A DNA stretch of 64,000 nucleotides, from the NCBI RefSeq assembly GCF_018143015.1, contig NC_054741.1:62307197-62371196 (forward strand), read 5' to 3'. Source of the stretch: Lytechinus variegatus (Eukaryota > Echinodermata > Echinoidea > Temnopleuroida > Toxopneustidae). The position numbers were made by a program, and so were the translations under genes. The notes under the pieces were generated by a model. It was not told the origin of the DNA. It made no database searches and worked only from the letters and a program-made list of their open reading frames with translations. This document shows, piece after piece, positions 1-64,000 of the stretch (position 1 is its first letter; each line of letters begins with the position of its first letter).

Positions 1-126
1 CAGGGAGGAATCAAACTGTAAGTTATTTCACATCGCAATGGGGAAAACATTAAAATATGTAATATAAAAGAAACAAATAGTGGGTCACTTAATATCTCAC
101 TCAGGACTTCATTGATTCCCTCATTT

Positions 127-768
127 ATATAAACCCCTCAAAAAGCTCTGCAACTCAAGTTTGAAGGGTAATCAATTTCCCGGGGGGGGGGGGGGGGGCA
201 CTCAGTATATAATGCATAGTGGGTATGTGCCGCGGAGGGGACCCCCATTTTCACACTCAAATTTCCGTTCCAAGGCATAGCATTTTTGCCTTGTTGAGAA
301 AAAGAACAAAGAAAGCCGCTCCAAGGCATAGCATTTTCTTCTTATCGATAAAAAAGAAGAGAGAAATCCGCTCCAAAGCTTCGCATATTTTTCGTTACGC
401 CGCTCCGATCGCATTGAATGAGCTGCAATTTTGGTGAAAAGCGGCCGCAGAGCTCCCCCGGCGGAGGCCGCGCTAGCTGCATCATGCACGCAAGACCGTT
501 CCATAGGGATGCATACGCACCCAAACAATCACTGTCACTTGCTTACTGGGCAGAATTATTAATTAATGGTTAGAAAACAATTTATTTTGCAACATTTCAC
601 TTCTGACTTTTCCCTTTATTCAGGGTAATTGCACATTTCATGATTATTATGATCACAACAAATGACAAATCATTGTAAAGAGGAATAATGAAGCTTTCCA
701 AATGATATACCAATATCACTTTTTATACTTCAAACTTGAGTTTGAGAACTTTTTTGAGGGGTTTATAT
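127..768. mobile_element. TIR element, ~640 bp, G-rich core
   Basis: The first 40 bases (127-166) and the last 41 (728-768) are inverted copies of one another. Both contain AAACCCCTCAAAAA next to CAAGTTTGAAG, or its complement. Inside are a run of about 18 G at 181-198 and three imperfect copies of a GCTCCAAAGCATAGCATTTT-like phrase between 265 and 390. No transposase is visible, so this is a non-autonomous DNA element or a repeat nested in one. A target duplication was not clear. Confidence 0.6.
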
Positions 769-1234
769 CTGTTTTGTGAATCTAGCAAAATTATAACATG
801 ACATAAATTTTTTTAATGCAACAAGAAAGATTTCCTTGTATGTAGAATAACACACAAGAGAAACAAACTAAAGAATCCTTGAATAACAAAAGGTTTATTG
901 ATATTAATACAAAAAATATGACTGTATTTACAAAATACATATATGCCATCAATCTGACAATAAATAACAGATAAGAAGTATCGCAAATAAAATGACAAAC
1001 CAATTCAGATTTTACAAGTATTTGGTCCAAAAAGAAATAATTTACCTGCTTGATATAACTGTAACCAATATTTCTAACCACTCTTTATTTCATGGTGTCA
1101 ACCAGATCTAATCTCAAAACAACTTGAGTCGAGGCCATTTTCAAAAAGGTGACTAATCAAAACTGTACATTACTTTACTTCGCATTGTCAAAAACTCTGA
1201 TCAATAATGGTCTATAATTAACTTAAATGTAATG

Positions 1235-1723
1235 CAATGGTGTTAAAAAGTTAGTAAATCCCACCAGAAAATGATTTACAATTACAAGCTTCGCTTTTTA
1301 ATAAGTCCCTCATTTTCATTTTCACATGCTAACTGTAATCTATAATTTGTCTAATCATCAAAATGTATCTGGAACAAAAAGAATTCTATATATTCCATCT
1401 ATTTGCTATGAATTTGTTAATTAATTTTGAAGTATTTTTATAACACTTATTCTGTTTTGTACATTCATACATATGTATATATATGTTTGTTATGTTTATT
1501 ATCAGAAAATGGAAGTGAAATAAACTAAACTGAAACTTTTATGCTTAGTGTTGAATGTAGACTGCACTAAATTTTCCCAAGAGTCCAGAGAAACAAACTT
1601 TAATATTGAATGTAATATTTTATCAACTGACTTCACAATTAAACGTCTAACACATGGCAGAGCCTGAATACTTTAAAATGTGTTCATTTTCTGGTGGGGT
1701 TCATTAACTTTTTAGCACCACTG
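1235..1723. mobile_element. Tc1/mariner-like MITE with nested LINE tail
   Basis: Inverted ends of about 40 bp lie at 1235-1275 and 1681-1723. They share the phrase GGTGCTAAAAAGTTA followed by CCCCACCAGAAAATGA, which resembles Tc1/mariner ends. A TA dinucleotide follows the right end. The interior has no coding capacity. It ends near 1538 in GAAATAAACTAAACTGAAAC, a tail typical of the 3' end of a CR1-like LINE, suggesting a later insertion into the MITE. The superfamily is inferred from the ends alone. Confidence 0.55.
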
Positions 1724-2312
1724 TATATTCATTGATATGATATACTTATTTCAAGAAAAAATATATTTAATAGAACTCAGCTTTAAATAAAAAAATAATG
1801 ACAAAAATTAGAGATATCATTTTAAATGAAGGACACAGAAGAGGAATATTCTTCTACTTGAACAAGGCAAATCATAAAAACATTTTACTTTTCTAATTAA
1901 GCCATCGTGAAATTATTGGTATTGCTCTCTAGAGTAGGTCTACTCATCAAAATACAGTACATATTTATCATATGGACCTATTTCAGACACTCTTCTACTT
2001 TAATGAAGTGTGCCAGAGGGCCCCATTTTAGGACTACTTTTATTCCTCATCTAAACACATTACATACAGAGCCTTTTTTGTTTTTTCTATTGCTGATAAT
2101 TCAAATATCTTCTAATTTCACAAAGGTCCTAATTCATTACCAATGTTAAATTCTGATTTAAATTGAATAAACTTTCAGTCAACAAAGACAATGACAATTT
2201 CAACCTCGAAATCATGGCCCAACATTTACGTTCACACACTTTTCTTTTGTACTTTGCCTACATTTTTGTATGTTTTCCTCTAGGAGTGGGAACGTTTGTC
2301 CCCAAACACATT

Positions 2313-2624
2313 GGCCCGTATTCTGAAGTCAGGTTTAACTTAGACCATGGTCTAACTCTGTGCTAAAATTATGGGAAGCCAAGAGTGTCAAAATTTTTAT
2401 TAAGTTGTATGTTTTTTATGTTAACTGTGCTCTTTCCTGACTCGTTGGTGAAGACATTCATCTTTTTATACTTCCTAGACAATTGTGAATGACTTGAGAG
2501 CCAAATGGGCTGAAATAAGATATATCTTTTCTGTAAGTGATTTATGTAACAATTGGCTATCCATACTTAAACCACAACTTTAAACCTGAGTTTAAGTTAA
2601 ACCCGACTTCAGAATACGGGCCCC
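2313..2624. mobile_element. MITE with GGCCCGTATTCTGAAGTC ends
   Basis: Inverted arms of about 35 bp at 2313-2347 and 2590-2624 both read GGCCCGTATTCTGAAGTC followed by GGTTTAACTTA when oriented the same way. The element is about 310 bp and has no coding capacity. A diverged relative lies at 31375-31580. Confidence 0.7.
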
Positions 2625-2723
2625 TGGATCTACCAATGTATCTACTTACTGTATACTCCCTGAAAGCCATATCTTAAATGATATATGACCTAAAACCAAG
2701 AATTCCCTTGCACAAATTTAAAG

Positions 2724-2930
2724 TAGGGAAATTCCATAAAATAAGTTGAAGTATGTCCAACCCCTATATGCGGGACCTTTATGAAATTCTCTGTCTCTGA
2801 TATCTTGTTTTTTTGACAGTCTGTAATATTCTCAAAGGGCCATGATTTAGTAAGTTTATGAAGTGAAGTATCATGAGAAAAATGGGGGTCGGACGTAAAA
2901 ACAGATTGATCATTTTATGGAATTGCCCAG
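2724..2930. mobile_element. ~207-bp MITE, copy 1 of 2
   Basis: The ends are GGGAAATTCCATAAAA and TTTTATGGAATTGCCC, an imperfect inverted repeat. The interior matches 57487-57690 along its length, including the phrases GTCTGTAATATTCTC and AAAATGGGGGTCGGAC. It is a short non-autonomous DNA element. The other copy preserves the ends better. Confidence 0.7.
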
Positions 2931-3234
2931 TAGTTCTATCTTTCGCATACTCATGCATCAATCTAGAGAACACCAGTTATCGAGAGTTAGAAAGATGCCA
3001 CCTGAATAACTTTGTATAGGAGGTCACCATACAATAAAGTCAATAATAGCAGTCTCCTGCTAATTCCTCACTGATTTTTGCTTTTATTTCTATAAGAAAA
3101 TGATGACTATCATTATACATCTTTAGTGGGGTACAAAAAAGGTCCCCCTGTAAAGATCCCCAAAAGAGAGGTCGAGAGGGTGGGGGGGGAGGATAAGTGC
3201 CACATCAGTGTGAACGACAGAATTGTCATGGTTT

Positions 3235-4130
3235 GACTTTGGGTCAACCTTTTGGTATATTTCCAATTGGTCTAACACCAATTTGTCTAATTACCAACTC
3301 GTCTGCTATCATTTTGTCTATCATCAATTCGTCCATTATCCACATGGTCTACATGTAATTGCCAGTTTGTCCACTCACCATTTTGTCTAATAACCAGTTG
3401 GTCCAATAGCCATTTACTATAGTCCATAAACCATTTACTATAGTCCATAAACCATTTGGTCTAATAGGATAAGACACTTTTGTCTTCTCTTTATTTTTTA
3501 TTGTGCAGTTTTCTTGTGTTTTTGTCATTTGGATTGTTTTCTGTTTTGTGTGTGTGATTTCTTTCTGTACTGTTTTGTCTAGTCTTGTCCTCTGTGTACA
3601 CTGTTTTTTCTTTCTTGTTATTATTTCGTCTTGTCTTATTTATTTTATAAACACTATTAGAATCGTTGTTTTGTATATTTTCTTGTATGCCATGGGTATG
3701 ATCATGTAGTAAGGATTGTATTAAGTGTAATATACTGCATAAAACTTACGAAGCTTTACCCCGTTAGTATTTTTCTATTGAACATTATTAATTTCTAGTT
3801 GTTTTTGATGAATTTTAATCAGGTATTTATTTCAAGGGACTCACATAAACAAGCGATGCTTTCCAGTGAGCTCCCTTTTTTTCATTTCATTTATTCATAT
3901 TCTGATTTGTTCCTACTTTGTAAATTTGTGTGAAATGAAGAAGAATAAAAATCAATCAATCAATCAATTGGGCTTTAGCAAAATGATTGAAAAGAAAATG
4001 GGCATTAGACCAACTGGTTAATAGACAAAATGGTCATATACGAACTGGCATTTAGACGAAGTGATTATTGGTTCAAATGGTTATTAGAGGAAATGTTGAT
4101 GTTGGTTTGACGTTCGGTCTCATGCCCTTG
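3235..4130. mobile_element. Foldback element of GGTCTAATA-type repeats
   Basis: Both arms (about 3235-3465 and 3975-4130) are built of degenerate 12-15 bp phrases such as TTTGTCTAATAACCAGTTGG. The right arm is the reverse complement of the left. This is the structure of a foldback-like element with internally repetitive arms. The centre (3484-3963) is unrelated to the arms and is listed separately. No open frame of note is present. Confidence 0.55.
3484..3963 (+). mobile_element. LINE 3' end with ATCA-repeat tail
   Basis: A 480-bp AT-rich segment ends in GAATAAAAATCAATCAATCAAT, i.e. a polyadenylation-like signal followed by a 4-bp microsatellite, as at the 3' ends of several non-LTR retrotransposons. 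Only untranslated sequence is left. It sits in the centre of the foldback element and probably inserted there. Clade unknown. Confidence 0.45.
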
Positions 4131-4239
4131 CCCCTCCCACAGGAGTAGGAAATCATCTGCAAATGGGTGGCCCACTATACGACAACGCACACCCATATCA
4201 CTTGTGATACATGCTGAATCAAATGACTATACTGAAACA

Positions 4240-4625
4240 TGAAAAGTGGTTTCAAGCTGAAGCTGGGAAAAGATATCCTGATATTCAACGGGTAAACTCG
4301 GGGGGGGGGGGGGGGAGGGGGAATGGTCGCTCTCCACGAGGCCAGAAATGTCCCATTAAAGACAGCACATTAGCCATTCTCTGATTTGTCGGTTGAGGAC
4401 ATATATCCTGAGCATGTACGTACGAGCAGACGTAATAGTACACTGGGCCACCAAAATAAAGGACGTTATTTGCGAGAAACACATGTAGTAATTGAAACGA
4501 TCTTCACAGGTTCGCTATCACTGTATTCAGGTTGTTTTTCCTAATTTTAATATCACAAAACTGCAAATGAAAGATTCTCCAAGGAATTCTGAACTGGACA
4601 ACAGGATGAATGGACGATTATCTAT
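4240..4625. other. Non-coding stretch with G run
   Basis: A run of about 15 G begins near 4301, followed by unique-looking sequence up to the minisatellite. No protein family, splice pattern or clear repeat was recognised. Confidence 0.4.
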
Positions 4626-5368
4626 GACCCTGATCACCATCCTGATACTGTAATAGCAAATTTTAATTCATTGGATCAGTACTGCATTCAGCTTAAACTG
4701 TCCCTCCCAGTTCACTGTTTATTGGACACTACGACCCCGACCACCATCCTGATACTGCGATAGCGATTTTTCAGTGGATTTAATTTCAAGAGCTGGGGCT
4801 GTCAATTCGCTGTGTATTGGACACTACGACCCCGATCACCATCCTGATACTGTGATAGCCATTTTTAATTGGATTTAATTACTGCAGCTTAAACTGTCCC
4901 TCCCAGTTCACTGTTAATTGGACACCAAGACCCCGATCACCATCCTGATACTGTAAAAATGACTTTAATTCATTGGATCAGTACTGCATTCAGCTTAAAC
5001 TGTCTCTCCCAGTTCGCTGTTTATTGGACACTACGACCCCGATCACCATCCTGATACTGTGATAGCCATTTTTCATTGGATTTAATTACTGCAGCTTAAA
5101 CTGTCCCTCCCAGTTTGCTATCTATTGGACACTCAAGACCCCGATCACCATCCTGATACTGTAAAAATGATTTTAATTCATTGGATCAGTACTGCATTCA
5201 GCTTAAACTGTCTCTCCCAGTTCGCTGTGTATTGGACACTACGACCCCGATCACCATCCTGATACTGTGATAGCGAGTTTTCATTGGATTTAATTACTGC
5301 AGCTTAAACTGTCCCTCCCAGTTTGCTGTTTATTGGACACTACGACCCCGATCACCATCCTGATACTC
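4626..5368 (+). repeat. ~104-bp minisatellite, dimeric higher order
   Basis: About 7.3 tandem units, each opening with GACCCCGATCACCATCCTGA and closing with GTTTATTGGACACTAC. Two unit types alternate in the right half of the array. One of about 106 bp carries AATTCATTGGATCAGTACTG. The other of about 101 bp carries CATTGGATTTAATTACTGC. The pair makes a ~207-bp higher-order unit. The last unit is broken after CCTGATACT. Confidence 0.85.
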
Positions 5369-5369
5369 C

Positions 5370-5650
5370 ACTGTGCATGCTATTTTCGGGATGTTTCACG
5401 CCGAGTGCAGTTCGCAACTCGTTGTGTTAGCAATACCGGAATATGGATGCGGTTCCGCCAGCAAGGACAAGGCAAGTGTGGTTACTCATGTTCAAAATGT
5501 GGAGTTTGGTTTTTACTTGAAAATAAATGTATTTTACCCTGTATAATCTAAGGTTGTGATGGTTAGAAAAAACAATTACCATGCTGTTCAGAGTAGCGGA
5601 CTGGCCATGCACGGCACCACGCCCCTTTTTAACTTAGGTCTGGACTCTTG
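5370..5650. other. Flank between two tandem arrays
   Basis: No family was recognised. It contains AATAAA near 5522, but no convincing coding exon precedes it. Confidence 0.35.
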
Positions 5651-6240
5651 TCTTAGGCCCCATGTCACAATGGAAATTGACAGAAGTTGCCTTAAATTGA
5701 CAAAGATTGCGCAACATTATGCAAAGTTGACATGCAAGTTTAGGCAACTTTGCATTTGCTTGGGCAACTTTGCGCCATTTCCGGCAATTTTGCGCCCATT
5801 TCTGGCAATTTTCCGCAACTTCCGGCAATTTTGCGCAACCTTGCGCCATTTCCGGCAATTTTGCGCCCATTTCTGGCAATTTTCCGCAACTTCCGGCAAT
5901 TTTGTGCCCATTTCTGACAATTTTCCGCAACTTCCGGCAATTTTGCGCAACTTTGCGCCATGTCCAGCAATTTTACGCAACTTCGCGCCATTTTCCGGCA
6001 TTTTTGTGCAATTTTGCGCCATTTCGGGCAATTTTGCGCAACTTTGCACCATTTCAGGCAATTTTGTACAACTTTGCGCCATTTCCAGCAATTTTGTGCA
6101 ACTTAGCACATTTTCAGGAAACTTTGGAAAAGTTTGCACAACTTAATGTAATTTAGAGAAACTTGGTGCATCTATGAGAAAGTTTTTGAAACTCTGTGCA
6201 ATATCAAACATTTTTTAGCAATTTTTAGCACCTGCACACA
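5650..6240 (+). repeat. 15-bp GCAATTTTGCGCAAC-type array
   Basis: Tandem degenerate 15-bp phrases (GCAATTTTGCGCAAC, GCCATTTCCGGCAATTTTGC and variants) fill most of the interval. It is entered through GGCCCCATGTCACAATGGAA. The same entry phrase, reverse complemented, closes the array at 30430-30990, so the two are inverted copies of one repeat family. The long open frames on both strands (repeating residues such as QFCA and NFRQ) result from a period divisible by three and are not genes. Confidence 0.85.
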
Positions 6241-6559
6241 ATACAATGCCACTTTGAGCAGGTTTTCAAAATATATATATTGACTTTTGGTGCCTGCTCT
6301 CTTTCATTCGTCTCAAAATCTTATCTTGGCATATGATTTCAAATATCAGGACTTTATAATAATACTATTGCATCTTTCCTGTGGTCATGCACTTCTGCCA
6401 AACAATCACATAGTTGAACATCATCTTTGAAACTCTGTATTCATACATGTACTTCAGTCACAGAGTATGAGGACACCAAGAATGGTGCAATGTCAGATGT
6501 GCATGTATATGAAAGATTTCTTTAATTTTTTTTATTAATTTTTTAATCCTCTAGCCCTC

Positions 6560-6700
6560 TATAATATTTTGTTCATATCTAAAGGGATCAAGGAGAAAAT
6601 ATTAACATTCATGTGGTTCCAAAATCTCCATATATGCAATACGGTAAAGTGGGGGATGATGCTGTGGAACGGATCACCCACCTTTTAAATTCTTTGGGAG
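6560..6700 (+). repeat. Dispersed repeat, short copy
   Basis: It shares CCAAAATCTCCA and GGTAAAGT, GGGGGATGATGCTG and GGATCACCCACC in the same order with the longer copy ending at 9190. The function is unknown. Confidence 0.6.
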
Positions 6701-7223
6701 ATAATTACATGGAACTCTAGCATTAACTAATTAAATATACTATCGCAAATCTAACGATGACATGCAATGCCAGGAGTATTTTATGTGGTACTAGTGAACA
6801 AAATAAAAAGACCTGCTTGCAAAAATATTTTGTAATGGAAGAAACAATTTATTATACTTAAAAATGTGATACATGTGATATGACTGCTGGATTTTGTTTA
6901 CTACCCTTCCTCTAACTGTATTGAACAGTTCGTCGGCATTGTCTCTTAATGACATAAACCAGTTTTGGCAAAATTGATCATGAAGTATAGTGGGGGGGGG
7001 GGGGGTCAGGAAAAAGCATTTATCATAGTGAGATATAACTTCCATAATTACACACATTAAGAAGATTTTTGTGGCACTGAAAATGGAGAATTAAATATTG
7101 CTGACTTAGAAGGAACTTTTGTCCTGTGGCCATTTTCACCATTAACACTTGTGTAATAAAACACTCGCCATGAGTCCCTTAAACTATGTGCTTCCTTTAA
7201 CTTAATCATGGTTAAGAGATTCC

Positions 7224-7602
7224 CTTAAGGGTACAGGATGCTTTCTTTGTAGCGCAGCTACAAAAAGATAATTTTCATGGTTTAGAATAGGAGATTAATG
7301 ACAAATAAACCCTGAATGCTTTTCTTGGTCATGGAATACAAGTCGTACATTTTGTACACTTTAAATAATTTCTTAATGTATTGTGGTTTTTCAGTTATGT
7401 GTCATTTTATGAAGATGGTCCATTTCAACTCTTTTTACATCATAATTGAAGAACCACAAGACCCACAAAATTGTAACTGGATATTTGGATTCAGCATCAC
7501 ACCTGATTTAAAATCTTTACAAATTTCACTATAGCCGATTAGGACTCGCAAGTTACGATGAACGACCAAATCTCCTATGTCAAAAGGTCCTGTAGCCTTA
7601 AG
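7224..7602. mobile_element. TTAA-flanked MITE, ~375 bp
   Basis: The left end reads CC-TTAA-GGGTACAGGATG and the right end TCCTGTAGCC-TTAA-G. The element therefore has short inverted ends (GG[G/C]TACAGGA) and is bracketed by TTAA. TTAA duplication is characteristic of piggyBac and Kolobok transposons. There is no transposase inside; the open frame at 7316-7534 is not similar to anything recognised. Confidence 0.6.
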
Positions 7603-8730
7603 TTTACCTCAAATTTAATTTTTTTCCATTGTCTTAAGTTATAATAAGCATATTTAGAGCTGGATTTTGCTGTAAACCCAACTAAAATTATTTGAGTTAC
7701 TGTTGTAATGGTATGGCCAATTTAGTGCAGCTGAAAATAACAAAATACAAAGGGATTTGAACACTGTAACTGGCTATATCTCAAAATCAACACATCTGAC
7801 AAATTACTGAATTCATTTGATCACATCACCTATTAATGCCTTTATAACCTAAATTAATAGTACAAATGAGTTATTACTGTAAACAGGTAGAGGCATGTGA
7901 CAAATATTGAAACACTTTTGCATTATATCCTAAATTTTCCAGTAGGGATTAATGCACAAAATCTAGTTTAGATCATTAAATCCCCACTCATGTACTTCAG
8001 GGTAGGGAAAACAAAACAAAACAAACAAAAAAACATTCCAAAGCTTGTATGTCCCACAGAATTCAAAACTGGCATTGAACTAGTTGTGAATGACCCTAAA
8101 GGTCGAATATTGATTCATATGTAGAGTACAAATGCCACTTTTAGGTGCTTTTGGACATAACTTTTTATTATATATATATATACAGTGCATCCCAAAAAGA
8201 ACTATACACTTTTGAAATGGCTACCAAATAAAGGTAATAAGATTCTTGGGTAAAATGTTTATATTTATATAAAGCTCATATCCTTAACTATCATTATGAC
8301 ACCAAAAATTCTGAAAAAAACGCATGCTTCAGTGAGTAATGCCCACTTTTGTAAAGGACACAAAAATTACCCTGCGCAGGAATTCACTATTCATTTTGCA
8401 CGTGGTTATGAAACGCCATGAAGGAGTCAAAATTAATGATGGAATAAATCAGCAAACAGAGTCAAAAATAAACCAAGAGTTAAAAAAACAATCAATATTA
8501 TGCAAAAATGTAATATTTTACTGTTTTGTTTTCATATCATTGATTTTTGCCTGTACTTCAATTTATTTTTGTCTTTGTTGGTCTTTGCGGACTCGTTCGG
8601 TATTTTCATGGCTTGTGCGGTATATTCTCGTATCACACTCAAAGCCATCCAATATTATATAAATATTGGCCAAGATATCTCTGGATATTAATTATCATTT
8701 TATTTTACTGAAGTCCTTGTTTCTTTTCAG
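7603..8730. other. Intron-like or intergenic AT-rich DNA
   Basis: Nothing coding was recognised. A short ACAGTGCATCCCAAAAAGAA phrase at 8184-8203 resembles a Tc1/mariner end but has no partner nearby. If the RS exons below belong to a gene that starts further left, this is intron. Confidence 0.4.
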
Positions 8731-8805
8731 AGATAGACTTTCATCTGGCTCAAGGAGTCCTCCTCGTGGATCAAAGAGTCCTTCATCACATAGGAGAAGA
8801 GACAG
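8731..8805 (+). CDS. RS-domain exon 1 (SR-type protein), class A
   Basis: A 75-nt exon with a strong acceptor (TTTCTTTTCAG) and a donor AG|GTATGC. With one base completing the preceding codon it reads DRLSSGSRSPPRG then SKSPSSHRRRD, with two bases left over. Arginine/serine dipeptide stretches of this kind form RS domains of SR splicing factors, which bind other splicing proteins and depend on serine phosphorylation in the nucleus. The phase is symmetric, so it can be skipped or duplicated without a frame change. No RNA-binding or other catalytic domain is visible in the window, so the parent gene cannot be named. It starts a run of related exons up to 12775. Confidence 0.75.
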
Positions 8806-8825
8806 GTATGCGAGTTTTGAAGTGT

Positions 8826-9200
8826 TAACAAGATATTAAAGGCACGAGACCCAATTTTTACTGTAGGAAATTTTCTAACCTAGGTTAAGAGCTACACTAA
8901 AATAGCTTTATTCTCTCAAGTTTCATCAAAATCGCTCCGTTTGGAAGTTAGATGCAAAAATGTGTATGAAAATGCTCCATTCAAAATTACATTACTTCCG
9001 CTGTGGTTAACCACATTTCTCAATAAATAGCAGTTATTTTGTTCATATCTTCTAATCAAAATACATTTCAGGCATAAAATTTCACAGGGATTATGAGAAA
9101 AATATCAGCTTTCCAGTGATACCAAAATCTCCAATTCGATGGGGTAAAGTAGGGGGATGATGCTGCGGATTGGGTCACCCACCCACCCAAACAGGGTGTT
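8826..9200 (+). repeat. Dispersed repeat, long copy
   Basis: It occupies most of the intron between the first two RS exons. The right part (GGGGTAAAGTAGGGGGATGA, then GGGTCACCCACCC) matches 6640-6690. The copy is longer than the first and includes a block ending TTTCATCAAAATCGCTCCG. Class unknown. Confidence 0.55.
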
Positions 9201-9238
9201 ACCATGATAATTTGCTCAGTATTTTTTATTCTTTTCAG

Positions 9239-9295
9239 AGGCAGATCCAGGTATAATTCCTCTGGCTCAAGGAGTCCTTCACCACGAAGAGACTG
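9239..9295 (+). CDS. RS-domain exon 2, class A
   Basis: A 57-nt exon (acceptor TTCTTTTCAG, donor TG|GTATGT) in the same phase as its neighbours. It reads GRSRYNSSGSRSPSPRRD. The SSGSRSPxxxRRD core matches the exon at 8731-8805, so the two probably arose by exon duplication. Joining it to the next exon gives a tryptophan codon (TG|G), which fits either as a constitutive or a cassette exon. Confidence 0.7.
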
Positions 9296-9481
9296 GTATG
9301 TGTAAGGTTACACTCAGGGTTTATGACAAAACTGTGTGTGTGGATAGGTACATGCAAAGCTATGCATGTTGTTGTTGTCATTTTTTTTCCAACTTGATCA
9401 AAAATCAAAGGGAAACACATAGGCAGGTCGACAGATGCAGACAAAACCTTGCTTTATTATAATATTGACAACTTGCAACAT

Positions 9482-9528
9482 TCCTCTGACTCAAGGAGTC
9501 CTTCACCACCACACAGGAGAAGAGACAG
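9482..9528 (+). pseudogene. Third class-A RS exon, acceptor lost or weak
   Basis: The segment reads SSDSRSPSPPHRRRD, clearly a third relative of the two upstream exons, and ends in a good donor (ACAG|GTATGT). The sequence to its left lacks a pyrimidine tract ending in AG in the right phase. The nearest AG dinucleotides (9433-9440) put the exon in the wrong phase. It is therefore either a decayed exon or one entered through a non-canonical site. Confidence 0.5.
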
Positions 9529-10070
9529 GTATGTGGGTCCTTGGAGTTCATAATAAGATAATGCTTTTTTAGAAAATCAACATGTGTTTTCACATCAATA
9601 AATTAATGTTATTAGACCATAGACCATTAATCACACAAGGTTTGTCATATCTGAGATTTTCATGGTTGAAACATACAGAATTTGATTTTGCCATTTGCTG
9701 TTAGTTGGCATTATGCATTCTGCGTCCATTATCTATTGCTTGCACATGTAGACAAACAAAGGTGTCAGAAACCTAATGTCAATTAAATTATGTATTTCAG
9801 CAAGATCTTCATAAGTGAATTTGATCTTCCAACAGATCTATCTTAAAATTTAACCATACCTATAAAGCAGATTTGATTTTCCACAGATGTTACCATTTAT
9901 TATCAATAAAATAGTTTTACTTGCAAAATGGTGTAGAGTTTCAAGCAGCACACGGCATCTTATGTTAGTATTGAGCAAAACACATTGGAAGACCCATCCG
10001 AATGCCGACTCTGAGTTGGTGGTAATTTGATTTTTCAAACTATTAAAAGTTGTCAATGTTCTCATTCCAG

Positions 10071-10151
10071 GTCACGATCAAGGTTGCATTTTAGGTCAAG
10101 AAGTAGGTCTAGATCAGTGACACACTCTTCGTATAGGAGAAGCGGAAACAG
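10071..10151 (+). CDS. RS-domain exon, class B copy 1
   Basis: An 81-nt exon with acceptor TTCTCATTCCAG and donor ACAG|GTATTC, one base in and two bases out, as in the class A exons. It encodes SRSRLHFRSRSRSRSVTHSS and then YRRSGN. It is the most diverged of four tandem copies: the other three have RLRSRS where this one has RLHFRS. The RS pairs suit the linker or effector domain of an SR protein. The intron to its right is duplicated. Confidence 0.75.
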
Positions 10152-11251
10152 GTATTCATTATTTTTCCTTGTTTGAAAATTTTATTGGAAAATAATTTTG
10201 TAAAACAACTAACCAGTATAAAGAGGCCCCTGAATGATCAACACACACACATGAGTGAAGCGTTTTATGAACCAAGTCCCGCGAGTCTCGGCTATTGTGC
10301 AATCGGCGCCTATATATCTCTAAACACCAAATTCCTAGATAGGACCGTATAGCCTGGTTTAGCGGCGGACAGACTGGACTCCCACGCGAGTGACAAGGGA
10401 TCGATGAATTTGAAAAGCGAATGTCATGAAGGAAAAAGAAAATACTTTTTTAAACATGCAGGTCACTTAGAGGAACTGGTAAAACATATGAAAAAGTTAT
10501 GTCATACAAAGCATGAGAGCCTGTTAATGAATGTGAGAATATGAATTTTTTTTTTTCATGTAGAGGTGAAAAAATCAAGAAAGGAATGGCAGAAAGGTTG
10601 TACAAATGTAGCCAAATAAGGATTTGTAATTTCACATAACACTAGTAAACTTGATTCCTACAAACTTGTCTAGCAAACTTCTTTTAGGAAGAAGAAACAG
10701 TTATTCATTATTTTTCCTTGTTTGAAAATTTTATTGGAAAATAATTTTGTAAAACAACTAACCAGTATAAAGAGGCCCCTGAATGATCAACACACACACA
10801 TGAGTGAAGCGTTTTATGAACCAAGTCCCGCGAGTCTCGGCTATTGTGCAATCGGCGCCTATATATCTCTAAACACCAAATTCCTAGATAGGACCATATA
10901 GCCTGGTTTAGCGGCGGACAGACTGGACTCCCACGCGAGTGACAAGGGATCGATGAATTTGAAAAGCGAATGTCATGAAGGAAAAAGAAAATACTTTTTT
11001 AAACATGCAGGTCACTTAGAGGAACTGGTAAAACATATGAAAAAGTTATGTCATACAAAGCATGAGAGCCTGTTAATGAATGTGAGAATATGAATTTTTT
11101 TTTTTCATGTAGAGGTGAAAAAATCAAGAAAGGAATGGCAGAAAGGTTGTACAAATGTAGCCAAATAAGGATTTGTAATTTCACATAACACTAGTAAACT
11201 TGATTCCTACAAACTTGTCTAGCAAACTTCTTTTAGGAAGAACAATTTTCC
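10152..11251 (+). repeat. Near-identical 549-bp tandem duplication
   Basis: Bases 10154-10702 and 10703-11251 are almost identical; one difference noticed is GGACCGTATAG versus GGACCATATAG. The unit comprises intron sequence, not the RS exon. Sequence related to this unit, but more diverged, follows the exons at 11303, 11916 and 12695, so the whole region grew by repeated tandem duplication. The high identity means a very recent event or an assembly artefact from two haplotypes. Confidence 0.85.
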
Positions 11252-11302
11252 AGTCATGGGATGACTAATGACTATTAAAAGTTGTCAATGTTCTCATTCC
11301 AG

Positions 11303-11383
11303 GTCACGATCAAGGTTGCGCTCCAGGTCAAGAAGTAGGTCTAGATCAGTGACGCGCTCGTCGTATAGGAGGAACAGAAACAG
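11303..11383 (+). CDS. RS-domain exon, class B copy 2
   Basis: An 81-nt exon with the same acceptor, donor and phase as 10071-10151. It reads SRSRLRSRSRSRSRSVTRSS then YRRNRN. It is very close in sequence to the copy at 11916, about 613 bp downstream. All class B exons can be included in any number without breaking the frame. Confidence 0.75.
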
Positions 11384-11915
11384 GTATTCGTTTTTTTCCT
11401 TGTTTGAAAATTTTAGTGGAAAATAATTTTGTAAAACGACTAACCAGCATAAAGAGGCCCCTGAATGATCAACACACACACATTAGTAAAGCGTTTTATG
11501 AACCAAGTCCCGCGACTCTCGGCTATTGTGCAATCGGCACCTATATGTCTATACACACCAAATTCCTAGATTGGACCGTATAGCCTGGTTTAGCGGCGGA
11601 CAGACTGGACTCCCACGCAAGTTACATGTGGTCAATGAATTTTAAAAGCGAATGTCATGAAGAAAACAAATACTTTAAACATGCAGGTTGCTTAAAGTAA
11701 CTGGTAAAACATATGCAAAAGTTTTGTTATACAAAGCATGAGAGCCTGTTAATGAAAGGTTGTACAAATGTAGCCAAATAAGGATTTGTAATTTCACATA
11801 ACATTAGTAAACTTGATTCCTACAAACTTGTCTAGCAAACTTCTTTTAGGAAGAACAATTTTCCAGTCATGGGATGACTAATGACTATTAAAAGTTGTCA
11901 ATGTTCTCATTCCAG

Positions 11916-11996
11916 GTCACGATCAAGGTTGCGCTCCAGGTCAAGAAGTAGGTCTAGATCAGTGACGCGCTCGTCGTATAGGAGAAACAGAAACAG
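11916..11996 (+). CDS. RS-domain exon, class B copy 3
   Basis: An 81-nt exon encoding the same 26 complete residues as copy 2, with AGAAACAGAAAC in place of AGGAACAGAAAC near the end. The acceptor (CTCATTCCAG) and donor (AG|GTATTC) are conserved. The surrounding intron also matches that of copy 2, so exon and flanks were duplicated as one block. Confidence 0.75.
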
Positions 11997-12288
11997 GTAT
12001 TCGTTATTTTTCCTTGTTTGAAAATTTTAGTGGAAAATAATTTTGTAAAACGACTAACCAGCATAAAGAGGCCCCTGAATGATCAACACACACACATTAG
12101 TAAAGCGTTTTATGAACCAAGTCCCGCGACTCTTGGCTATTGTGCAATCGGCACCTATATGTCTATACACATCAAATTCCTAGATTGGACCGTATAGCCT
12201 GGCTTAGTGGCGGACTGACTGGACTCCCACGCGAGTGACATGTGGTCGATGAATTTTAAAAGCGAATGTCACGAAGAAAAAAAAATAC

Positions 12289-12444
12289 TTTAAACAGGGA
12301 TACCAGTTTTCAGGCAATTGCCTGATTTCAGGCAATCTGATAATATTTCAGGTAATTTCCTACAATTGGGCCACTAATTTAATGTGGCAAATTTTGGGCA
12401 TTTTCCTACTTTTTCATTAAAGCCCACTGGCATCCCTGTTTAAA
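12289..12444. mobile_element. 144-bp MITE with TTAA-type target, empty site present
   Basis: The element 12295-12438 begins CAGGGATACCAG and ends CTGGCATCCCTG, and is flanked on both sides by TTTAAA. The homologous intron after copy 2 (near 11671) reads ACTTTAAACATGCAGG with a single TTTAAA, which is the empty site. The boundaries fit either a TTAA duplication with ends ACAGGGAT or a six-base TTTAAA duplication. TTAA would suggest piggyBac or Kolobok. No coding capacity. Confidence 0.85.
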
Positions 12445-12694
12445 CATGCAGGTTGCTTAAAGGAACTGGTAAAACATGCGCGAAAGTTTTGTCATACAAA
12501 GCATGAGAGCCTGTGAATGAAAGGTTGTACAAATGTAGCCAAATAGGGATTTGTAATTTCACATAACATTAGTAAACTTCTTTTAGGAAGAACAATTTTC
12601 CAGTCATGGGATGACTAATGGAAAGAACCAGTTCCCAAGTTGGTGGTAATTTGATTTTTCAAGCTATTAAAAGTTGTCAATGTTCTCATTCCAG

Positions 12695-12775
12695 GTCACA
12701 ATCAAGGTTGCGCTCCAGGTCAAGAAGTAGGTCCAGATCAGTGACGCCCTCTTCATATAGGAGAAGCGGAAACAG
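12695..12775 (+). CDS. RS-domain exon, class B copy 4
   Basis: An 81-nt exon, acceptor TTCTCATTCCAG, donor ACAG|GTATTC, same phase as the others. It reads SQSRLRSRSRSRSRSVTPSS then YRRSGN. It is the last RS exon seen; the next convincing exon (15188) starts in a different phase, so it cannot be joined directly and is treated as another gene. Confidence 0.75.
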
Positions 12776-13270
12776 GTATTCGTTTTTTTTTTTTTCCTTC
12801 TTTGAACATTTTATTGGAAAATAAGTTTGTAAAACAACTAACCAGCTTAAAAGGCCCCTGAATGATCAACACACACACACACACATATTAGTCAAGCGTT
12901 TTATGAACCAAGTCCCGCGACTCTCGGCTATTGTGCAATCGGCCTCTATATAATTATCTATAGGGCCTAAATTGTACACACCAAATTTCTATATAGATTT
13001 GACTGTATAGCTTGGCTTAGTGACTTACCGACTGCACTCCCACGCGATTGACACAGGGTTGATCGTGCGTACAAATTTTTTCTTCCCCCTCCTCTCACAC
13101 ATATTTCCATTGAACTTATGGGATGGTTGCTGCCATGCCTGTGACTGTTGGGAGGGGTTCATTTTTGGATAGCCCTATGAAAGGGCAGAGGAGGGGATCT
13201 CTTTTAAAATCATAGACATTCCATGATTCTAGCAACCTCTTTTTAGAACCTATCAGTAGATACACATGAA
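12776..13270. other. Diverged tail of the RS duplication, then unique DNA
   Basis: Bases 12776-13060 still resemble the introns of the RS array (the phrases CCAAGTCCCGCGACTCTCGG and CAATCGGC recur) and include a CA microsatellite near 12870. From about 13060 on nothing was recognised. Confidence 0.5.
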
Positions 13271-13500
13271 AAATGCTTATTTATAAATTTCAGTTGATTA
13301 TATGTATTATAATGCACCATAGGCTACTGCATTGTAATAGAAAATGCATACAATGTTTTCTTTTGTCACAAACAACATGTTCTTGCTTCAGTATTTCTTA
13401 TTTTTTATGACTTGGCTACGAAATTAACAAACTTTTGAAAAATTAAAATTTTCATGTGATCCTCCTCACAGAATGTGTGATTGTCCCTTTAACTGAGTGA
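13270..13500 (-). mobile_element. MITE of the GTTAAAGGGACA family, partial
   Basis: The right end reads CACAGAATGTGTGATTGTCCCTTTAAC in sense, of which the last part matches the ends of the complete element at 15418-15768 in inverted orientation. A block CAGTATTTCTTATTTTTTATG is also shared. Related pieces lie inside the repeats at 13624 and 14544. Confidence 0.55.
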
Positions 13501-13623
13501 ACAGGTCAAAAATAATACTACAAACAATAAATTAAGTCAACATGTAGTAAAGTGTAAGAAGTAGAACTAGAGCAACTGTGCTTCAAAAACACAAAATAAG
13601 GCAACATACAGTGGTATATGAAA

Positions 13624-13918
13624 TAAATGGAACTAGAGCAAAAAAAAATAAAAAATAAAATAACGACAGCAAAATTAGAACAACCGTGCTTCAAAAACAC
13701 ATGTACAGTAGCGTGATTTTGCATTTTCAAATTATGCATGTATTTGTGTATTACCTTGCTCCATAGGCTACTGTTCTAATTTCTCTCGCATACAAAAAAC
13801 ATTTCCTTGCCACTGTGCTTCAGTATTTCATTTTAATGAATTTGCTACCAAAGCAATACAAATTTTCAGTTGATCCTCCTCACAGAATGTGTGAATTAAT
13901 TAATATCAATGTAAAACC
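13624..13918 (+). repeat. ~293-bp duplicated block, copy 1
   Basis: It matches 14544-14836 with no difference noticed. It includes an A-rich stretch and a fragment of the GTTAAAGGGACA MITE family. The two copies lie about 920 bp apart with unrelated sequence between them. Confidence 0.8.
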
Positions 13919-14136
13919 ATTCTTGCTGTTGTATAATAATTTGAGATTACATTCAAAATATTGTAATTAACAATAAATATAAACATTGAAACACTTGTGT
14001 CGTCTTTTTAAATTATAACTTATGTTTGCCATCATTTTTTATTAAACTATGGACACTTTTTATATTCTATGACACCAATGAGGTAAAAAAAAATATCTAC
14101 ATCCAAACTGTTTGTATTTTGATATTAAATTAACCT

Positions 14137-14295
14137 GGGGAGCGTTTCATGAAAGGACTTGTCGGACGTTTTATCCGACAAGTCCCATTTTATCCGACAG
14201 TTACCATAGGAACAGTGCCTCTCAACCAATCAAAATCATGGAAAGTTGTCAGATCTGACAACTTGTCGGACGAAAATATTGATGAAACGCTCCCC
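14137..14295. mobile_element. 159-bp MITE, GGGGAGCGTTTCATGAA ends
   Basis: The left end GGGGAGCGTTTCATGAA and right end TTGATGAAACGCTCCCC form a 17-bp inverted repeat with one mismatch. Internal smaller palindromes occur around TTGTCGGAC. Flanks read TTAACCT on the left and TGATTAACC on the right. No coding capacity. Confidence 0.8.
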
Positions 14296-14543
14296 TGATT
14301 AACCTTACAGATGCCTCAATTCAGCATTGTCTAATTTCAAGAAAATGCCCCAATGGCGAGTGCGGTATATTCTCTTATCACATGAAAAAAGACATCAAAT
14401 ATTATTATTACTATATAGTGTGAAGCTTTACATGAAAAGCACAAAAATAAAACATGTTTTTCAGCATTTCAAAAGAAATTGTTCATTTTCTTAAATTTCC
14501 TCATGCTTGCCGATACTGCAGCAATACAGAATCTTACTAGCTG

Positions 14544-14836
14544 AATGGAACTAGAGCAAAAAAAAATAAAAAATAAAATAACGACAGCAAAATTAGAACA
14601 ACCGTGCTTCAAAAACACATGTACAGTAGCGTGATTTTGCATTTTCAAATTATGCATGTATTTGTGTATTACCTTGCTCCATAGGCTACTGTTCTAATTT
14701 CTCTCGCATACAAAAAACATTTCCTTGCCACTGTGCTTCAGTATTTCATTTTAATGAATTTGCTACCAAAGCAATACAAATTTTCAGTTGATCCTCCTCA
14801 CAGAATGTGTGAATTAATTAATATCAATGTAAAACC
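14544..14836 (+). repeat. ~293-bp duplicated block, copy 2
   Basis: Second copy of 13624-13918. Its open frame on the minus strand is shared with the first copy and is not a gene. Confidence 0.8.
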
Positions 14837-15187
14837 TGGATAAAGGTGATGTGCTTTCATTGCATAGCTCTGTATGTGATGCATTTTCCTCATAAATATC
14901 AATACCATGTGCTAAAATTGTGCTCGGGCACAAATTGGGCACAAATTGGCAACTTTAGCCAAGTTATGTGTGTTTCAATGGTATCACCTATTCCAAACAG
15001 GTCTGTATGTGAAATACTACTAGTAAATTACGAAGTGTTAAGTAGGTCAGTTCTGTGCATTGCGAGGTTTGTTGAAAAGCTTGAGCATATGTCCAAACAC
15101 TAAAATGGATAAGAAAATGAATAGAAAGTGTGTACTTTAGCTGATGAGGTGATGTAATCCGTCTTGATAAATTTTGTTTTTGTGTAG

Positions 15188-15363
15188 GGGAGCATTTTTT
15201 GAAACACATAAACAGTGCAAAAGGTATTGCTGAACATCTTCAACAGCACAGGGAAGATCAAGGTGGTGCAGTGTTTCTAGAGAGATGGAACCTAGTACTT
15301 GGCAACAACTTTATCAGCAAGAATGACCTTGATAGATTGTGCCCAATTCCTGAAGGAAAAGAG
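15188..15363 (+). CDS. Exon of large uncharacterised NHL/Cys-cluster gene
   Basis: The acceptor is TTTTTGTGTAG and the donor GAG|GTATTT. The exon starts with two bases of a split codon and then reads EHFLKHINSAKGIAEHLQQH and on to CPIPEGKE, 58 complete codons. It ends on a codon boundary, and the exon at 16414 opens on one, so the splice preserves the frame (PEGKE joined to ICMPYQ). The composition is that of a folded protein. No known domain was recognised. The exon before it, which should end with one leftover base, was not found. The intron to the right contains a complete MITE. Confidence 0.6.
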
Positions 15364-15417
15364 GTATTTGATTTGATTTGATGAGTCTTCTATAATTCTA
15401 TTTATTTCATTTATCTT

Positions 15418-15768
15418 GTTAAAGGGACATTCACACATTCTGTGTGGTCAGCTGAAAATTTTAGATTCTGAATATTTTGTATTGATTAAGTAGCAAATTC
15501 ATAAAAAACAAGAAATACTGAAGCAGACTTGCAATGACATGTTTTATTTTGGCAGAGCTACCAATTGTATGGCTTAATTATTGGACCGATAATATTAACA
15601 AAACAGCAGCGTATGGAGCAATGTAATAAACATAATCGACGTAATCGTGTACAACTCACCAACGCAATATCAGAATCAATTGAAATTTTGGAAATAAGCT
15701 TTTTTCATGTATATCAACTTATTGGTGTCATAAAAGAGGATGCTGGAATCACTGAATGCCCCTTTAAC
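15418..15768. mobile_element. 351-bp MITE, GTTAAAGGGACATTCA ends
   Basis: The left end GTTAAAGGGACATTCA (15418-15433) and right end TGAATGCCCCTTTAAC (15753-15768) form a 16-bp inverted repeat. It lies inside an intron. Relatives occur at 13270-13500, 13624 and 14544. The open frame inside is not a gene. Confidence 0.75.
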
Positions 15769-16413
15769 ACTTGTCTGAAAAATTGAGGCTGTACGACAGG
15801 TAATTAGATTTAAAACAAGATAATTTGTTTTTTAAGAAATAATAAAATTAATGTTCCTACAATATTGGACTGTCCTTGTTTTTGCTCATGCAAATTATGC
15901 AAGGCTTATAGAGTATTTTGGTCAATGTGATATTTGTGATAGGGGTGTGTGTGTGCTGAAAATTTGGAAAAGTCTAAATAAAAACAAAAGCAAAAACAAA
16001 GGACTATGGTATTAATAGGGATACTAGTTGAGGGATGGCACAAGCCCTTAGCCATCTCAGTATTCAGATTGGTCAAGATCCTTGCTTCAACAAAACTTGC
16101 CATGTGCATAGTGGTGGACACAAATATTCTGTGAATGTAGCATGCATGAAAGCGGAGAACCACATCTTTTGTTTAGATCTACTTTTCCTGAAAGTGTGAA
16201 TGAAAAAGCATAAAAAATGGAATGTGATGAAATTGCTTCTAAAAAGTAATGTGTGTGCCCCACTTCAATCAGCAAACTTCTGCAGATATCATTTGGTTGT
16301 TTGCACACATGTAGCATATGTTGCCTATTGATGCTGGGTGAAAGATGGGTATTACATGTACTTAAATCATTTATTAGTTACATTATTTCAAATTTTTATC
16401 TCCCTTTTTACAG
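15769..16413. other. Intron remainder
   Basis: Intron sequence between the two exons of the large gene. It ends in a strong acceptor, CTCCCTTTTTACAG. Nothing else was recognised. Confidence 0.5.
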
Positions 16414-19400
16414 ATATGCATGCCATACCAATACCAGTTTCACCTTGAGAGACAACATGATGAGTATCTGTCACATTGGCTGAAGCAGGCAATCAGAGAG
16501 GAAGTAATTGGTAGTGATAGCTTGTGCTACCAGGAAATTGAGGCACGCCTGACAACACTGCTTAAGTCCCCAAAGAGCATAAAGTGGCAAACATGGCCCA
16601 CATTGAATGCTTTCTGTCAGGCCTTCTTTGATGTTGCAGGTGAGCGTGCTTTTAAGTTTTACACTGGCTCAGCAAATTGTGGTAAGGCTCAAAATGCTGG
16701 AGTCAGAGCTAATACCACATTGAACCACCCAGCACCAAATCACAGAACCATGAAACGATGGAAACCAGCTGCAAACTTTGATGGTGGTCCATGTCCAGCC
16801 AGAATAGGAACTGTCTCTGAACTGCTACAACAGTCAAGGTTGGCTTTTATCCATAGATGGAGAAGATAGTACTGTTTACCCAGTGGTATGTGGATATGAC
16901 GGGCAGCCTCTAAACCAGGGTACATTTGTTCGCTGGCAACCAGACAGCAAGTCCTATATTGTGGATGGTGTTAGACCCCAACTGACATATGATGAAATTG
17001 CAGAAGCAGGCACAGAGAATTTCTCATCATATGTAAAGCAGAAATGCAGATTTGTTTCTGAAGTTGTAGAGTTTTATGTAATTGATGTGAAGGGGTTGAT
17101 TGCTATGAATGTTGGGACAGTTTTTTCAACTGGTGGAATGAAGCATGCAGATGTACGTCAGCATTTGAAAACGATGCTTCAAGCAGTTCAAACCTGTTCT
17201 GAGTGCATAACAAGTAAGGCCAAAGAATGCACTTACCGCAATCAGCAAGAATCATGCAACAGATGCAGGAGTAGAAATCTCCAATGTGTTCGTTTGATGG
17301 TTGTCCACTGTTATGCAGACATGGCTGCATCTCAACGAGTTGCCCATGAAGATCTGATGAAAGAAGCTGGATGTCAACTTGCAATACCACAATACACACA
17401 ATTTGGTTTTGGCATGCTTCATATGTGTAAGGCGTTAGTAGGATACGTACGCAACTATCGCATCACTGATGGAAATGAAATCTTTTGCATCAACATGCTT
17501 GTTGCTCTCTGGCTTTCATCCACACATGCATCAACCCTCTTGTGTGGTATCAACTCCAAAGTATTTTCCTATAGAGACAGGCACTCCGATGATTTGGCAT
17601 ACTCGACCGTTTGCCAAAGAGTTGAAGATGCACTTGTTGCAGCCAATTCTGTGGTGGTTACTGTTGCTCCTGAACAGTACCGTCCATGGTCACAGGAGGC
17701 CAAAGATCACAACGATATGAAACTGGGTAGACCTCTGTTCATCACTGTAAATAAGCAGGGCCATTGTCTGTGGAGTGATCCAGTTGCTGACTGTGTCTTC
17801 ATGGGAAATCGACACAATCCCATGAAAGTAAAACCACTTGGACAGCCAAATGCTCCTGGACGTGCTAGTCATCAAGTACTACCAGTAACCGCTGCACAAT
17901 ATAACCGGCCTACTGGACTGAAGGTCTTTGCAGCTTCTAACAAGGGTGAAGTGTGCCTTATCTCAGATAGTGGCAATAAAGCTCTGCGTGTTGTAGATAA
18001 ATGCCATGACATCCATGCTAAGCAAAAAGTTGCTACGGTGGAATTAAATAATGCTCCTGACGGATTCCAACCATATGCGCTTGAGGTGATAAGCCCAGCA
18101 TATCCAACAACCATTGCTGCTGTGAGTGACACTAATGCCAAGGTTATTCACATGATACGGATCAACCTTGATTCCTACCATGGTCAACTGGTTAAAACAA
18201 TTGAAGGATTCTGCGTCCAACCATCAGGCCTTGCACTCTTGACCAAAACTCCACCAAGCCTCCTGGCAGTTGACCATACAGAGATCAAAATGGTGAACTA
18301 TGAAACGGGTGTTATAAAAACGTTCATATCTGGATTGCACCCCTCAACTGATGTATCAGTAAGCAGAAGTAAGAAGCTGGCTGTGTCTACCCCAGTGCGG
18401 AATAAGATATATGTATATGACATGTTCACCATAGATGCAGGAGCAATTGAAGTATGGGGCTCTGGACAGAAAGGAAATGAAGATGGTACTGTGGCAGATG
18501 CCTCATTTGATGAGCCTGTGGGAGTTGCATTTGATGGAGATGTCCTGTTTGTTTCATGCTTTGGAGGGGAACATGGTGGATGTGTCAAGTTTGTTTCTGG
18601 TATTTCCTTTGCAGTATCCTATATCCAGCATGTACGAGAATTATACCACTTTGCAGGATTTGTTGCAAGGAAGGATTCCAGAAAGGAGGATGCAAGGCAG
18701 ATGAGACGAGGCAAATTTCTGCTAGGGGTCAGAAAATTCCAGGAATCCATAGAATTTCTTCAGGCCATCAATGAAAGACGACAAAATGCATTGAGCAATG
18801 GGGCAACACCAAAGTATGTAGATTCCAGCTGTGGAGGTATATACCCAAAGACTCTGGATTGCCTTCTGATGACTTTATCAAGCTTGAGGACACACATCAC
18901 ATCATTTGAAGAGATGCTACCGGACACTATAGATGACCTTTCTTTGTATGCCTTCGTCAATGAGGCAGTTGTAGAGCATGGGTTTGGAGAAAGAGGTGCA
19001 CACAGCTCACAATACAGACATCCAAGTCATGAGCAGTATTGCCACATCAAAACCAACAGTGAAGGCAACTACATCCGCAAGATTTGCAGTGTGAAGTATT
19101 CACACTTCACAACAGAGGAGAAACAATATCAGCACCCAAGGAAGTGTGATATTTCTGCTGATATTGTCATTTCTCAGTTGCATGAGCGGTTGAAGAATTA
19201 CACAAACCTGTGCGAGCCCACACAGGAAAGCAAGGAAGACTACAAGAAGTTGAAGAAGTTAAACCGGATATATAGACCACAGCCTACACAAACAGTCCGG
19301 GAAAAATACAAGGCCAAAAATGGGTATGCCCCAGTAACAGTGCAAAGGAAAGATGTGCCATCAGAATCCTACATGTCACAAAGGAATTTGTCTGCACTTA

Positions 19401-20020
19401 CATCTTTCCAAGGGACACTCAGTAAAACAAGAAAGACACAGCTGAACACTGAAGACTTTCTACTGATGCGTGGTGACATAGTTCCCGTTCTTGCAGGTGC
19501 TAACTATGCCCATGATGGTCCTCAAATAGATAACTGGTGGCTTCTCCAAGTTACAGAGCCAGTTTTGGCTAGGGACATTGGTGAGAGAACCAGGGTTACC
19601 GACATGTGGCTAGATAAAGTGGCTGTTAACTATGATGGTACAAACACCTTCAAACTACTGGATGATACGACAGTGAAAATCCCTTTTGGATCGCTTATAA
19701 AGGATATAGAAGATGGCGATCCATTGGTAGTACCAGTTGATGTTTTTTCAACAGAATTTGACGCAGATAATATGGACAAGCTAGTGTACTCATTCCACCC
19801 AGAGTATATACAGCAACTTGATGATCTTGGAGAAGAAGCACAGTACCAGCTGAATCAAGATAACGAATCAGATTTGGAAGAAGAAGAAGATGATGATGTT
19901 AATCAGCAAAACCGTCAGCATCAGCATCTCCTAATACTTGAACAGAGGCGTTCAAGAGCTATTTCTTCCAAGGGACGTCAATTTACAAGCTATTTGGACT
20001 TGCTCAAGCACAAAAATTAA
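16414..20020 (+). CDS. Large uncharacterised protein: Zn2Cys6-like cluster, NHL-like propeller, acidic tail
   Basis: Terminal exon of about 1,200 codons, following the acceptor CTCCCTTTTTACAG. The part to about 16850 reads ICMPYQYQFHLERQ onward. The part from about 16856 (IDGEDSTVYPVVCGYDGQ) lies one base out of register, so there is one frameshift near 16840-16856, real or from sequencing. Residue positions below count from 16883. Around 105-136 lies C-x2-C-x7-C-x8-C-x2-C-x6-C, close to a fungal Zn2Cys6 cluster. It is followed by CYADMAASQ and YRDRHSD, conserved-looking acidic motifs. Residues about 340-590 look like NHL or six-bladed-propeller repeats; the clearest is NEDGTVADASFDEPVGVAFD. 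Near 870-930 MRGDIVPVLAG and WWLLQV suggest an SH3-like barrel. The end is acidic (DLEEEEDDDV), then basic. I believe similar uncharacterised proteins occur in other marine invertebrates, but I cannot name the family. It could be a host gene or a transposon-borne one. Confidence 0.7.
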
Positions 20021-20149
20021 TGGTGATGCATATTTGTTTTTAGAAATAAGTGGATTTTGTTTTTTATCGTGCAGAAGAAGCGATAGACCTGTCTGCAAAA
20101 TGTTATGTATAAAAATATGAGAAGGCAGACAGACAACACAAGTATCTGA

Positions 20150-20410
20150 CAAGGTGAATCAGATGAAGATGAAGGAGAAGAAGAGGAAAAGAAGAAGATG
20201 ACCAAGATGTTAATGAGCAAAAACCATAAGCATTAGCATCTAATACTGGAACAGTGGCATTTGAGACTAAGTTTTTCCCAGAGACATCAATTTTCAAGCT
20301 ACTCAGACTTACTCAAGCACAAAAGTTAATGCTGATGCCACATCAAAGTCCACAGTGAAGACAGCTACATCTGCAAGATCTGCATTGTGAATTATTCACA
20401 TTTCACCTGG
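20150..20410 (+). pseudogene. Decayed second copy of the large gene's C terminus
   Basis: Bases about 20150-20330 match 19850-20030: an acidic GAAGAAGA-rich stretch, then GAACAGTGGCATTTGAGAC, then the closing ACTCAAGCACAAAA. Directly after it, 20336-20405 matches an earlier part of the gene at 19036-19100 (GCCACATCAAA, then GAAG-CAGCTACATC-GCAAGAT). The order is thus rearranged relative to the intact gene. Numerous stops and indels show it is not coding. It is best explained as a partial tandem duplicate that lost most of its length. Confidence 0.7.
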
Positions 20411-20419
20411 TCGTCAATT

Positions 20420-21075
20420 ACTAACAATGACCAATGGTCAGGTCCATAGTCAAGTATCACCAGCTAGTTATCAGTTGCCAACAATGACCAGTAGTCAGGT
20501 CCATCATGTGCATAGTCAAGTATCACCAGCTAGCCATCAGTTGCCAACAATTACCAGTAGTCAGGTCCATCATGTGCATAGTCAAGTATTACAAGTATTA
20601 CCAGCTAGTCATCAGTTGCCAACAATGACCAGTTGTCAGGTCCATCGTGTGCATAGTCAAGTATCACCAGCTAGCCATCAGTTGCCAAAAATTACCAGTA
20701 GTCAGGTCCATCATGTGCATAGTCAAGTATCACCAGCTAGTCATCAGTTGCCAACAATGGCCAGTAGTCAGGTCCATCATGTGCATAGTCAAGTATCACC
20801 AGCTAGCCATCAGTTGCCAACAATTACCAGTAGTCAGGTCCATCATGTGCATAGTCAAGTATCACCAGCTAGCCATCGGTTGCCAACAATGACCAGTAGT
20901 CAGGTCAATCATGTCCATAGTCAAGTACCACCAGCTAGTCATCAGTTGCCAACAATGACCAGTAGTCAGGTCCATCATGTGCATAGTCAAGTATCACCAG
21001 CTAGGCATCAGTTGCCAACAATGACCAGTAGTCAGGTCCATCATGTGCATAGTCAAGTACCACCAGCTAGTCAGC
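20420..21075 (+). repeat. 66-bp tandem repeat coding 22-residue units
   Basis: About nine to ten copies of a 66-bp unit, each with CAGGTCCATCATGTGCATAG and TATCACCAGCTAGCCATCAG. Since 66 is a multiple of three, one frame stays open and repeats HSQVSPASHQLPTMTSSQVH with small changes. The same frame runs on into the gag-like segment, so the repeat may be an expanded N-terminal region of that element. Units differ by only a few bases, which suggests recent expansion or homogenisation. Confidence 0.85.
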
Positions 21076-21940
21076 AGTCTTCAACAACAACCACTTTCCA
21101 GGAGATACAAGAACTGTCAAGTGATATCAGTAAGTTGACACAGCTTCTTATTAGACAACAAATAAGAGCTTCACTACCAGCGCAACAGATACTAGTCTTC
21201 AATGGTGACCTGTTAAAATGCACCACCTTCATGAGAGCTTTTGAATATGCAGTAGAGAATAAGACCATAGATGGTAGAGATATGCTAAATTACCTGTGTC
21301 AATACACTTCGGGAGAACCAAATAGCTTGATAAACAGTTGTACCATGATGAAGACCCAGATGAATGCTTCATTAGGCAAAGCAGATCGTAACCAAAAGGT
21401 TTGGAAATAGTCGCAACATTGCACAAGCTGTACTGAAGAAAGCTAAAGAATTGCCAGAGGTCAAAGATGAAACCAGTAAGCTAAATGAATTTGCATTTTT
21501 TTGTCAGAATGTCATAACATGATGCAATCCAACAAGAATTAGACAGCACCAGTAGTCTGCAGTTTTTAGTAGGTAAACTGCCATATAGACCGAAGAGCTT
21601 GTGGAGAACCAAAGTATATGAATTGGACGAAAAAAGAATGCAAGTTGTTGGATTCAAAGACTTTGTCAATCATCCAGCACATATTATTTCAAACCCTACA
21701 TTTGGTACCATAGGTACAGATGCCAACTAGAGTAACAGTACAATAAGATATAATAGCAAGAGCAGCAACCCAACAAGAAGAAAAGCTTTCGCAACAGCTA
21801 CCAAAGATGGTCATAGTAAACCAGTAAGACAAAGTCATGCACCTACTGTGGTGGTGAAAGTAAGCATGTAATTTTAGAGAGCAGGAAAATCACCAATTTA
21901 GAACCAAAAGAGAAAAAACAGTCATAGCAGAAGCAAACAG
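21076..21940 (+). mobile_element. BEL/Pao-type gag fossil
   Basis: A remnant of a BEL/Pao LTR retrotransposon. The recognisable part is the gag-like region: QQILVFNGDLLKCTTFMRAF and YTSGEP resemble the start of BEL/Pao gag (DUF1759-type), and KAKELPEVKDE further on fits the same protein. Protease, reverse transcriptase, integrase and LTRs were not found. The copy is broken, with several breaks, and its right side is cut off by the LINE beginning near 21946. It is an old fragment; without LTRs it cannot be dated. Confidence 0.65.
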
Positions 21941-21945
21941 ATAAA

Positions 21946-24105
21946 GTGAAGATCCCCACAGGTCGTGTAGACATACAAGGCAACGAACCTTTGTATGACG
22001 ATCGTCTTACTTGTAATAATGTCACTAAACTAATTAAGAATAAAAAACGTGAGTATTTTAATAACATAACCGAAAAGTATAAAGGTAATAGCAAAAAATT
22101 ATGGAATGAAATCAATAAATTTACAGGACGTAAACAAAAAAACACTGATATTCCCAACACTTTAAATGGGGGTGATTTTAATGATTTTTTTTGTGAACGT
22201 TGGTAAGAAAATTTCAGACTCATTTAAAGATGATACTTTTGTTTGGAATCATCCTGATAGCATTTATTCCTTTGCATTCCAGTCTGTCACCAGTGAAAAT
22301 GTTACAAAAATTCTTTCACAGCTCTCAAGTGACTCTAATCTTGATATTTTAAATTTAGATACTAAACTCCTAAGGATAGCAGGGCATCATATAAGTTTAT
22401 CATTGGGTGTAATTTTTAACGAGAGTTTGTCAAGCGGTTTAATACCAGATGATCGGAAGATCGCTCGAACCACTCCAATTTATAAAGGTAAAGGGGGGTT
22501 AGATAATATGACTAATTACAGGCCTATCTCTGTGGTATGCCATCTGGTAAAGTTACTGGAGAAAGAAGTCCAGAGTCAGTTACTTTTTTATCTTAAAAAA
22601 CACAATTTCATAAATATTGATCAGTATGCATTCTTACCTAATCACTCGACAACTACATGTTTACATAAAATTTTAGAGGATTGGTATGATGCTTTCAACG
22701 AACGTGAGATGATTGGAGCTTGTTTTTTTTAGATATATCAAAATGCTTCGACTGCATTGATAAAAATATTTTATTGAAAAAATGGAAAGATATGGTGTTC
22801 AAAATAATGAGTTAAGATGGTTCACTAATTATTTATCTGGTAGAAAGCAAACTGTTTATTGTCATGAGAAATTGTCTAAATTTAATAATCTCTCTGTAGG
22901 AATTCCCCAGGGTAGTGCCCTAGGCCCATTACTTTTTATTTTTATTAATGATTTAAGTGAATGTTTAATAACATGTTCATGCAATATTTATGCAGATGAT
23001 GTTGTCATTTATATTTCGGATAAAAGTACAGAAGTTATTACGTCTAAACTACAGGATGATTTGGAAAATATTAGTAAATGGTACAAAAGAAATAAATTGA
23101 AAGTCAATATTGATAAAACGTATAGTATGTTATTGAAACGCAACCCACATACTTCCAAAGAATTAAACATATATTTGGATGGTAACATTATAAATCAAGT
23201 AACTCATATTCGGTATTTAGGAATCGAAATTGATGAAAACCTAAAGTGGAATTCACATGTGAAGAACCTAAGTAGATCTTTAGCTTTTAAGATATTTTCT
23301 TTAAAAAAGGTTAGTCATTTCACTGATACAAACGTTCTAAATAAGATTTATAATTCTTCAATCCAACCCATAATGGATTACTCTTGTTCAGTCTGGGGGA
23401 ACTGTTCTATCAATAATAGGAATATTTTGTTAAGACTACAAAAAAGAGCAGCTAGAATAGTAGAAAAGAACTTTGATTATGCTGACAATGGTATTGATAT
23501 TATTAAACGCTTAAAATGGCAGGTTTTAAAAAAAAAGACGTAATTATTTCCTTGCTTGTATTATGTATAATTGTATTCACGGTCATGCTCCGATACGTTT
23601 AGGTAATTCAATTGATATGGTTTTTGATAGACATCCAATGAATACAAGATTTGCTAATTCACTAAACGTTGTAATACCAAAACCCAATATTGAATTTTTA
23701 AAGAGTAGTTTACGATATTCAGGAGGAAATGTATGGAACAACCTGAATTCTGATCTGCACAATGCCAAGACTATTGATAGTTTCAAAAAGAATTATAAGA
23801 AAATATATTTCTCTTAAAACACTTTCCGCTCTTATACAATACCTTTTATGATAGGTTTAAATTTCCAATTTGATTTTTATCACCCCGATGCGCATGCACA
23901 TTCGTGTCTTAGATATCTGTTGCTGTAAATACCTATTTCATTTGGTTTACTTTCTCTTTATCTATTATATTTGAAATTCTTCTATGCATTATATTCTATA
24001 TGTTACTTGATTTTTTATGTTTACAGGACCGTGTCGAAAAACAGTGTAATAATCTGAACATGTTATCCTGTATAAAGATGTTTTAATAAATAAATAAATA
24101 AAAAG
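21946..24105 (+). mobile_element. 5'-truncated LINE (CR1/Jockey group), reverse transcriptase
   Basis: The segment codes most of a LINE reverse transcriptase. Motifs in order: NYRPISVVCHLVKLLEK (about 22515), DISKCFDCIDK (22730), GIPQGSALGPLLF (22900), YADDVVIYI (22990), YLGIEID (23215) and a C-terminal CSVWGNCS (23385) and LRYSGGNVWNNL (23710), ending at 23817. The frame is broken near 22166-22206, near 22730 and at an A run near 23530. The endonuclease half is missing. The 3' end is a run of AATA repeats after GTTTTAATAAATAAATA at about 24080-24105. A close relative lies on the minus strand at 26436-27597. Clade call is by motif style only. Confidence 0.85.
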
Positions 24106-24411
24106 ATTGAACATGTTTGACTTTTGTTCCATTTTCCCACGACGCCCTGAAGTCTCAGGAGACATCACCACGATGCACAGTGGGCCGGGGCGAAACCAAA
24201 GTGCGCCAAAAGTCATTTTGGGTAATTTTAGATTTTTTATTTTTGTCATGCCCATTTGAAAGACAACACTTTGAAGAATACTTCAGTAAAATATTTCATT
24301 CCAATATGTTCATTAAGGTTGTTAATTTTCTACTTGAAATGGCAAAATGTGACATTTTGCGAGTTTCCGCGTATATGATGACTAAGTTGAACAAGTGGAA
24401 TGCCTCTGGCC

Positions 24412-25502
24412 GTCTCACCTGCATCACGCGGTTCAATATAGCAGCAGTGCTCACTTTGAATACTACTCTAACTTGCACAAGATGTTCAGTGATACATGGT
24501 TACTCTTATTTCCCCTTTTTATGAACTAGACCAATAAACTTACAGAGATATGATGGTTATTCAACAAAAAACCCCAACATGGCCAAAGTTCATTAACCTT
24601 ACATGACCTTTGACCTTGATCATGTGACCTGAAACTCGAACAGGATGTTCAGTGATACTTGATTACTCTAATGTCCAAGTTTAATGAACTAGACCAACAA
24701 ACTTTCAAAGTTATGATGGTAATTCAACAGATACACCCGATTCGGCCAAAGTTCATTGACCTTTGACCTTAATCATGAGACCTGAAACGCGCACAGGATG
24801 TTCTGTGATACTTGATTACTATTATGTCCAAGTTTCATGAATCAGATCCATAAACTTTCAAAGTTATGATGGGAATTCAACAGATATCCCCAATTCGGCC
24901 AAAGTTCATTGACCCTAAATGACCTTTGACCTTGGTCATGTGACGTGAAACTCATGCAGGATGTTCAGTGATACTTGATTAACCTTATGTCCAAGTTTCA
25001 TGAACTAGGTCCATATATTTTCAAAGTTATGATGGGAATTCAACAGATATCCCCAATTCGGCCAAAGTTCATTGACCCTAAATGACCTTTGACCTTGGTC
25101 ATGTGACGTGAAACTCATGCAGGATGTTCGGTGATACTTGATTAACCTTATGTCCAAGTTTCATGAACTAGGTCCATATATTTTCTAAGTTATGATGACA
25201 TTTCAAAAACTTAACCTCAGGTTAAGATTTCGATGTTGATTCCTCCAACATGGTCTAAGTTCATTGACCCTAAATGACCTTTGACCTTGGTCATGTGACA
25301 TGAAACTCTGATAGGATGTTCAGTAATACTTGATTAACCTTATGGCCAAGTTTTATTAACAAGGTCTATATACTTTCTAAGTTATGACATCATTTCAAAA
25401 ACTTAACCTCAGGTTAAGATTTGATGTTGACGCCGCCGCCGCCGTCGCCGCCGCCGTCGGAAAAGCGGCGCCTATAGTCTCACTTTGCTTCGCAGGTGAG
25501 AC
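24412..25502. mobile_element. GTCTCACCTGC-bounded element with TGACCTTTGACCTT satellite
   Basis: It is bounded by a perfect 11-bp inverted repeat, GTCTCACCTGC at 24412 and GCAGGTGAGAC at 25492. Inside are about six tandem units of 155-180 bp carrying TTCATGAACTAG, AAAGTTATGATG, GGCCAAAGTTCATTGACC and TGACCTTTGACCTT. Before the right end is a CCG-rich block and GCGGCGCCTATAGTCTCACT. A fragment with the same right end (GGTGGCGCCTACACTACAGT) lies at 36443. Confidence 0.75.
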
Positions 25503-25670
25503 AAAAACCAAGTAATTTCACTTACGTTTTTTATGTATTAATCTGAAATTGCTACCACAAAATTCTAATATATTATTTTCTCATGTAATAGGGTTACAAG
25601 TAGATTAAAGACATTTTTCAGCTGGTTTAAAGAATGATTATTCCACCAAATAGACTGATTATTCATGTTT

Positions 25671-26100
25671 TTTACATTTACATAGGAAACATTTAGATTT
25701 CCGTGGATTTCCGTCTCCATTCTATCATCACCATGTTTCCTGATGTCTAAGCTTTAAGTTGATACTAGATTTAGCTGCCACCTTCTGCCACTTTTTATGT
25801 TAGAGCCAATTTTGCTTGACACATCACCCGAAAATACGGGCATTTTTATACCATGCACGCAGTCATCTGCCATCGCATGAAACATTTGTTTTTACATTTA
25901 CATAAGAAAAGTTGAGATTTCTGTGGGTTTCCGTCTAAATTTCCTTACCACCATTTTCCCTTATGTCTAAGCTTTAAGTTGATACTAGATTTTGCTGCCA
26001 CCTTCTGCCACTTTTCATGTTAGAGTCGATTTTGCTTCCACATCACCCGAAAATACGGACATTTTTTAAGTACATGTATGCAGTCATCTGTCATTGCAGC
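25671..26100 (+). repeat. ~218-bp duplicated unit
   Basis: Two tandem units starting at TTTTTACATTTACATAGGAA (25671) and TTTTTACATTTACATAAGAA (25889). Each contains CTAAGCTTTAAGTTGATACT, GCTGCCACCTTCTGCCACTT and ACATCACCCGAAAATACGG. They differ by scattered substitutions. No coding capacity. Confidence 0.8.
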
Positions 26101-26435
26101 GCACCGTACAGGGTCGCACGTGATCACGTGTAATTCGTCATTTCACAGATAGGTTTTAACTAGCCAATCAAAATTAAGTATCAAGGTGACGTTATTTGGG
26201 CTTGAAATTATGTCCAGTCGATTATACGCCCATAATTATCCCACATTAACATGTTTTGGTGAAAATATAGCACGGAATATGTTTTGGCGCACTTCTGGCT
26301 CATTCTGGCCCACTGTGCGACGTCTCCACGACTCAAGAGACTCCTAATACGAACACATCTCATTGCCAGTGAGATAGGTCCTTTGACAAATGAGATTGCA
26401 TTTCATTGAAACTTTGTGTGACAAAACCCCCCAAA

Positions 26436-27597
26436 ACTATTTTATTTATTTTATTTAAAAGTATTTATTCAGGATAAAACATGATCAGCCAGAGGCTGTT
26501 TTTACATCATGGTCCTGATTAGGACATACATAATATCAGAATGCAAAGCAAGAGTAAATCATAAGCGACAAAATTAATAATACAACCGTATAAACAAATT
26601 GGTAATACAACAGTATAAACAATAATAATACAATATGTAAATTAGTAAAATTAAAAGAGAGGGGAAGTAGAAAGTGAAGAGAAGATAGATAGAGAGAGGG
26701 GGAGAGAGAGAGAGAGAGAGAAAGGGTGTGTGAGAAAGAGAGAGAAGAAAGAAAGCAATGGAAAATTAGAAATGCATAAACATGATCGATTGATCAGAGA
26801 GGACAGAAAAGGGGGAGAAAGAAACGTAAATGTAATTTACGTAAGAAATGAAGAAAAAAGTAAAGTTGAGAGGGAAACGTATAGCATTGTGATAATAAAG
26901 CAATACAGAAAACAAAAATACATAACAAACAAACGTGAATAACAATTCATTGATTATCAAAAATAATTCAGCTTTATAAATAAAAAGTATACTAAAACTT
27001 ATACTAAGTAAGCGTGAGTAAATAAATTATAAATAGGTACGAATATGTTTGGAGATTATTTAGAAATGAAGTTGCTTGTATTGTCTTTTGAAGGAAGGAA
27101 GGGTTCCATAATTTTGTAACTCATTCAGGAGATGATTCCACGTTTTGGGGCCTGAATATCTGAAGGATTGTTTAAAGAGTTCGATATTTGGTTTGGGTAG
27201 GACAACATTTAAAGAGTCGGAATTTCGGGTATTAAAGCCATGCCTATCAAAATACATTTCGATTTCATTGCATAGTCTAACTGGAGCCAAACCATGTATG
27301 CAACGATACATAAGCATATTGATAAAGTAATCACGCCTCGTCTCAAAATCTTGCCATTTCAGTTCTTTAAAAAGTTTGGAAACGTTTATGTCGCGTGCAC
27401 CAAAATGTTTTGTTACAATACGGGAAGCCCTTCTCCGAATACGATGAATAAATTCACGGTTTTTAGCTGAACAATTACCCCACACTGAGCATGCATAGTC
27501 AATACTAGGTTGAATAGTTGTTTTGTAAAGAGTATTTAGTAAAGGGGTGTTTAACGTAAAACATAGTTTTCGCAAAGTATACACTTTATATGAAAGG
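26436..27597 (-). mobile_element. 5'-truncated LINE, same family as 21946-24105
   Basis: On the minus strand an open frame of 174 codons (27584 to 27060) codes the end of a LINE reverse transcriptase ORF: IQPSIDYACSVWGNCSAKNR, then SLNVVLPKPNIELFKQSFRY and SGPKTWNHLL. These line up with the C terminus of the LINE at 22-24 kb. The 3' untranslated region follows to about 26436, ending in AT-rich repeats like the other copy. An AG microsatellite lies at 26690-26730. The frame kept here is intact up to the truncation point. Confidence 0.85.
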
Positions 27598-28001
27598 GAT
27601 TTACACTATGAAACCAACAATTTATAAAAAGTTGGTTTCATACCCTAGAAACGAAAAACTTGGAAAAAATGGGTTTTGTACCTATCACCTTCAAAGGACC
27701 CTAACTGTGTGACCCATTACAGTTTGGACGTAAACAATGTCTCAGATTAAAGCTGATGAGTTACTTAGTAGTTTAGTAAACAAATTACAAAAATAAACCA
27801 TATACTTTTGAAATGATTGACCTTTGAACTTCGATTACCTTTTTTTTAGGAACACACTGTATATGTGAGTCGCATAAAAATCCGATATAATTTGAAGCAG
27901 TTGATTTCTTAACTTTTTGAATTGCCTAACATTTCACTTGCCTAACTTTTTCCCCACAACCTATTTTCCTTTGCCAATAGCTTATTTACCAGTCTTTTTT
28001 T
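27598..28001. repeat. Hairpin and mariner-like end
   Basis: A perfect 11-bp hairpin ATGAAACCAAC / GTTGGTTTCAT lies at 27608-27641. Near 27800-27860, read on the minus strand, ACAGTGTGTTCCTAAAAAAA and TTTCAAAAGTATATGG recall similar phrases at 35626-35680 and 8184-8215, so a Tc1/mariner-like family may be present in fragments. Confidence 0.4.
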
Positions 28002-29857
28002 AGGTGGTCTGTCTATGACAGATCACCTATTGATTTCGTCAGAATTTTCTTTATTTCTTTCTTCCTATCTTTATTCATTGTACCTATTTTTTGTCGCCAA
28101 CTTTTCTCGAAATTGGCTGAATCAATTTTGCTGATTTTTTTGTCATATATAGAATCTATCATAGAGACGGCAAAATAAGCTTTTCAAGGTCATATGGTCA
28201 TGATGACGTCATCTACGCGCCATTTTGTAAAATTCTTCATTTGATCATATCTTCATTATCAATTATCAAAAATTAACAATATTTACATGACATTAACTTC
28301 ATGTCAGGGGTCAAATGCCAATGTCATCAAAGGTCATGTAGAGGTCATGACGCGCGCGTACGCGCGCGTCAAAGGTAAAAAAATCGTCCAAATGACCTAT
28401 AAAATTTTTTGGGTACGTTTCAGGTCATTTTAAGCATTTCAAAAATTTGCGCGCGCGCACATATGCGCGCGCGTTTCCGCGCGTTACACCTTAACGCAAC
28501 GCAGAAAAACCGTTTCTTTTAATATCATTGCATTGCTAATAAAATTCTGAGCAATTTGATACCTTGATCAACCTTCTACAACCATTAATAACGAAATTAA
28601 CACCCGTTAAACTTTGCAGCACGTGTGCGCGCGAGCTCTCACTATAGGCCATATATGGGCAAAAACATGCCTATTGCAAATTCACTGTAGCTCTTTAAAT
28701 AGTCCGTTGACCCCCAATTTTTTTTTCATATATCGATAGATTATGAGTTGTAAATTTGATTTCATGTCACCATTGTCCCTAAATTATCTCGTGACGTCAT
28801 CAAATAGGCGCCCAAACTAAAAATTTCATTTATTCAAAAATGACGTCATCAAATTTATGCAAATTTGGCTGTAACTTCTCGAATATAAATCATTTTTCGC
28901 CCAGATTTCGATATGTTGTAGTTTAGAAGGTACTCTTTCTCCTCAGTTACATGAATATTCGTTTTGAGGAACGCATCATTACGTAAAACAGCGATGAAAA
29001 GAAGCATGTCATTTTTCCTCATTTTGCGTGTAATCTCTATGGGACATGACTTTTTCCCAAAACTAGATTCGACATTTCTCTATTTCGTGAGCCATATCTC
29101 CATTTTTTCTTGTCAGCTTTCCTTGAGCTTTTAACATGTTGTAGCTGAGATTCTGGGCTATCGGAAGTGTGCCCTTCATTTTTTGATCAGATGCCGGGAT
29201 CATGCCCATATTTCACTTGCAAAATTGGAATTGTAATTTTCAAAATTGCTTACGTGTAATCTCTATGGGGAATATCGTGGCTCAATGGATAACGCATTTG
29301 ACTTGCTTTCTCGAGGGCGGAGGTTCGATTCCTGGGGTAGAAAAGATGATTTTTTTTTTCATTTTTTTTTCTTTTTGCCACCTCTTACATGATCCTTTAT
29401 GATAATTAAAAGGTATGAAAGTTAAAATTTAGCAAGATAAAACAGATTATAATTGTTTTTTTCATATCACATGTATTTTGTGTGTAATCTCTATGGGACA
29501 TGACTTTTTCTCAAAACTAGATTCGACATTCCTCTATTTCGTGAGCCATATCTCCATTTCTTCTTGTCAGTTTTGCCGGAGCTTTTAATATGTTATAGCT
29601 GAGATTCTGGGCTTTCGGTAATGTGCCCTTCACTTTTTGATCAGATGCCGGGATCATGCCCGTTTTTCACTTGCAATATTGGAATTGTAATTCTCAAAAT
29701 TGCTTACGTGTAAAGTCTATGGGAAACATTAATAATCACATTGAGCAATGGTCAAAATTTATTCTTAGGATGTCTAGAATCAAGATTATCAATCATATCT
29801 AAATTATTCATTTTATACACTAGCCGACTCTGAATGAAAAATCATGACAGACCACCT
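28002..29857. mobile_element. ~1.85-kb TIR element with internal duplications
   Basis: The left end AGGTGGTCTGTC (28002-28013) and right end GACAGACCACCT (29846-29857) are perfect inverted copies. The left end also forms a hairpin with TGACAGATCACCT. Inside are CpG-rich palindromes near 28349 and 28450, TGACGTCATCA motifs, and a duplicated segment: about 29024-29270 recurs at 29474-29720 with few changes. The tRNA-like piece lies between the two copies. No transposase seen. Confidence 0.65.
29268..29340 (+). other. tRNA-like segment (SINE head or tRNA pseudogene)
   Basis: It has an A-box-like TGGCTCAATGGATAACGC and a B-box-like GGTTCGATTCC at tRNA spacing, resembling an arginine-type tRNA. 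The acceptor stem does not pair well and the sequence continues into T-rich DNA, so it is not a working tRNA gene. A tRNA-derived SINE remnant is the most likely reading. Confidence 0.5.
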
Positions 29858-30429
29858 AATTCGTCCGCATGACGAATTAAATTCTAGTTTTTCTTTTACA
29901 ATTGTGCCCTTCATTTCTTGTATACTTGAACATTGATGAACACCGGCAATTGACCCATTTCTTTTACATTAAAAGTGAATAGTTATTACTGGTTAAAAGT
30001 GATAAACAAAGATGATGGGTATATAGAGTTTAAGTGTAAGGCAGAAACAATTAATCACTTTAATCCCTCTCAGTGTATCTGTATGATGGCATACTAAGCT
30101 ATAATAAAAAATAATAAACTCACTAAAGCTGTGTTATTTGTCAAGTATTTCCACAACTTTTCTAACACCATAGTAGTAATCTTTATCGTTAGTTAAGCAA
30201 TGGCTTCAAAAGCTTCATTTTATCTACAATAATTAAAAATTCTACGTATCATACCAATACCATCATCAAGACACATGTTACGTACATGTACTCGAGCAGT
30301 TGCGATGCATGTTTAATTGTGCACGATTACGTTAATGCACACGTGCAAAGCTTTGCATTGCAACTTCGCACAAGTGTTTTCAATGGTGCAGCTAGAATTC
30401 AAGTTTTAATTCATTTTGGGGAAGGGAGC

Positions 30430-30990
30430 AAAAAGTGGAATTTTGTGAGAAGTTAATGGAACTTAGTACAATTTTATGTGACTTTGTGAACCTTTGCGCA
30501 ATTTTGCATAACTTTGTGAAAAGTTAATGTAACTTTGTACAACTTTGCGCAATTTTTTGCAACTTTGTGAGAAGGTCATGCAACTTTGTAAACTTTGCAC
30601 ATTTTTGTGCAACTTCGTGAGAAGTTTATGCAACTTTGTACAACTTTACGCAATTTTTTGCAACTTTGTGAAAAATTTGTACAATTTTGCGCAATTTAGT
30701 GCAACTTTGAGAAAAGTTTGTGCAACTTTGTACAATTTTGCGCAATTTAGTGCAACTTTGAGAAGTTTGTGCAACTTTGTACAATTTTGCGCAATTTAGT
30801 GCAACTTTGAGAAAAGTTTGTGCAACTTAGTACAATTTTGCGCAATTTAGTGCAACTTTGAGAAAAGTTTGTGCAACTTTGTACAATTTTGCGCAATTTT
30901 GTGCAACTTTGTGAAAAGTTTATGCAATTTTGTACAATTTTGTGCAACTTTGGTCAATTTCGTCAATTTTTGGCAACTTGTCAATTTCCA
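30430..30990 (-). repeat. 15-bp GCAACTTTGTACAAT-type array, second copy
   Basis: Tandem phrases such as GTGCAACTTTGTACAATTTT and GCGCAATTTAGTGCAACTTT fill the interval, with a longer ~60-bp period visible at 30690-30900. The right border reads CCACTGTGACATGGGGCC, the reverse complement of the left border of the array at 5650. Open frames on both strands are by-products of the period. Confidence 0.85.
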
Positions 30991-31119
30991 CTGTGACATG
31001 GGGCCTGCTTAGCTCATGTTTAGAAACTTTAGGCCTTTGCTTAAAATGTCTGTTTATGAGGGTACAACTCTCTTATCAAAATCTGGGTATTTGAAACATT
31101 TCGTTTGCATCAACATGGA

Positions 31120-31121
31120 CA

Positions 31122-31163
<42 letters not shown>

Positions 31164-31190
31164 AATATATATATATATACCAGTATGCTC
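31120..31190. repeat. TA microsatellite
   Basis: Runs of alternating T and A from about 31123 to 31180, interrupted once by ACAAATA. Confidence 0.9.
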
Positions 31191-31374
31191 ATAAACATTC
31201 CTTTATTTCCTGAGGAAATGATGCAGGTCTAACATTGCGAGTACCATTATATCGCGGGGCTTAGGGCGCTTCTTCAAAGAAGTTTCTGCATCTGCCAGCT
31301 AGCCAGGCAGGGACCATAGTAACTTTGTTAGGTAAGTTGGCCCAAGTTAGATTTTAACATAGATATAGAAGTCT

Positions 31375-31580
31375 AGGCCCATATTCTTATGTCAACTAAT
31401 TAACTCAGTACTAAAGTTATAGGGAGCCAAAAATTCAAAAATCAAGTAAATATTGTATATTTCTTAACTGTTTACTACTTTGTATCCTTGTGCTTTATGC
31501 TACTTCAGTTATCATGCCCAAACAATTATGTACAAGTGCATAAATTTCAATTTTCGATGTTTTTATTAGTCTAGAATAAA
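31375..31580. mobile_element. Diverged relative of the 2313-2624 MITE
   Basis: Bases GGCCCATATTCTTATGTCAA and TAAAGTTATAGGGAGCCAAA follow the order of the left half of 2313-2624 with substitutions. The right end is less clear. Confidence 0.5.
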
Positions 31581-31712
31581 TCTAAGACCCTAGTAATAGT
31601 ATTACAGTATTTAGAAAAAAAAAGAAATACCAGTGGTGGTAATCTAACCAACAGAGTTTGGAAAAATCCAATATAATGACCACCCCTTGAAATGCTTGTA
31701 AATATATGTTTA

Positions 31713-31869
31713 AAGGTCAAGTACACCCAAGAAAAATGTTGATCTGAATAAATAAGAAAACTAAACTTGATCAACTGAACCAACTAATGTCAGTGAACTT
31801 TTCAGTGCATTGTGCTTGGTTGATTTTTCTCTCTTAATTCAAATCAACTTTCTCTTGGGATGGACTTGC
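31713..31869. mobile_element. ~157-bp MITE, GGTCAAGTACACCCAAG ends
   Basis: The left end AAGGTCAAGTACACCCAAGA and the right end TCTTGGGATGGACTTGC are inverted copies with a few mismatches, followed by TTGAT-type inner repeats. No coding capacity. Confidence 0.7.
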
Positions 31870-32525
31870 TAAATTGCAAATTGGGTGTGAATGCTAAGAA
31901 ATTCAATCCAAACTTTGGGATTTTCCAAGCAAGTAATATTTCATTATATTAGTCCGATGCTGCATGCCTTTCTGTCTTTATCATAATCACATCATAATTG
32001 CATGTTGTCAGTTTTCAGCCAAGATTTATCACAAAGATGAGTTTACGGTAAATTGTTAAAAGGTTTAACAAAATGATGATTTTTCACCAGTCATGTATTC
32101 ATACTGCATTATTTAGCTCACTTTTTCTTATAACCAAAGATTTAATTTCAATGCTTGTGAACTTCTGAATCCAATAAATAAATTAAAATGTCATTCCAAT
32201 TAGCAACCTATGTGACTTTCCATTCTCATTTTCCCTATCAATTAACCCAAATATTTTCAAACTCTTGTTTCTTTGTTTTCCATCTTTTACATATGCTGTG
32301 CATTTTGAAATCTGTTGGACACTTTTGATGGCTGCCTGTTGAGTATGAGTTCCATATAAGAAACAAAGGTAGGTGCCCAATCCAATGTGCTTGAAGAAGA
32401 CCAATATATGTCTGTTTTACTAGATGTCAGAATCAAAATTTTATTATAATGCAATAAACTATGAGCCATATGCAGTAAGAAGAGCAACTTCTTGGATGCG
32501 TGATGTCAGATTTTTTGGAAGATGA
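31870..32525. other. Upstream flank of the SWIM/PHD gene
   Basis: No repeat family or exon was recognised with confidence. The stretch just before 32523 holds a stop in the frame of the following gene, and the missing N-terminal part of that gene was not found here. Confidence 0.35.
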
Positions 32526-33981
32526 GGCAACAAAGAAGTTTGGGTGTATTTCAAGTTGTACTCAGAGAGTAAGAGCCAGTGGACTGTTTGTTTCAGGAAA
32601 GGAGCACACATCAACACGGACATGTTTGTAGAGGCTTTCCATCACACGTTGAAATACATTTATATGAAGGGTTTCACCAATCGAAGGGTCGATAAATGTA
32701 TTAGTCTTCTTGTTCAGTTTGTCCGTGATCGTTCGTTTGATAGGTTGATCAAATTGGAGAAAGGTAGGAAGTCTCATCGCATCAGGAATAATGATAGGCA
32801 GCATAAGGCAAGTCAACAGCTAAGTATTGAAGCAGTTTCCAAGGTCAGCGATTCTAGGTGGAGTGTGCAGTCATCAGATGGTCAGCATTATTATCTTGTT
32901 GAGAAGGTGGCAGCCTCATGTTCGCCGATATGCCAACTTGCCTGTAAGGCATGTGGCGTGTGTGTCCATGGATTTTCGTGCTCGTGCATTGACGGAGTTG
33001 TCAGGGGTACCCTGTGCAAGCATGTCCACTTAGTTTGTCGGTCGCTGTTGAGTTCAGAGGAGGCAGAGCCAGCCATAGATGATGATCCCGAGGCATGTAC
33101 AGGTCCCCAAGGTGATGTGCTTATTTCGGAAATTGTCAGGAATAGAGAACGATCTCCTCGTGGTCAGCATTCAAAGGACAGTGTTATTCGGAAGCTCAAG
33201 GAACTTGATGATTTGCTAGGTGCCAGTACTGCGTGCATCGCTTTAGATGCCGTGTACAAGCACATTAATGCTGCAGTTCAGGCGTTGAAGGCTGCTGGTT
33301 CTCCTTCTCAGTCGTTTTCTCCGGTTGTAGTCAATGTCCCTCAACGTGTTACACCTCAGCGACCACAGTTCAAGTCAACGAAGAAGGCTCGCAGCTCCAG
33401 TAGAGTCTCACTTTCAAAGCCTACACAAGAAGGGAGAGAACACGAAGAAGGCTTGCAGCTCCAGTAGAGTCCCACTTTCAAAGCCTACACGAGAGGAGAG
33501 AGAACAGATTGTGTACAGGATTGAGGAGAATGAGGTTGTTGTTTCGACAGGAGATCATACATCTACGCAGCAGATTGCAACCGTCCCTGATAGTGTGACT
33601 CCTCCGAGCATGACTAGAAAGCATGTGAAGCAGCTTCGTTATTTTGTTTCTGCAGAGTGTATTTCTCGAGTTAAAGATGGTCATAGGGTGCAAGAAGATG
33701 AGGTCGAGGTTATACCAGAGAATGTTCAGGATGCTGTGGTTGACATTTCAAAGGAAGAGTTGACTGATTTGAAGCAGTTTTTGGAAGATGATTCTTGGCT
33801 ACTGGTAATGCAAGTGATGGATGTCAAGTACAAGCTTTGGAAGTGTCATCTCTGTCGAGTTGTTCGGTCAACATTGAACATGATCGAATGTGAGAAATGT
33901 TCAAGGTGGTACCATTGGAAATGCTGTTCGTTGAGGAGAGAACCTGAGGGGATCTGGCTCTGTAACTTTTGCAAGAGCTAG
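32526..33981 (+). CDS. Mutator-type (MULE) protein with SWIM and PHD fingers, frame broken by a duplication
   Basis: The first frame (to 33467) opens with GAHINTDMFVEAFHHTLKYI and NRRVDKCISLLVQFVRDRSF, which I recognise from MULE-like proteins of marine invertebrates. It continues to CVHGFSCSC then CKHVH, a SWIM zinc finger (CxC ... CxH) at about residues 145-170. The second frame (to 33981) ends in a PHD-type finger: KCHLC, ECEKCSRWYHWKCC, WLCNFC. The switch is explained by a 64-bp tandem duplication at about 33379-33506 (ACGAAGAAGGCTCGCAGCTC and its copy), and 64 is one more than a multiple of three. The catalytic transposase part is missing on the left, where a stop precedes 32526. It is probably a decayed or domesticated copy; the role of such SWIM-PHD tails is likely DNA or chromatin binding. 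Confidence 0.65.
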
Positions 33982-34112
33982 TTCATCATCGCAAGTTTCT
34001 CTTAAAGAAAATTCAATCCCATTGATATTCACTGAAGTTTACCTTAATTGCACAACACTTTACATATGCCTGTCAAACCCAAAGTTGCTCCAGATCTTGG
34101 GGGGGCTTCCAT

Positions 34113-34898
34113 CATCCCAAAAAGGATGAATGTAAAAAGTGAATTGAGTACAGTAACTCAACAGTACAAACAAAAGAGAGTCTAAGGAAGAACATGAAAC
34201 CCATCTCAACAATAAGAAAATGTTAAGGGAAGAAAAATACATTGACAAACAAAAAGCACTGATGAAGGATGAATCATTCGACTCCTATACCTTTGATTTG
34301 CAGCAAGTTCTACCTTGCCCCAAAACAAATGACTTACTGGTGTTTTACAAGAGACAACTCTGTGTACAATCTATGCTTGCACAACCAAGGCCCTGGTGAT
34401 GGTCACTGCTACAGGTAGAAGGGGGAAGAGGTTCTTTAGAGATAGGGACATGCCTGCTCTGCCACCTTCAACATTTCGGGGGTGTTGGTCAAGTTAAACA
34501 AGTGATGGATGCAGTGGACAGAACTGAAATCGGTTTGTGGTTGCAGCATTACTCTATGCTGTAAGGACGACATGTATCAAGACGATCGAGCACAAGTTTC
34601 TGGAGTCGGGGCACAAATGGAGGTTGACTCCAAGCAGAAGAACATTGCCATCTTCCACCCTGATCAATGGGCGGCTGTTGCAGCTATGGCAAGACAGGTA
34701 TGACAACTACATCATCAAAAGTTTGTCGACCTGAAGAAGCTGGCTGCAGACATTCTGCAGAACAGTGCCAAGGATGTGGATGGCAACAAAATCTTCTGGT
34801 CTCGAATGCGCTATGTCAAGTGTGAGAAGAAATCTCTCCACCTCACCCAGTTTAGATATTCCTTTGATGAGGAACTTAGTGACATTTTTCATACTTAA
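34113..34898 (+). pseudogene. Decayed DUF7869-like gene
   Basis: Fragments in shifting frames keep the order of a family seen in many marine invertebrate genomes and, I believe, assigned to DUF7869 (an RNase H-like fold). They are KKDEC near 34125; SFDSYTFDLQQVLPCPKTND and LLVFYKRQL at 34270-34370; TIEHKFLESGHK near 34585; FHPDQWAAVAAMAR near 34660; and KKLAADILQNSAKDVDGNKI then FRYSFDEEL at 34730-34880. At least four frameshifts or stops separate them. The family assignment is from memory of the motif order; whether the family is a transposase is not settled. It lies only 130 bp downstream of the SWIM/PHD gene, on the same strand. Confidence 0.6.
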
Positions 34899-34999
34899 TT
34901 TTCAATGGATTAAAAAAAAAGAGATACACGGTTTTTAGCCATAAAAAATGTAAAGACATCTGACATTGTAGGAATAGTACTGTGCGTGTGTATAAAAGT

Positions 35000-35620
35000 T
35001 TGTATTATTGTTATGATAATGTAAGGTATATGTTTTCATATTTATGTTGTATTTACGCAAAATGAATGTTTTTACATAATATTTCTTTAAGAAAATATAA
35101 TTATTTGCATACACATACAGCAGTGACTGGTGAATCTTTCTTACGTGCTAAATAATTAGATCCATCTTAATGAAATATATTCGTGTAATTTAATGTATTA
35201 TATATTGAATGATTGCTCTTTTTATTATGTACTCTTTGTAAAATATCTTTGTATGTTCTTATATTTTGTAAACATGTATATTTCAGCCACTGGCTGCCAA
35301 TTACTATACTATACTATACTATACTAACATGTGTGCCATGCATGCAGTGTCACCACCTTCAACAAATTTTCTTTTTCCAATCCACATTGTGTCAGCTCTC
35401 AAGTATATCCTTTCAATTCCTCATATTGCTCAGGCATAAGCTGAAGGATGGAAGTTATATTACATGATCTAGGTCAAAGGTTATTTAGGGTCATTGAACA
35501 TAGTATTTTATCATCAAAAGAATGGTGTTTTGGGGAATAATTGTATACTTTGGAATTGGCCTCGCCGCGTTGTCTCCATGATAATTGTATTTTTTTGGTC
35601 AAATTTCTGTGTGAGCTCTA
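35000..35620. repeat. AT-rich DNA, ATACT microsatellite and AGGTCA-type repeat
   Basis: A short (ATACT)n run lies at about 35303-35327. Between 35430 and 35540 the phrase CTAGGTCAAAGGTTATTTAG and GGGTCATTGAACATAG match the TGACCTTTGACCTT satellite family in reverse orientation. Confidence 0.6.
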
Positions 35621-36060
35621 TACAGTGTGTATAAAAAAAAGTTTACACTTTGAAAAAGTTCAATTTCAAAAGTATATACCCAAGGCCAGGAAAATGCCTT
35701 TTAACATTGCAATAGGTACCTGGGTACCTTTTATCTGAAAGGGTAGGTCACTGATTGGTTAGAGACGCGAACCCAGGATACCATTACAGCCATCCAGCCA
35801 TAATCAAAAAGAGTACATTAAATGTGCAAGAGGTGTGGGGGTAAGGGGTTTGTGTTTTCAACCGTTACTTTTGGGACTTAGCTGTGGAGGCAGTCACGGT
35901 GCATTGAATTTCAGGTCGTGGCACCTTATTCAACTGCTTGACTTCTTTTTTCTTGTTTCTGTGAAATGAAAATTTATAGTATAATATCCATTGACTAACT
36001 AAAAATTTTCTCATGCAACTTTTGAATTAATTATAAATTGTAATACTTATTTTTTGGCAG

Positions 36061-36296
36061 ACTGAGACGGGGACTCTCAACACTTGGGGTGCTGGAGTCT
36101 ATCCAGCAGTATCCCAAGCTCTGGACAGAACAATTTTGCACCAGACCAGCACCACTTAGTGCATCAGCGCTCCTCGGTCTCTTTCAGGAGAAGAGGACAT
36201 CACAACAAGGTTCAAACACTCACCAAAAAGAAGAACATATCTCAGCTTGGTGGGCAGATTTCATCATGGACGCAGAGTCTGGATTGCTAGAATTTG
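36061..36296 (+). CDS. HECT-type ubiquitin ligase, penultimate exon
   Basis: The acceptor is TTATTTTTTGGCAG and the donor TTTG|GTAAAA. The exon reads LRRGLSTLGVLESIQQYPKL and, further on, EEHISAWWADFIMDAESG then LLEF. This pattern, GL..LGVL..I...P.L followed by W.DF, matches the middle of HECT domains of the G2E3-like ligases found in deuterostomes. HECT ligases accept ubiquitin on a cysteine and pass it to a substrate lysine. The exon ends with a single G that is completed by GT at the start of the exon at 37550. The exons coding the N terminus and the start of the HECT domain were not found to the left, where repeats and transposase remnants lie. Confidence 0.7.
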
Positions 36297-36429
36297 GTAA
36301 AAATGTTATACATTTTTTGTTACTGTAAGAGCCTATTTCACACTTTTTTATATCACCAAGTAGGAGAATTTGTGAAAGTATGTGCCTGTATAATCCGTTC
36401 AGAATATTTTTCTGTGTTATTTGTCTGAC

Positions 36430-36850
36430 CAAGAAAATAAGGTGGCGCCTACACTACAGTCTTGCTCTGCTATGCAAGCCAGACTCCCCCCCCAAAAAAA
36501 AATATTCTGAGCGTTTACAACATTGAAATCTTTAGTAACTTAGAAAAGTGTACAGACCTAGTTCATTAAATTTGGACATAAGGGAAAATCAGGTATGACT
36601 GATCATCTTGCGTGAGTTTCAGGTCACATGATTAAGGTCAAATGTCATTTAGGGTCAAGGAACTGTGACTATGTTGGGGGCATTTTTTTACATGTTATAA
36701 TTCTAAAGTTTATGGATCTAGTTCATGAAACTTGGATGTGAAGACAATCAACATCAGTAATAGTACTACATGGGGAGTACCAGGTCATGCAATCAATGTC
36801 ATAGGTCATTTAGGGTCAATGAACCTAGTTTTTCAATGTTGTATGAATGG
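36430..36850 (-). repeat. TGACCTTTGACCTT-type satellite fragment
   Basis: It opens with GGTGGCGCCTACACTACAGT, like the end of the 24412-25502 element. It continues with reversed, degenerate units such as TTTAGGGTCAATGAACC and CTAGTTCATGAAACTTGGA. It lies inside the HECT gene intron. Confidence 0.7.
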
Positions 36851-37058
36851 TGTTTTTTTTAAATAATAATTCATCTTGATTGTTTGCAGAGTAATCACTG
36901 ATACAATGTTGAATCGTGTAATGCAGGCGATACTCCCAGAGGCGTTTCACTTGTTTTATCACTACAGGATATCAGATTTGAAATAGCTGTTGCACATAAG
37001 CGTATAGTTTTCCCTTAAAAGTTGCATGTTCTTTATGCACCTATTTGACTCATTATGT

Positions 37059-37335
37059 AGGGCGTCGTGGCCCAGTGGATTAGTCTCCGGACTTTGAAGC
37101 AAGGCCGTGGGTTCGAATCCCAGCCATGGCAAATTTCCCTTGGCAAGAAATTGATCCATATTGTGCTGCACTTGACCCAGGCCAGGTGAATGTGTACCCG
37201 GTAGGATTTATTCATGGAACGCTTGAGCGCCTATTAATATGGCAGCTCAGCTACAGCCGAGGTAATAATATGATACCAAGCATCAAAAGTGCAGTTAAGT
37301 AGATTTATATACTAAATGTGTTATATAAATGGACA
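37059..37335 (+). mobile_element. tRNA-derived SINE
   Basis: The head reads GGGCGTCGTGGCCCAGTGGA, with an A box, then a B box GGGTTCGAATCCCAG at 37109-37124, at tRNA spacing. The body runs through CTTGACCCAGGCCAGGTGAA and CGCTTGAGCGCCTATTAATA to an AT-rich 3' end with TTATATAAATGG. It is a complete-looking SINE in the sense orientation, inserted in the HECT gene intron. Confidence 0.85.
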
Positions 37336-37549
37336 TATCATAGCAAAATATATTAATATTACAATAACTAGAAATCTGATATGATAGAGTCCTTTGTAAT
37401 CTAAAGCTCATTCAACTTTCTATAGTGCCAGAATTGTATCAGGTGAAGTGCAAGAAGCAACAATCAATAATATTCTGAATTATATCTCCCTTTACACCCT
37501 CTTTTTCCATTCACAGAATTACAATCCTGAACTATGCTTATTGTTTCAG

Positions 37550-37788
37550 GTACCACCAAGAAAAAGGTGCAGCTGGAAGATATACTAGTGTTTGCGACCT
37601 GCATGAACGTCGAGCCACCTTGTGGCTTTGACCCCACACCAACTCTGGAGTTCACAGGTGGGCAGTTTCCAGAAGCAAGTACCTGCTCGAACACATTGCG
37701 CCTTCCATCCCTCCATGACAACTACGATTCCTTCTGCAATTCAATGGTGGAGGGAATAGGCAATGGGCAAGGGTTCGGGAGTTCTTAA
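37550..37788 (+). CDS. HECT-type ubiquitin ligase, last exon with catalytic cysteine
   Basis: The acceptor is TTATTGTTTCAG. The exon begins with GT, completing a glycine codon with the G of 36296, and reads TTKKKVQLEDILVFATCMNV to a stop at 37786-37788. LEDILVFATC, GFDPTPTLEF and FPEASTCSNTLRLP line up with the C-lobe of HECT domains; the cysteine in TCSNTLRLP is the expected ubiquitin acceptor. The end, with FGSS in place of the usual FGMA-like tail, is normal in length. Joined with the previous exon it gives about 157 residues of HECT domain. The intron between them holds a SINE and a satellite fragment. Confidence 0.8.
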
Positions 37789-38440
37789 AGAAATTGGCGA
37801 CGTTGTGAAATTGGCGACGTCGTGAATTTCGTCATGAATATTCGCGATTTTGTCTATATGGGATGTCCCTTCAGGGCCACCATAGTTATAACACCTTCAC
37901 ACACAACATTAGATAATTTTGAACCAAAATTTAAAAACAATTTTTTAGTTATTAAATTTATCCAAAATAATGTAAAATCCATATTCTCTAATTGAAAATG
38001 GTCATCAAATTCAAAAGATCGCTCAGCAAAAACCGTAACAGATATTTGAAAAAGGTTTTCAGTTTCATAAAATATAAGGTTTTGTGTACAAAGGACATTC
38101 ACATTCAGATGCATATTATTAATTTTGAATTTTACTGGTTTTATCCTCCCATGTGGAATTGCCCTAGAGCATTTGAAATACATGTTTTCTGTGCAACTAC
38201 AAGTGCAGGTACAAAGAGACATAAAGACAAGTGTGGTTCACTTATGCACAAAATAGTGCTGTCGCTATTTATTCATTTGTTCTATAGTCAGCAGAAATAA
38301 ATCACTAAACTTACCGAGTTCTATGTTCAGGATAACTTGGGCTACAGTCTATGAGAAATGAGCATTTCGATGAAATTAATTGACAGATTGAAATCTTGCA
38401 TTCAATTTGTTCATCAATACTTGTTATTATTTAACCTGGC
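37789..38440. other. HECT gene 3' flank
   Basis: Begins with two tandem GAAATTGGCGACGT-type phrases (37791-37835). No other feature recognised apart from the AATAAA below. Confidence 0.4.
38296..38301 (+). terminator. Possible polyadenylation signal, HECT gene
   Basis: AATAAA about 510 bp after the HECT stop codon. It is a plausible 3' end signal; there is no direct evidence that it is used. Confidence 0.4.
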
Positions 38441-39560
38441 TTTATGCATACAAATGTGTAGCTTTGTGTACTGTGAGTCTATGTTCCAAAATGAAATCAA
38501 CAAAAGGCAGTGTTAGTGATGGAATATACCAAATAAACTGCTATGTGGAAATTGAAAAGAGATAGGCTAAAGGAATTATATAAAAGTCATCCAAGAATTG
38601 AGATAGGAGAGTGGGATCCTATCTAGGAAAAACTGGAATCTAGCCATTGAAATAGCAGATAAAGAATGGTCTATGATCAATATGGAAGATAAGCTGCAAT
38701 CAAATCAATTCAATTTGTGGTATATGAATGAGATGTGTGAGTATGAAGTAAGAGGATTAATTGGAAGTAAACTTCACAAATTAATCATTTTCTAATATTT
38801 CATTCAAATGTATAGTTGCAGATGCATCAAAAGAGATTGAATGTGTAGTTTTGTGTACTTTTGGTCTATGTTCCAAAATGAAAACAACAAAGTGCAGTGT
38901 TAATGATAGGATGTATCAAATAAACTGCTATGCAGGAATAATAGAGGGTAGATTATTTAAAGGAACTAGGAAAGACCACCAGAGAATTGAGACAGGGATG
39001 GGATCTTACCTAAGACCAACTGGAATCTGGCCAATGAAATTGCAGATAAACAACAGTCTACAATAAATATGGAAGATGAACTTCAATCTATTCAATTAAA
39101 TTTGTGGTATATAAAATGTGTGAGCTTGTGAGTTTTAAGTGAAGGAAGTGCCTGGAAATTAACTTGACACATTATTCATGTTCTAATATGTTATTCAAAT
39201 ATCTTATTGTTACGGATGCATCAAAAGAGATTGAATGTGTAGCTTTGTGTACTGTTGGTCTATGTTCCAAAATGAAATCAACAAAGTGCAGTGTTCATGA
39301 TGGGATATACAAAATAGACTGCTTTGCAGAAATAACAAGAGGGTAGACTAAAGGAACTAGAAAAGACCATCATGGAATTGGATCTAAAAAGACTTACTCT
39401 AATCATGCTAATGATATTGCAGATAAAGAATGGTTTACGATCAATGGAAAATGAGCTTCAATGCGCTCAATGAAATTTGTGGTATCTTCAAGCTGGAACA
39501 TCTAAATCTTACACATTATGGAATCATTAAGTGTTGAAGGCAAAGCATGGATTTACCACA
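38440..39560 (+). repeat. ~390-bp satellite, about three units
   Basis: Units start near 38456, 38844 and 39236 at GTGTAGCTTTGTGTACTG, followed by TCTATGTTCCAAAATGAAAT and AACAAAGTGCAGTGTT. They differ by many substitutions and small indels. A fourth copy lies alone at 51530-51780. No coding function; the short open frames seen in the units are not conserved. Confidence 0.85.
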
Positions 39561-40400
39561 CTTGTTGAAATTAAATGTTAAGCCAATGTCACACTGTGCG
39601 ATATGCTGCGATGCGATAGTATGCGATATTTGAGCCATCGCAACGTTACCACTTTGCATCGCAGGGTTTTTACAATTATTGCAGGCTACAATTTTTCAAA
39701 AATTTGCAAGTGATATACAATCTTGATGGAGTTTTCTTGGACAGAAAAAAAGAGAAGACTCTGATCGAGATGTGGAAGGAGAGTTCAATATTGCCTCCCA
39801 ATCCTACCATAATATAGCTGTGAAAGAGAGGATGGCAGGAGGGCTGTGCTCAGGGCTGGCTCCTTTAATGTACAATGTAATACTACCACATGCAAATTTG
39901 CATGTTTAGTCATGTACGTAGGGTTTGACATTGGATCTTCGCTAACCCAGGGAGCTACGGCCCGCGAAGGGCAGGAGCACAGGACTTGTCTGTGTAATAG
40001 TTGGCAGACATGGGTACTCTCCAAAATGGGGTAGAATGTGGTAGAATTCTGTAGAAGTGGAAGCAACATCACTTTTATATATTATTTCCTAAAATCTTAA
40101 TTGAATCTTTGAAACGAAAATTTAAATCTTTGTACAGATTATATTAGCATTAATTACAGTGATAATACAGGCTGTGGACGAGATAGAACGCAATACTTAC
40201 ATTATTAAATTTCTTTGATATAACACTCCACTTGTTTAATATGAGGTGTTAACATTGATTTGTTTTATTTGTCGTAGTGATTGAGGTAGTTCTTCTCTGT
40301 ATCTGAAGGAATTAGACAATAGATCCACTGTGAAACTAACGGGTATGTGTAAAGACGTCTACTAAACCAAGAAATTAGCTTAAATATTGCATTCATCACA
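39560..40400 (+). pseudogene. Possible MADF-domain remnant in repeat DNA
   Basis: At about 39732-39838 two frames give FLDRKKEKTLIEMWKESSIL and then SYHNIAVKERM, which resemble the start of a MADF (Myb/SANT-like) DNA-binding domain with a frameshift between the parts. MADF proteins accompany PIF/Harbinger transposases. Left of it, GTGCGATATGCTGCGATGCG looks like a repeat. The rest to 40400 was not recognised. Confidence 0.4.
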
Positions 40401-40679
40401 ATGTTGGTATTGTGACGAGAGCCACCCCAAGGGCTCTCTCTCTACAACTCTTAAAGTAGTTGCTGCCACCACATGTTTTTAGAGGGACATGACCCCTGGA
40501 TCAACTGAGGAGTATTCAGTTGATCCCAATTGGAAAGTTAAACTACGTCATAAAACCAAGTGAGGTAATAATACAAGACTTTAACAAGAGCGAGAATTCC
40601 AATTAATCATATATGCACACGTGTGCATACATGTACACGTGTGCATACATGTACATGATTAAGTAGAATTAGAAGAGTA

Positions 40680-43400
40680 CATGGAAATCTCAACACAGAA
40701 GTGGAAATTGGTCGCACCCATCTTGAGGCTGAACTTGTGGTAGCTGACATTGAGAATGAAGGCATTCTTACAATGACTGGAAGTATTATCGATTGTGACA
40801 AATTTGAGATGAACTGCGAAGGGGAGCTAATTCATTGTATTAGGAGGAGTGAATGTTCCCAAGTGAGACATGTTGATGTAGTCAAAGAAGTACCAGAATT
40901 TCTGAATGATTTACTGAGTAGATCAAAGACGAACATTGACAAGTCGGATCAACCTAAACTAGTCAAACTGCTGACAGAGTATGAAGATGTATTTAGCAAG
41001 GGCGATCATGATCTGGGGAGGACAGACAAGATTACCCATTCAATACATACAACCTATGACCTAGACGACCACCCATGGGACAGAGGGAGGAGATTGAGAA
41101 GCAGGTGCAGGATATGTTAGACAGAGGCATAATCAAAGCATCAGCAAGCCCATGGTCGTCACCCATAGTATTGGTAGATAAAAAAGATGGCTCTAAGAGG
41201 TTTGGTGTGGATTACAAAGAATTGAATAAACAAACAATCCGGGACTCTTTTCCCCTTCCAAGAATTGATGAGTCAATTGATTGCCTAGCAGGTGCAAAAT
41301 ATTTTGCACTTTGGATTTAGCAGCTGGATATTGGCAAGTACCACTTGATGATGATGCAAAACTCAAATCAGCTTTTGTGGTTCCGGGTGGACGCTTTCAA
41401 TTCGAGGTGATGCCATTTGGACTGTGTAATGCCCCTTCAATCTTTGAGCGTCTAATGGAAACCGTACTAGTTGGACTCCAGTGGAAAAGTGTACTAATCT
41501 ATCTAGATGACGTCATAGTATTTGGTACAACAGTGGAAGAGGTAGTAGAGAGATTAGAGGTCGTATTCATTTGACTTAGAGAGGCAAAGTTGAAATTGAA
41601 GCCCAGGAAATGTCGAGCCAAAGTAGTGCACTTAGATAGATTGAAGTCATATGAGGGCCCTTCATTGAAGGATTGGACTACATTACATGTATTACCCCCT
41701 AGAAGAAACCCAGAAAGAGTTAAGAGGACCCCCAGAAGGTACATATGTGAATCTCCAGAAGCATGATTCCGATCCTACATACAAATGTAAGAGGTGCGAC
41801 TTTGAGCATGAGGATGAAAAGGCACTTTTAAGACATTATCATCGACAACATGGCATGAAGGGTACATCAACAAGAAATTCCAAATATGACGAAGCAACGA
41901 TCAGATATCTAAGGAGAGATGCAAAGGAGAGGCAAGAAAGAAGAGATGCAGAAGAGAGAGGAAGGAAGCAGGGAAAGGGAAGAGGAACAGAAGAATTAGG
42001 AAGGAGAGGGTCAAAAAGAGAAAGAAAGACGGGAAATGGCAAAAAGGATATCGAAAGAGATAGAAGAGGCGGGAAGCGGAAATTATTTTGAACGTCACCA
42101 CGGATTCAGAGAGCGAGGTCAGTAGTGATGAAGAGGTGCGTGTAGAGAGCGATGAAGGGGGCAGCGACATTGAAGAGGAGGCTGACGAGCCAAAGGTGCC
42201 ACCCCTCAGGATGATAGTGCGCCACCCTTCAACAGACGATCAAATTGGAGTGACATGTTTCGTCCAAAAACCAAGCCTTGGAAACCAATGCTAAAATGTG
42301 TTTCCATTGTCACTGAGACTTTTATTAATGTTAGGGGACAAAGTGTTCTCCATGAAAGGAAGATTAGCAAATTCTACCCCCACGACGAGCTGTCCGATTC
42401 GGAATAATTAAAAAATAATGTCGTTTTCACTTTTGTAAATACTTGGACTCTTTATATATATATATATATGTATTCTATTACAGAATAAGAATGTTCATAT
42501 ATCCCTTCGCTGAGGACAGCGAATTTTGAAAGGCGGGGGTAATGTGTCGGTTTTTGCCCCCACCCCTTAAAAAAAATCTTATGATGAACGATGCTGTTAT
42601 GAAATGCTATTATTTATTGTAAATGATTATGTAAAGATGTCATGTTGAGTTGTCACCCTGTTATCATAAACTGAAGAATTTGTACTTACCTCTGATATTT
42701 TCCAGTAATAATGTATTTCAGGGAAGCTGGCTGATTGTCAAACAGGTTTCGATCAGGAATCATTTTATACGTCCTATGATAGTTAGGGTTGGAATTGATT
42801 GTGACGTCATAGTGGTATCGGCCTTGGGCGAGGTATTTTTGACCAATCAGGGGACAGGATTTGGGGGTATAAGTAGGGAGAGGGAGGTACAAATTCGGCA
42901 CTACTTGTTCCAGACGCCCTCTTGAAAGGTCACTGTCATCTCCATCTGTAAACAATTTTCTCTTCCTCTCAATTTCAATCTTGAACATCTCACACTGTAA
43001 GTACTTATTTATCATGATTCTATAGGAGAAAGAAATATGAGGTTGATGTAAACTGCTTCCCAAAATTAATTTTAAAGAATTTATAGGATAAAAGAAAGAT
43101 TTTGTGAAGGAAAAATTGATTCTTGAACCCTGGATTTTAAAATGAGGGTTTTGTAAGAAAATTCATTCAAGAGGTACTTTAATATCTAATGAAGATAATT
43201 TAAATGATCTATTACGTGTATGTTGAGATAATTTTCACTGAATTGTTGTATTGTTTTTGTCATTAGATTGGAACAATGGTGAAAATTTTCTAAGTGTCAC
43301 TACTTTGGTTCTCTTACTTAGGACATGGACAGATAATAATCACTCACTGCATTCATTGTATGTAATTATTTATTATAGAATCAACAACTAAAAACAAGAT
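40680..43400 (+). mobile_element. Ty3/Gypsy fossil with 3' LTR
   Basis: A remnant of a Ty3/Gypsy retrotransposon. Parts in order: the end of the protease region and start of reverse transcriptase (40700-41110); reverse transcriptase with KKDGSKRFGVDYKELNKQT, PFGLCNAPSIFERLME and YLDDVIVFG (41110-41560); a short piece of the integrase C-terminal side (about 41590-41700); a downstream segment with a C2H2 zinc finger and charged repeats (41690-42290); a purine-rich tract near 42530; and what looks like a 3' LTR starting TGTCGG at 42544, with GGTATAAGTAGGGAG as a TATA-like promoter near 42868. The LTR's right end is uncertain. It is broken, with at least four breaks including loss of most of pol. 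A 5' LTR was not found, so no age can be given. Confidence 0.75.
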
Positions 43401-43614
43401 GATTCCAGCACGAGTTACGTGTAGGGTCTGGGACCCTGGCATTATTAACAAATATCTCTGGCTTTAATTATTATAGATCTTGAACATTGAATATATTATT
43501 TACTCTTAGTCTTTGGCTAAGCCCTGAAGTTAAGTGTGTCTCATAGTGCCTTAAATTCATGATTTGTACCAATTAATTTTTGAATCACCATAGAATGTAT
43601 CATATATCAAACTA

Positions 43615-44032
43615 TTCTAAGTATTGACACCTTGGTCATTTCATAGATCAAAAATATTCTAAGAATAGATCTATGGTACTGTATGACACTGTGGTCATAA
43701 CATAGACATAGATCAGTATAGACACTTTGGTCATTTCATGGTATGAAAAATATTTTAAATATTGACACCTTGGTCATTTCATAGATCAAAATATTCTAAG
43801 TCTAGACACTGTGGTCATTTCATGGTACAAAATAATATTCCAAGTTTAGACACTGTGGTCATTTCATAGATCGAAATATTTTAAGTCTAGACACTGTGGT
43901 CATTTCATAGATGGAAAATATTCTAAGTATAGACACTGTGGTCATTACATAGTGTAAAATATTCTAAGTATAGACACTGTGGTCATTACATAGACTGAAA
44001 TTTTCTAAATATAGACACTTTGGTCATTTTGT
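43615..44032 (+). repeat. ~50-bp minisatellite
   Basis: About nine units built on TCTAAGTATAGACACTGTGG followed by TCATTTCATAGATCAAAATA. Unit length varies between about 45 and 60 bp. It lies between the presumed LTR and the right inverted arm. Confidence 0.85.
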
Positions 44033-44246
44033 ATTACTACATGGATATGAATTTTGTTAATCAGTGGTATGCATTTCTGTCACGTGTGCATACATGTACA
44101 TGATTAATTAGAATTCTTGCTCTTGTTAAAGTCTTGTATTATTACCTCACTTGGTTTTATGACGTAGTTTAACTTTAAAAGGGGTCATGTCCCTCTAAAA
44201 ACATGTGGTGGCAGCAAATACTTTTAGAGTTGTAGAGAGAGAGCCC

Positions 44247-45165
44247 TGGTAAGCGATGAATCCCAATAACCGGAGTTAGAAATGAATATTCATTATGATT
44301 GACGTATTCTGTTGAATTTCGGGAATCGAAGAGTCATAGCAGTGTCATAGCGCGCGTAATTTGATAGCGTTGTAGAGACGTACAAACTATTATGTGGTGC
44401 CAAAGAGAACTCGTTTGGAGAACGGTGTAGAGAACTTATGTTGGTTACCAGACTTATTTTAATTTGTCTTCTCGATCTCGGTAGGTAGGTAAAATATTTT
44501 AATCTGGGTATACCCTTGAGCTGCCTCATCCGTGTCTAGTTCTGAATCTTGTTATATCACAAACAATTTGTGTTGGACACTTCACAATCGAGAAATGTTC
44601 AAAAATGTCTAGACAAATGGTACCTAGATAGGTAACAAACCAATGCCCAAGCAGCAATCGATAATGGCCTACGAATGGTATACGTGGTTTAGAAAGTGAG
44701 CCATTCCAAGTTCAAATACAGATGAAAGGACATGTGTGTTTTCCACTCATTTCTTCTTGAAGGGATGGAACAAATAAAAATTCCTGTTTGGTCAGCCCCA
44801 ATTACAACCGCCCACCACAGATACGAAATTGCAAACAATTTAAAGGATGCCTCAGATGGAGTTAACTACTTATCTTTTACAATTAACTGTCATTGTCAAC
44901 CCTGAAGATGTTTATCTCAGCACTCTACTTTGAAAAAGTTGCTAGCAATGTAATTTCGCTAATACCCCAAAATCGCAAAATTAATTTGCTTCTAATATTA
45001 ATAATGTTCAATGATTTCAATGGCGTGCTGATGCAATTAGTGAAATTTAAATGCCGCCAAAAACCACAGATTCTGAAATTCACAACATTTCCTTTCAGCA
45101 AATATCTCTTTGCTTTGCAGTATTGTAAAATGTAACAATGGCTTATACTGTTGTTTTATACACAG
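44247..45165. other. Unassigned DNA
   Basis: Nothing recognised. The open frame at 44893-45135 has no family features. The last bases form the acceptor of the next exon. Confidence 0.35.
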
Positions 45166-45341
45166 AGATGGGTATGGGCATTTCGGCAGCAACGTCTGTT
45201 ATTGAGTGTGAACACTAATAATGGCATAGAGTGCCAGAACCGTTCATTCAAAGATGAATACATACGGACAAAGTATAAGTTACCATTGAGTAAAATGGTC
45301 AAGGTTCTCGTGCAAGACTTTCTTCCCGATTCATGGAAAAA
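45166..45341 (+). CDS. MULE-type transposase exon
   Basis: The acceptor TTTTATACACAG and donor AAAAA|GTAAGT are both strong. The exon opens on a codon boundary and reads RWVWAFRQQRLLLSVNTNNG, then IECQNRSFKDEYIR and VLVQDFLPDSWKK, with two bases left over. The motif NTNNGxExQNxxFKxxY followed by FLPDS is one I know from Mutator-like or related transposase proteins in sea urchin and cnidarian genomes. No neighbouring exons were found, so this is a single exon of a larger gene or a transposon fossil. The frame is clean. Confidence 0.55.
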
Positions 45342-45399
45342 GTAAGTAATACTGCAAGACCATATTTATTGAACATGAAATGAAATCATGACATGTCCC

Positions 45400-45610
45400 C
45401 ATTTTTTTTTCAGATTTTCATGAATCTTGGACACAACTCTCCATGTGACATGTGACCTCGAGGCTCGATGTGAGTTGGGTCATAGGTCATACACATATCA
45501 TTAGGGGTCAATAAAATTAATGGTCAAAGTTATATTTCATCATGTTTTCATAAAAATTGGTCACCAGAGTTATTGGATAGAAGCAAACATGAGTGAAGTC
45601 TAAGGTCTTC
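45400..45610. repeat. Degenerate TGACCT-type repeat
   Basis: It contains ATGTGACATGTGACCTCGAG, GGGTCATAGGTCAT and TTAGGGGTCAATAAA, a decayed piece of the same satellite family as 24412-25502. Confidence 0.5.
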
Positions 45611-45648
45611 TCTGGGACAGTGACCTTCAAGTACTGGAAGTAGAGCGA

Positions 45649-46389
45649 GTGATGAAGAAGACCAACGAGCTGAATCAGACCAAGAGCTCTGTGCCTTTGG
45701 TTAATGCGACCATGGGAGATCTGGTTTCCACTATGATCAAGGCACTGCAGCCTGTCATCGAGCAGGCTGTGTCTGTTGCCGTGTCTGCTGCGCTGGATAG
45801 TGTGACCTCAGCTGTAATGGTGGCGAAGGAGAAACGCTTCCAGATGGTGGAGAAGGTGAAGACAGAGGTGGTGAAGACAGAGGTGGTGAAGACGAAGTTT
45901 GCGCTGGACAAGCTTGAACAGTACGGCATCCACGGTCTCCCCATGGAAGAAGGTGATTCAACAAACACAGCAGTAGTCAAGCTGGCTGGTGCCGTAGGTG
46001 TTCCAATTACCCAGGCTGACATTAGTGTTAGTCATGTGCTACCGAGCAAGAAGAAGGGCGACGGTGCAGGGACGACTGTAATCGCCAAGTTTGTAAGAAG
46101 TGACGTCAAGACCGCGATCATCAAGAACAAGAAGAAGCTGAAATTGATTGAAAGTTATAAATCAACCTTTATAAACGAGGACCTCACTCCCATGCGGAGC
46201 GCTATGCTGAGAGCTCTACGAAATGACGAGAATATCAAGTCTTGTTGGAGCTCAGAGGGGAGGATTCTTTGCAAGCTAGTTGTTGAGGGGGATGAGGTGA
46301 TAAAGACCTTGGAGTCGCCAGACGACCTTTGGAAAGTCAGCTGGGACGAAGACAGGGTCTTGAAATCTGGTCTTTTCCCAAAATTTTAG
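45649..46389 (+). mobile_element. LINE ORF1
   Basis: An open frame of 246 codons. The first half is alanine- and lysine-rich with a probable coiled coil (EKVKTEVVKTEVVKT). The second half, with SYKSTFINEDLTPMRSAML then LRNDENIKSCWSSEGRI, is typical of LINE ORF1-type proteins in invertebrates, where DLTPxRxxML precedes a WxxxGxI strand. These proteins bind the element RNA. It is followed at once by the endonuclease of the same element. The frame is intact, unlike the rest of the copy. Confidence 0.75.
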
Positions 46390-49069
46390 GACAGGCACGG
46401 CCCCAGAAAAACTGATACATGTAGTAGGCTTGTTCTTAATTTTCTGTGTTTGAATGTATGTGGCCTGAAAACCAAATCCCGTCTTGGCATCCTTGATAAA
46501 TTTGTGAGCGACTTTGATGTAATTGGTCTCTGTGAAACTAAATGCAATTCTAGTGATATTTGTGTCATTCCCGATTTTCATCCTCTTGTCATGCCTTCCA
46601 AAACTCCTAAGCACAAATTCGGCGCAGCTCATGGCATCTCTGTCAACATAAGGGATGGCATTAATGCTCGTTTTGATGCGATCGAAAATACCAATTCTGA
46701 GTTTGTATTTTGGCTCAAGGCAAGTTCGATTTCTAGACCTTTGGAGATTTCAATTCTAGAACAGGCATTTTGAGTGATTTCATTGAGCCTAGTGACCTTG
46801 TTACTATTGAAGGTGGTTTTGAGTTGTCATCTGAATCTTTTGTTAATAGTAAAGCTGAAATCGACAAGGCTGGGATAGGGTCAGAACGCTATAGTAAAGA
46901 CCACAACGTTAATGATAATGGTCTTAATCTCATTGAGCTATGTAAGAACTTTGACATCAAAATAGTTAATGGTAGGTTTGGTAGTGACATGGGAATAGGT
47001 GAATTTACATGCCAAAATGCAATAGGCTCTAGTGTGGTGGATTATGTGCTTGTTTCCTCACAATTCATGTCGAAGATTACAGATTTTCATGTTTACCCCT
47101 TAGATAAGTGCTTGTCTGATGCTCATGGAGCCATTTCTGTCCAACTCACTTTTGATGTTGCTCAGCTAAGTGATACATGCCACGACGTGCCTCCGACTAC
47201 AGAAAATTGTTTTATCGATGAAGATGGTATATATGAACGTTTGAAAATATCTTGGAAAAAGGAAGTTGAAACTTCCTAACCTAATGCTTTTGATACTGAG
47301 GCAATTAATGATTTGAATAATAAGATTGACTCTTTTTATAGTGAATCAATTTCTCAGTGCATTATGGACGATATGGTTAAAGACTTGAATAGATACATGT
47401 TAATCGATCCTGCTAAGTCGATAGGAATTTGTAAGAAAGCACATTTGGTGACGAATGCTTGTAGACGTAATAATCATTTTGGTAAAACTGATAAGCCCTG
47501 GTTTGATAAAGCTTGTGAAACCCGTAGAACAGACTACTTTAAAGAAAAACATAGGTTGCAGAAGTTGAACTCTGTTGATGCAAAGTTAGAACTTAGGAAA
47601 TTAGCAAAAACTTACAAACGTTTTATTAGGACAAAATTAAGGGCATATAATAAAGAGTTTCACACTTCTCTGCGAAAATTGAAAAATTCTAATCCCAAGA
47701 AATACTGGAAAGTGTTAGATGATGCTTGTAAATCGCCAGAAAAAGGAAATGACATTCCGTTAAATGCATTTATGACACATTTCAAGAATTTAAGTATGAA
47801 GCCAGAAGATTTGACTTCAAACGAAATTGATTTTGATCCTTCTGTTGTAGATCATTCAATAAATGAGGCTATAAATAAAGACTTTACCTATGAAGAAGTC
47901 ATTCTTGTTATAAGAAAATTAAGGAATAATAAGGCTAGTGGGATCGATAATATTATTAATGAACAACTGAAAAACTGTCCTGATTCTTTCGTGAATTTGT
48001 TGGTTAGAGTTTTCAATGTTGTACTTTACACAGGTGTTGTACCTTCTGTTTGGTGTCTAAGTATGATTAAGCCATTATTCAAAAAGAAAGGTTCCGCTGA
48101 TGATCCAGACAATTATAGAGGATTCACTCTTCTGAGCTGTGTTGGTAAACTGTTTACAGCATGTATTAATGCCCGGCTTTCGCTTTACCTAGAGTGTGCT
48201 GGTATTTTAGGAATTGAGGAGGCTGGTTTTAGAGATGGGCATAGTACCCTGGATCATATTTTTACTTTGCATGGTCTAATTGATTTGTATTTAAACCATG
48301 GGAAAAGAATTTGCTGTGCTTTTGTTGACTATAAGAAGGCCTTTGACCTTGTAGATAGGTCCAGTCTTTGGTCAAAATTGATATCATCAGGGATTAATGG
48401 AAAAATCATCAATGTTGTTTATAATATGTATAAGAATGCAAAATCCTGTGTAAAACTCGGTAATAATTTGTCTGATTTTTTTGTTTGTAACATTGGTGTA
48501 CGCCAAGGAGAAAATTTATCCCCCTTTTGTTTGCACTTTATCTTAATGATTTTGTACTTTTTGTTAGTAGACATTATAAAGGTCTTGATATGTGCTCCTC
48601 TGCAATAAGAGAGTATTTAAGTGATGAGGATGTTGAGGTATTTTTGCGTCTGTATGTATCATTATATGCTGATGACACTGTAATATTTGCCGAGTCTGCT
48701 GAGGAGCTACAGTGTGCTTTAACAGCTGTTCATCAATACTGTGATTTATGGAAGCTCACTGTAAACACCAGTAAAACCAAAGTTGTTATTTTTTCCAGAG
48801 GACGTGTCCGTCGGTTTCCTCAGTTTATGTTTGGTGAAAATTCCCTTGAGGTTGTTTATGATTACACTTATCTTGGGGTTATTTTTAATTATAACGGTTC
48901 TTTCAAGAAAGCAATGAAAAAACAGATTAATCAAGCTCGTAGAGATATGTTCCATTTGAAAAGCAAAGCCAGGAAACTATCCTTACCAATTGATGTTGAA
49001 AAATACAACATCTTGAAATTGACACAATTAATTTATTCATTTAGTAATTTAGAATACTATCAAAGGTAA
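46390..49069 (+). mobile_element. LINE ORF2, APE endonuclease and reverse transcriptase, 3'-truncated
   Basis: Endonuclease: CLNVCGLKTKSRLGILDKFV and IGLCETK at 46440-46540, and the far part NGRFGSDMGIGEFTCQ, VVDYVL, SDAHGAISVQL at 46960-47150. Reverse transcriptase: LRNNKASGIDNI (47925), DNYRGFTLLSCVGKLF (48110), FVDYKKAFDLVDR (48320), GVRQGENLSPF (48498), YADDTVIFAES (48665), YLGVIFNYNG (48868). The frame is broken near 46730-46770, near 47275 and near 48530-48600. The copy stops at about 49070 without a 3' tail and runs straight into the acceptor of the next feature, so the 3' end was lost. Clade uncertain; the motifs differ from the LINEs at 22 and 27 kb. Confidence 0.8.
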
Positions 49070-49101
49070 CTTAGTTGTGCCATTGTGTTTATTTTTTTCA
49101 G

Positions 49102-49509
49102 AATTGTAATGACATGGAATGAAGGGAAAGATTTGTCACTCCTGAAGGAGGTAGCGTCCGTTAACCCGTTCCTTTTTAAGAGAGGATCTAAGGAGCGAGG
49201 GAAATGTTGGACGGAGGTAGCGGAGGTTCTGCAGACACAAGGGTTTAAAGTCGATCAACGAGCGGTGAGAGACTGATACAATTTTCTTCAGACAAGGAAT
49301 CTAAGAAGAAACCAAGATGAAAGGAGGGCATCTGGCATTGCGCCCGAAGACAATGAAGTCCAAGAGGAAATTGTGACAATTCTAGAGGACCTGCACCAGC
49401 AGGATGAGCAATCAGACAATGTTGGGCCAAAAAATGACGAGGAACAGAAGATAGATGGGATTGAGATGAGGAAGAGGCTGGTGGAAAACTTTGGAGAGAC
49501 AAATAGAAG
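49102..49509 (+). pseudogene. Myb/SANT-like DNA-binding exon with one nonsense codon
   Basis: The acceptor is ATTTTTTTCAG; the donor AGAAG|GTGATC is weak. After one base the exon reads IVMTWNEGKDLSLLKEVASV, NPFLFKRGSKERGKCWTEVA, then QRAVRD-stop-YNFLQTRN and RRNQDERRASGIAP. This matches a Myb/SANT-like family where W...D..L..EV, RG..W..IA and QR.VRDR are conserved. The stop at 49275-49277 is TGA where the family has arginine (CGA), a single C-to-T change at a CpG. The rest of the frame is open to 49509, ending in an acidic stretch and RLVENFGETNRR. It begins about 30 bp after the truncated LINE. Confidence 0.65.
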
Positions 49510-50710
49510 GTGATCATTTTTATAGATCAAGTAAATTGTCAAAATATGTCACTGGTCCAAAAGGCCGCCTAACTTTAAGCCTAGCTTATATTTTTATTTA
49601 GCTATGGTTTACTAAAAGTAAAAGAGAATCAATCTTTTTATGTTGCATGTTCCTATCTCTTTCACTGAATTCTGTTTTGATTGGAAGGAAAACTTTGTAC
49701 TTATCATTCCCAAGCATTTGAATAGATTCACTACTATTATCATGAATTGAACAGCTACTTTTTGGATCAAGTTTCTTTTAGTAGGCCATACAAGGCCCGA
49801 CAATAAACTTATTATAAAAACGCGAAAAAATAGATTTTCGCCAGAGGTTTGAGAAAAATCCATCAACAAATTGAAAAGTTATTAGAAACAGAATTGTAAT
49901 TACTTAATTTCTGATGTCATATGCTAGCAGCATTCCTACAAATACAGCAACAAAAATAAAACATTGCTTCATGTGCTTGACTTTTGCTATTGAGCTTTAA
50001 AGTTCACCCAATTGGAAGTTCCTAAGAATCTCACATTCAAAAGAATTGAGCACTTTTGGACCTCACAAGATCCCTATATTAAGTTTTTGCCTGTCTTCCT
50101 TGGTCAAAACCCACTGAAATTGATCAATCTTTATAATCTAGTTCATAGCAGATACCATGGTCAGTTGCATTACAACTATGCGTCTTTTCTGATACTTGGT
50201 GCTGTAAATTTTACAGGAGGGAGTCTCTTTGTCATGTTTATTCTGTCAGTTCATCTTGACATATGAGGCTTTAAATTTAAAACAATATATACAGAACGAT
50301 TGTTTGCTTTATATTGTGGACCCCGTGACGTCCCGAAAATTGGTCAGTCGCAAAAAGGACATGAAAGTAAATTGATGGACTACTTTTTAATAGTTCTTTA
50401 AATCAAACACTTTTACCAATTTCAACACCTACAAAACATTATAAAGTATAGAAGTCTCAAATAAGACATTTGAATGTGGGAAATAAATGTGAGTTTCTTT
50501 TGTGGATACAAAAACTCTGGTCATTCGCATTACACTTTGTCCGGCACTTAAAATTTGACATCTTTAAACCCTTCCTGCAACTTATATTTGATAACTTTCT
50601 AAGTAAAATGATGACCTTCTGAATATCGAACTGAAAATTTTTACAAACGAGAGTTTTCTTTTCCACTACGCCACTGCCTGGAATCCCCCAATGTAAATAG
50701 TTAATTCCAG
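49510..50710. other. Unassigned DNA
   Basis: No repeat or exon was recognised with confidence. It may be the intron between two transposase exons. Confidence 0.35.
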
Positions 50711-51221
50711 TCAGAGATTGGAGGGGGGGTGTCTGGTGGGAGATGGCATGGACATCATTCGTAAACAGCCAATGGAAAGAGAATTTTTGTCTCAGTCATC
50801 CAGTCTTCCAGCAGCTGGTGGAGAAATTGAGAGACTACATACAGAAAACGATAGCAAGGGGCAGGTCATAACTGCAGAGAAAAGAGTGGCCATCGCCCTG
50901 TGGCGCCTTGCCACACTAAATGCATTCCGCTGCATAAGCCAACTCTTTGGAGGTCAACGGCATAGGAAATTACATGTACTCATGATGTTTGTCGTGCCAT
51001 TGGGAGAATCCTGTCATGGCACCTGAAATTCACAACTGCAAACCATGAATATTAGCAGAAGGTCAAGGCAGGATTTGTGGCTTTGGGGAAGCCCCAAGCT
51101 ATTGGTGCCAATGATGGGACCCACATACAGATAAAAGCTCCAGTTGACATAAAAAATGATTATTTCAACCGGAAAGGTGTTTTTTCAATAATAATGCAGG
51201 CTGTTGTGGACCATAATGCAG
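50711..51221 (+). pseudogene. PIF/Harbinger transposase exon, decayed
   Basis: The acceptor is TTAATTCCAG and the donor AATGCAG|GTATGT. Fragments in changing frames give TAEKRVAIALWRLAT near 50868, VKAGFVALGKPQAIGANDGT near 51062, and IQIKAPVDIKNDYFNRKGVF then MQAVVDHNA near 51125-51220. GAxDGTHIxIKAP contains the first catalytic aspartate of the DDE motif; the usual isoleucine before it is asparagine here. Two or more frameshifts and in-frame stops lie in the first half. The second half of the transposase, with the other catalytic residues, was not found. The Myb/SANT-like exon 1.2 kb upstream could be its partner, as these transposons often carry both. Confidence 0.75.
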
Positions 51222-51529
51222 GTATGTATGATTGAGGGATTCCGTATTCGAACAATAAAAAGAGATATTTTTACTCTGGATTATCTTGATATTTGTGCAA
51301 AAATAATTGAACTATTTTGCTTTGTACATGTCATACAACAAAATATTAGAGTAAAAAAAAGAAGTGGTGTGCAGATGTGGGGAGCAGGAGCTTGTCTTCG
51401 GGCTTTGCTCCCCACATCAAAACAAGGAAAACGTAAAGGGGGGGATGGTGGAAAACAAAAGCAAATACAATGGCCAATCAATTTTTAAAGACTGACGCAA
51501 CGGCAGATCTTCCTTGGAAGAGTTTGAAG

Positions 51530-51780
51530 TAAGGGAAGTGCCTGGAAGTTAACTTCACACAATCATTTTCTAATATTTTATTCAAATATATACTTAAGGA
51601 TGCATCATAAGAGATTGAATGTGTAGCTTTGTGTACTGTGGGTCTATGTACCAAAATGAAATCAACAAAGTGTTGAAAGGATACACCGAATAGACTGTTA
51701 AGCAGAAATAATAGATTGTAGACTAAAGGAACTAGAGAAGACCATCTGAGAATTGAGACAGGGGTTGGGATTTAACCCTA
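51530..51780 (+). repeat. Isolated copy of the 390-bp satellite
   Basis: It matches the units at 38440-39560: GGAAGTGCCTGGAAGTTAAC, TGTAGCTTTGTGTACTGTGG and AGACTAAAGGAACTAG. It is a single, partly deleted copy 12 kb away. Confidence 0.8.
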
Positions 51781-52019
51781 AAAAGAATGGGGGGTGGGCT
51801 GAATCAGCCCCCCCCCCCTCTACATTTTCGTGATAAATCCACCGCGTGAAATTTTTTGACCACGTCGCCCCACTGAGTTTTTACATTCAAGTCTCGCACA
51901 ACTTTTGAGACCAAATTTGCGATTCCGAAATAATGAAGAAAGAATATGCATCATTCCTATCTCATGTTAGTAGGGTCCGTCAGCAGTTCCGAGGCACTGG
52001 CTGAACTGAAGAGATCACT

Positions 52020-52800
52020 CCTAGTAAATCAGGCCATAGTTCTTTTATCCCTGATAAGAATCTACTAGAAAGTAGTGTTTCAATCTTGGAAGACTGTTCA
52101 AGCTATATCCGTACCTGGAAGCTTCATCATAAGCTCATGCTTAATGAAAAGAAAACTGAATTTCTCATTGTCGGAACATCCACACAAGATGCGAAACTGG
52201 ATATTAATCACATAAGAATTGGAGAATCTGGAGTAAAACCAATTAGTACAGTAAGAAACCTTGGTGTTTGGCTAGATACTCAGTTGAATATACAGACACA
52301 GATATCCAGTATGTGCAAATCTGCCTTTTACACACACTATAATCTTCACCACATCCGTAAATAATAGAGAGCCTTGTTAATGCCTTGATTAGTAGTAAAC
52401 TTGATTGTTGTAATAAAGTATTGTTTGGTTTACCATGTGCACAGATTTCAAAATTGCAGCGTGTTCAAAATTCCTGTGCTCGACTTGTGGCTAACATGCC
52501 AAAGTTTTCACATATCACACCTATCCTGAAAGAATTGCATTGGTTACCTGTTAATTATGGTATAACATTCAAGATACTTTAACTGGTGTTTAAAGCATCG
52601 AATGGCCAAGCCAGTAGTTATCTTTCAGAATTGCTTTCCTTCTTTCAAAGCATTACTGAAGACATATCTGATTAAGGAAGCTTATAAGTAGATCATCATT
52701 TTTAGTAAGTATAAGCAGTAGGAGTAACCAAAGCACTGTAGAGTATAATCATATAGTAGATGCGCTATACAAATTTATCATATTATTATCATTCTTAAAC
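52020..52800 (+). mobile_element. LINE fossil (L2/CR1-like), C-terminal part
   Basis: Two adjacent open frames code the end of a reverse transcriptase ORF: WKLHHKLMLNEKKTEFLIVG, ISTVRNLGVWLDTQLNIQTQ (52086-52364) and ISSKLDCCNKVLFGLPCAQI, LKELHWLPVNYGITFKIL (52385-52582). A stop and frame change separate them. The 3' end, GATGCGCTATACAAATTTAT then CATATTATTATCATT, is typical of L2-type LINEs and is echoed in the 3' ends of the SINEs here. The catalytic YADD region is absent. Confidence 0.75.
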
Positions 52801-53590
52801 CATTTTGTTCAAATAAATTGTGGCTGTTGCAGACAGTATTAGTCTCTCATAATCAACATAATTAAATTCATACTTTGAATGATCATTTAGACCATTTCTC
52901 TTTTTTTCTTTGTCTCTCTTAAACTCAGATCTGCACACTTGCCGACTCTGGTTTCTGCTCACTACTTCATTCTGGGAGATTCCATCATGTACTGTAACTG
53001 TGATTTGGACAAAGCTATTTTTTTCTTCATTCACTCTTTGCTTTCCTGGAGCTACTGTTTGCAAATTTTGGACTGATAATGATACAACAGAAAATTTATC
53101 TTTATCAATATTGGAAACAACAAATTAGAGCAGAGTTTTGGGTGGGACTAAGAACACTGATTTGGACAGAAATACAGTGTGCAGTGAGTCGTGAGTCGGC
53201 CACCACAGCAGGACTCCAGTGCAGCATCACCAGCGAGGTAATATCCATAAATGTTCCTAGATAATGCGTGTTGTTGTAATGACTGTCCCCACGACTTGTA
53301 AAAATATGAAGTAGTATAGAAGTACACAACTCTTTGAATTGAGAAATTCCTAAATAATGGGATTTTACCAATGCCAATGGATGGTAGTTATTGGCATTAA
53401 AGTTTAAAGATGTTTTTACCGTTCACAAATCAACCACTGCAGGAAAGTATGTAAACCTATCGCAATTTCCAGTTTAATGTGGAGAAATTAGTTTAAATCT
53501 TGAGTTCAAACTTCTATGACAATGTTGTTTACGAATTGGTTTACTTATTTTTAATATCCATTAATTTTGTTCAATTATCTTTTGTTTTTA
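52801..53590. other. Unassigned DNA
   Basis: No exon or repeat family was recognised. It ends in the acceptor TTTTTATTACAG that precedes the pogo-like exon. Confidence 0.35.
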
Positions 53591-53596
53591 TTACAG

Positions 53597-54110
53597 ATGC
53601 CTGTCAACTATGTCCGAAAATCTAATCATGTTTCGTGGTCGGCCCATTCATTTCCAGATGGCCATCAATGCATACAATTCTGGATAGCTAGGCTTTCTGG
53701 CTGCAGCAAAAACTTACAATATCCCAAGGTCTACTCTTCAAAGAAAAGTGAAGTGCAATGAAGACCATACTACTCCCCTTGGTAGAAAACCAACATTATC
53801 CGGTGAGAGTAAAAATCAGTTGGCTGAATTGGTCTTGACTATGGAGGCGCGTGGATTTGGACTTACCCGATATGATGTACAATCATTAGCATATGAGTAT
53901 GCAGAGAAGAACAACCTGTCACACAATTTCAACCATACCACCAAACTTGCAGGACCCTACTGGCTAGTTGGTTTTCTCACGCGTCACCCTGATATTGTGC
54001 CGCGTAAAGCTGAGGGACTTTCCAAGTCAAGAGCAAGTGGAATGAACAGAACTGCAGTTTCTCAGTACTTTGATAAACTTGGTGTTGTTCTTCATCGTGA
54101 CATAATCAAC
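53597..54110 (+). pseudogene. pogo/Tigger-type transposase N terminus, decayed
   Basis: It begins at ATGCCTGTC after an acceptor and reads MPVNYVRKSNHVSW. In other frames come HFQMAINAYNSG and FLAAAKTYNIPRSTLQRKVK, then LGRKPTLSGESKNQLAELVL, MEARGFGLTRYDVQSLAYEY, GPYWLVGFLTRHPDIVPRKA and GLSKSRASGMNRTAVSQYF. This is the helix-turn-helix (Psq plus CENP-B-like) DNA-binding half of pogo/Tigger transposases or of jerky-like genes derived from them. At least two frameshifts lie within the first 150 bp. The DDE catalytic half is missing after 54110. Confidence 0.8.
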
Positions 54111-56080
54111 TCTAATTTGATGACATCATTGTTTTACGTATATTGCTGTTTTGTGTAAAAAAACAAAACAAGGGAAATTACCCTATTAATTCAATTAATT
54201 TTTTTGTTGATGTGAACTTGACCTTTTGGCATGTTGCTATAGGAGAGCTACCAGCATCATCTTATGCAACTTGTGCGGCAAAATTTGCAACATACATGTA
54301 TGCAATTTTCAAAATAACTCGACATTTTGTGAATACAAAAACTTCTCTGAATCTTGATGAGTGTGTACTGATACCCGGAGGGCGAAGGAGGAGGGGTATG
54401 TAATACTGTTATTACAAGGTGGATGAATTATTCAGCAAATAGCTGACATCACAGAACCCTGTGTTAATTTACTCTGGAGGAGAAGTGATGGAAGGTCAAT
54501 TTCCAATGTATTGGCTGAGGGAAAAGGTGTCCAACTTGGAGGAACTTTAGTAGCACTTCACTGGGTTCAATGTTTGAATGTAAGCATGTAAACGTACATT
54601 GTGTGTAATATGGGTTGTGTGTAAAAGTGCTTGTATGAATAAGTTTGTGTATGCAGATTGGGGGAGGGATTTAAAAAATAGAACAAAAAATAGTTGCCTA
54701 CCTACCCTATAACTCCAAAACAACCATTTTCGGGGGGGGGGGAGGGGTGTGCTAATCACCAAAAGAATCTCTGTGTTCTTCAATGTGGTACATGCTAGTA
54801 AACAATTAAATAGGCCTATACCATAATTATCAGAATGTTGGTATATGAACACTTCAAAATTGTACAGTGAGGAATTTGCAGGGGTAAGTTTCATGACAAT
54901 CCATTACTTTCATCACATAAGGGTGGTGTATCTTTGTACTGATAACCCTCTTGGTTAAATTAAAGGTACAGTATGTACCAATCAGTTGTGGCAGATACTG
55001 ATCACAAGGTAATAGTCCTGAATATTGAGCTCTTATGATAAGAACTTTGGTGATATTACATTGCAGAGGCATTCATCAGGATCCCAAAGCACAGAGCTAT
55101 TAACAAATTGATCATAGGGCTACTTTTTATTAGTCTGCTGGCACAGACCTTTGATTTTTGCAACTCGCATAGTGCATAACGCAGAGTCTGAATTAGTGAG
55201 ACTAGACTCACTATGTAATGTGGCTGGCTCTTATTTGAAGCAAAGTCTTTGGAGTCTAGTCTTCACTCTAGACCTGTTATTGGTTGAAATGGCAAATATG
55301 AGTCTGCGCTTGCAGACTAGCCTATCATGGTTGGAGGCATCATATTATTATGCAAAATCAGTCATACAATTTAATAAAACTGTATGATTAATTGTTAAAA
55401 CTTTTAAAGAGCCCCGTGCCACTCCCATACAGAATTGGACTTGTGTCACATAACTATAACAATTCTTTTCTTTCTATAACAAATCTTGTTCCAATAATGG
55501 CAAGCTGTTTTTGATAACAAATATATCTGTTTCATAAAAACAATATCAGCTTGTATTAATCAATTTAAAGAATGTGAACGAGCCTAATTCATGGCACGCT
55601 CTGAAATATGTAACATTTTGCAATATCTTTGTTTTGCACTAAGCAACTGCTCCTGAAGAACATGTGAGTTGACACTTAGTCTCCATTTTCATTCACTAAT
55701 ACTTTGCATGGCATTAACAAATTTGGTTTTCTCATTTTTTTAAAACTTTTGATTTTGTTTTTAAACTGTGGAAATTACTCGCTGAATAACCAGCCGGAGA
55801 CCACAATAGGTAGGGCACTATTATGACCTCTTTAACGTGCACAAAAGCCAACAGAGTAGTCAGACTTTCAGACTCCACTGTCCAACTTCAGGCAAATTTC
55901 ATAAAAACTGTTAACTTTGACATATTATTTGAAGGCTGAAGTATTCTGAAATATTCAACCCCAAATTTAAATCTAAGGATAATATTTACCTCAAACACTT
56001 TCATTCGGAGATAATGTTCAACATTTTGAATCTGCGGAGAGTATGAATAGAAAATACACCTGTAGAATACAGTGAATTGG
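54111..56080. other. Unassigned DNA downstream of ZMAT5
   Basis: About 2 kb with no recognised gene. A G run lies near 54733. The phrase ACTCGCTGAATAACCAGCCG at 55779 looks like part of a dispersed repeat. On the minus strand this holds the 3' untranslated region of ZMAT5; no strong AATAAA stands out close to the stop. Confidence 0.4.
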
Positions 56081-56352
56081 TCATAAACCCCATTCGGCAG
56101 TCTCAGCAAAGCAATCACCGGTGGGAGGGATCATTGAAGGTGGAAGGTCTGGTATATTCTGTAACTCTGGAGGAAGGCTGAACTGCATGTGTTGAAGGGC
56201 TGCTGATCCACCTGATGGATCTGCTCCCTCTGATGTTGATGATGCATTGTCTTTCTTTTTCCTTTTATCAAGCCAGTCAGCAAGGTTTGGTTCCGGTCGG
56301 TTGGCTGCCTGATCCTCAGCTGCCTTGGCTGCAAGTTTCTTGGCTTCAATTT
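56081..56352 (-). CDS. ZMAT5: ZMAT5 exon 4 (C terminus)
   Basis: On the minus strand the acceptor TTATGATGTAG (rc of 56353 on) leads into AA that completes a lysine codon, then IEAKKLAAKAAEDQAANRPE, PNLADWLDKRKKK and, at the end, LQNIPDLPPSMIPPTGDC to the stop at 56083-56081. Human ZMAT5 has LEDWLEKR and a LPPSLRAPPPGG-like, tryptophan-bearing tail at the same places. The serine/glycine-rich part between them is unique to this copy. The tail is needed for the protein's place in the U11/U12 particle only by inference. Confidence 0.85.
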
Positions 56353-57132
56353 CTACATCATAACAAGTAACATGGTAACATTCTAAGTAGGTCATCAGAC
56401 AGCATTCATGTCTGTCAAATATGCAACAGAGCCACATGATGGTGCTCCACAATTACATCTATTAACCAGACTTTATGAAAACTGTCAATAAGAAGTGACT
56501 ATTATAGAATAAATTCCTACCCATTTTCTTCTATTTGACATTCAAGATTACTTGATTATGTGTGCAAAAAATAAAAGGATATTAAGGCATAGAATATTTT
56601 GGTAAATCTAAAGATCATTTATATTCAATGTTTGAATCTATCGTTCATATTCGAAGTTTGAACTTTTTGTAAGATAAATCGAAAATATTTATAAAACCAA
56701 TGGTGTAAGTTTTAAGAAAGATGCATGTTAAAATCTAATAATTAATTTGTGTAGATTTTGCAAATGTCAATCAGGACATGCATCTCGATAAAAGGCATTG
56801 TAGCGCGCCTTCTTCATGTAAACTGTACAGATAGAATCATAATTTATTCAAAAATGACAATGCCATCAAAACAAATTTAAACTGGACTTAAGATTATTTC
56901 AAACTCATGCATTGTCAGTGGATAATACCGTTTTGCATGCTCGTAAAGAACAATTTCAACAATCAATCAAGCAGAAGTAATATCTAAAGTTATTTCATTG
57001 ACTTTTTACACTATTCTAATTAATTGAAATTATAAATATATATTTAAAAACAGTGGAACTTGGGATATTTACAAACAGCTTTTAGAAATAGCCCCCCCCC
57101 CTCCCCCCTGTATCTCTTACTCAAACACTTAC

Positions 57133-57204
57133 TTTCCAGTAGCTCTCGTTCCCATTCTGGAGTCAAGTGGGAAAATCTACAATTCCCCTCAAAAGGACAG
57201 AAAC
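57133..57204 (-). CDS. ZMAT5: ZMAT5 exon 3 (CCCH finger, second half)
   Basis: The exon is 72 nt, with acceptor TTTTTTCACATCAG and donor GGAAA|GTAAGT on the minus strand. It reads FCPFEGNCRFSHLTPEWERE then LLE. CPFEGNCRFSH supplies the last two cysteines and the histidine of a C-x8-C-x5-C-x3-H zinc finger whose first cysteine is in exon 2. Human ZMAT5 has CDFGSNCRFSH here. Splice phases on both sides fit the neighbouring exons exactly. Confidence 0.9.
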
Positions 57205-57486
57205 CTGATGTGAAAAAAAATAAGATACGTTATTATGGTTAAGTCAGAATATTTCCTTTAAGTACACAAAATGCCAAATCCCTGATTACTGACAGTGGTT
57301 CTCACTCTTCAGGCAATTTGAAAAATTGCCTTGTGCTCCACAAGGCCTACTGCAAGGGAAAATGCAAATACAACCTTTCCTTGGCATGAAAAATATAACC
57401 GTTTTCTTATTCCCCAATAACGTCAGTTTCAGTGTTGAAAACAATGAAGACAGAATGAACACATATTCTTTAAGGGGTACATGTAA

Positions 57487-57690
57487 CTGGGCAATTCCAT
57501 AAAAAGTGTGTCCAACCCCCTATATGTAGGACCTTCATGAAATATTTTTTTGTCTGATTTTTTGTTCTTTCGGCAGTCTGTAATATTCTCTATTTGACCA
57601 TGACTTGGTCAGTTTATGAAGTGCAGTAAGACTTGAGAAAAATGGGGGTCGGACTTACAAAAAGGTTGACCATTTTATGGCATTGCCCAG
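57487..57690. mobile_element. ~204-bp MITE, copy 2 of 2
   Basis: The ends CTGGGCAATTCCATAAAA and TTTTATGGCATTGCCCAG are inverted copies with one mismatch. It matches 2724-2930 through the interior. It sits in ZMAT5 intron 2. Confidence 0.8.
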
Positions 57691-57763
57691 CTGCATATTT
57701 TTTACTGCATTAGGGGGTGGCGATCATTCAGATCTTTATTTTCAAATAACCAAACTTTCTTAC

Positions 57764-57826
57764 CTGATTGCTTTATCTTCACACATGGAAATTTGGCTCT
57801 TTCTTCTGACAAAATCTCTTCCGGTT
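57764..57826 (-). CDS. ZMAT5: ZMAT5 exon 2 (CCCH finger, first half)
   Basis: The exon is 63 nt, with acceptor TTATTAATTTCAG and donor ATCAG|GTAAGA on the minus strand. AA completes a glutamate codon with the G of exon 1. The exon then reads PEEILSEERAKFPCVKIKQS; its cysteine is the first of the CCCH finger. Human ZMAT5 has ILLDEQNKRPCRKF at this place. All three introns are of the ordinary GT-AG type although the protein belongs to the minor spliceosome. Confidence 0.9.
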
Positions 57827-57850
57827 CTGAAATTAATAAATAGATAAATA

Positions 57851-58167
57851 ATTATTACAATAACAATAACAATAATAATTGGCATTTATATAGCTCTTTA
57901 TCAATCTACGACTGTTCAAAGCGCTTCACAATTATTATTACCCGATCACTGGATTCCTAGCATTTTAAGCAGCCTGCTGGACGCCCACTTGCTAAATTAA
58001 CCAACCACAATGATGGTTGTTTCCTACCAGTACCCAATTAGCACCTGGGTGAGAGTAGCAAAGTGTGGATTGATGCCTTGCCAAAGGGTGCTAGGCCATG
58101 GTGGGATTCGAACACACGACCCTCTGATTCCAAGTCGAGAGTCAGAACCACTGTACCACAGTGCTTA
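57851..58167 (-). mobile_element. tRNA-derived SINE, antisense
   Basis: On the minus strand it starts AAGCACTGTGGTACAGTGGT (A box), then TGTGTTCGAATCCCACCAT (B box), runs through CCTAGCACCCTTTGGCAAGG and ends AGAGCTATATAAATGCC followed by ATT repeats. The head is tRNA-like. It lies at the exon-2 end of ZMAT5 intron 1, 25 bp from the exon. Confidence 0.85.
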
Positions 58168-58439
58168 CAAAATATTCTATTACACACTAATACTGCACTG
58201 ACAGATCTTCTTTTAATTTTCTTTTTAAATGTCAAAAAGTATCAGGCATGACATTAGTGTCAACGTGGAATTTAAGTTGTATTTACTACAATTCTTGTGT
58301 ATGACCTCATAAATACATAATTTGCCGTACTGGCATCAATACTACATGTACAATTGAGGTAGGCCTATTATTGGCCTGGATCTAAATGCTATGAAAAAGA
58401 AAAATAATACACGAGACTACATTTGTATGCCTTTATTCC

Positions 58440-59290
58440 TACATGCATTTGGTCATATCTTGGGTTCCCATCCATGGACCGATTGTCACCAAGTTTGGAT
58501 AGTGGAGGTATTTCTTTTCATCATGCTTTATTGAAATATGGTATCATAATATACTGAATGAAAAAATCACTTTGGTACACTATTGGGTGAGTATCGTGAC
58601 TTTGTACACACACACACACACACACAAGAAGAGTTTCGAGTGAGAGGTTACCAATTTCACAACAACTCTTGGATAATTTTATTTTTAATGTTAAATGTTA
58701 CGCTTTCTGAGTACCAACATCACCAATTCACCATGCACCATCACGTATGTGTCATAAGAGTCTTGCATGTAAAGTTGGTCTGAAAATGACCTTTGACCTT
58801 ATCATGTGACATCCGACTGCAGCATTGATATGCAGGTCCCCCAAGTCCATCTACCATCCACGTTTGGTCGAAAAGTGACTTACGGTTGTGGAGTTAGGTG
58901 ACATAAGAGTCTAGCATATAAACTTTGAATTTGACCTAAAAATGACCTTTGACCTTACCATGTGACCTCCTACTGCAGCATAATATGCAGGTCCCCATGT
59001 CCACTCCATTTACCATCCAAGTTCGGTTTAAATAATTAAAAGTGACTTATGGTTGCGGAGTTATGTCATATTGAGAGTCTTGCATGTAACGTTGACCTGA
59101 AAATGACCTTTGTCGACCTTACCATGTGACCTCCTACTGCAGCATAACATGCAGGTCCCCCATGTCCACTCCATTTACCATCCATGTTCGGTTTAAATAA
59201 TTAAAAGTGACTTATGGTTGCGGAGTTATTATAGGTCATAAGGTTTGTGACGGACGGACGACATTCTTAAAGTTTTGGATCCCGCTGATG
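58440..59290 (+). repeat. ~165-bp satellite with TGACCTTTGACCTT
   Basis: About three full units with CTGCAGCATAATATGCAGGT, CACTCCATTTACCATCCA, AAAGTGACTTATGGTTGCGG and TGACCTTTGACCTTACCATG. A (CA)n run lies at 58608-58627. It ends near GACGGACGGACGACATTC. It lies in ZMAT5 intron 1. Confidence 0.8.
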
Positions 59291-59378
59291 AAATGGGAGA
59301 CACTCTCAGAATATTGGCCATGCTTGTTTTTTTAGAGCGAGTATTTGTTGGCTGAGGAGTATGGAGTGAGGGTTCGGG

Positions 59379-59888
59379 AAGGTGTTGTCAGGTCCGAGCT
59401 GAAGAAAATCCCCAAATGGCACTCGAAAAATCCCCAAATTTTTTAAATCACAATAATTCATGAAAAAGTGAGGATATTTATCATGGTTATTGCCCCAAAT
59501 TAGTTGATATGTGTTCATTTGTTCATACAATACAAAGGGCAAAGCAGATTTTTTCTTTTTTTTTTTAGGTTTCAATTCAAAGTAGATTGGCAACCCCACC
59601 ATTTACCGTGTATTTTCAACCAATGAAGTTCAATATAATGAATTCATCGGTTGAATTGCGGATGATCTACATATTTTAGCATAAGAGAGTGGTATAGCAT
59701 CATATTACTGAAAAATAACTAATCTTGGTGCTTTTCATTAAAACCTTCAAAAATCCCCTAAGCTAAACTGCATGAAAAATCCCCAAATTTCTTTTGATCC
59801 CCAAATAAATTTTTTCATTCCCAAAGGCTTCTCAAAATCCCCAAATTTTGAAAATTTGGGGATGGAGATCCCCAAATGGCAACACCTT
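59379..59888. mobile_element. ~510-bp MITE, AAGGTGTTGYCA ends
   Basis: Left AAGGTGTTGTCA and right TGGCAACACCTT are inverted copies with one mismatch. The interior repeats ATCCCCAAATTT several times in both directions. No coding capacity. It ends eight bases before the hAT-like element's target duplication. Confidence 0.75.
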
Positions 59889-59895
59889 AGGTGTG

Positions 59896-61966
59896 GTGGA
59901 GGGTAAGCTTTTTCGATATACCGGTATTAGTAATACCGTTCGGTATGAAAGTCATACCGGTATGGATACCGCCGTTGAAATTTCAATACCGAAATACCGT
60001 CATACCAAAAGTTGAAAATATCATACCGGTATTTTCTTCTGTATTGTCGTTTATGGGTACTTTTACAGTAAAATTAAGCCAAAACAATAAGTTCTTTGGC
60101 TCTCTCAACGTATTTAATGAAATCAGAATCCAATAATCTAACCTCGAAATGAATACATCGCCCCTTAACTACTGTCTGAGCTCCGTTAGCCGCTGCATAA
60201 GGCCTCGGCCCCACCGCTACTGATACTGGGGTGCATGTCGGCTCAGCTCCATGCACTCGTGTACACAGCTACAGTAAACAACGAAGTCGACAGAGACGGA
60301 GAGCATTTCATGAAGAGTTTTTTTCAGTGGTTTCAACAACAGATTTGCTTTCCGCCAATCACATGCGAGGGTTTCATAGCTTGTATCATCCCTCTACACA
60401 AACAAAATCACTGAAAAAACTCTTTTTGAAACACTCCCTAGCCTGCCTTTTGACCACGTGGTGTATTGCGGGCTTCAACAAAGTATCAACCTTGGCTTGG
60501 GGCGTTGACAGACAAACCACAGTGATTAACACTTGTTTTTTCTTTATGCAAGTTTTTTTTTCTCGGACTGCTCTTAACTTGTATCAATGGGAATATCCAC
60601 TGAGTTTTTTTTTTTTTTTTTTTTTTTGGGGGGGGGTGCTGTGCATTGACAGACAAACCACAGGGATTAACACGTTTTTTTTTCTTTATGCAATGTTTTT
60701 TTTTCTGGACTGCTCTTGACTTGTTTCAATTATGACAAGTTTACTTTTATACTATAAGCCTGCTACAAAAACCGTCTGACCCCCCCCCCAAAAAAAAAAT
60801 AAATACATAAAGAAAAAAATAATACATTAATGAATAAATAAATTAAATATGAAAATTAAAAAATGACAGAAAATGTTGATAAAATTAACAGGAAAAAAAT
60901 GTTACGCCATCCCTCTTTGTTTATTTTGATCTGTGAAGTGATTGTAAATGGAAGAAAGTGGCTGAGAATATTTGTGTGATTTGTGATGGGTGTTGTATCC
61001 GTTTTGTGCATGTGCGGTCATGAATAAAATAAAATTAATTATTGGATTGATTGTATGATGGTCTCGTGGCGTGATAAGATGTTGATCAACTAAAATTTGG
61101 CATGTGTGAAAGATGAAATTGACAAAAAAAGAGGGGAAGATCGAGATTCGGAGAAGAGGATGTTGATTGTTCGTGGTAAGAGAGGGGTGGTGACGGGGAG
61201 AGAATGGGCCGATGGGAAAGAGAGAGTGAAGAATTAAGGGGCTTGGGAGATAAAGAAAAACAAAAGCAAGAAAAAATGAGTGAGAAAGAGGCAGCCAGGG
61301 ATAAGAAGTTTGGGGGGGGGGGTTACTTTTAGACAACGTGGAGATTCACAAGAGGGGGGTCAACACAATGGACATTTATAAGAAAAGTTATGTACGAGAC
61401 GTCAAAATTTGAGGTCAACAAACTTTGAACCTTCGACGAACACGTGTTGATGTGAGTGGTAAACAAAAGGGGCGAATCTGAATGTGAATGAGTGGGGTCA
61501 GTTCGGTGAAGGGAAAATCACGCAAATATCCTTGACAGTTTTAGCAGGGAATTTAGGTGCTTGGAAGTTAGGGCATGTACACATGTTTAGCAAAGTAAGT
61601 AGCAGTGAGTTTGTGCCGTGTAGCATTTGGCAACTTGACTTATTGATTTCGTACCATGTGCTTGCTGAGATAATTTTGCACACATGCACAGGTAATTCAC
61701 AGCTCTCGTTGGGAGAGAGCATGATCGTATAACTTTTGGTAAAGAAAGAGAAAGTTTTTGTCAATGAGAACGGACCATGCTGAGCATTCCTCAGCTGACC
61801 ACAAGCATCCCCTCTTTATCCGAGGCCATATCAGGGCTAAACAAACATTGGACACTGTTTGTACAATAAATTGGGAATTTACTCGGTATTAGTCGGTATA
61901 CCGGTATTGAAGCTATTAGTAATACCGGTATTGAAAATATCAATACCGAAAAAGCTTAGTGGAGGG
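59896..61966. mobile_element. hAT-like element, 2.05 kb, 8-bp target duplication
   Basis: The element 59904-61958 begins TAAGCTTTTTCGATATACCG and ends CAATACCGAAAAAGCTTA, an inverted repeat. The eight bases GTGGAGGG flank it on both sides (59896-59903 and 61959-61966). An 8-bp target duplication is the mark of the hAT superfamily. Both ends carry repeated ATACCGGTAT motifs, probably transposase-binding sites. No transposase is visible inside, so it is non-autonomous. An 84-bp internal direct repeat lies at 60503 and 60646. It sits in ZMAT5 intron 1. Confidence 0.85.
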
Positions 61967-62143
61967 AGTGAAGTGCCTACAGCTGGTACAGTACACGGAC
62001 CATGATCATCGCCTGAGCTGAGCTAAGTGCAGTCTCACCGGATCCGAGTCAGATAATCAGCGGGGCAGCGCATCGTGCCCTGCCGGCCGGGTGATCATGA
62101 GCTGAGGCGAAGTCCGGTCACTCATGCCATGGCACGTACGTAC

Positions 62144-62270
62144 CTCTAAATTGTGAGTAATGAAGCTTCCGCAGTCTGTCATGAACGACTCCATTAAGAT
62201 GTTTCTTTCTGTTCTCTGAATTATCAGCGAAACTTTTGTCACAGTAGTCACAATAGTACCTTTTCCCCAT
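62144..62270 (-). CDS. ZMAT5: ZMAT5 exon 1 (start, C2H2 finger)
   Basis: On the minus strand the exon starts at ATG (62270-62268) and reads [42 protein letters not shown], then G and the donor GTACGT. CDYC and the histidines of KKHLNGVVH form the U1-C/matrin-type zinc finger. Human ZMAT5 starts MGKRYFCDYCDRSFQDN with RKKHLNGLQH. With exons 2-4 the protein is 177 residues against about 170 in human. ZMAT5 is the 20-kDa protein of the U11/U12 snRNP, which recognises minor (U12-type) introns in the nucleus. Intron 1 is 4.3 kb and full of repeats. Confidence 0.95.
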
Positions 62271-62400
62271 TTTTTTTTGTTTCAGAAATGCGGCGGAGCG
62301 CGGAGAAAGCTTAATAGTAGGCCTAATGGCCCAAAACCACTATTTCGGCACAATTGGTCAAAAATCATGTCTCCAGCGTTCTTGCTCATCTTTCGGAGAA
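62271..62400 (-). promoter_or_regulatory. Likely 5' region of ZMAT5
   Basis: The stretch just upstream of the ATG is GC- and CpG-rich (CCGCGCTCCGCCGC on the minus strand at about 62288-62301), in contrast to the AT-rich surroundings. That suits a housekeeping promoter or 5' untranslated region. No TATA box was seen. The transcription start is not determined. Confidence 0.4.
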
Positions 62401-62714
62401 ACAAAGCTTTTTCTGAATGATTTTGTGTTTTAATGTGATGCCAAGGGACATGTAAACAAAAGTTAATTTGATTTCAAAGGCAAAATTTAAGCAATAAAGC
62501 GTTGGGGGAGGGTTGAATTTGGGCTACAGGCTAAAAAGTGCATGTCGCCAGTAATAATTTTTCATGTTTTTTCAACTTTATTTGAATATATAAGCACAGA
62601 GAAGAAACTTAATCACAGCTTTATAAAGGCAGCTAAATGCCCCATGAAATATACCAAAATCTTTTGAATTAACCGTTGTTTTAAAAAAATACACCGCTTG
62701 AAAATGTGTCTCCG

Positions 62715-63840
62715 GATCTAGTGAAACCTACGTTACCATTTTTATACTCCATATTCGGCTATGATATTACAGTGAGAACTATACCACTACATTGTTTTTC
62801 TAACCACGAGGGGTATATATATATGTTTAGCAATGCTTTATCATTCCGATTCAAACGTAGTGCGACTTGTAACATGAAGAAGAGATATTAGAAAAAAGTA
62901 GTTTTAAGAGGTGTAACATACGTTACCATTTTTATAAATTGTATGAAGGTACAGAGCTCTGAATCATTGCTCATGAGTTGAGACTAAAGGAGTATAATCT
63001 CCCTTCCCATGGGGGTCTTAGGATTCATTATTATATTGCCAACTTAACAAATTTAATCCACAGATGTAACATACGTGATGTAACATACGTTACCACACAA
63101 TCGGAAATATCTGTATTAATCATTAATTCAATAAAAATAAACATAGTTGAGGCATGCGCCGTCTGCGAGTGGTCATTAGAAAGCTTAGCCACAGCTTCCC
63201 AGGAGTATCGACTGTACAAAATACAATTGAACCTGCAAACAAGACGGGTTGAAAATTTTGGGTGAGTATTTCAAGTTGAAAATATACATTGTTTTTGTTA
63301 TATAATCATGTTTTTTATGTGATTGTTGTGGATTTATTTGGTATATAGCTCCCAATGTAAAACATAATCATTACGTTGATCTGCAGGTATATTATTTCCA
63401 AATAAATCACTCAATTATCAGGTAACGTAAGTTTCAAATTTTGGTAACGTAAGTTTCAAAATATAGCCACATTAAAAATAGATAAACCACAGAAAAATAT
63501 GTCACTTTGAACCAATTTTATTGTTGCAGCTAAGATGTAGAAGAGTTTCTGTGTCAAACCATGTTAAATTGTGTGTTTTTTATTAATTGTTAGGGGGGTT
63601 CAGTGTAACGTATATGAACATAACTGTCTGTTCAATAATTTGATTTGTAAGTTTTGTTGTTGAACCTGGCTTAAATATTATCATACTTCGAGTATAAAGA
63701 AAAATGTAAATTATAAAAAGAAAAAATATTGAATAAGCGATAAATAAGATTATCAAGTTTTTCTTTAAACATTAATGGATCAGGCATCTGTAATGATGTG
63801 GTAACGTAAGTTTCATGCTTAGGTAACGTAAGTTTCAACA
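62715..63840. repeat. Array of TAACGTAAGTTTCA motifs in both orientations
   Basis: Motif copies read GTGAAACCTACGTTACC (62721), GTAACATACGTTACC (62913) and AACATACGTGATGTAACATA plus CGTTACC (63067-63093) on the left. On the right, in the opposite sense, come GGTAACGTAAGTTTCA at 63421, 63443, 63800 and 63822, with a variant GTGTAACGTATATGAAC at 63604. Two pairs on the right are each spaced 22 bp. The left and right sets point toward each other around about 63250. An open frame at 62978-63265 lies between them. The structure fits subterminal repeats of a large DNA transposon that may continue beyond the window. Confidence 0.65.
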
Positions 63841-64000
63841 ATCTTGTGTCATTTAAAAGGCTTTTTCAGAGATTATGCATGGATAAGAACAGATTTTATT
63901 GTTCTAGTATAATTGTTAGTGGGCTTCTCTAGTGGAAGAGTTGTATTAAATAGTATATATCTCCTATGATCAAATACTAATTGGGGAATTCCTTACATGA

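Follow-up and report, generated by a model that had tools for sequence, protein, structure and literature searches.

What is a large gene that combines a propeller with a cysteine cluster, and is it a host sensor or scaffold protein or the product of an unrecognised transposon, the two options which the first-pass annotation had put side by side? The gene lies on the plus strand at 15188-20020 of the window, by which we mean the whole 64,000-nucleotide stretch of Lytechinus variegatus DNA that was analysed, and the coding unit is real. Read directly from the sequence, a phase-0 donor (AAAGAG/GTATTT) ends an exon at 15363 and an acceptor (TTTTTACAG) precedes 16414, with both sides in the same frame. 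The splice that had been proposed at these positions can be retained; the count of more than 1,200 codons applies only if a frame change, not mentioned before, is crossed, so that the approximately 1,260 codons do not make up a single frame. In the shared frame the coding scores are 7.4 for the 15188-15363 exon and 14.0 for the stretch from 16414, with a model that was trained on the long frame 16808-20020 itself; in a second scan the small exon scores 10.0, a value which another stretch, at 9238, exceeds with 10.3. The long frame extends over 1,070 codons, compared with a longest open run of 270 codons in three frames of 200 random 64-kb sequences with the same dinucleotide content. Position 15188 is the start of an internal exon, preceded by an acceptor and with ATG absent from the exon frame. 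No convincing upstream exon was found in the window or in approximately 13 kb beyond, and none is claimed, because the minus-strand control (22.8) outscored the plus strand (14.2) in part of that scan. Three matches of 80-81% to the intron are located on the minus strand at 13.4-14.8 kb of the window. The features of the gene and its surroundings are compiled in Table 1.

Table 1. Coordinates of the features of the gene and of the adjoining decayed pieces, in positions of the window.
Feature	Position	Strand	Basis
Internal exon (58 complete codons; donor in phase 0)	15188..15363	+	splice sites read directly; coding score positive in frame
Intron, GT...AG, partly repeated locally	15364..16413	+	splice sites; DNA matches
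N-terminal part of long exon, first frame, stop 16867-16869	16414..16869	+	ORF 16378-16869; coding score to ~16830
Principal open frame of 1070 codons, ending in TAA at 20018-20020	16808..20020	+	ORF list; length vs random sequence
First putative catalytic Asp (D17, motif SIDGED)	16856..16858	+	motif only
Cysteine cluster C-x2-C-x7-C-x8-C-x2-C-x6-C, Zn2Cys6-like	17195..17287	+	spacing; Pfam Zn_clus sub-threshold
Second putative catalytic Asp (D171, within CYADMAASQ)	17318..17320	+	motif only
LHMCKALVGYVRN, in position of P-like (C/D)xxH helix	17417..17455	+	motif; best hhalign stretch of residues 1-400, within shuffles
NHL-type beta-propeller, ~residues 300-612, approximate borders	17705..18643	+	matches to SOQ1 and NHLRC2; blade HMM
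Candidate catalytic Glu, residue 723, VVEHGFGE...HPSHEQY	18974..18976	+	motif only
Decayed copy of gene 3' end (19876-20029)	20185..20338	+	20 mismatches/148, 7 indels
Decayed copy of 19040-19110	20336..20406	+	10 mismatches/71

Pfam, NCBIfam and PHROG models gave nothing above cut-off for the gene; the sub-threshold matches to YejG, Rha, MtxA_C, TnpV, TfpZ and others were set aside, and only those to Zn_clus and NHL were used. Among these two, the propeller is supported as being of the NHL type, as had been suggested. Residues 329-631 match SOQ1 (PDB 7djm, E 1.8e-5) and NHLRC2 (PDB 6g7w, E 0.0028), each match adding up weak stretches with an i-Evalue of 0.075 for the best single SOQ1 stretch, and an HMM built from 10 blades of this genome reaches 17.4 bits in three stretches, a score that none of 200 shuffles equalled (best 7.8). 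The Pfam NHL model itself scores 12.4 bits, below its cut-off of 20. NHL motifs are common to the propellers of SOQ1 and NHLRC2 and the one present here, which differs in being flanked by the acid-motif regions and the cysteine cluster. A further 34 NHL matches occur elsewhere in the genome.

The cysteine cluster that had been noticed is present and Zn2Cys6-like, with its assignment to that family remaining under the Pfam cut-off: a hand-picked piece of 50 amino acids matches Zn_clus (PF00172) with E 0.0084 and 16.6 bits, the cut-off being 21. The canonical Zn2Cys6 spacing is CX2CX6CX5-12CX2CX6-8C; the two CxxC halves and the remainder of the cluster fit this fungal-type pattern, whereas the first loop (x7) is one residue longer and the cluster is internal to the protein. 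The cluster may bind zinc. On the other hand, the SH3-like part that had also been proposed found no match in Pfam or PDB searches and is unsupported; in the PDB, equally, nothing below E 0.8 was obtained for the core, the post-propeller region, the tail and the N-terminal piece.

Acid motifs are distributed around the propeller in the order D, cysteine cluster, D, LHMCK...RN, propeller and E...HPS..QY. CYADMAASQ and YRDRHSD, which start at 17309 and 17570, do precede the propeller as described, its first blade beginning near residue 305. The acid motifs of P-like transposases come in a set order, the second Asp being followed by a helix and the Glu preceded by a GTP-binding insertion. The order of the acid motifs, the helix past the second Asp and an insertion ahead of the Glu are shared with these P-element/THAP9-like proteins (PF21787), whose insertion is, however, a GTP-binding domain in place of a propeller; furthermore, in LHMCKALVGYVRN, which we take to occupy the position of their (C/D)xxH helix motif, Gly is found where Cys or Asp is expected. 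Compared by hhalign with seven P-like transposases of the genome, residues 1-400 score 18.6, which at least 6 of 30 shuffles surpass, while a left-out true member scores 289; the best stretch coincides with the helix past the second Asp, its score lying within the shuffles, and moves to residues 1045-1069 when the entire frame is used. PF21787 matches at 42 places in the genome, none of them at this gene. Membership in the P-element/THAP9-like family is not supported, with no Pfam family match and an hhalign score within the shuffle range. Structure prediction, which had been recommended as a check, was carried out on single sequences without alignment, and the two AlphaFold2 models, one bearing on the RNase H fold (pLDDT 33) and one of residues 313-654 for a closed six-bladed propeller (pLDDT 31), support no fold. 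The motifs and their order are hints, not proof, of an RNase-H-like (DDE) core, to which the profile and fold tests lend no support.

Copy number and flanking repeats had been named as the observations to separate host from transposon origin. Within the sensitivity of the search tool, queries with the 1070-amino-acid frame, with residues 16-383 and with the N-terminal piece each find a single locus in the 869.6-Mb genome, the whole frame and residues 631-991 additionally matching only the adjoining decayed pieces downstream, so that the several copies of a mobile transposon are not seen. At the DNA level, the 12 genomic matches of 14900-20400 are its own locus, the three local intron repeats and eight short GAAGAAG-like matches. 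Long inverted repeats flanking the mapped part of the gene were not found. Two exact-match scans revealed one inverted match of 14 bases and two of 15 bases across the gene, and of imperfect inverted repeats of at least 40 bases at 10-30 kb there are two pairs, neither of which flanks the gene. One locus without a long flanking inverted repeat argues against an active transposon. Equally, phage records, viral contigs and prokaryote genomes contained no relatives, the contig scans with exact 8-residue patterns being able to reveal close relatives only.

The adjoining pieces provide a measure of decay. Differences between them and the gene are spread evenly over the codon positions (10, 10, 10) at a JC distance of 0.15. 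Drift at half this distance would introduce 9.2 stops into the main frame, with none of 200 simulations stop-free, and the real frame has zero stops; at a drift as small as 0.02 substitutions per site, no stop arises in 17 of 200 simulations, so that the lack of stops then tells less. An open long frame beside decayed tandem pieces points to selection on the long frame.

A similar layout is presumably present in uncharacterised cnidarian, sponge and mollusc proteins, which are presumably multi-copy. Two sequences of the cnidarian type (407 and 273 amino acids), reconstructed without a database record after the gene had been seen and possibly coloured by it, align with the gene as single pairs with E 5e-5 in one case and 4e-11 in the other, none of 300 shuffles equalling either. 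The cysteine cluster, the D motif, the KYR motif, the NHL propeller and the following helix are alike, and the alignments cover the front of the gene and the propeller. Apart from the presumed copy number, the difference lies in the tail, where the match is weak (4 of 300 shuffles equal locally, out of register, and 2 of 300 globally) and the E motif of the reconstructed tail is left off E723. In the genome, the 407-residue protein matches only this locus (E 1.5e-4; one candidate scored), despite the 34 other NHL matches, and the 273-residue protein has no match; a real copy of the former was found neither in viral contigs nor in prokaryote genomes, and Pfam gives no match for it.

Considering the two original options together, a mixture appears most likely, transposase-derived yet single-copy, with the active transposon argued against and the P-like profile test negative. 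We tentatively favour, with a probability of about 0.4, a single-copy gene which descended from a cut-and-paste transposase, was probably kept by the host and holds a propeller inside an RNase-H-like (DDE) core. The motif order and the reconstructed cnidarian family suggest the transposase ancestry; the P-like profile test does not. In such a protein, an N-terminal part would be followed by the core with its first Asp at residue 17 and its second at residue 171, the zinc cluster lying between them, and the NHL propeller would be inserted between Asp 171 and Glu 723, with a C-terminal tail thereafter. The N-terminal part and the cysteine cluster would bind DNA, the core would cut or at least hold it, and the propeller surface might serve to recruit a chromatin mark or some partner. 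Zinc and DNA binding, a host function and the RNase H fold with its catalytic residues are all predictions from sequence.

RAG1-RAG2 is a transposase-derived machine which works with a propeller of the Kelch type and consists of two chains. By analogy, the urchin gene could be a one-chain counterpart, a DDE-type recombinase with an RNase H core split by an NHL instead of a Kelch propeller and with its first two acids separated by a Zn2Cys6-like cluster, an extension which we consider unlikely. The RAG1 model is absent among the Pfam matches of the gene, and in the part of the literature represented by the matches listed no DDE recombinase split by a built-in NHL propeller appears. Should the core prove to be an RNase H fold in two halves, a recombinase with its own propeller in one chain would be a natural comparison for the origin of RAG1 and the RAG2 propeller. 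If the gene is host-retained, it adds one more domesticated transposase-like gene in echinoderms, and if neither holds, it still encodes a large NHL protein that no family model covers.

The frame change might be viewed in a different light. The long exon switches frame between approximately 16,830 and 16,869, the first frame stopping at 16867-16869 and the second being open from 16808. An intron of at least 40 bases bridging the change was rejected, as the 15 best candidates, all starting at 16640 or 16682, would delete coding-scoring sequence. A switch of frame at this point, near 16.85 kb, may signal a dead gene, and as a true lesion it would fit a low-copy DNA transposon that was lately disabled and of which only this relic is left, with nothing kept by the host. 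Such a relic would equally be in keeping with element debris seen by eye in the surroundings (reverse-transcriptase-like frames, a Tc5-type helix-turn-helix and gag-like sequence), of which RVT_1 (19.9 bits, cut-off 29.6) and HTH_Tnp_Tc5 (20.1, cut-off 22.2) both stay below the Pfam cut-off. However, no copy or fragment was found beyond the adjoining pieces, a long flanking inverted repeat was not detected, and the 1,070 codons remained free of stops while the tandem pieces decayed, so that we regard this origin as possible, though rather unlikely.

A plain host protein, sensor or scaffold, that carries a zinc cluster and an NHL propeller and has no transposase ancestry would account for the one copy found, for transposase profiles that all fall below cut-off and for the hhalign score within the shuffles, and NHL propellers are commonly a binding surface of host proteins. 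Against it stand the acid motifs, which are ordered around the propeller and resemble a split RNase H core, as well as the front-half order common to the reconstructed relatives, and this origin is likewise rather unlikely. Finally, an assembly or reading artefact such as a join of two separate genes or of chance frames, for which the frame change and nothing else speaks, is highly improbable given an open length far above chance, a coding score that changes frame at a single point within the long exon and NHL similarity on either side of residue 330.

The gene is real and of unusual layout, and one copy was found. Its long frame (16808-20020, plus strand; residues are numbered along it) is with 1,070 codons far beyond chance length, the longest open run in 200 random 64-kb sequences having a mean of 148 and a maximum of 270. 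The in-frame splice 15363/16414 proposed by the first-pass annotation was substantiated: exon 15188-15363 is joined to 16414 by good splice signals in one frame, and the coding score, its model trained on the long frame itself, is positive on both sides in the joined frame, whereby the score of the first exon is equalled by one further stretch of the window, at 9238. The frame entered at 16414 is open as far as 16869 and differs from the long frame, with the switch of coding score from the one to the other around 16830. The best candidate introns across this change begin at CAGGTGAGC, position 16640; as a bridge of the frames such an intron would excise a stretch scoring as coding (12.8, versus 14.0 just before), and because of this loss a frame change near 16830 is accepted. 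Such a change may reflect a lesion, a polymorphism or else a fault in the assembly.

The genome gives four matches to bindin, a protein known from sea urchins and sea stars, and 14 control genomes, of which the identified ones are prokaryotes, give none; the source is therefore an echinoderm and most likely a sea urchin. The count of genomic copies, proposed at first reading, was performed over 869.6 Mb on 33 contigs (the window being C2:62307197-62371196) and gave one place each for the 1070-aa frame, residues 16-383, residues 631-991 and an N-terminal piece, with only 1 to 3 candidates scored per protein search, so that very divergent paralogues could escape. Further matches of the protein searches were only decayed pieces directly downstream of the gene (E 0.004 to 0.5). 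With DNA 14900-20400 as query, 12 matches were obtained: eight short ones fall on a GAAGAAG-like stretch, three are local repeats of the intron, and one is the place itself.

Repeated and mobile-element-like features of the window
Feature	Position	Basis
Decayed tandem pieces, two	20185-20406	copies of 19876-20029 and 19040-19110
Reverse-transcriptase-like frames	22166-23543	RVT_1 19.9 bits, under cut-off 29.6
Reverse-transcriptase-like frames	41063-41553 and 46737-49069	by eye
Tc5-type helix-turn-helix	53688	20.1 bits, cut-off 22.2

Of 219 aligned sites, 30 differ between the decayed pieces and the gene, with 10 differences per codon position; together with 7 indels this is the pattern expected of free decay. 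Simulated drift of the main frame, which presumes equal rates since duplication and is based on these 219 sites, predicts 9.2 stops at 0.076 (half the distance), 5.1 at 0.04 and 2.4 at 0.02, with 0, 1 and 17 of 200 simulations stop-free, respectively. The real main frame has zero stops; the gene has probably been under selection at least until recently.

The NHL-like propeller suggested earlier is borne out by matches to SOQ1 and NHLRC2 and by a blade model scoring above all shuffles. SOQ1 was matched by the whole frame (E 0.0039) and its NHL domain by residues 329-631 (E 1.8e-5; a piece picked after the whole-frame match), which also matched NHLRC2 over another stretch (E 0.0028), these E-values adding up weak stretches, with an i-Evalue of 0.075 for the best single SOQ1 stretch. 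The blade model, built from 10 blades of this genome (12 loci minus 2 duplicates), gave 17.4 bits at residues 305-324, 363-395 and 564-576 (best of 200 shuffles 7.8), and the Pfam NHL model 12.4 bits, below its cut-off of 20. From blade stretches and NHL matches, the propeller is therefore placed at about residues 300 to 612. Of the claimed cysteine cluster, a six-cysteine pattern stands at residues 130-160 (C-x2-C-x7-C-x8-C-x2-C-x6-C), whereas Zn_clus, the sole Pfam family on the hand-picked piece, stayed below cut-off; LEU3 appeared in a PDB search at E 6.6, by itself no evidence.

Transposase ancestry is the leading, though unproven, reading of the gene. By eye, P..RT.KRW is followed by SIDGED (D17), a strand-rich stretch, the cysteine cluster and CYADMAASQ (D171), and further by LHMCKALVGYVRN, the propeller and VVEHGFGE...HPSHEQY (E723), the three acids being, by motif, candidate catalytic residues of a proposed RNase-H-like (DDE) core. 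P-like transposases are laid out as D, D, (C/D)xxH, insertion and E, and the motif order read in the gene resembles this layout. A P-like profile gave 42 matches over the genome, 0 at the gene. Aligned by hhalign to seven P-like proteins of the genome, residues 1-400 place residues 179-212 on the CHMLK-helix stretch, but the score of 18.6 is exceeded in 30 shuffles at least 6 times, which is no statistical support; the whole frame places its best stretch instead at residues 1045-1069, and a left-out true P-like member, the positive control, scored 289. Two single-sequence AlphaFold2 predictions yielded no confident fold. In literature searches outside subscription journals and repeat databases, no description of an NHL propeller inside a transposase was found among the matches listed.

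Uncharacterised cnidarian proteins presumably have a layout similar to that of the gene. Approximate versions of their sequences served as queries. A 273-aa piece aligns (E 5e-5) with the region that begins at the cysteine cluster, includes the KYR motif and ends where the propeller starts; a 407-aa piece (E 4e-11) covers the propeller together with the helix behind it. For either, the real alignment score was matched by 0 of 300 shuffles; as the queries were drawn up after the gene had been seen, these alignments are a lead and no test. The tail of the queries aligns weakly: 4 of 300 shuffles equalled its local alignment, which was out of register, 2 of 300 its global one, and in neither did the E motif of the query fall on E723. 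Against the genome, the 407-aa piece found the gene locus only (E 1.5e-4, one candidate scored) and picked up none of 34 NHL matches elsewhere, and the 273-aa piece gave no match; in scans of viral and prokaryote contigs, able to show close relatives, the 407-aa piece had no genuine counterpart.

The window is rich in apparent mobile-element debris. Open frame 20391-21410 carries a 66-bp tandem repeat (SPASHQLPTMTSSQVHHVHSQV; nine copies in register, a single step measuring 75) and, after it, a segment that looks like BEL/Pao gag; Pfam returned apolipoprotein alone, sub-threshold (48.5 versus 90), and the one genomic match is its own place. Local repeats at 10014-13063 (4-5 copies, spacing 549 to 813 bp) are in part 99% alike, and five tandem units of about 153-192 bp each at 24470-25422 are 66-88% alike. 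Two overlapping frames at 32526-33981 contain a PHD finger above cut-off (E 3.7e-6, 27.3 bits) and a CxC...H stretch that by eye resembles SWIM; they may form a single gene or a Mutator-like element. On contig C6 (G000:C6:18108691-18120167), six P-like RNase H pieces are clustered in 12 kb, and three of them contain a stop. Upstream, outside the window, the minus strand of L019:1-9001 has a stretch (3636-3866 of the reverse complement) resembling SSRP1 of the FACT complex, a host-like gene.
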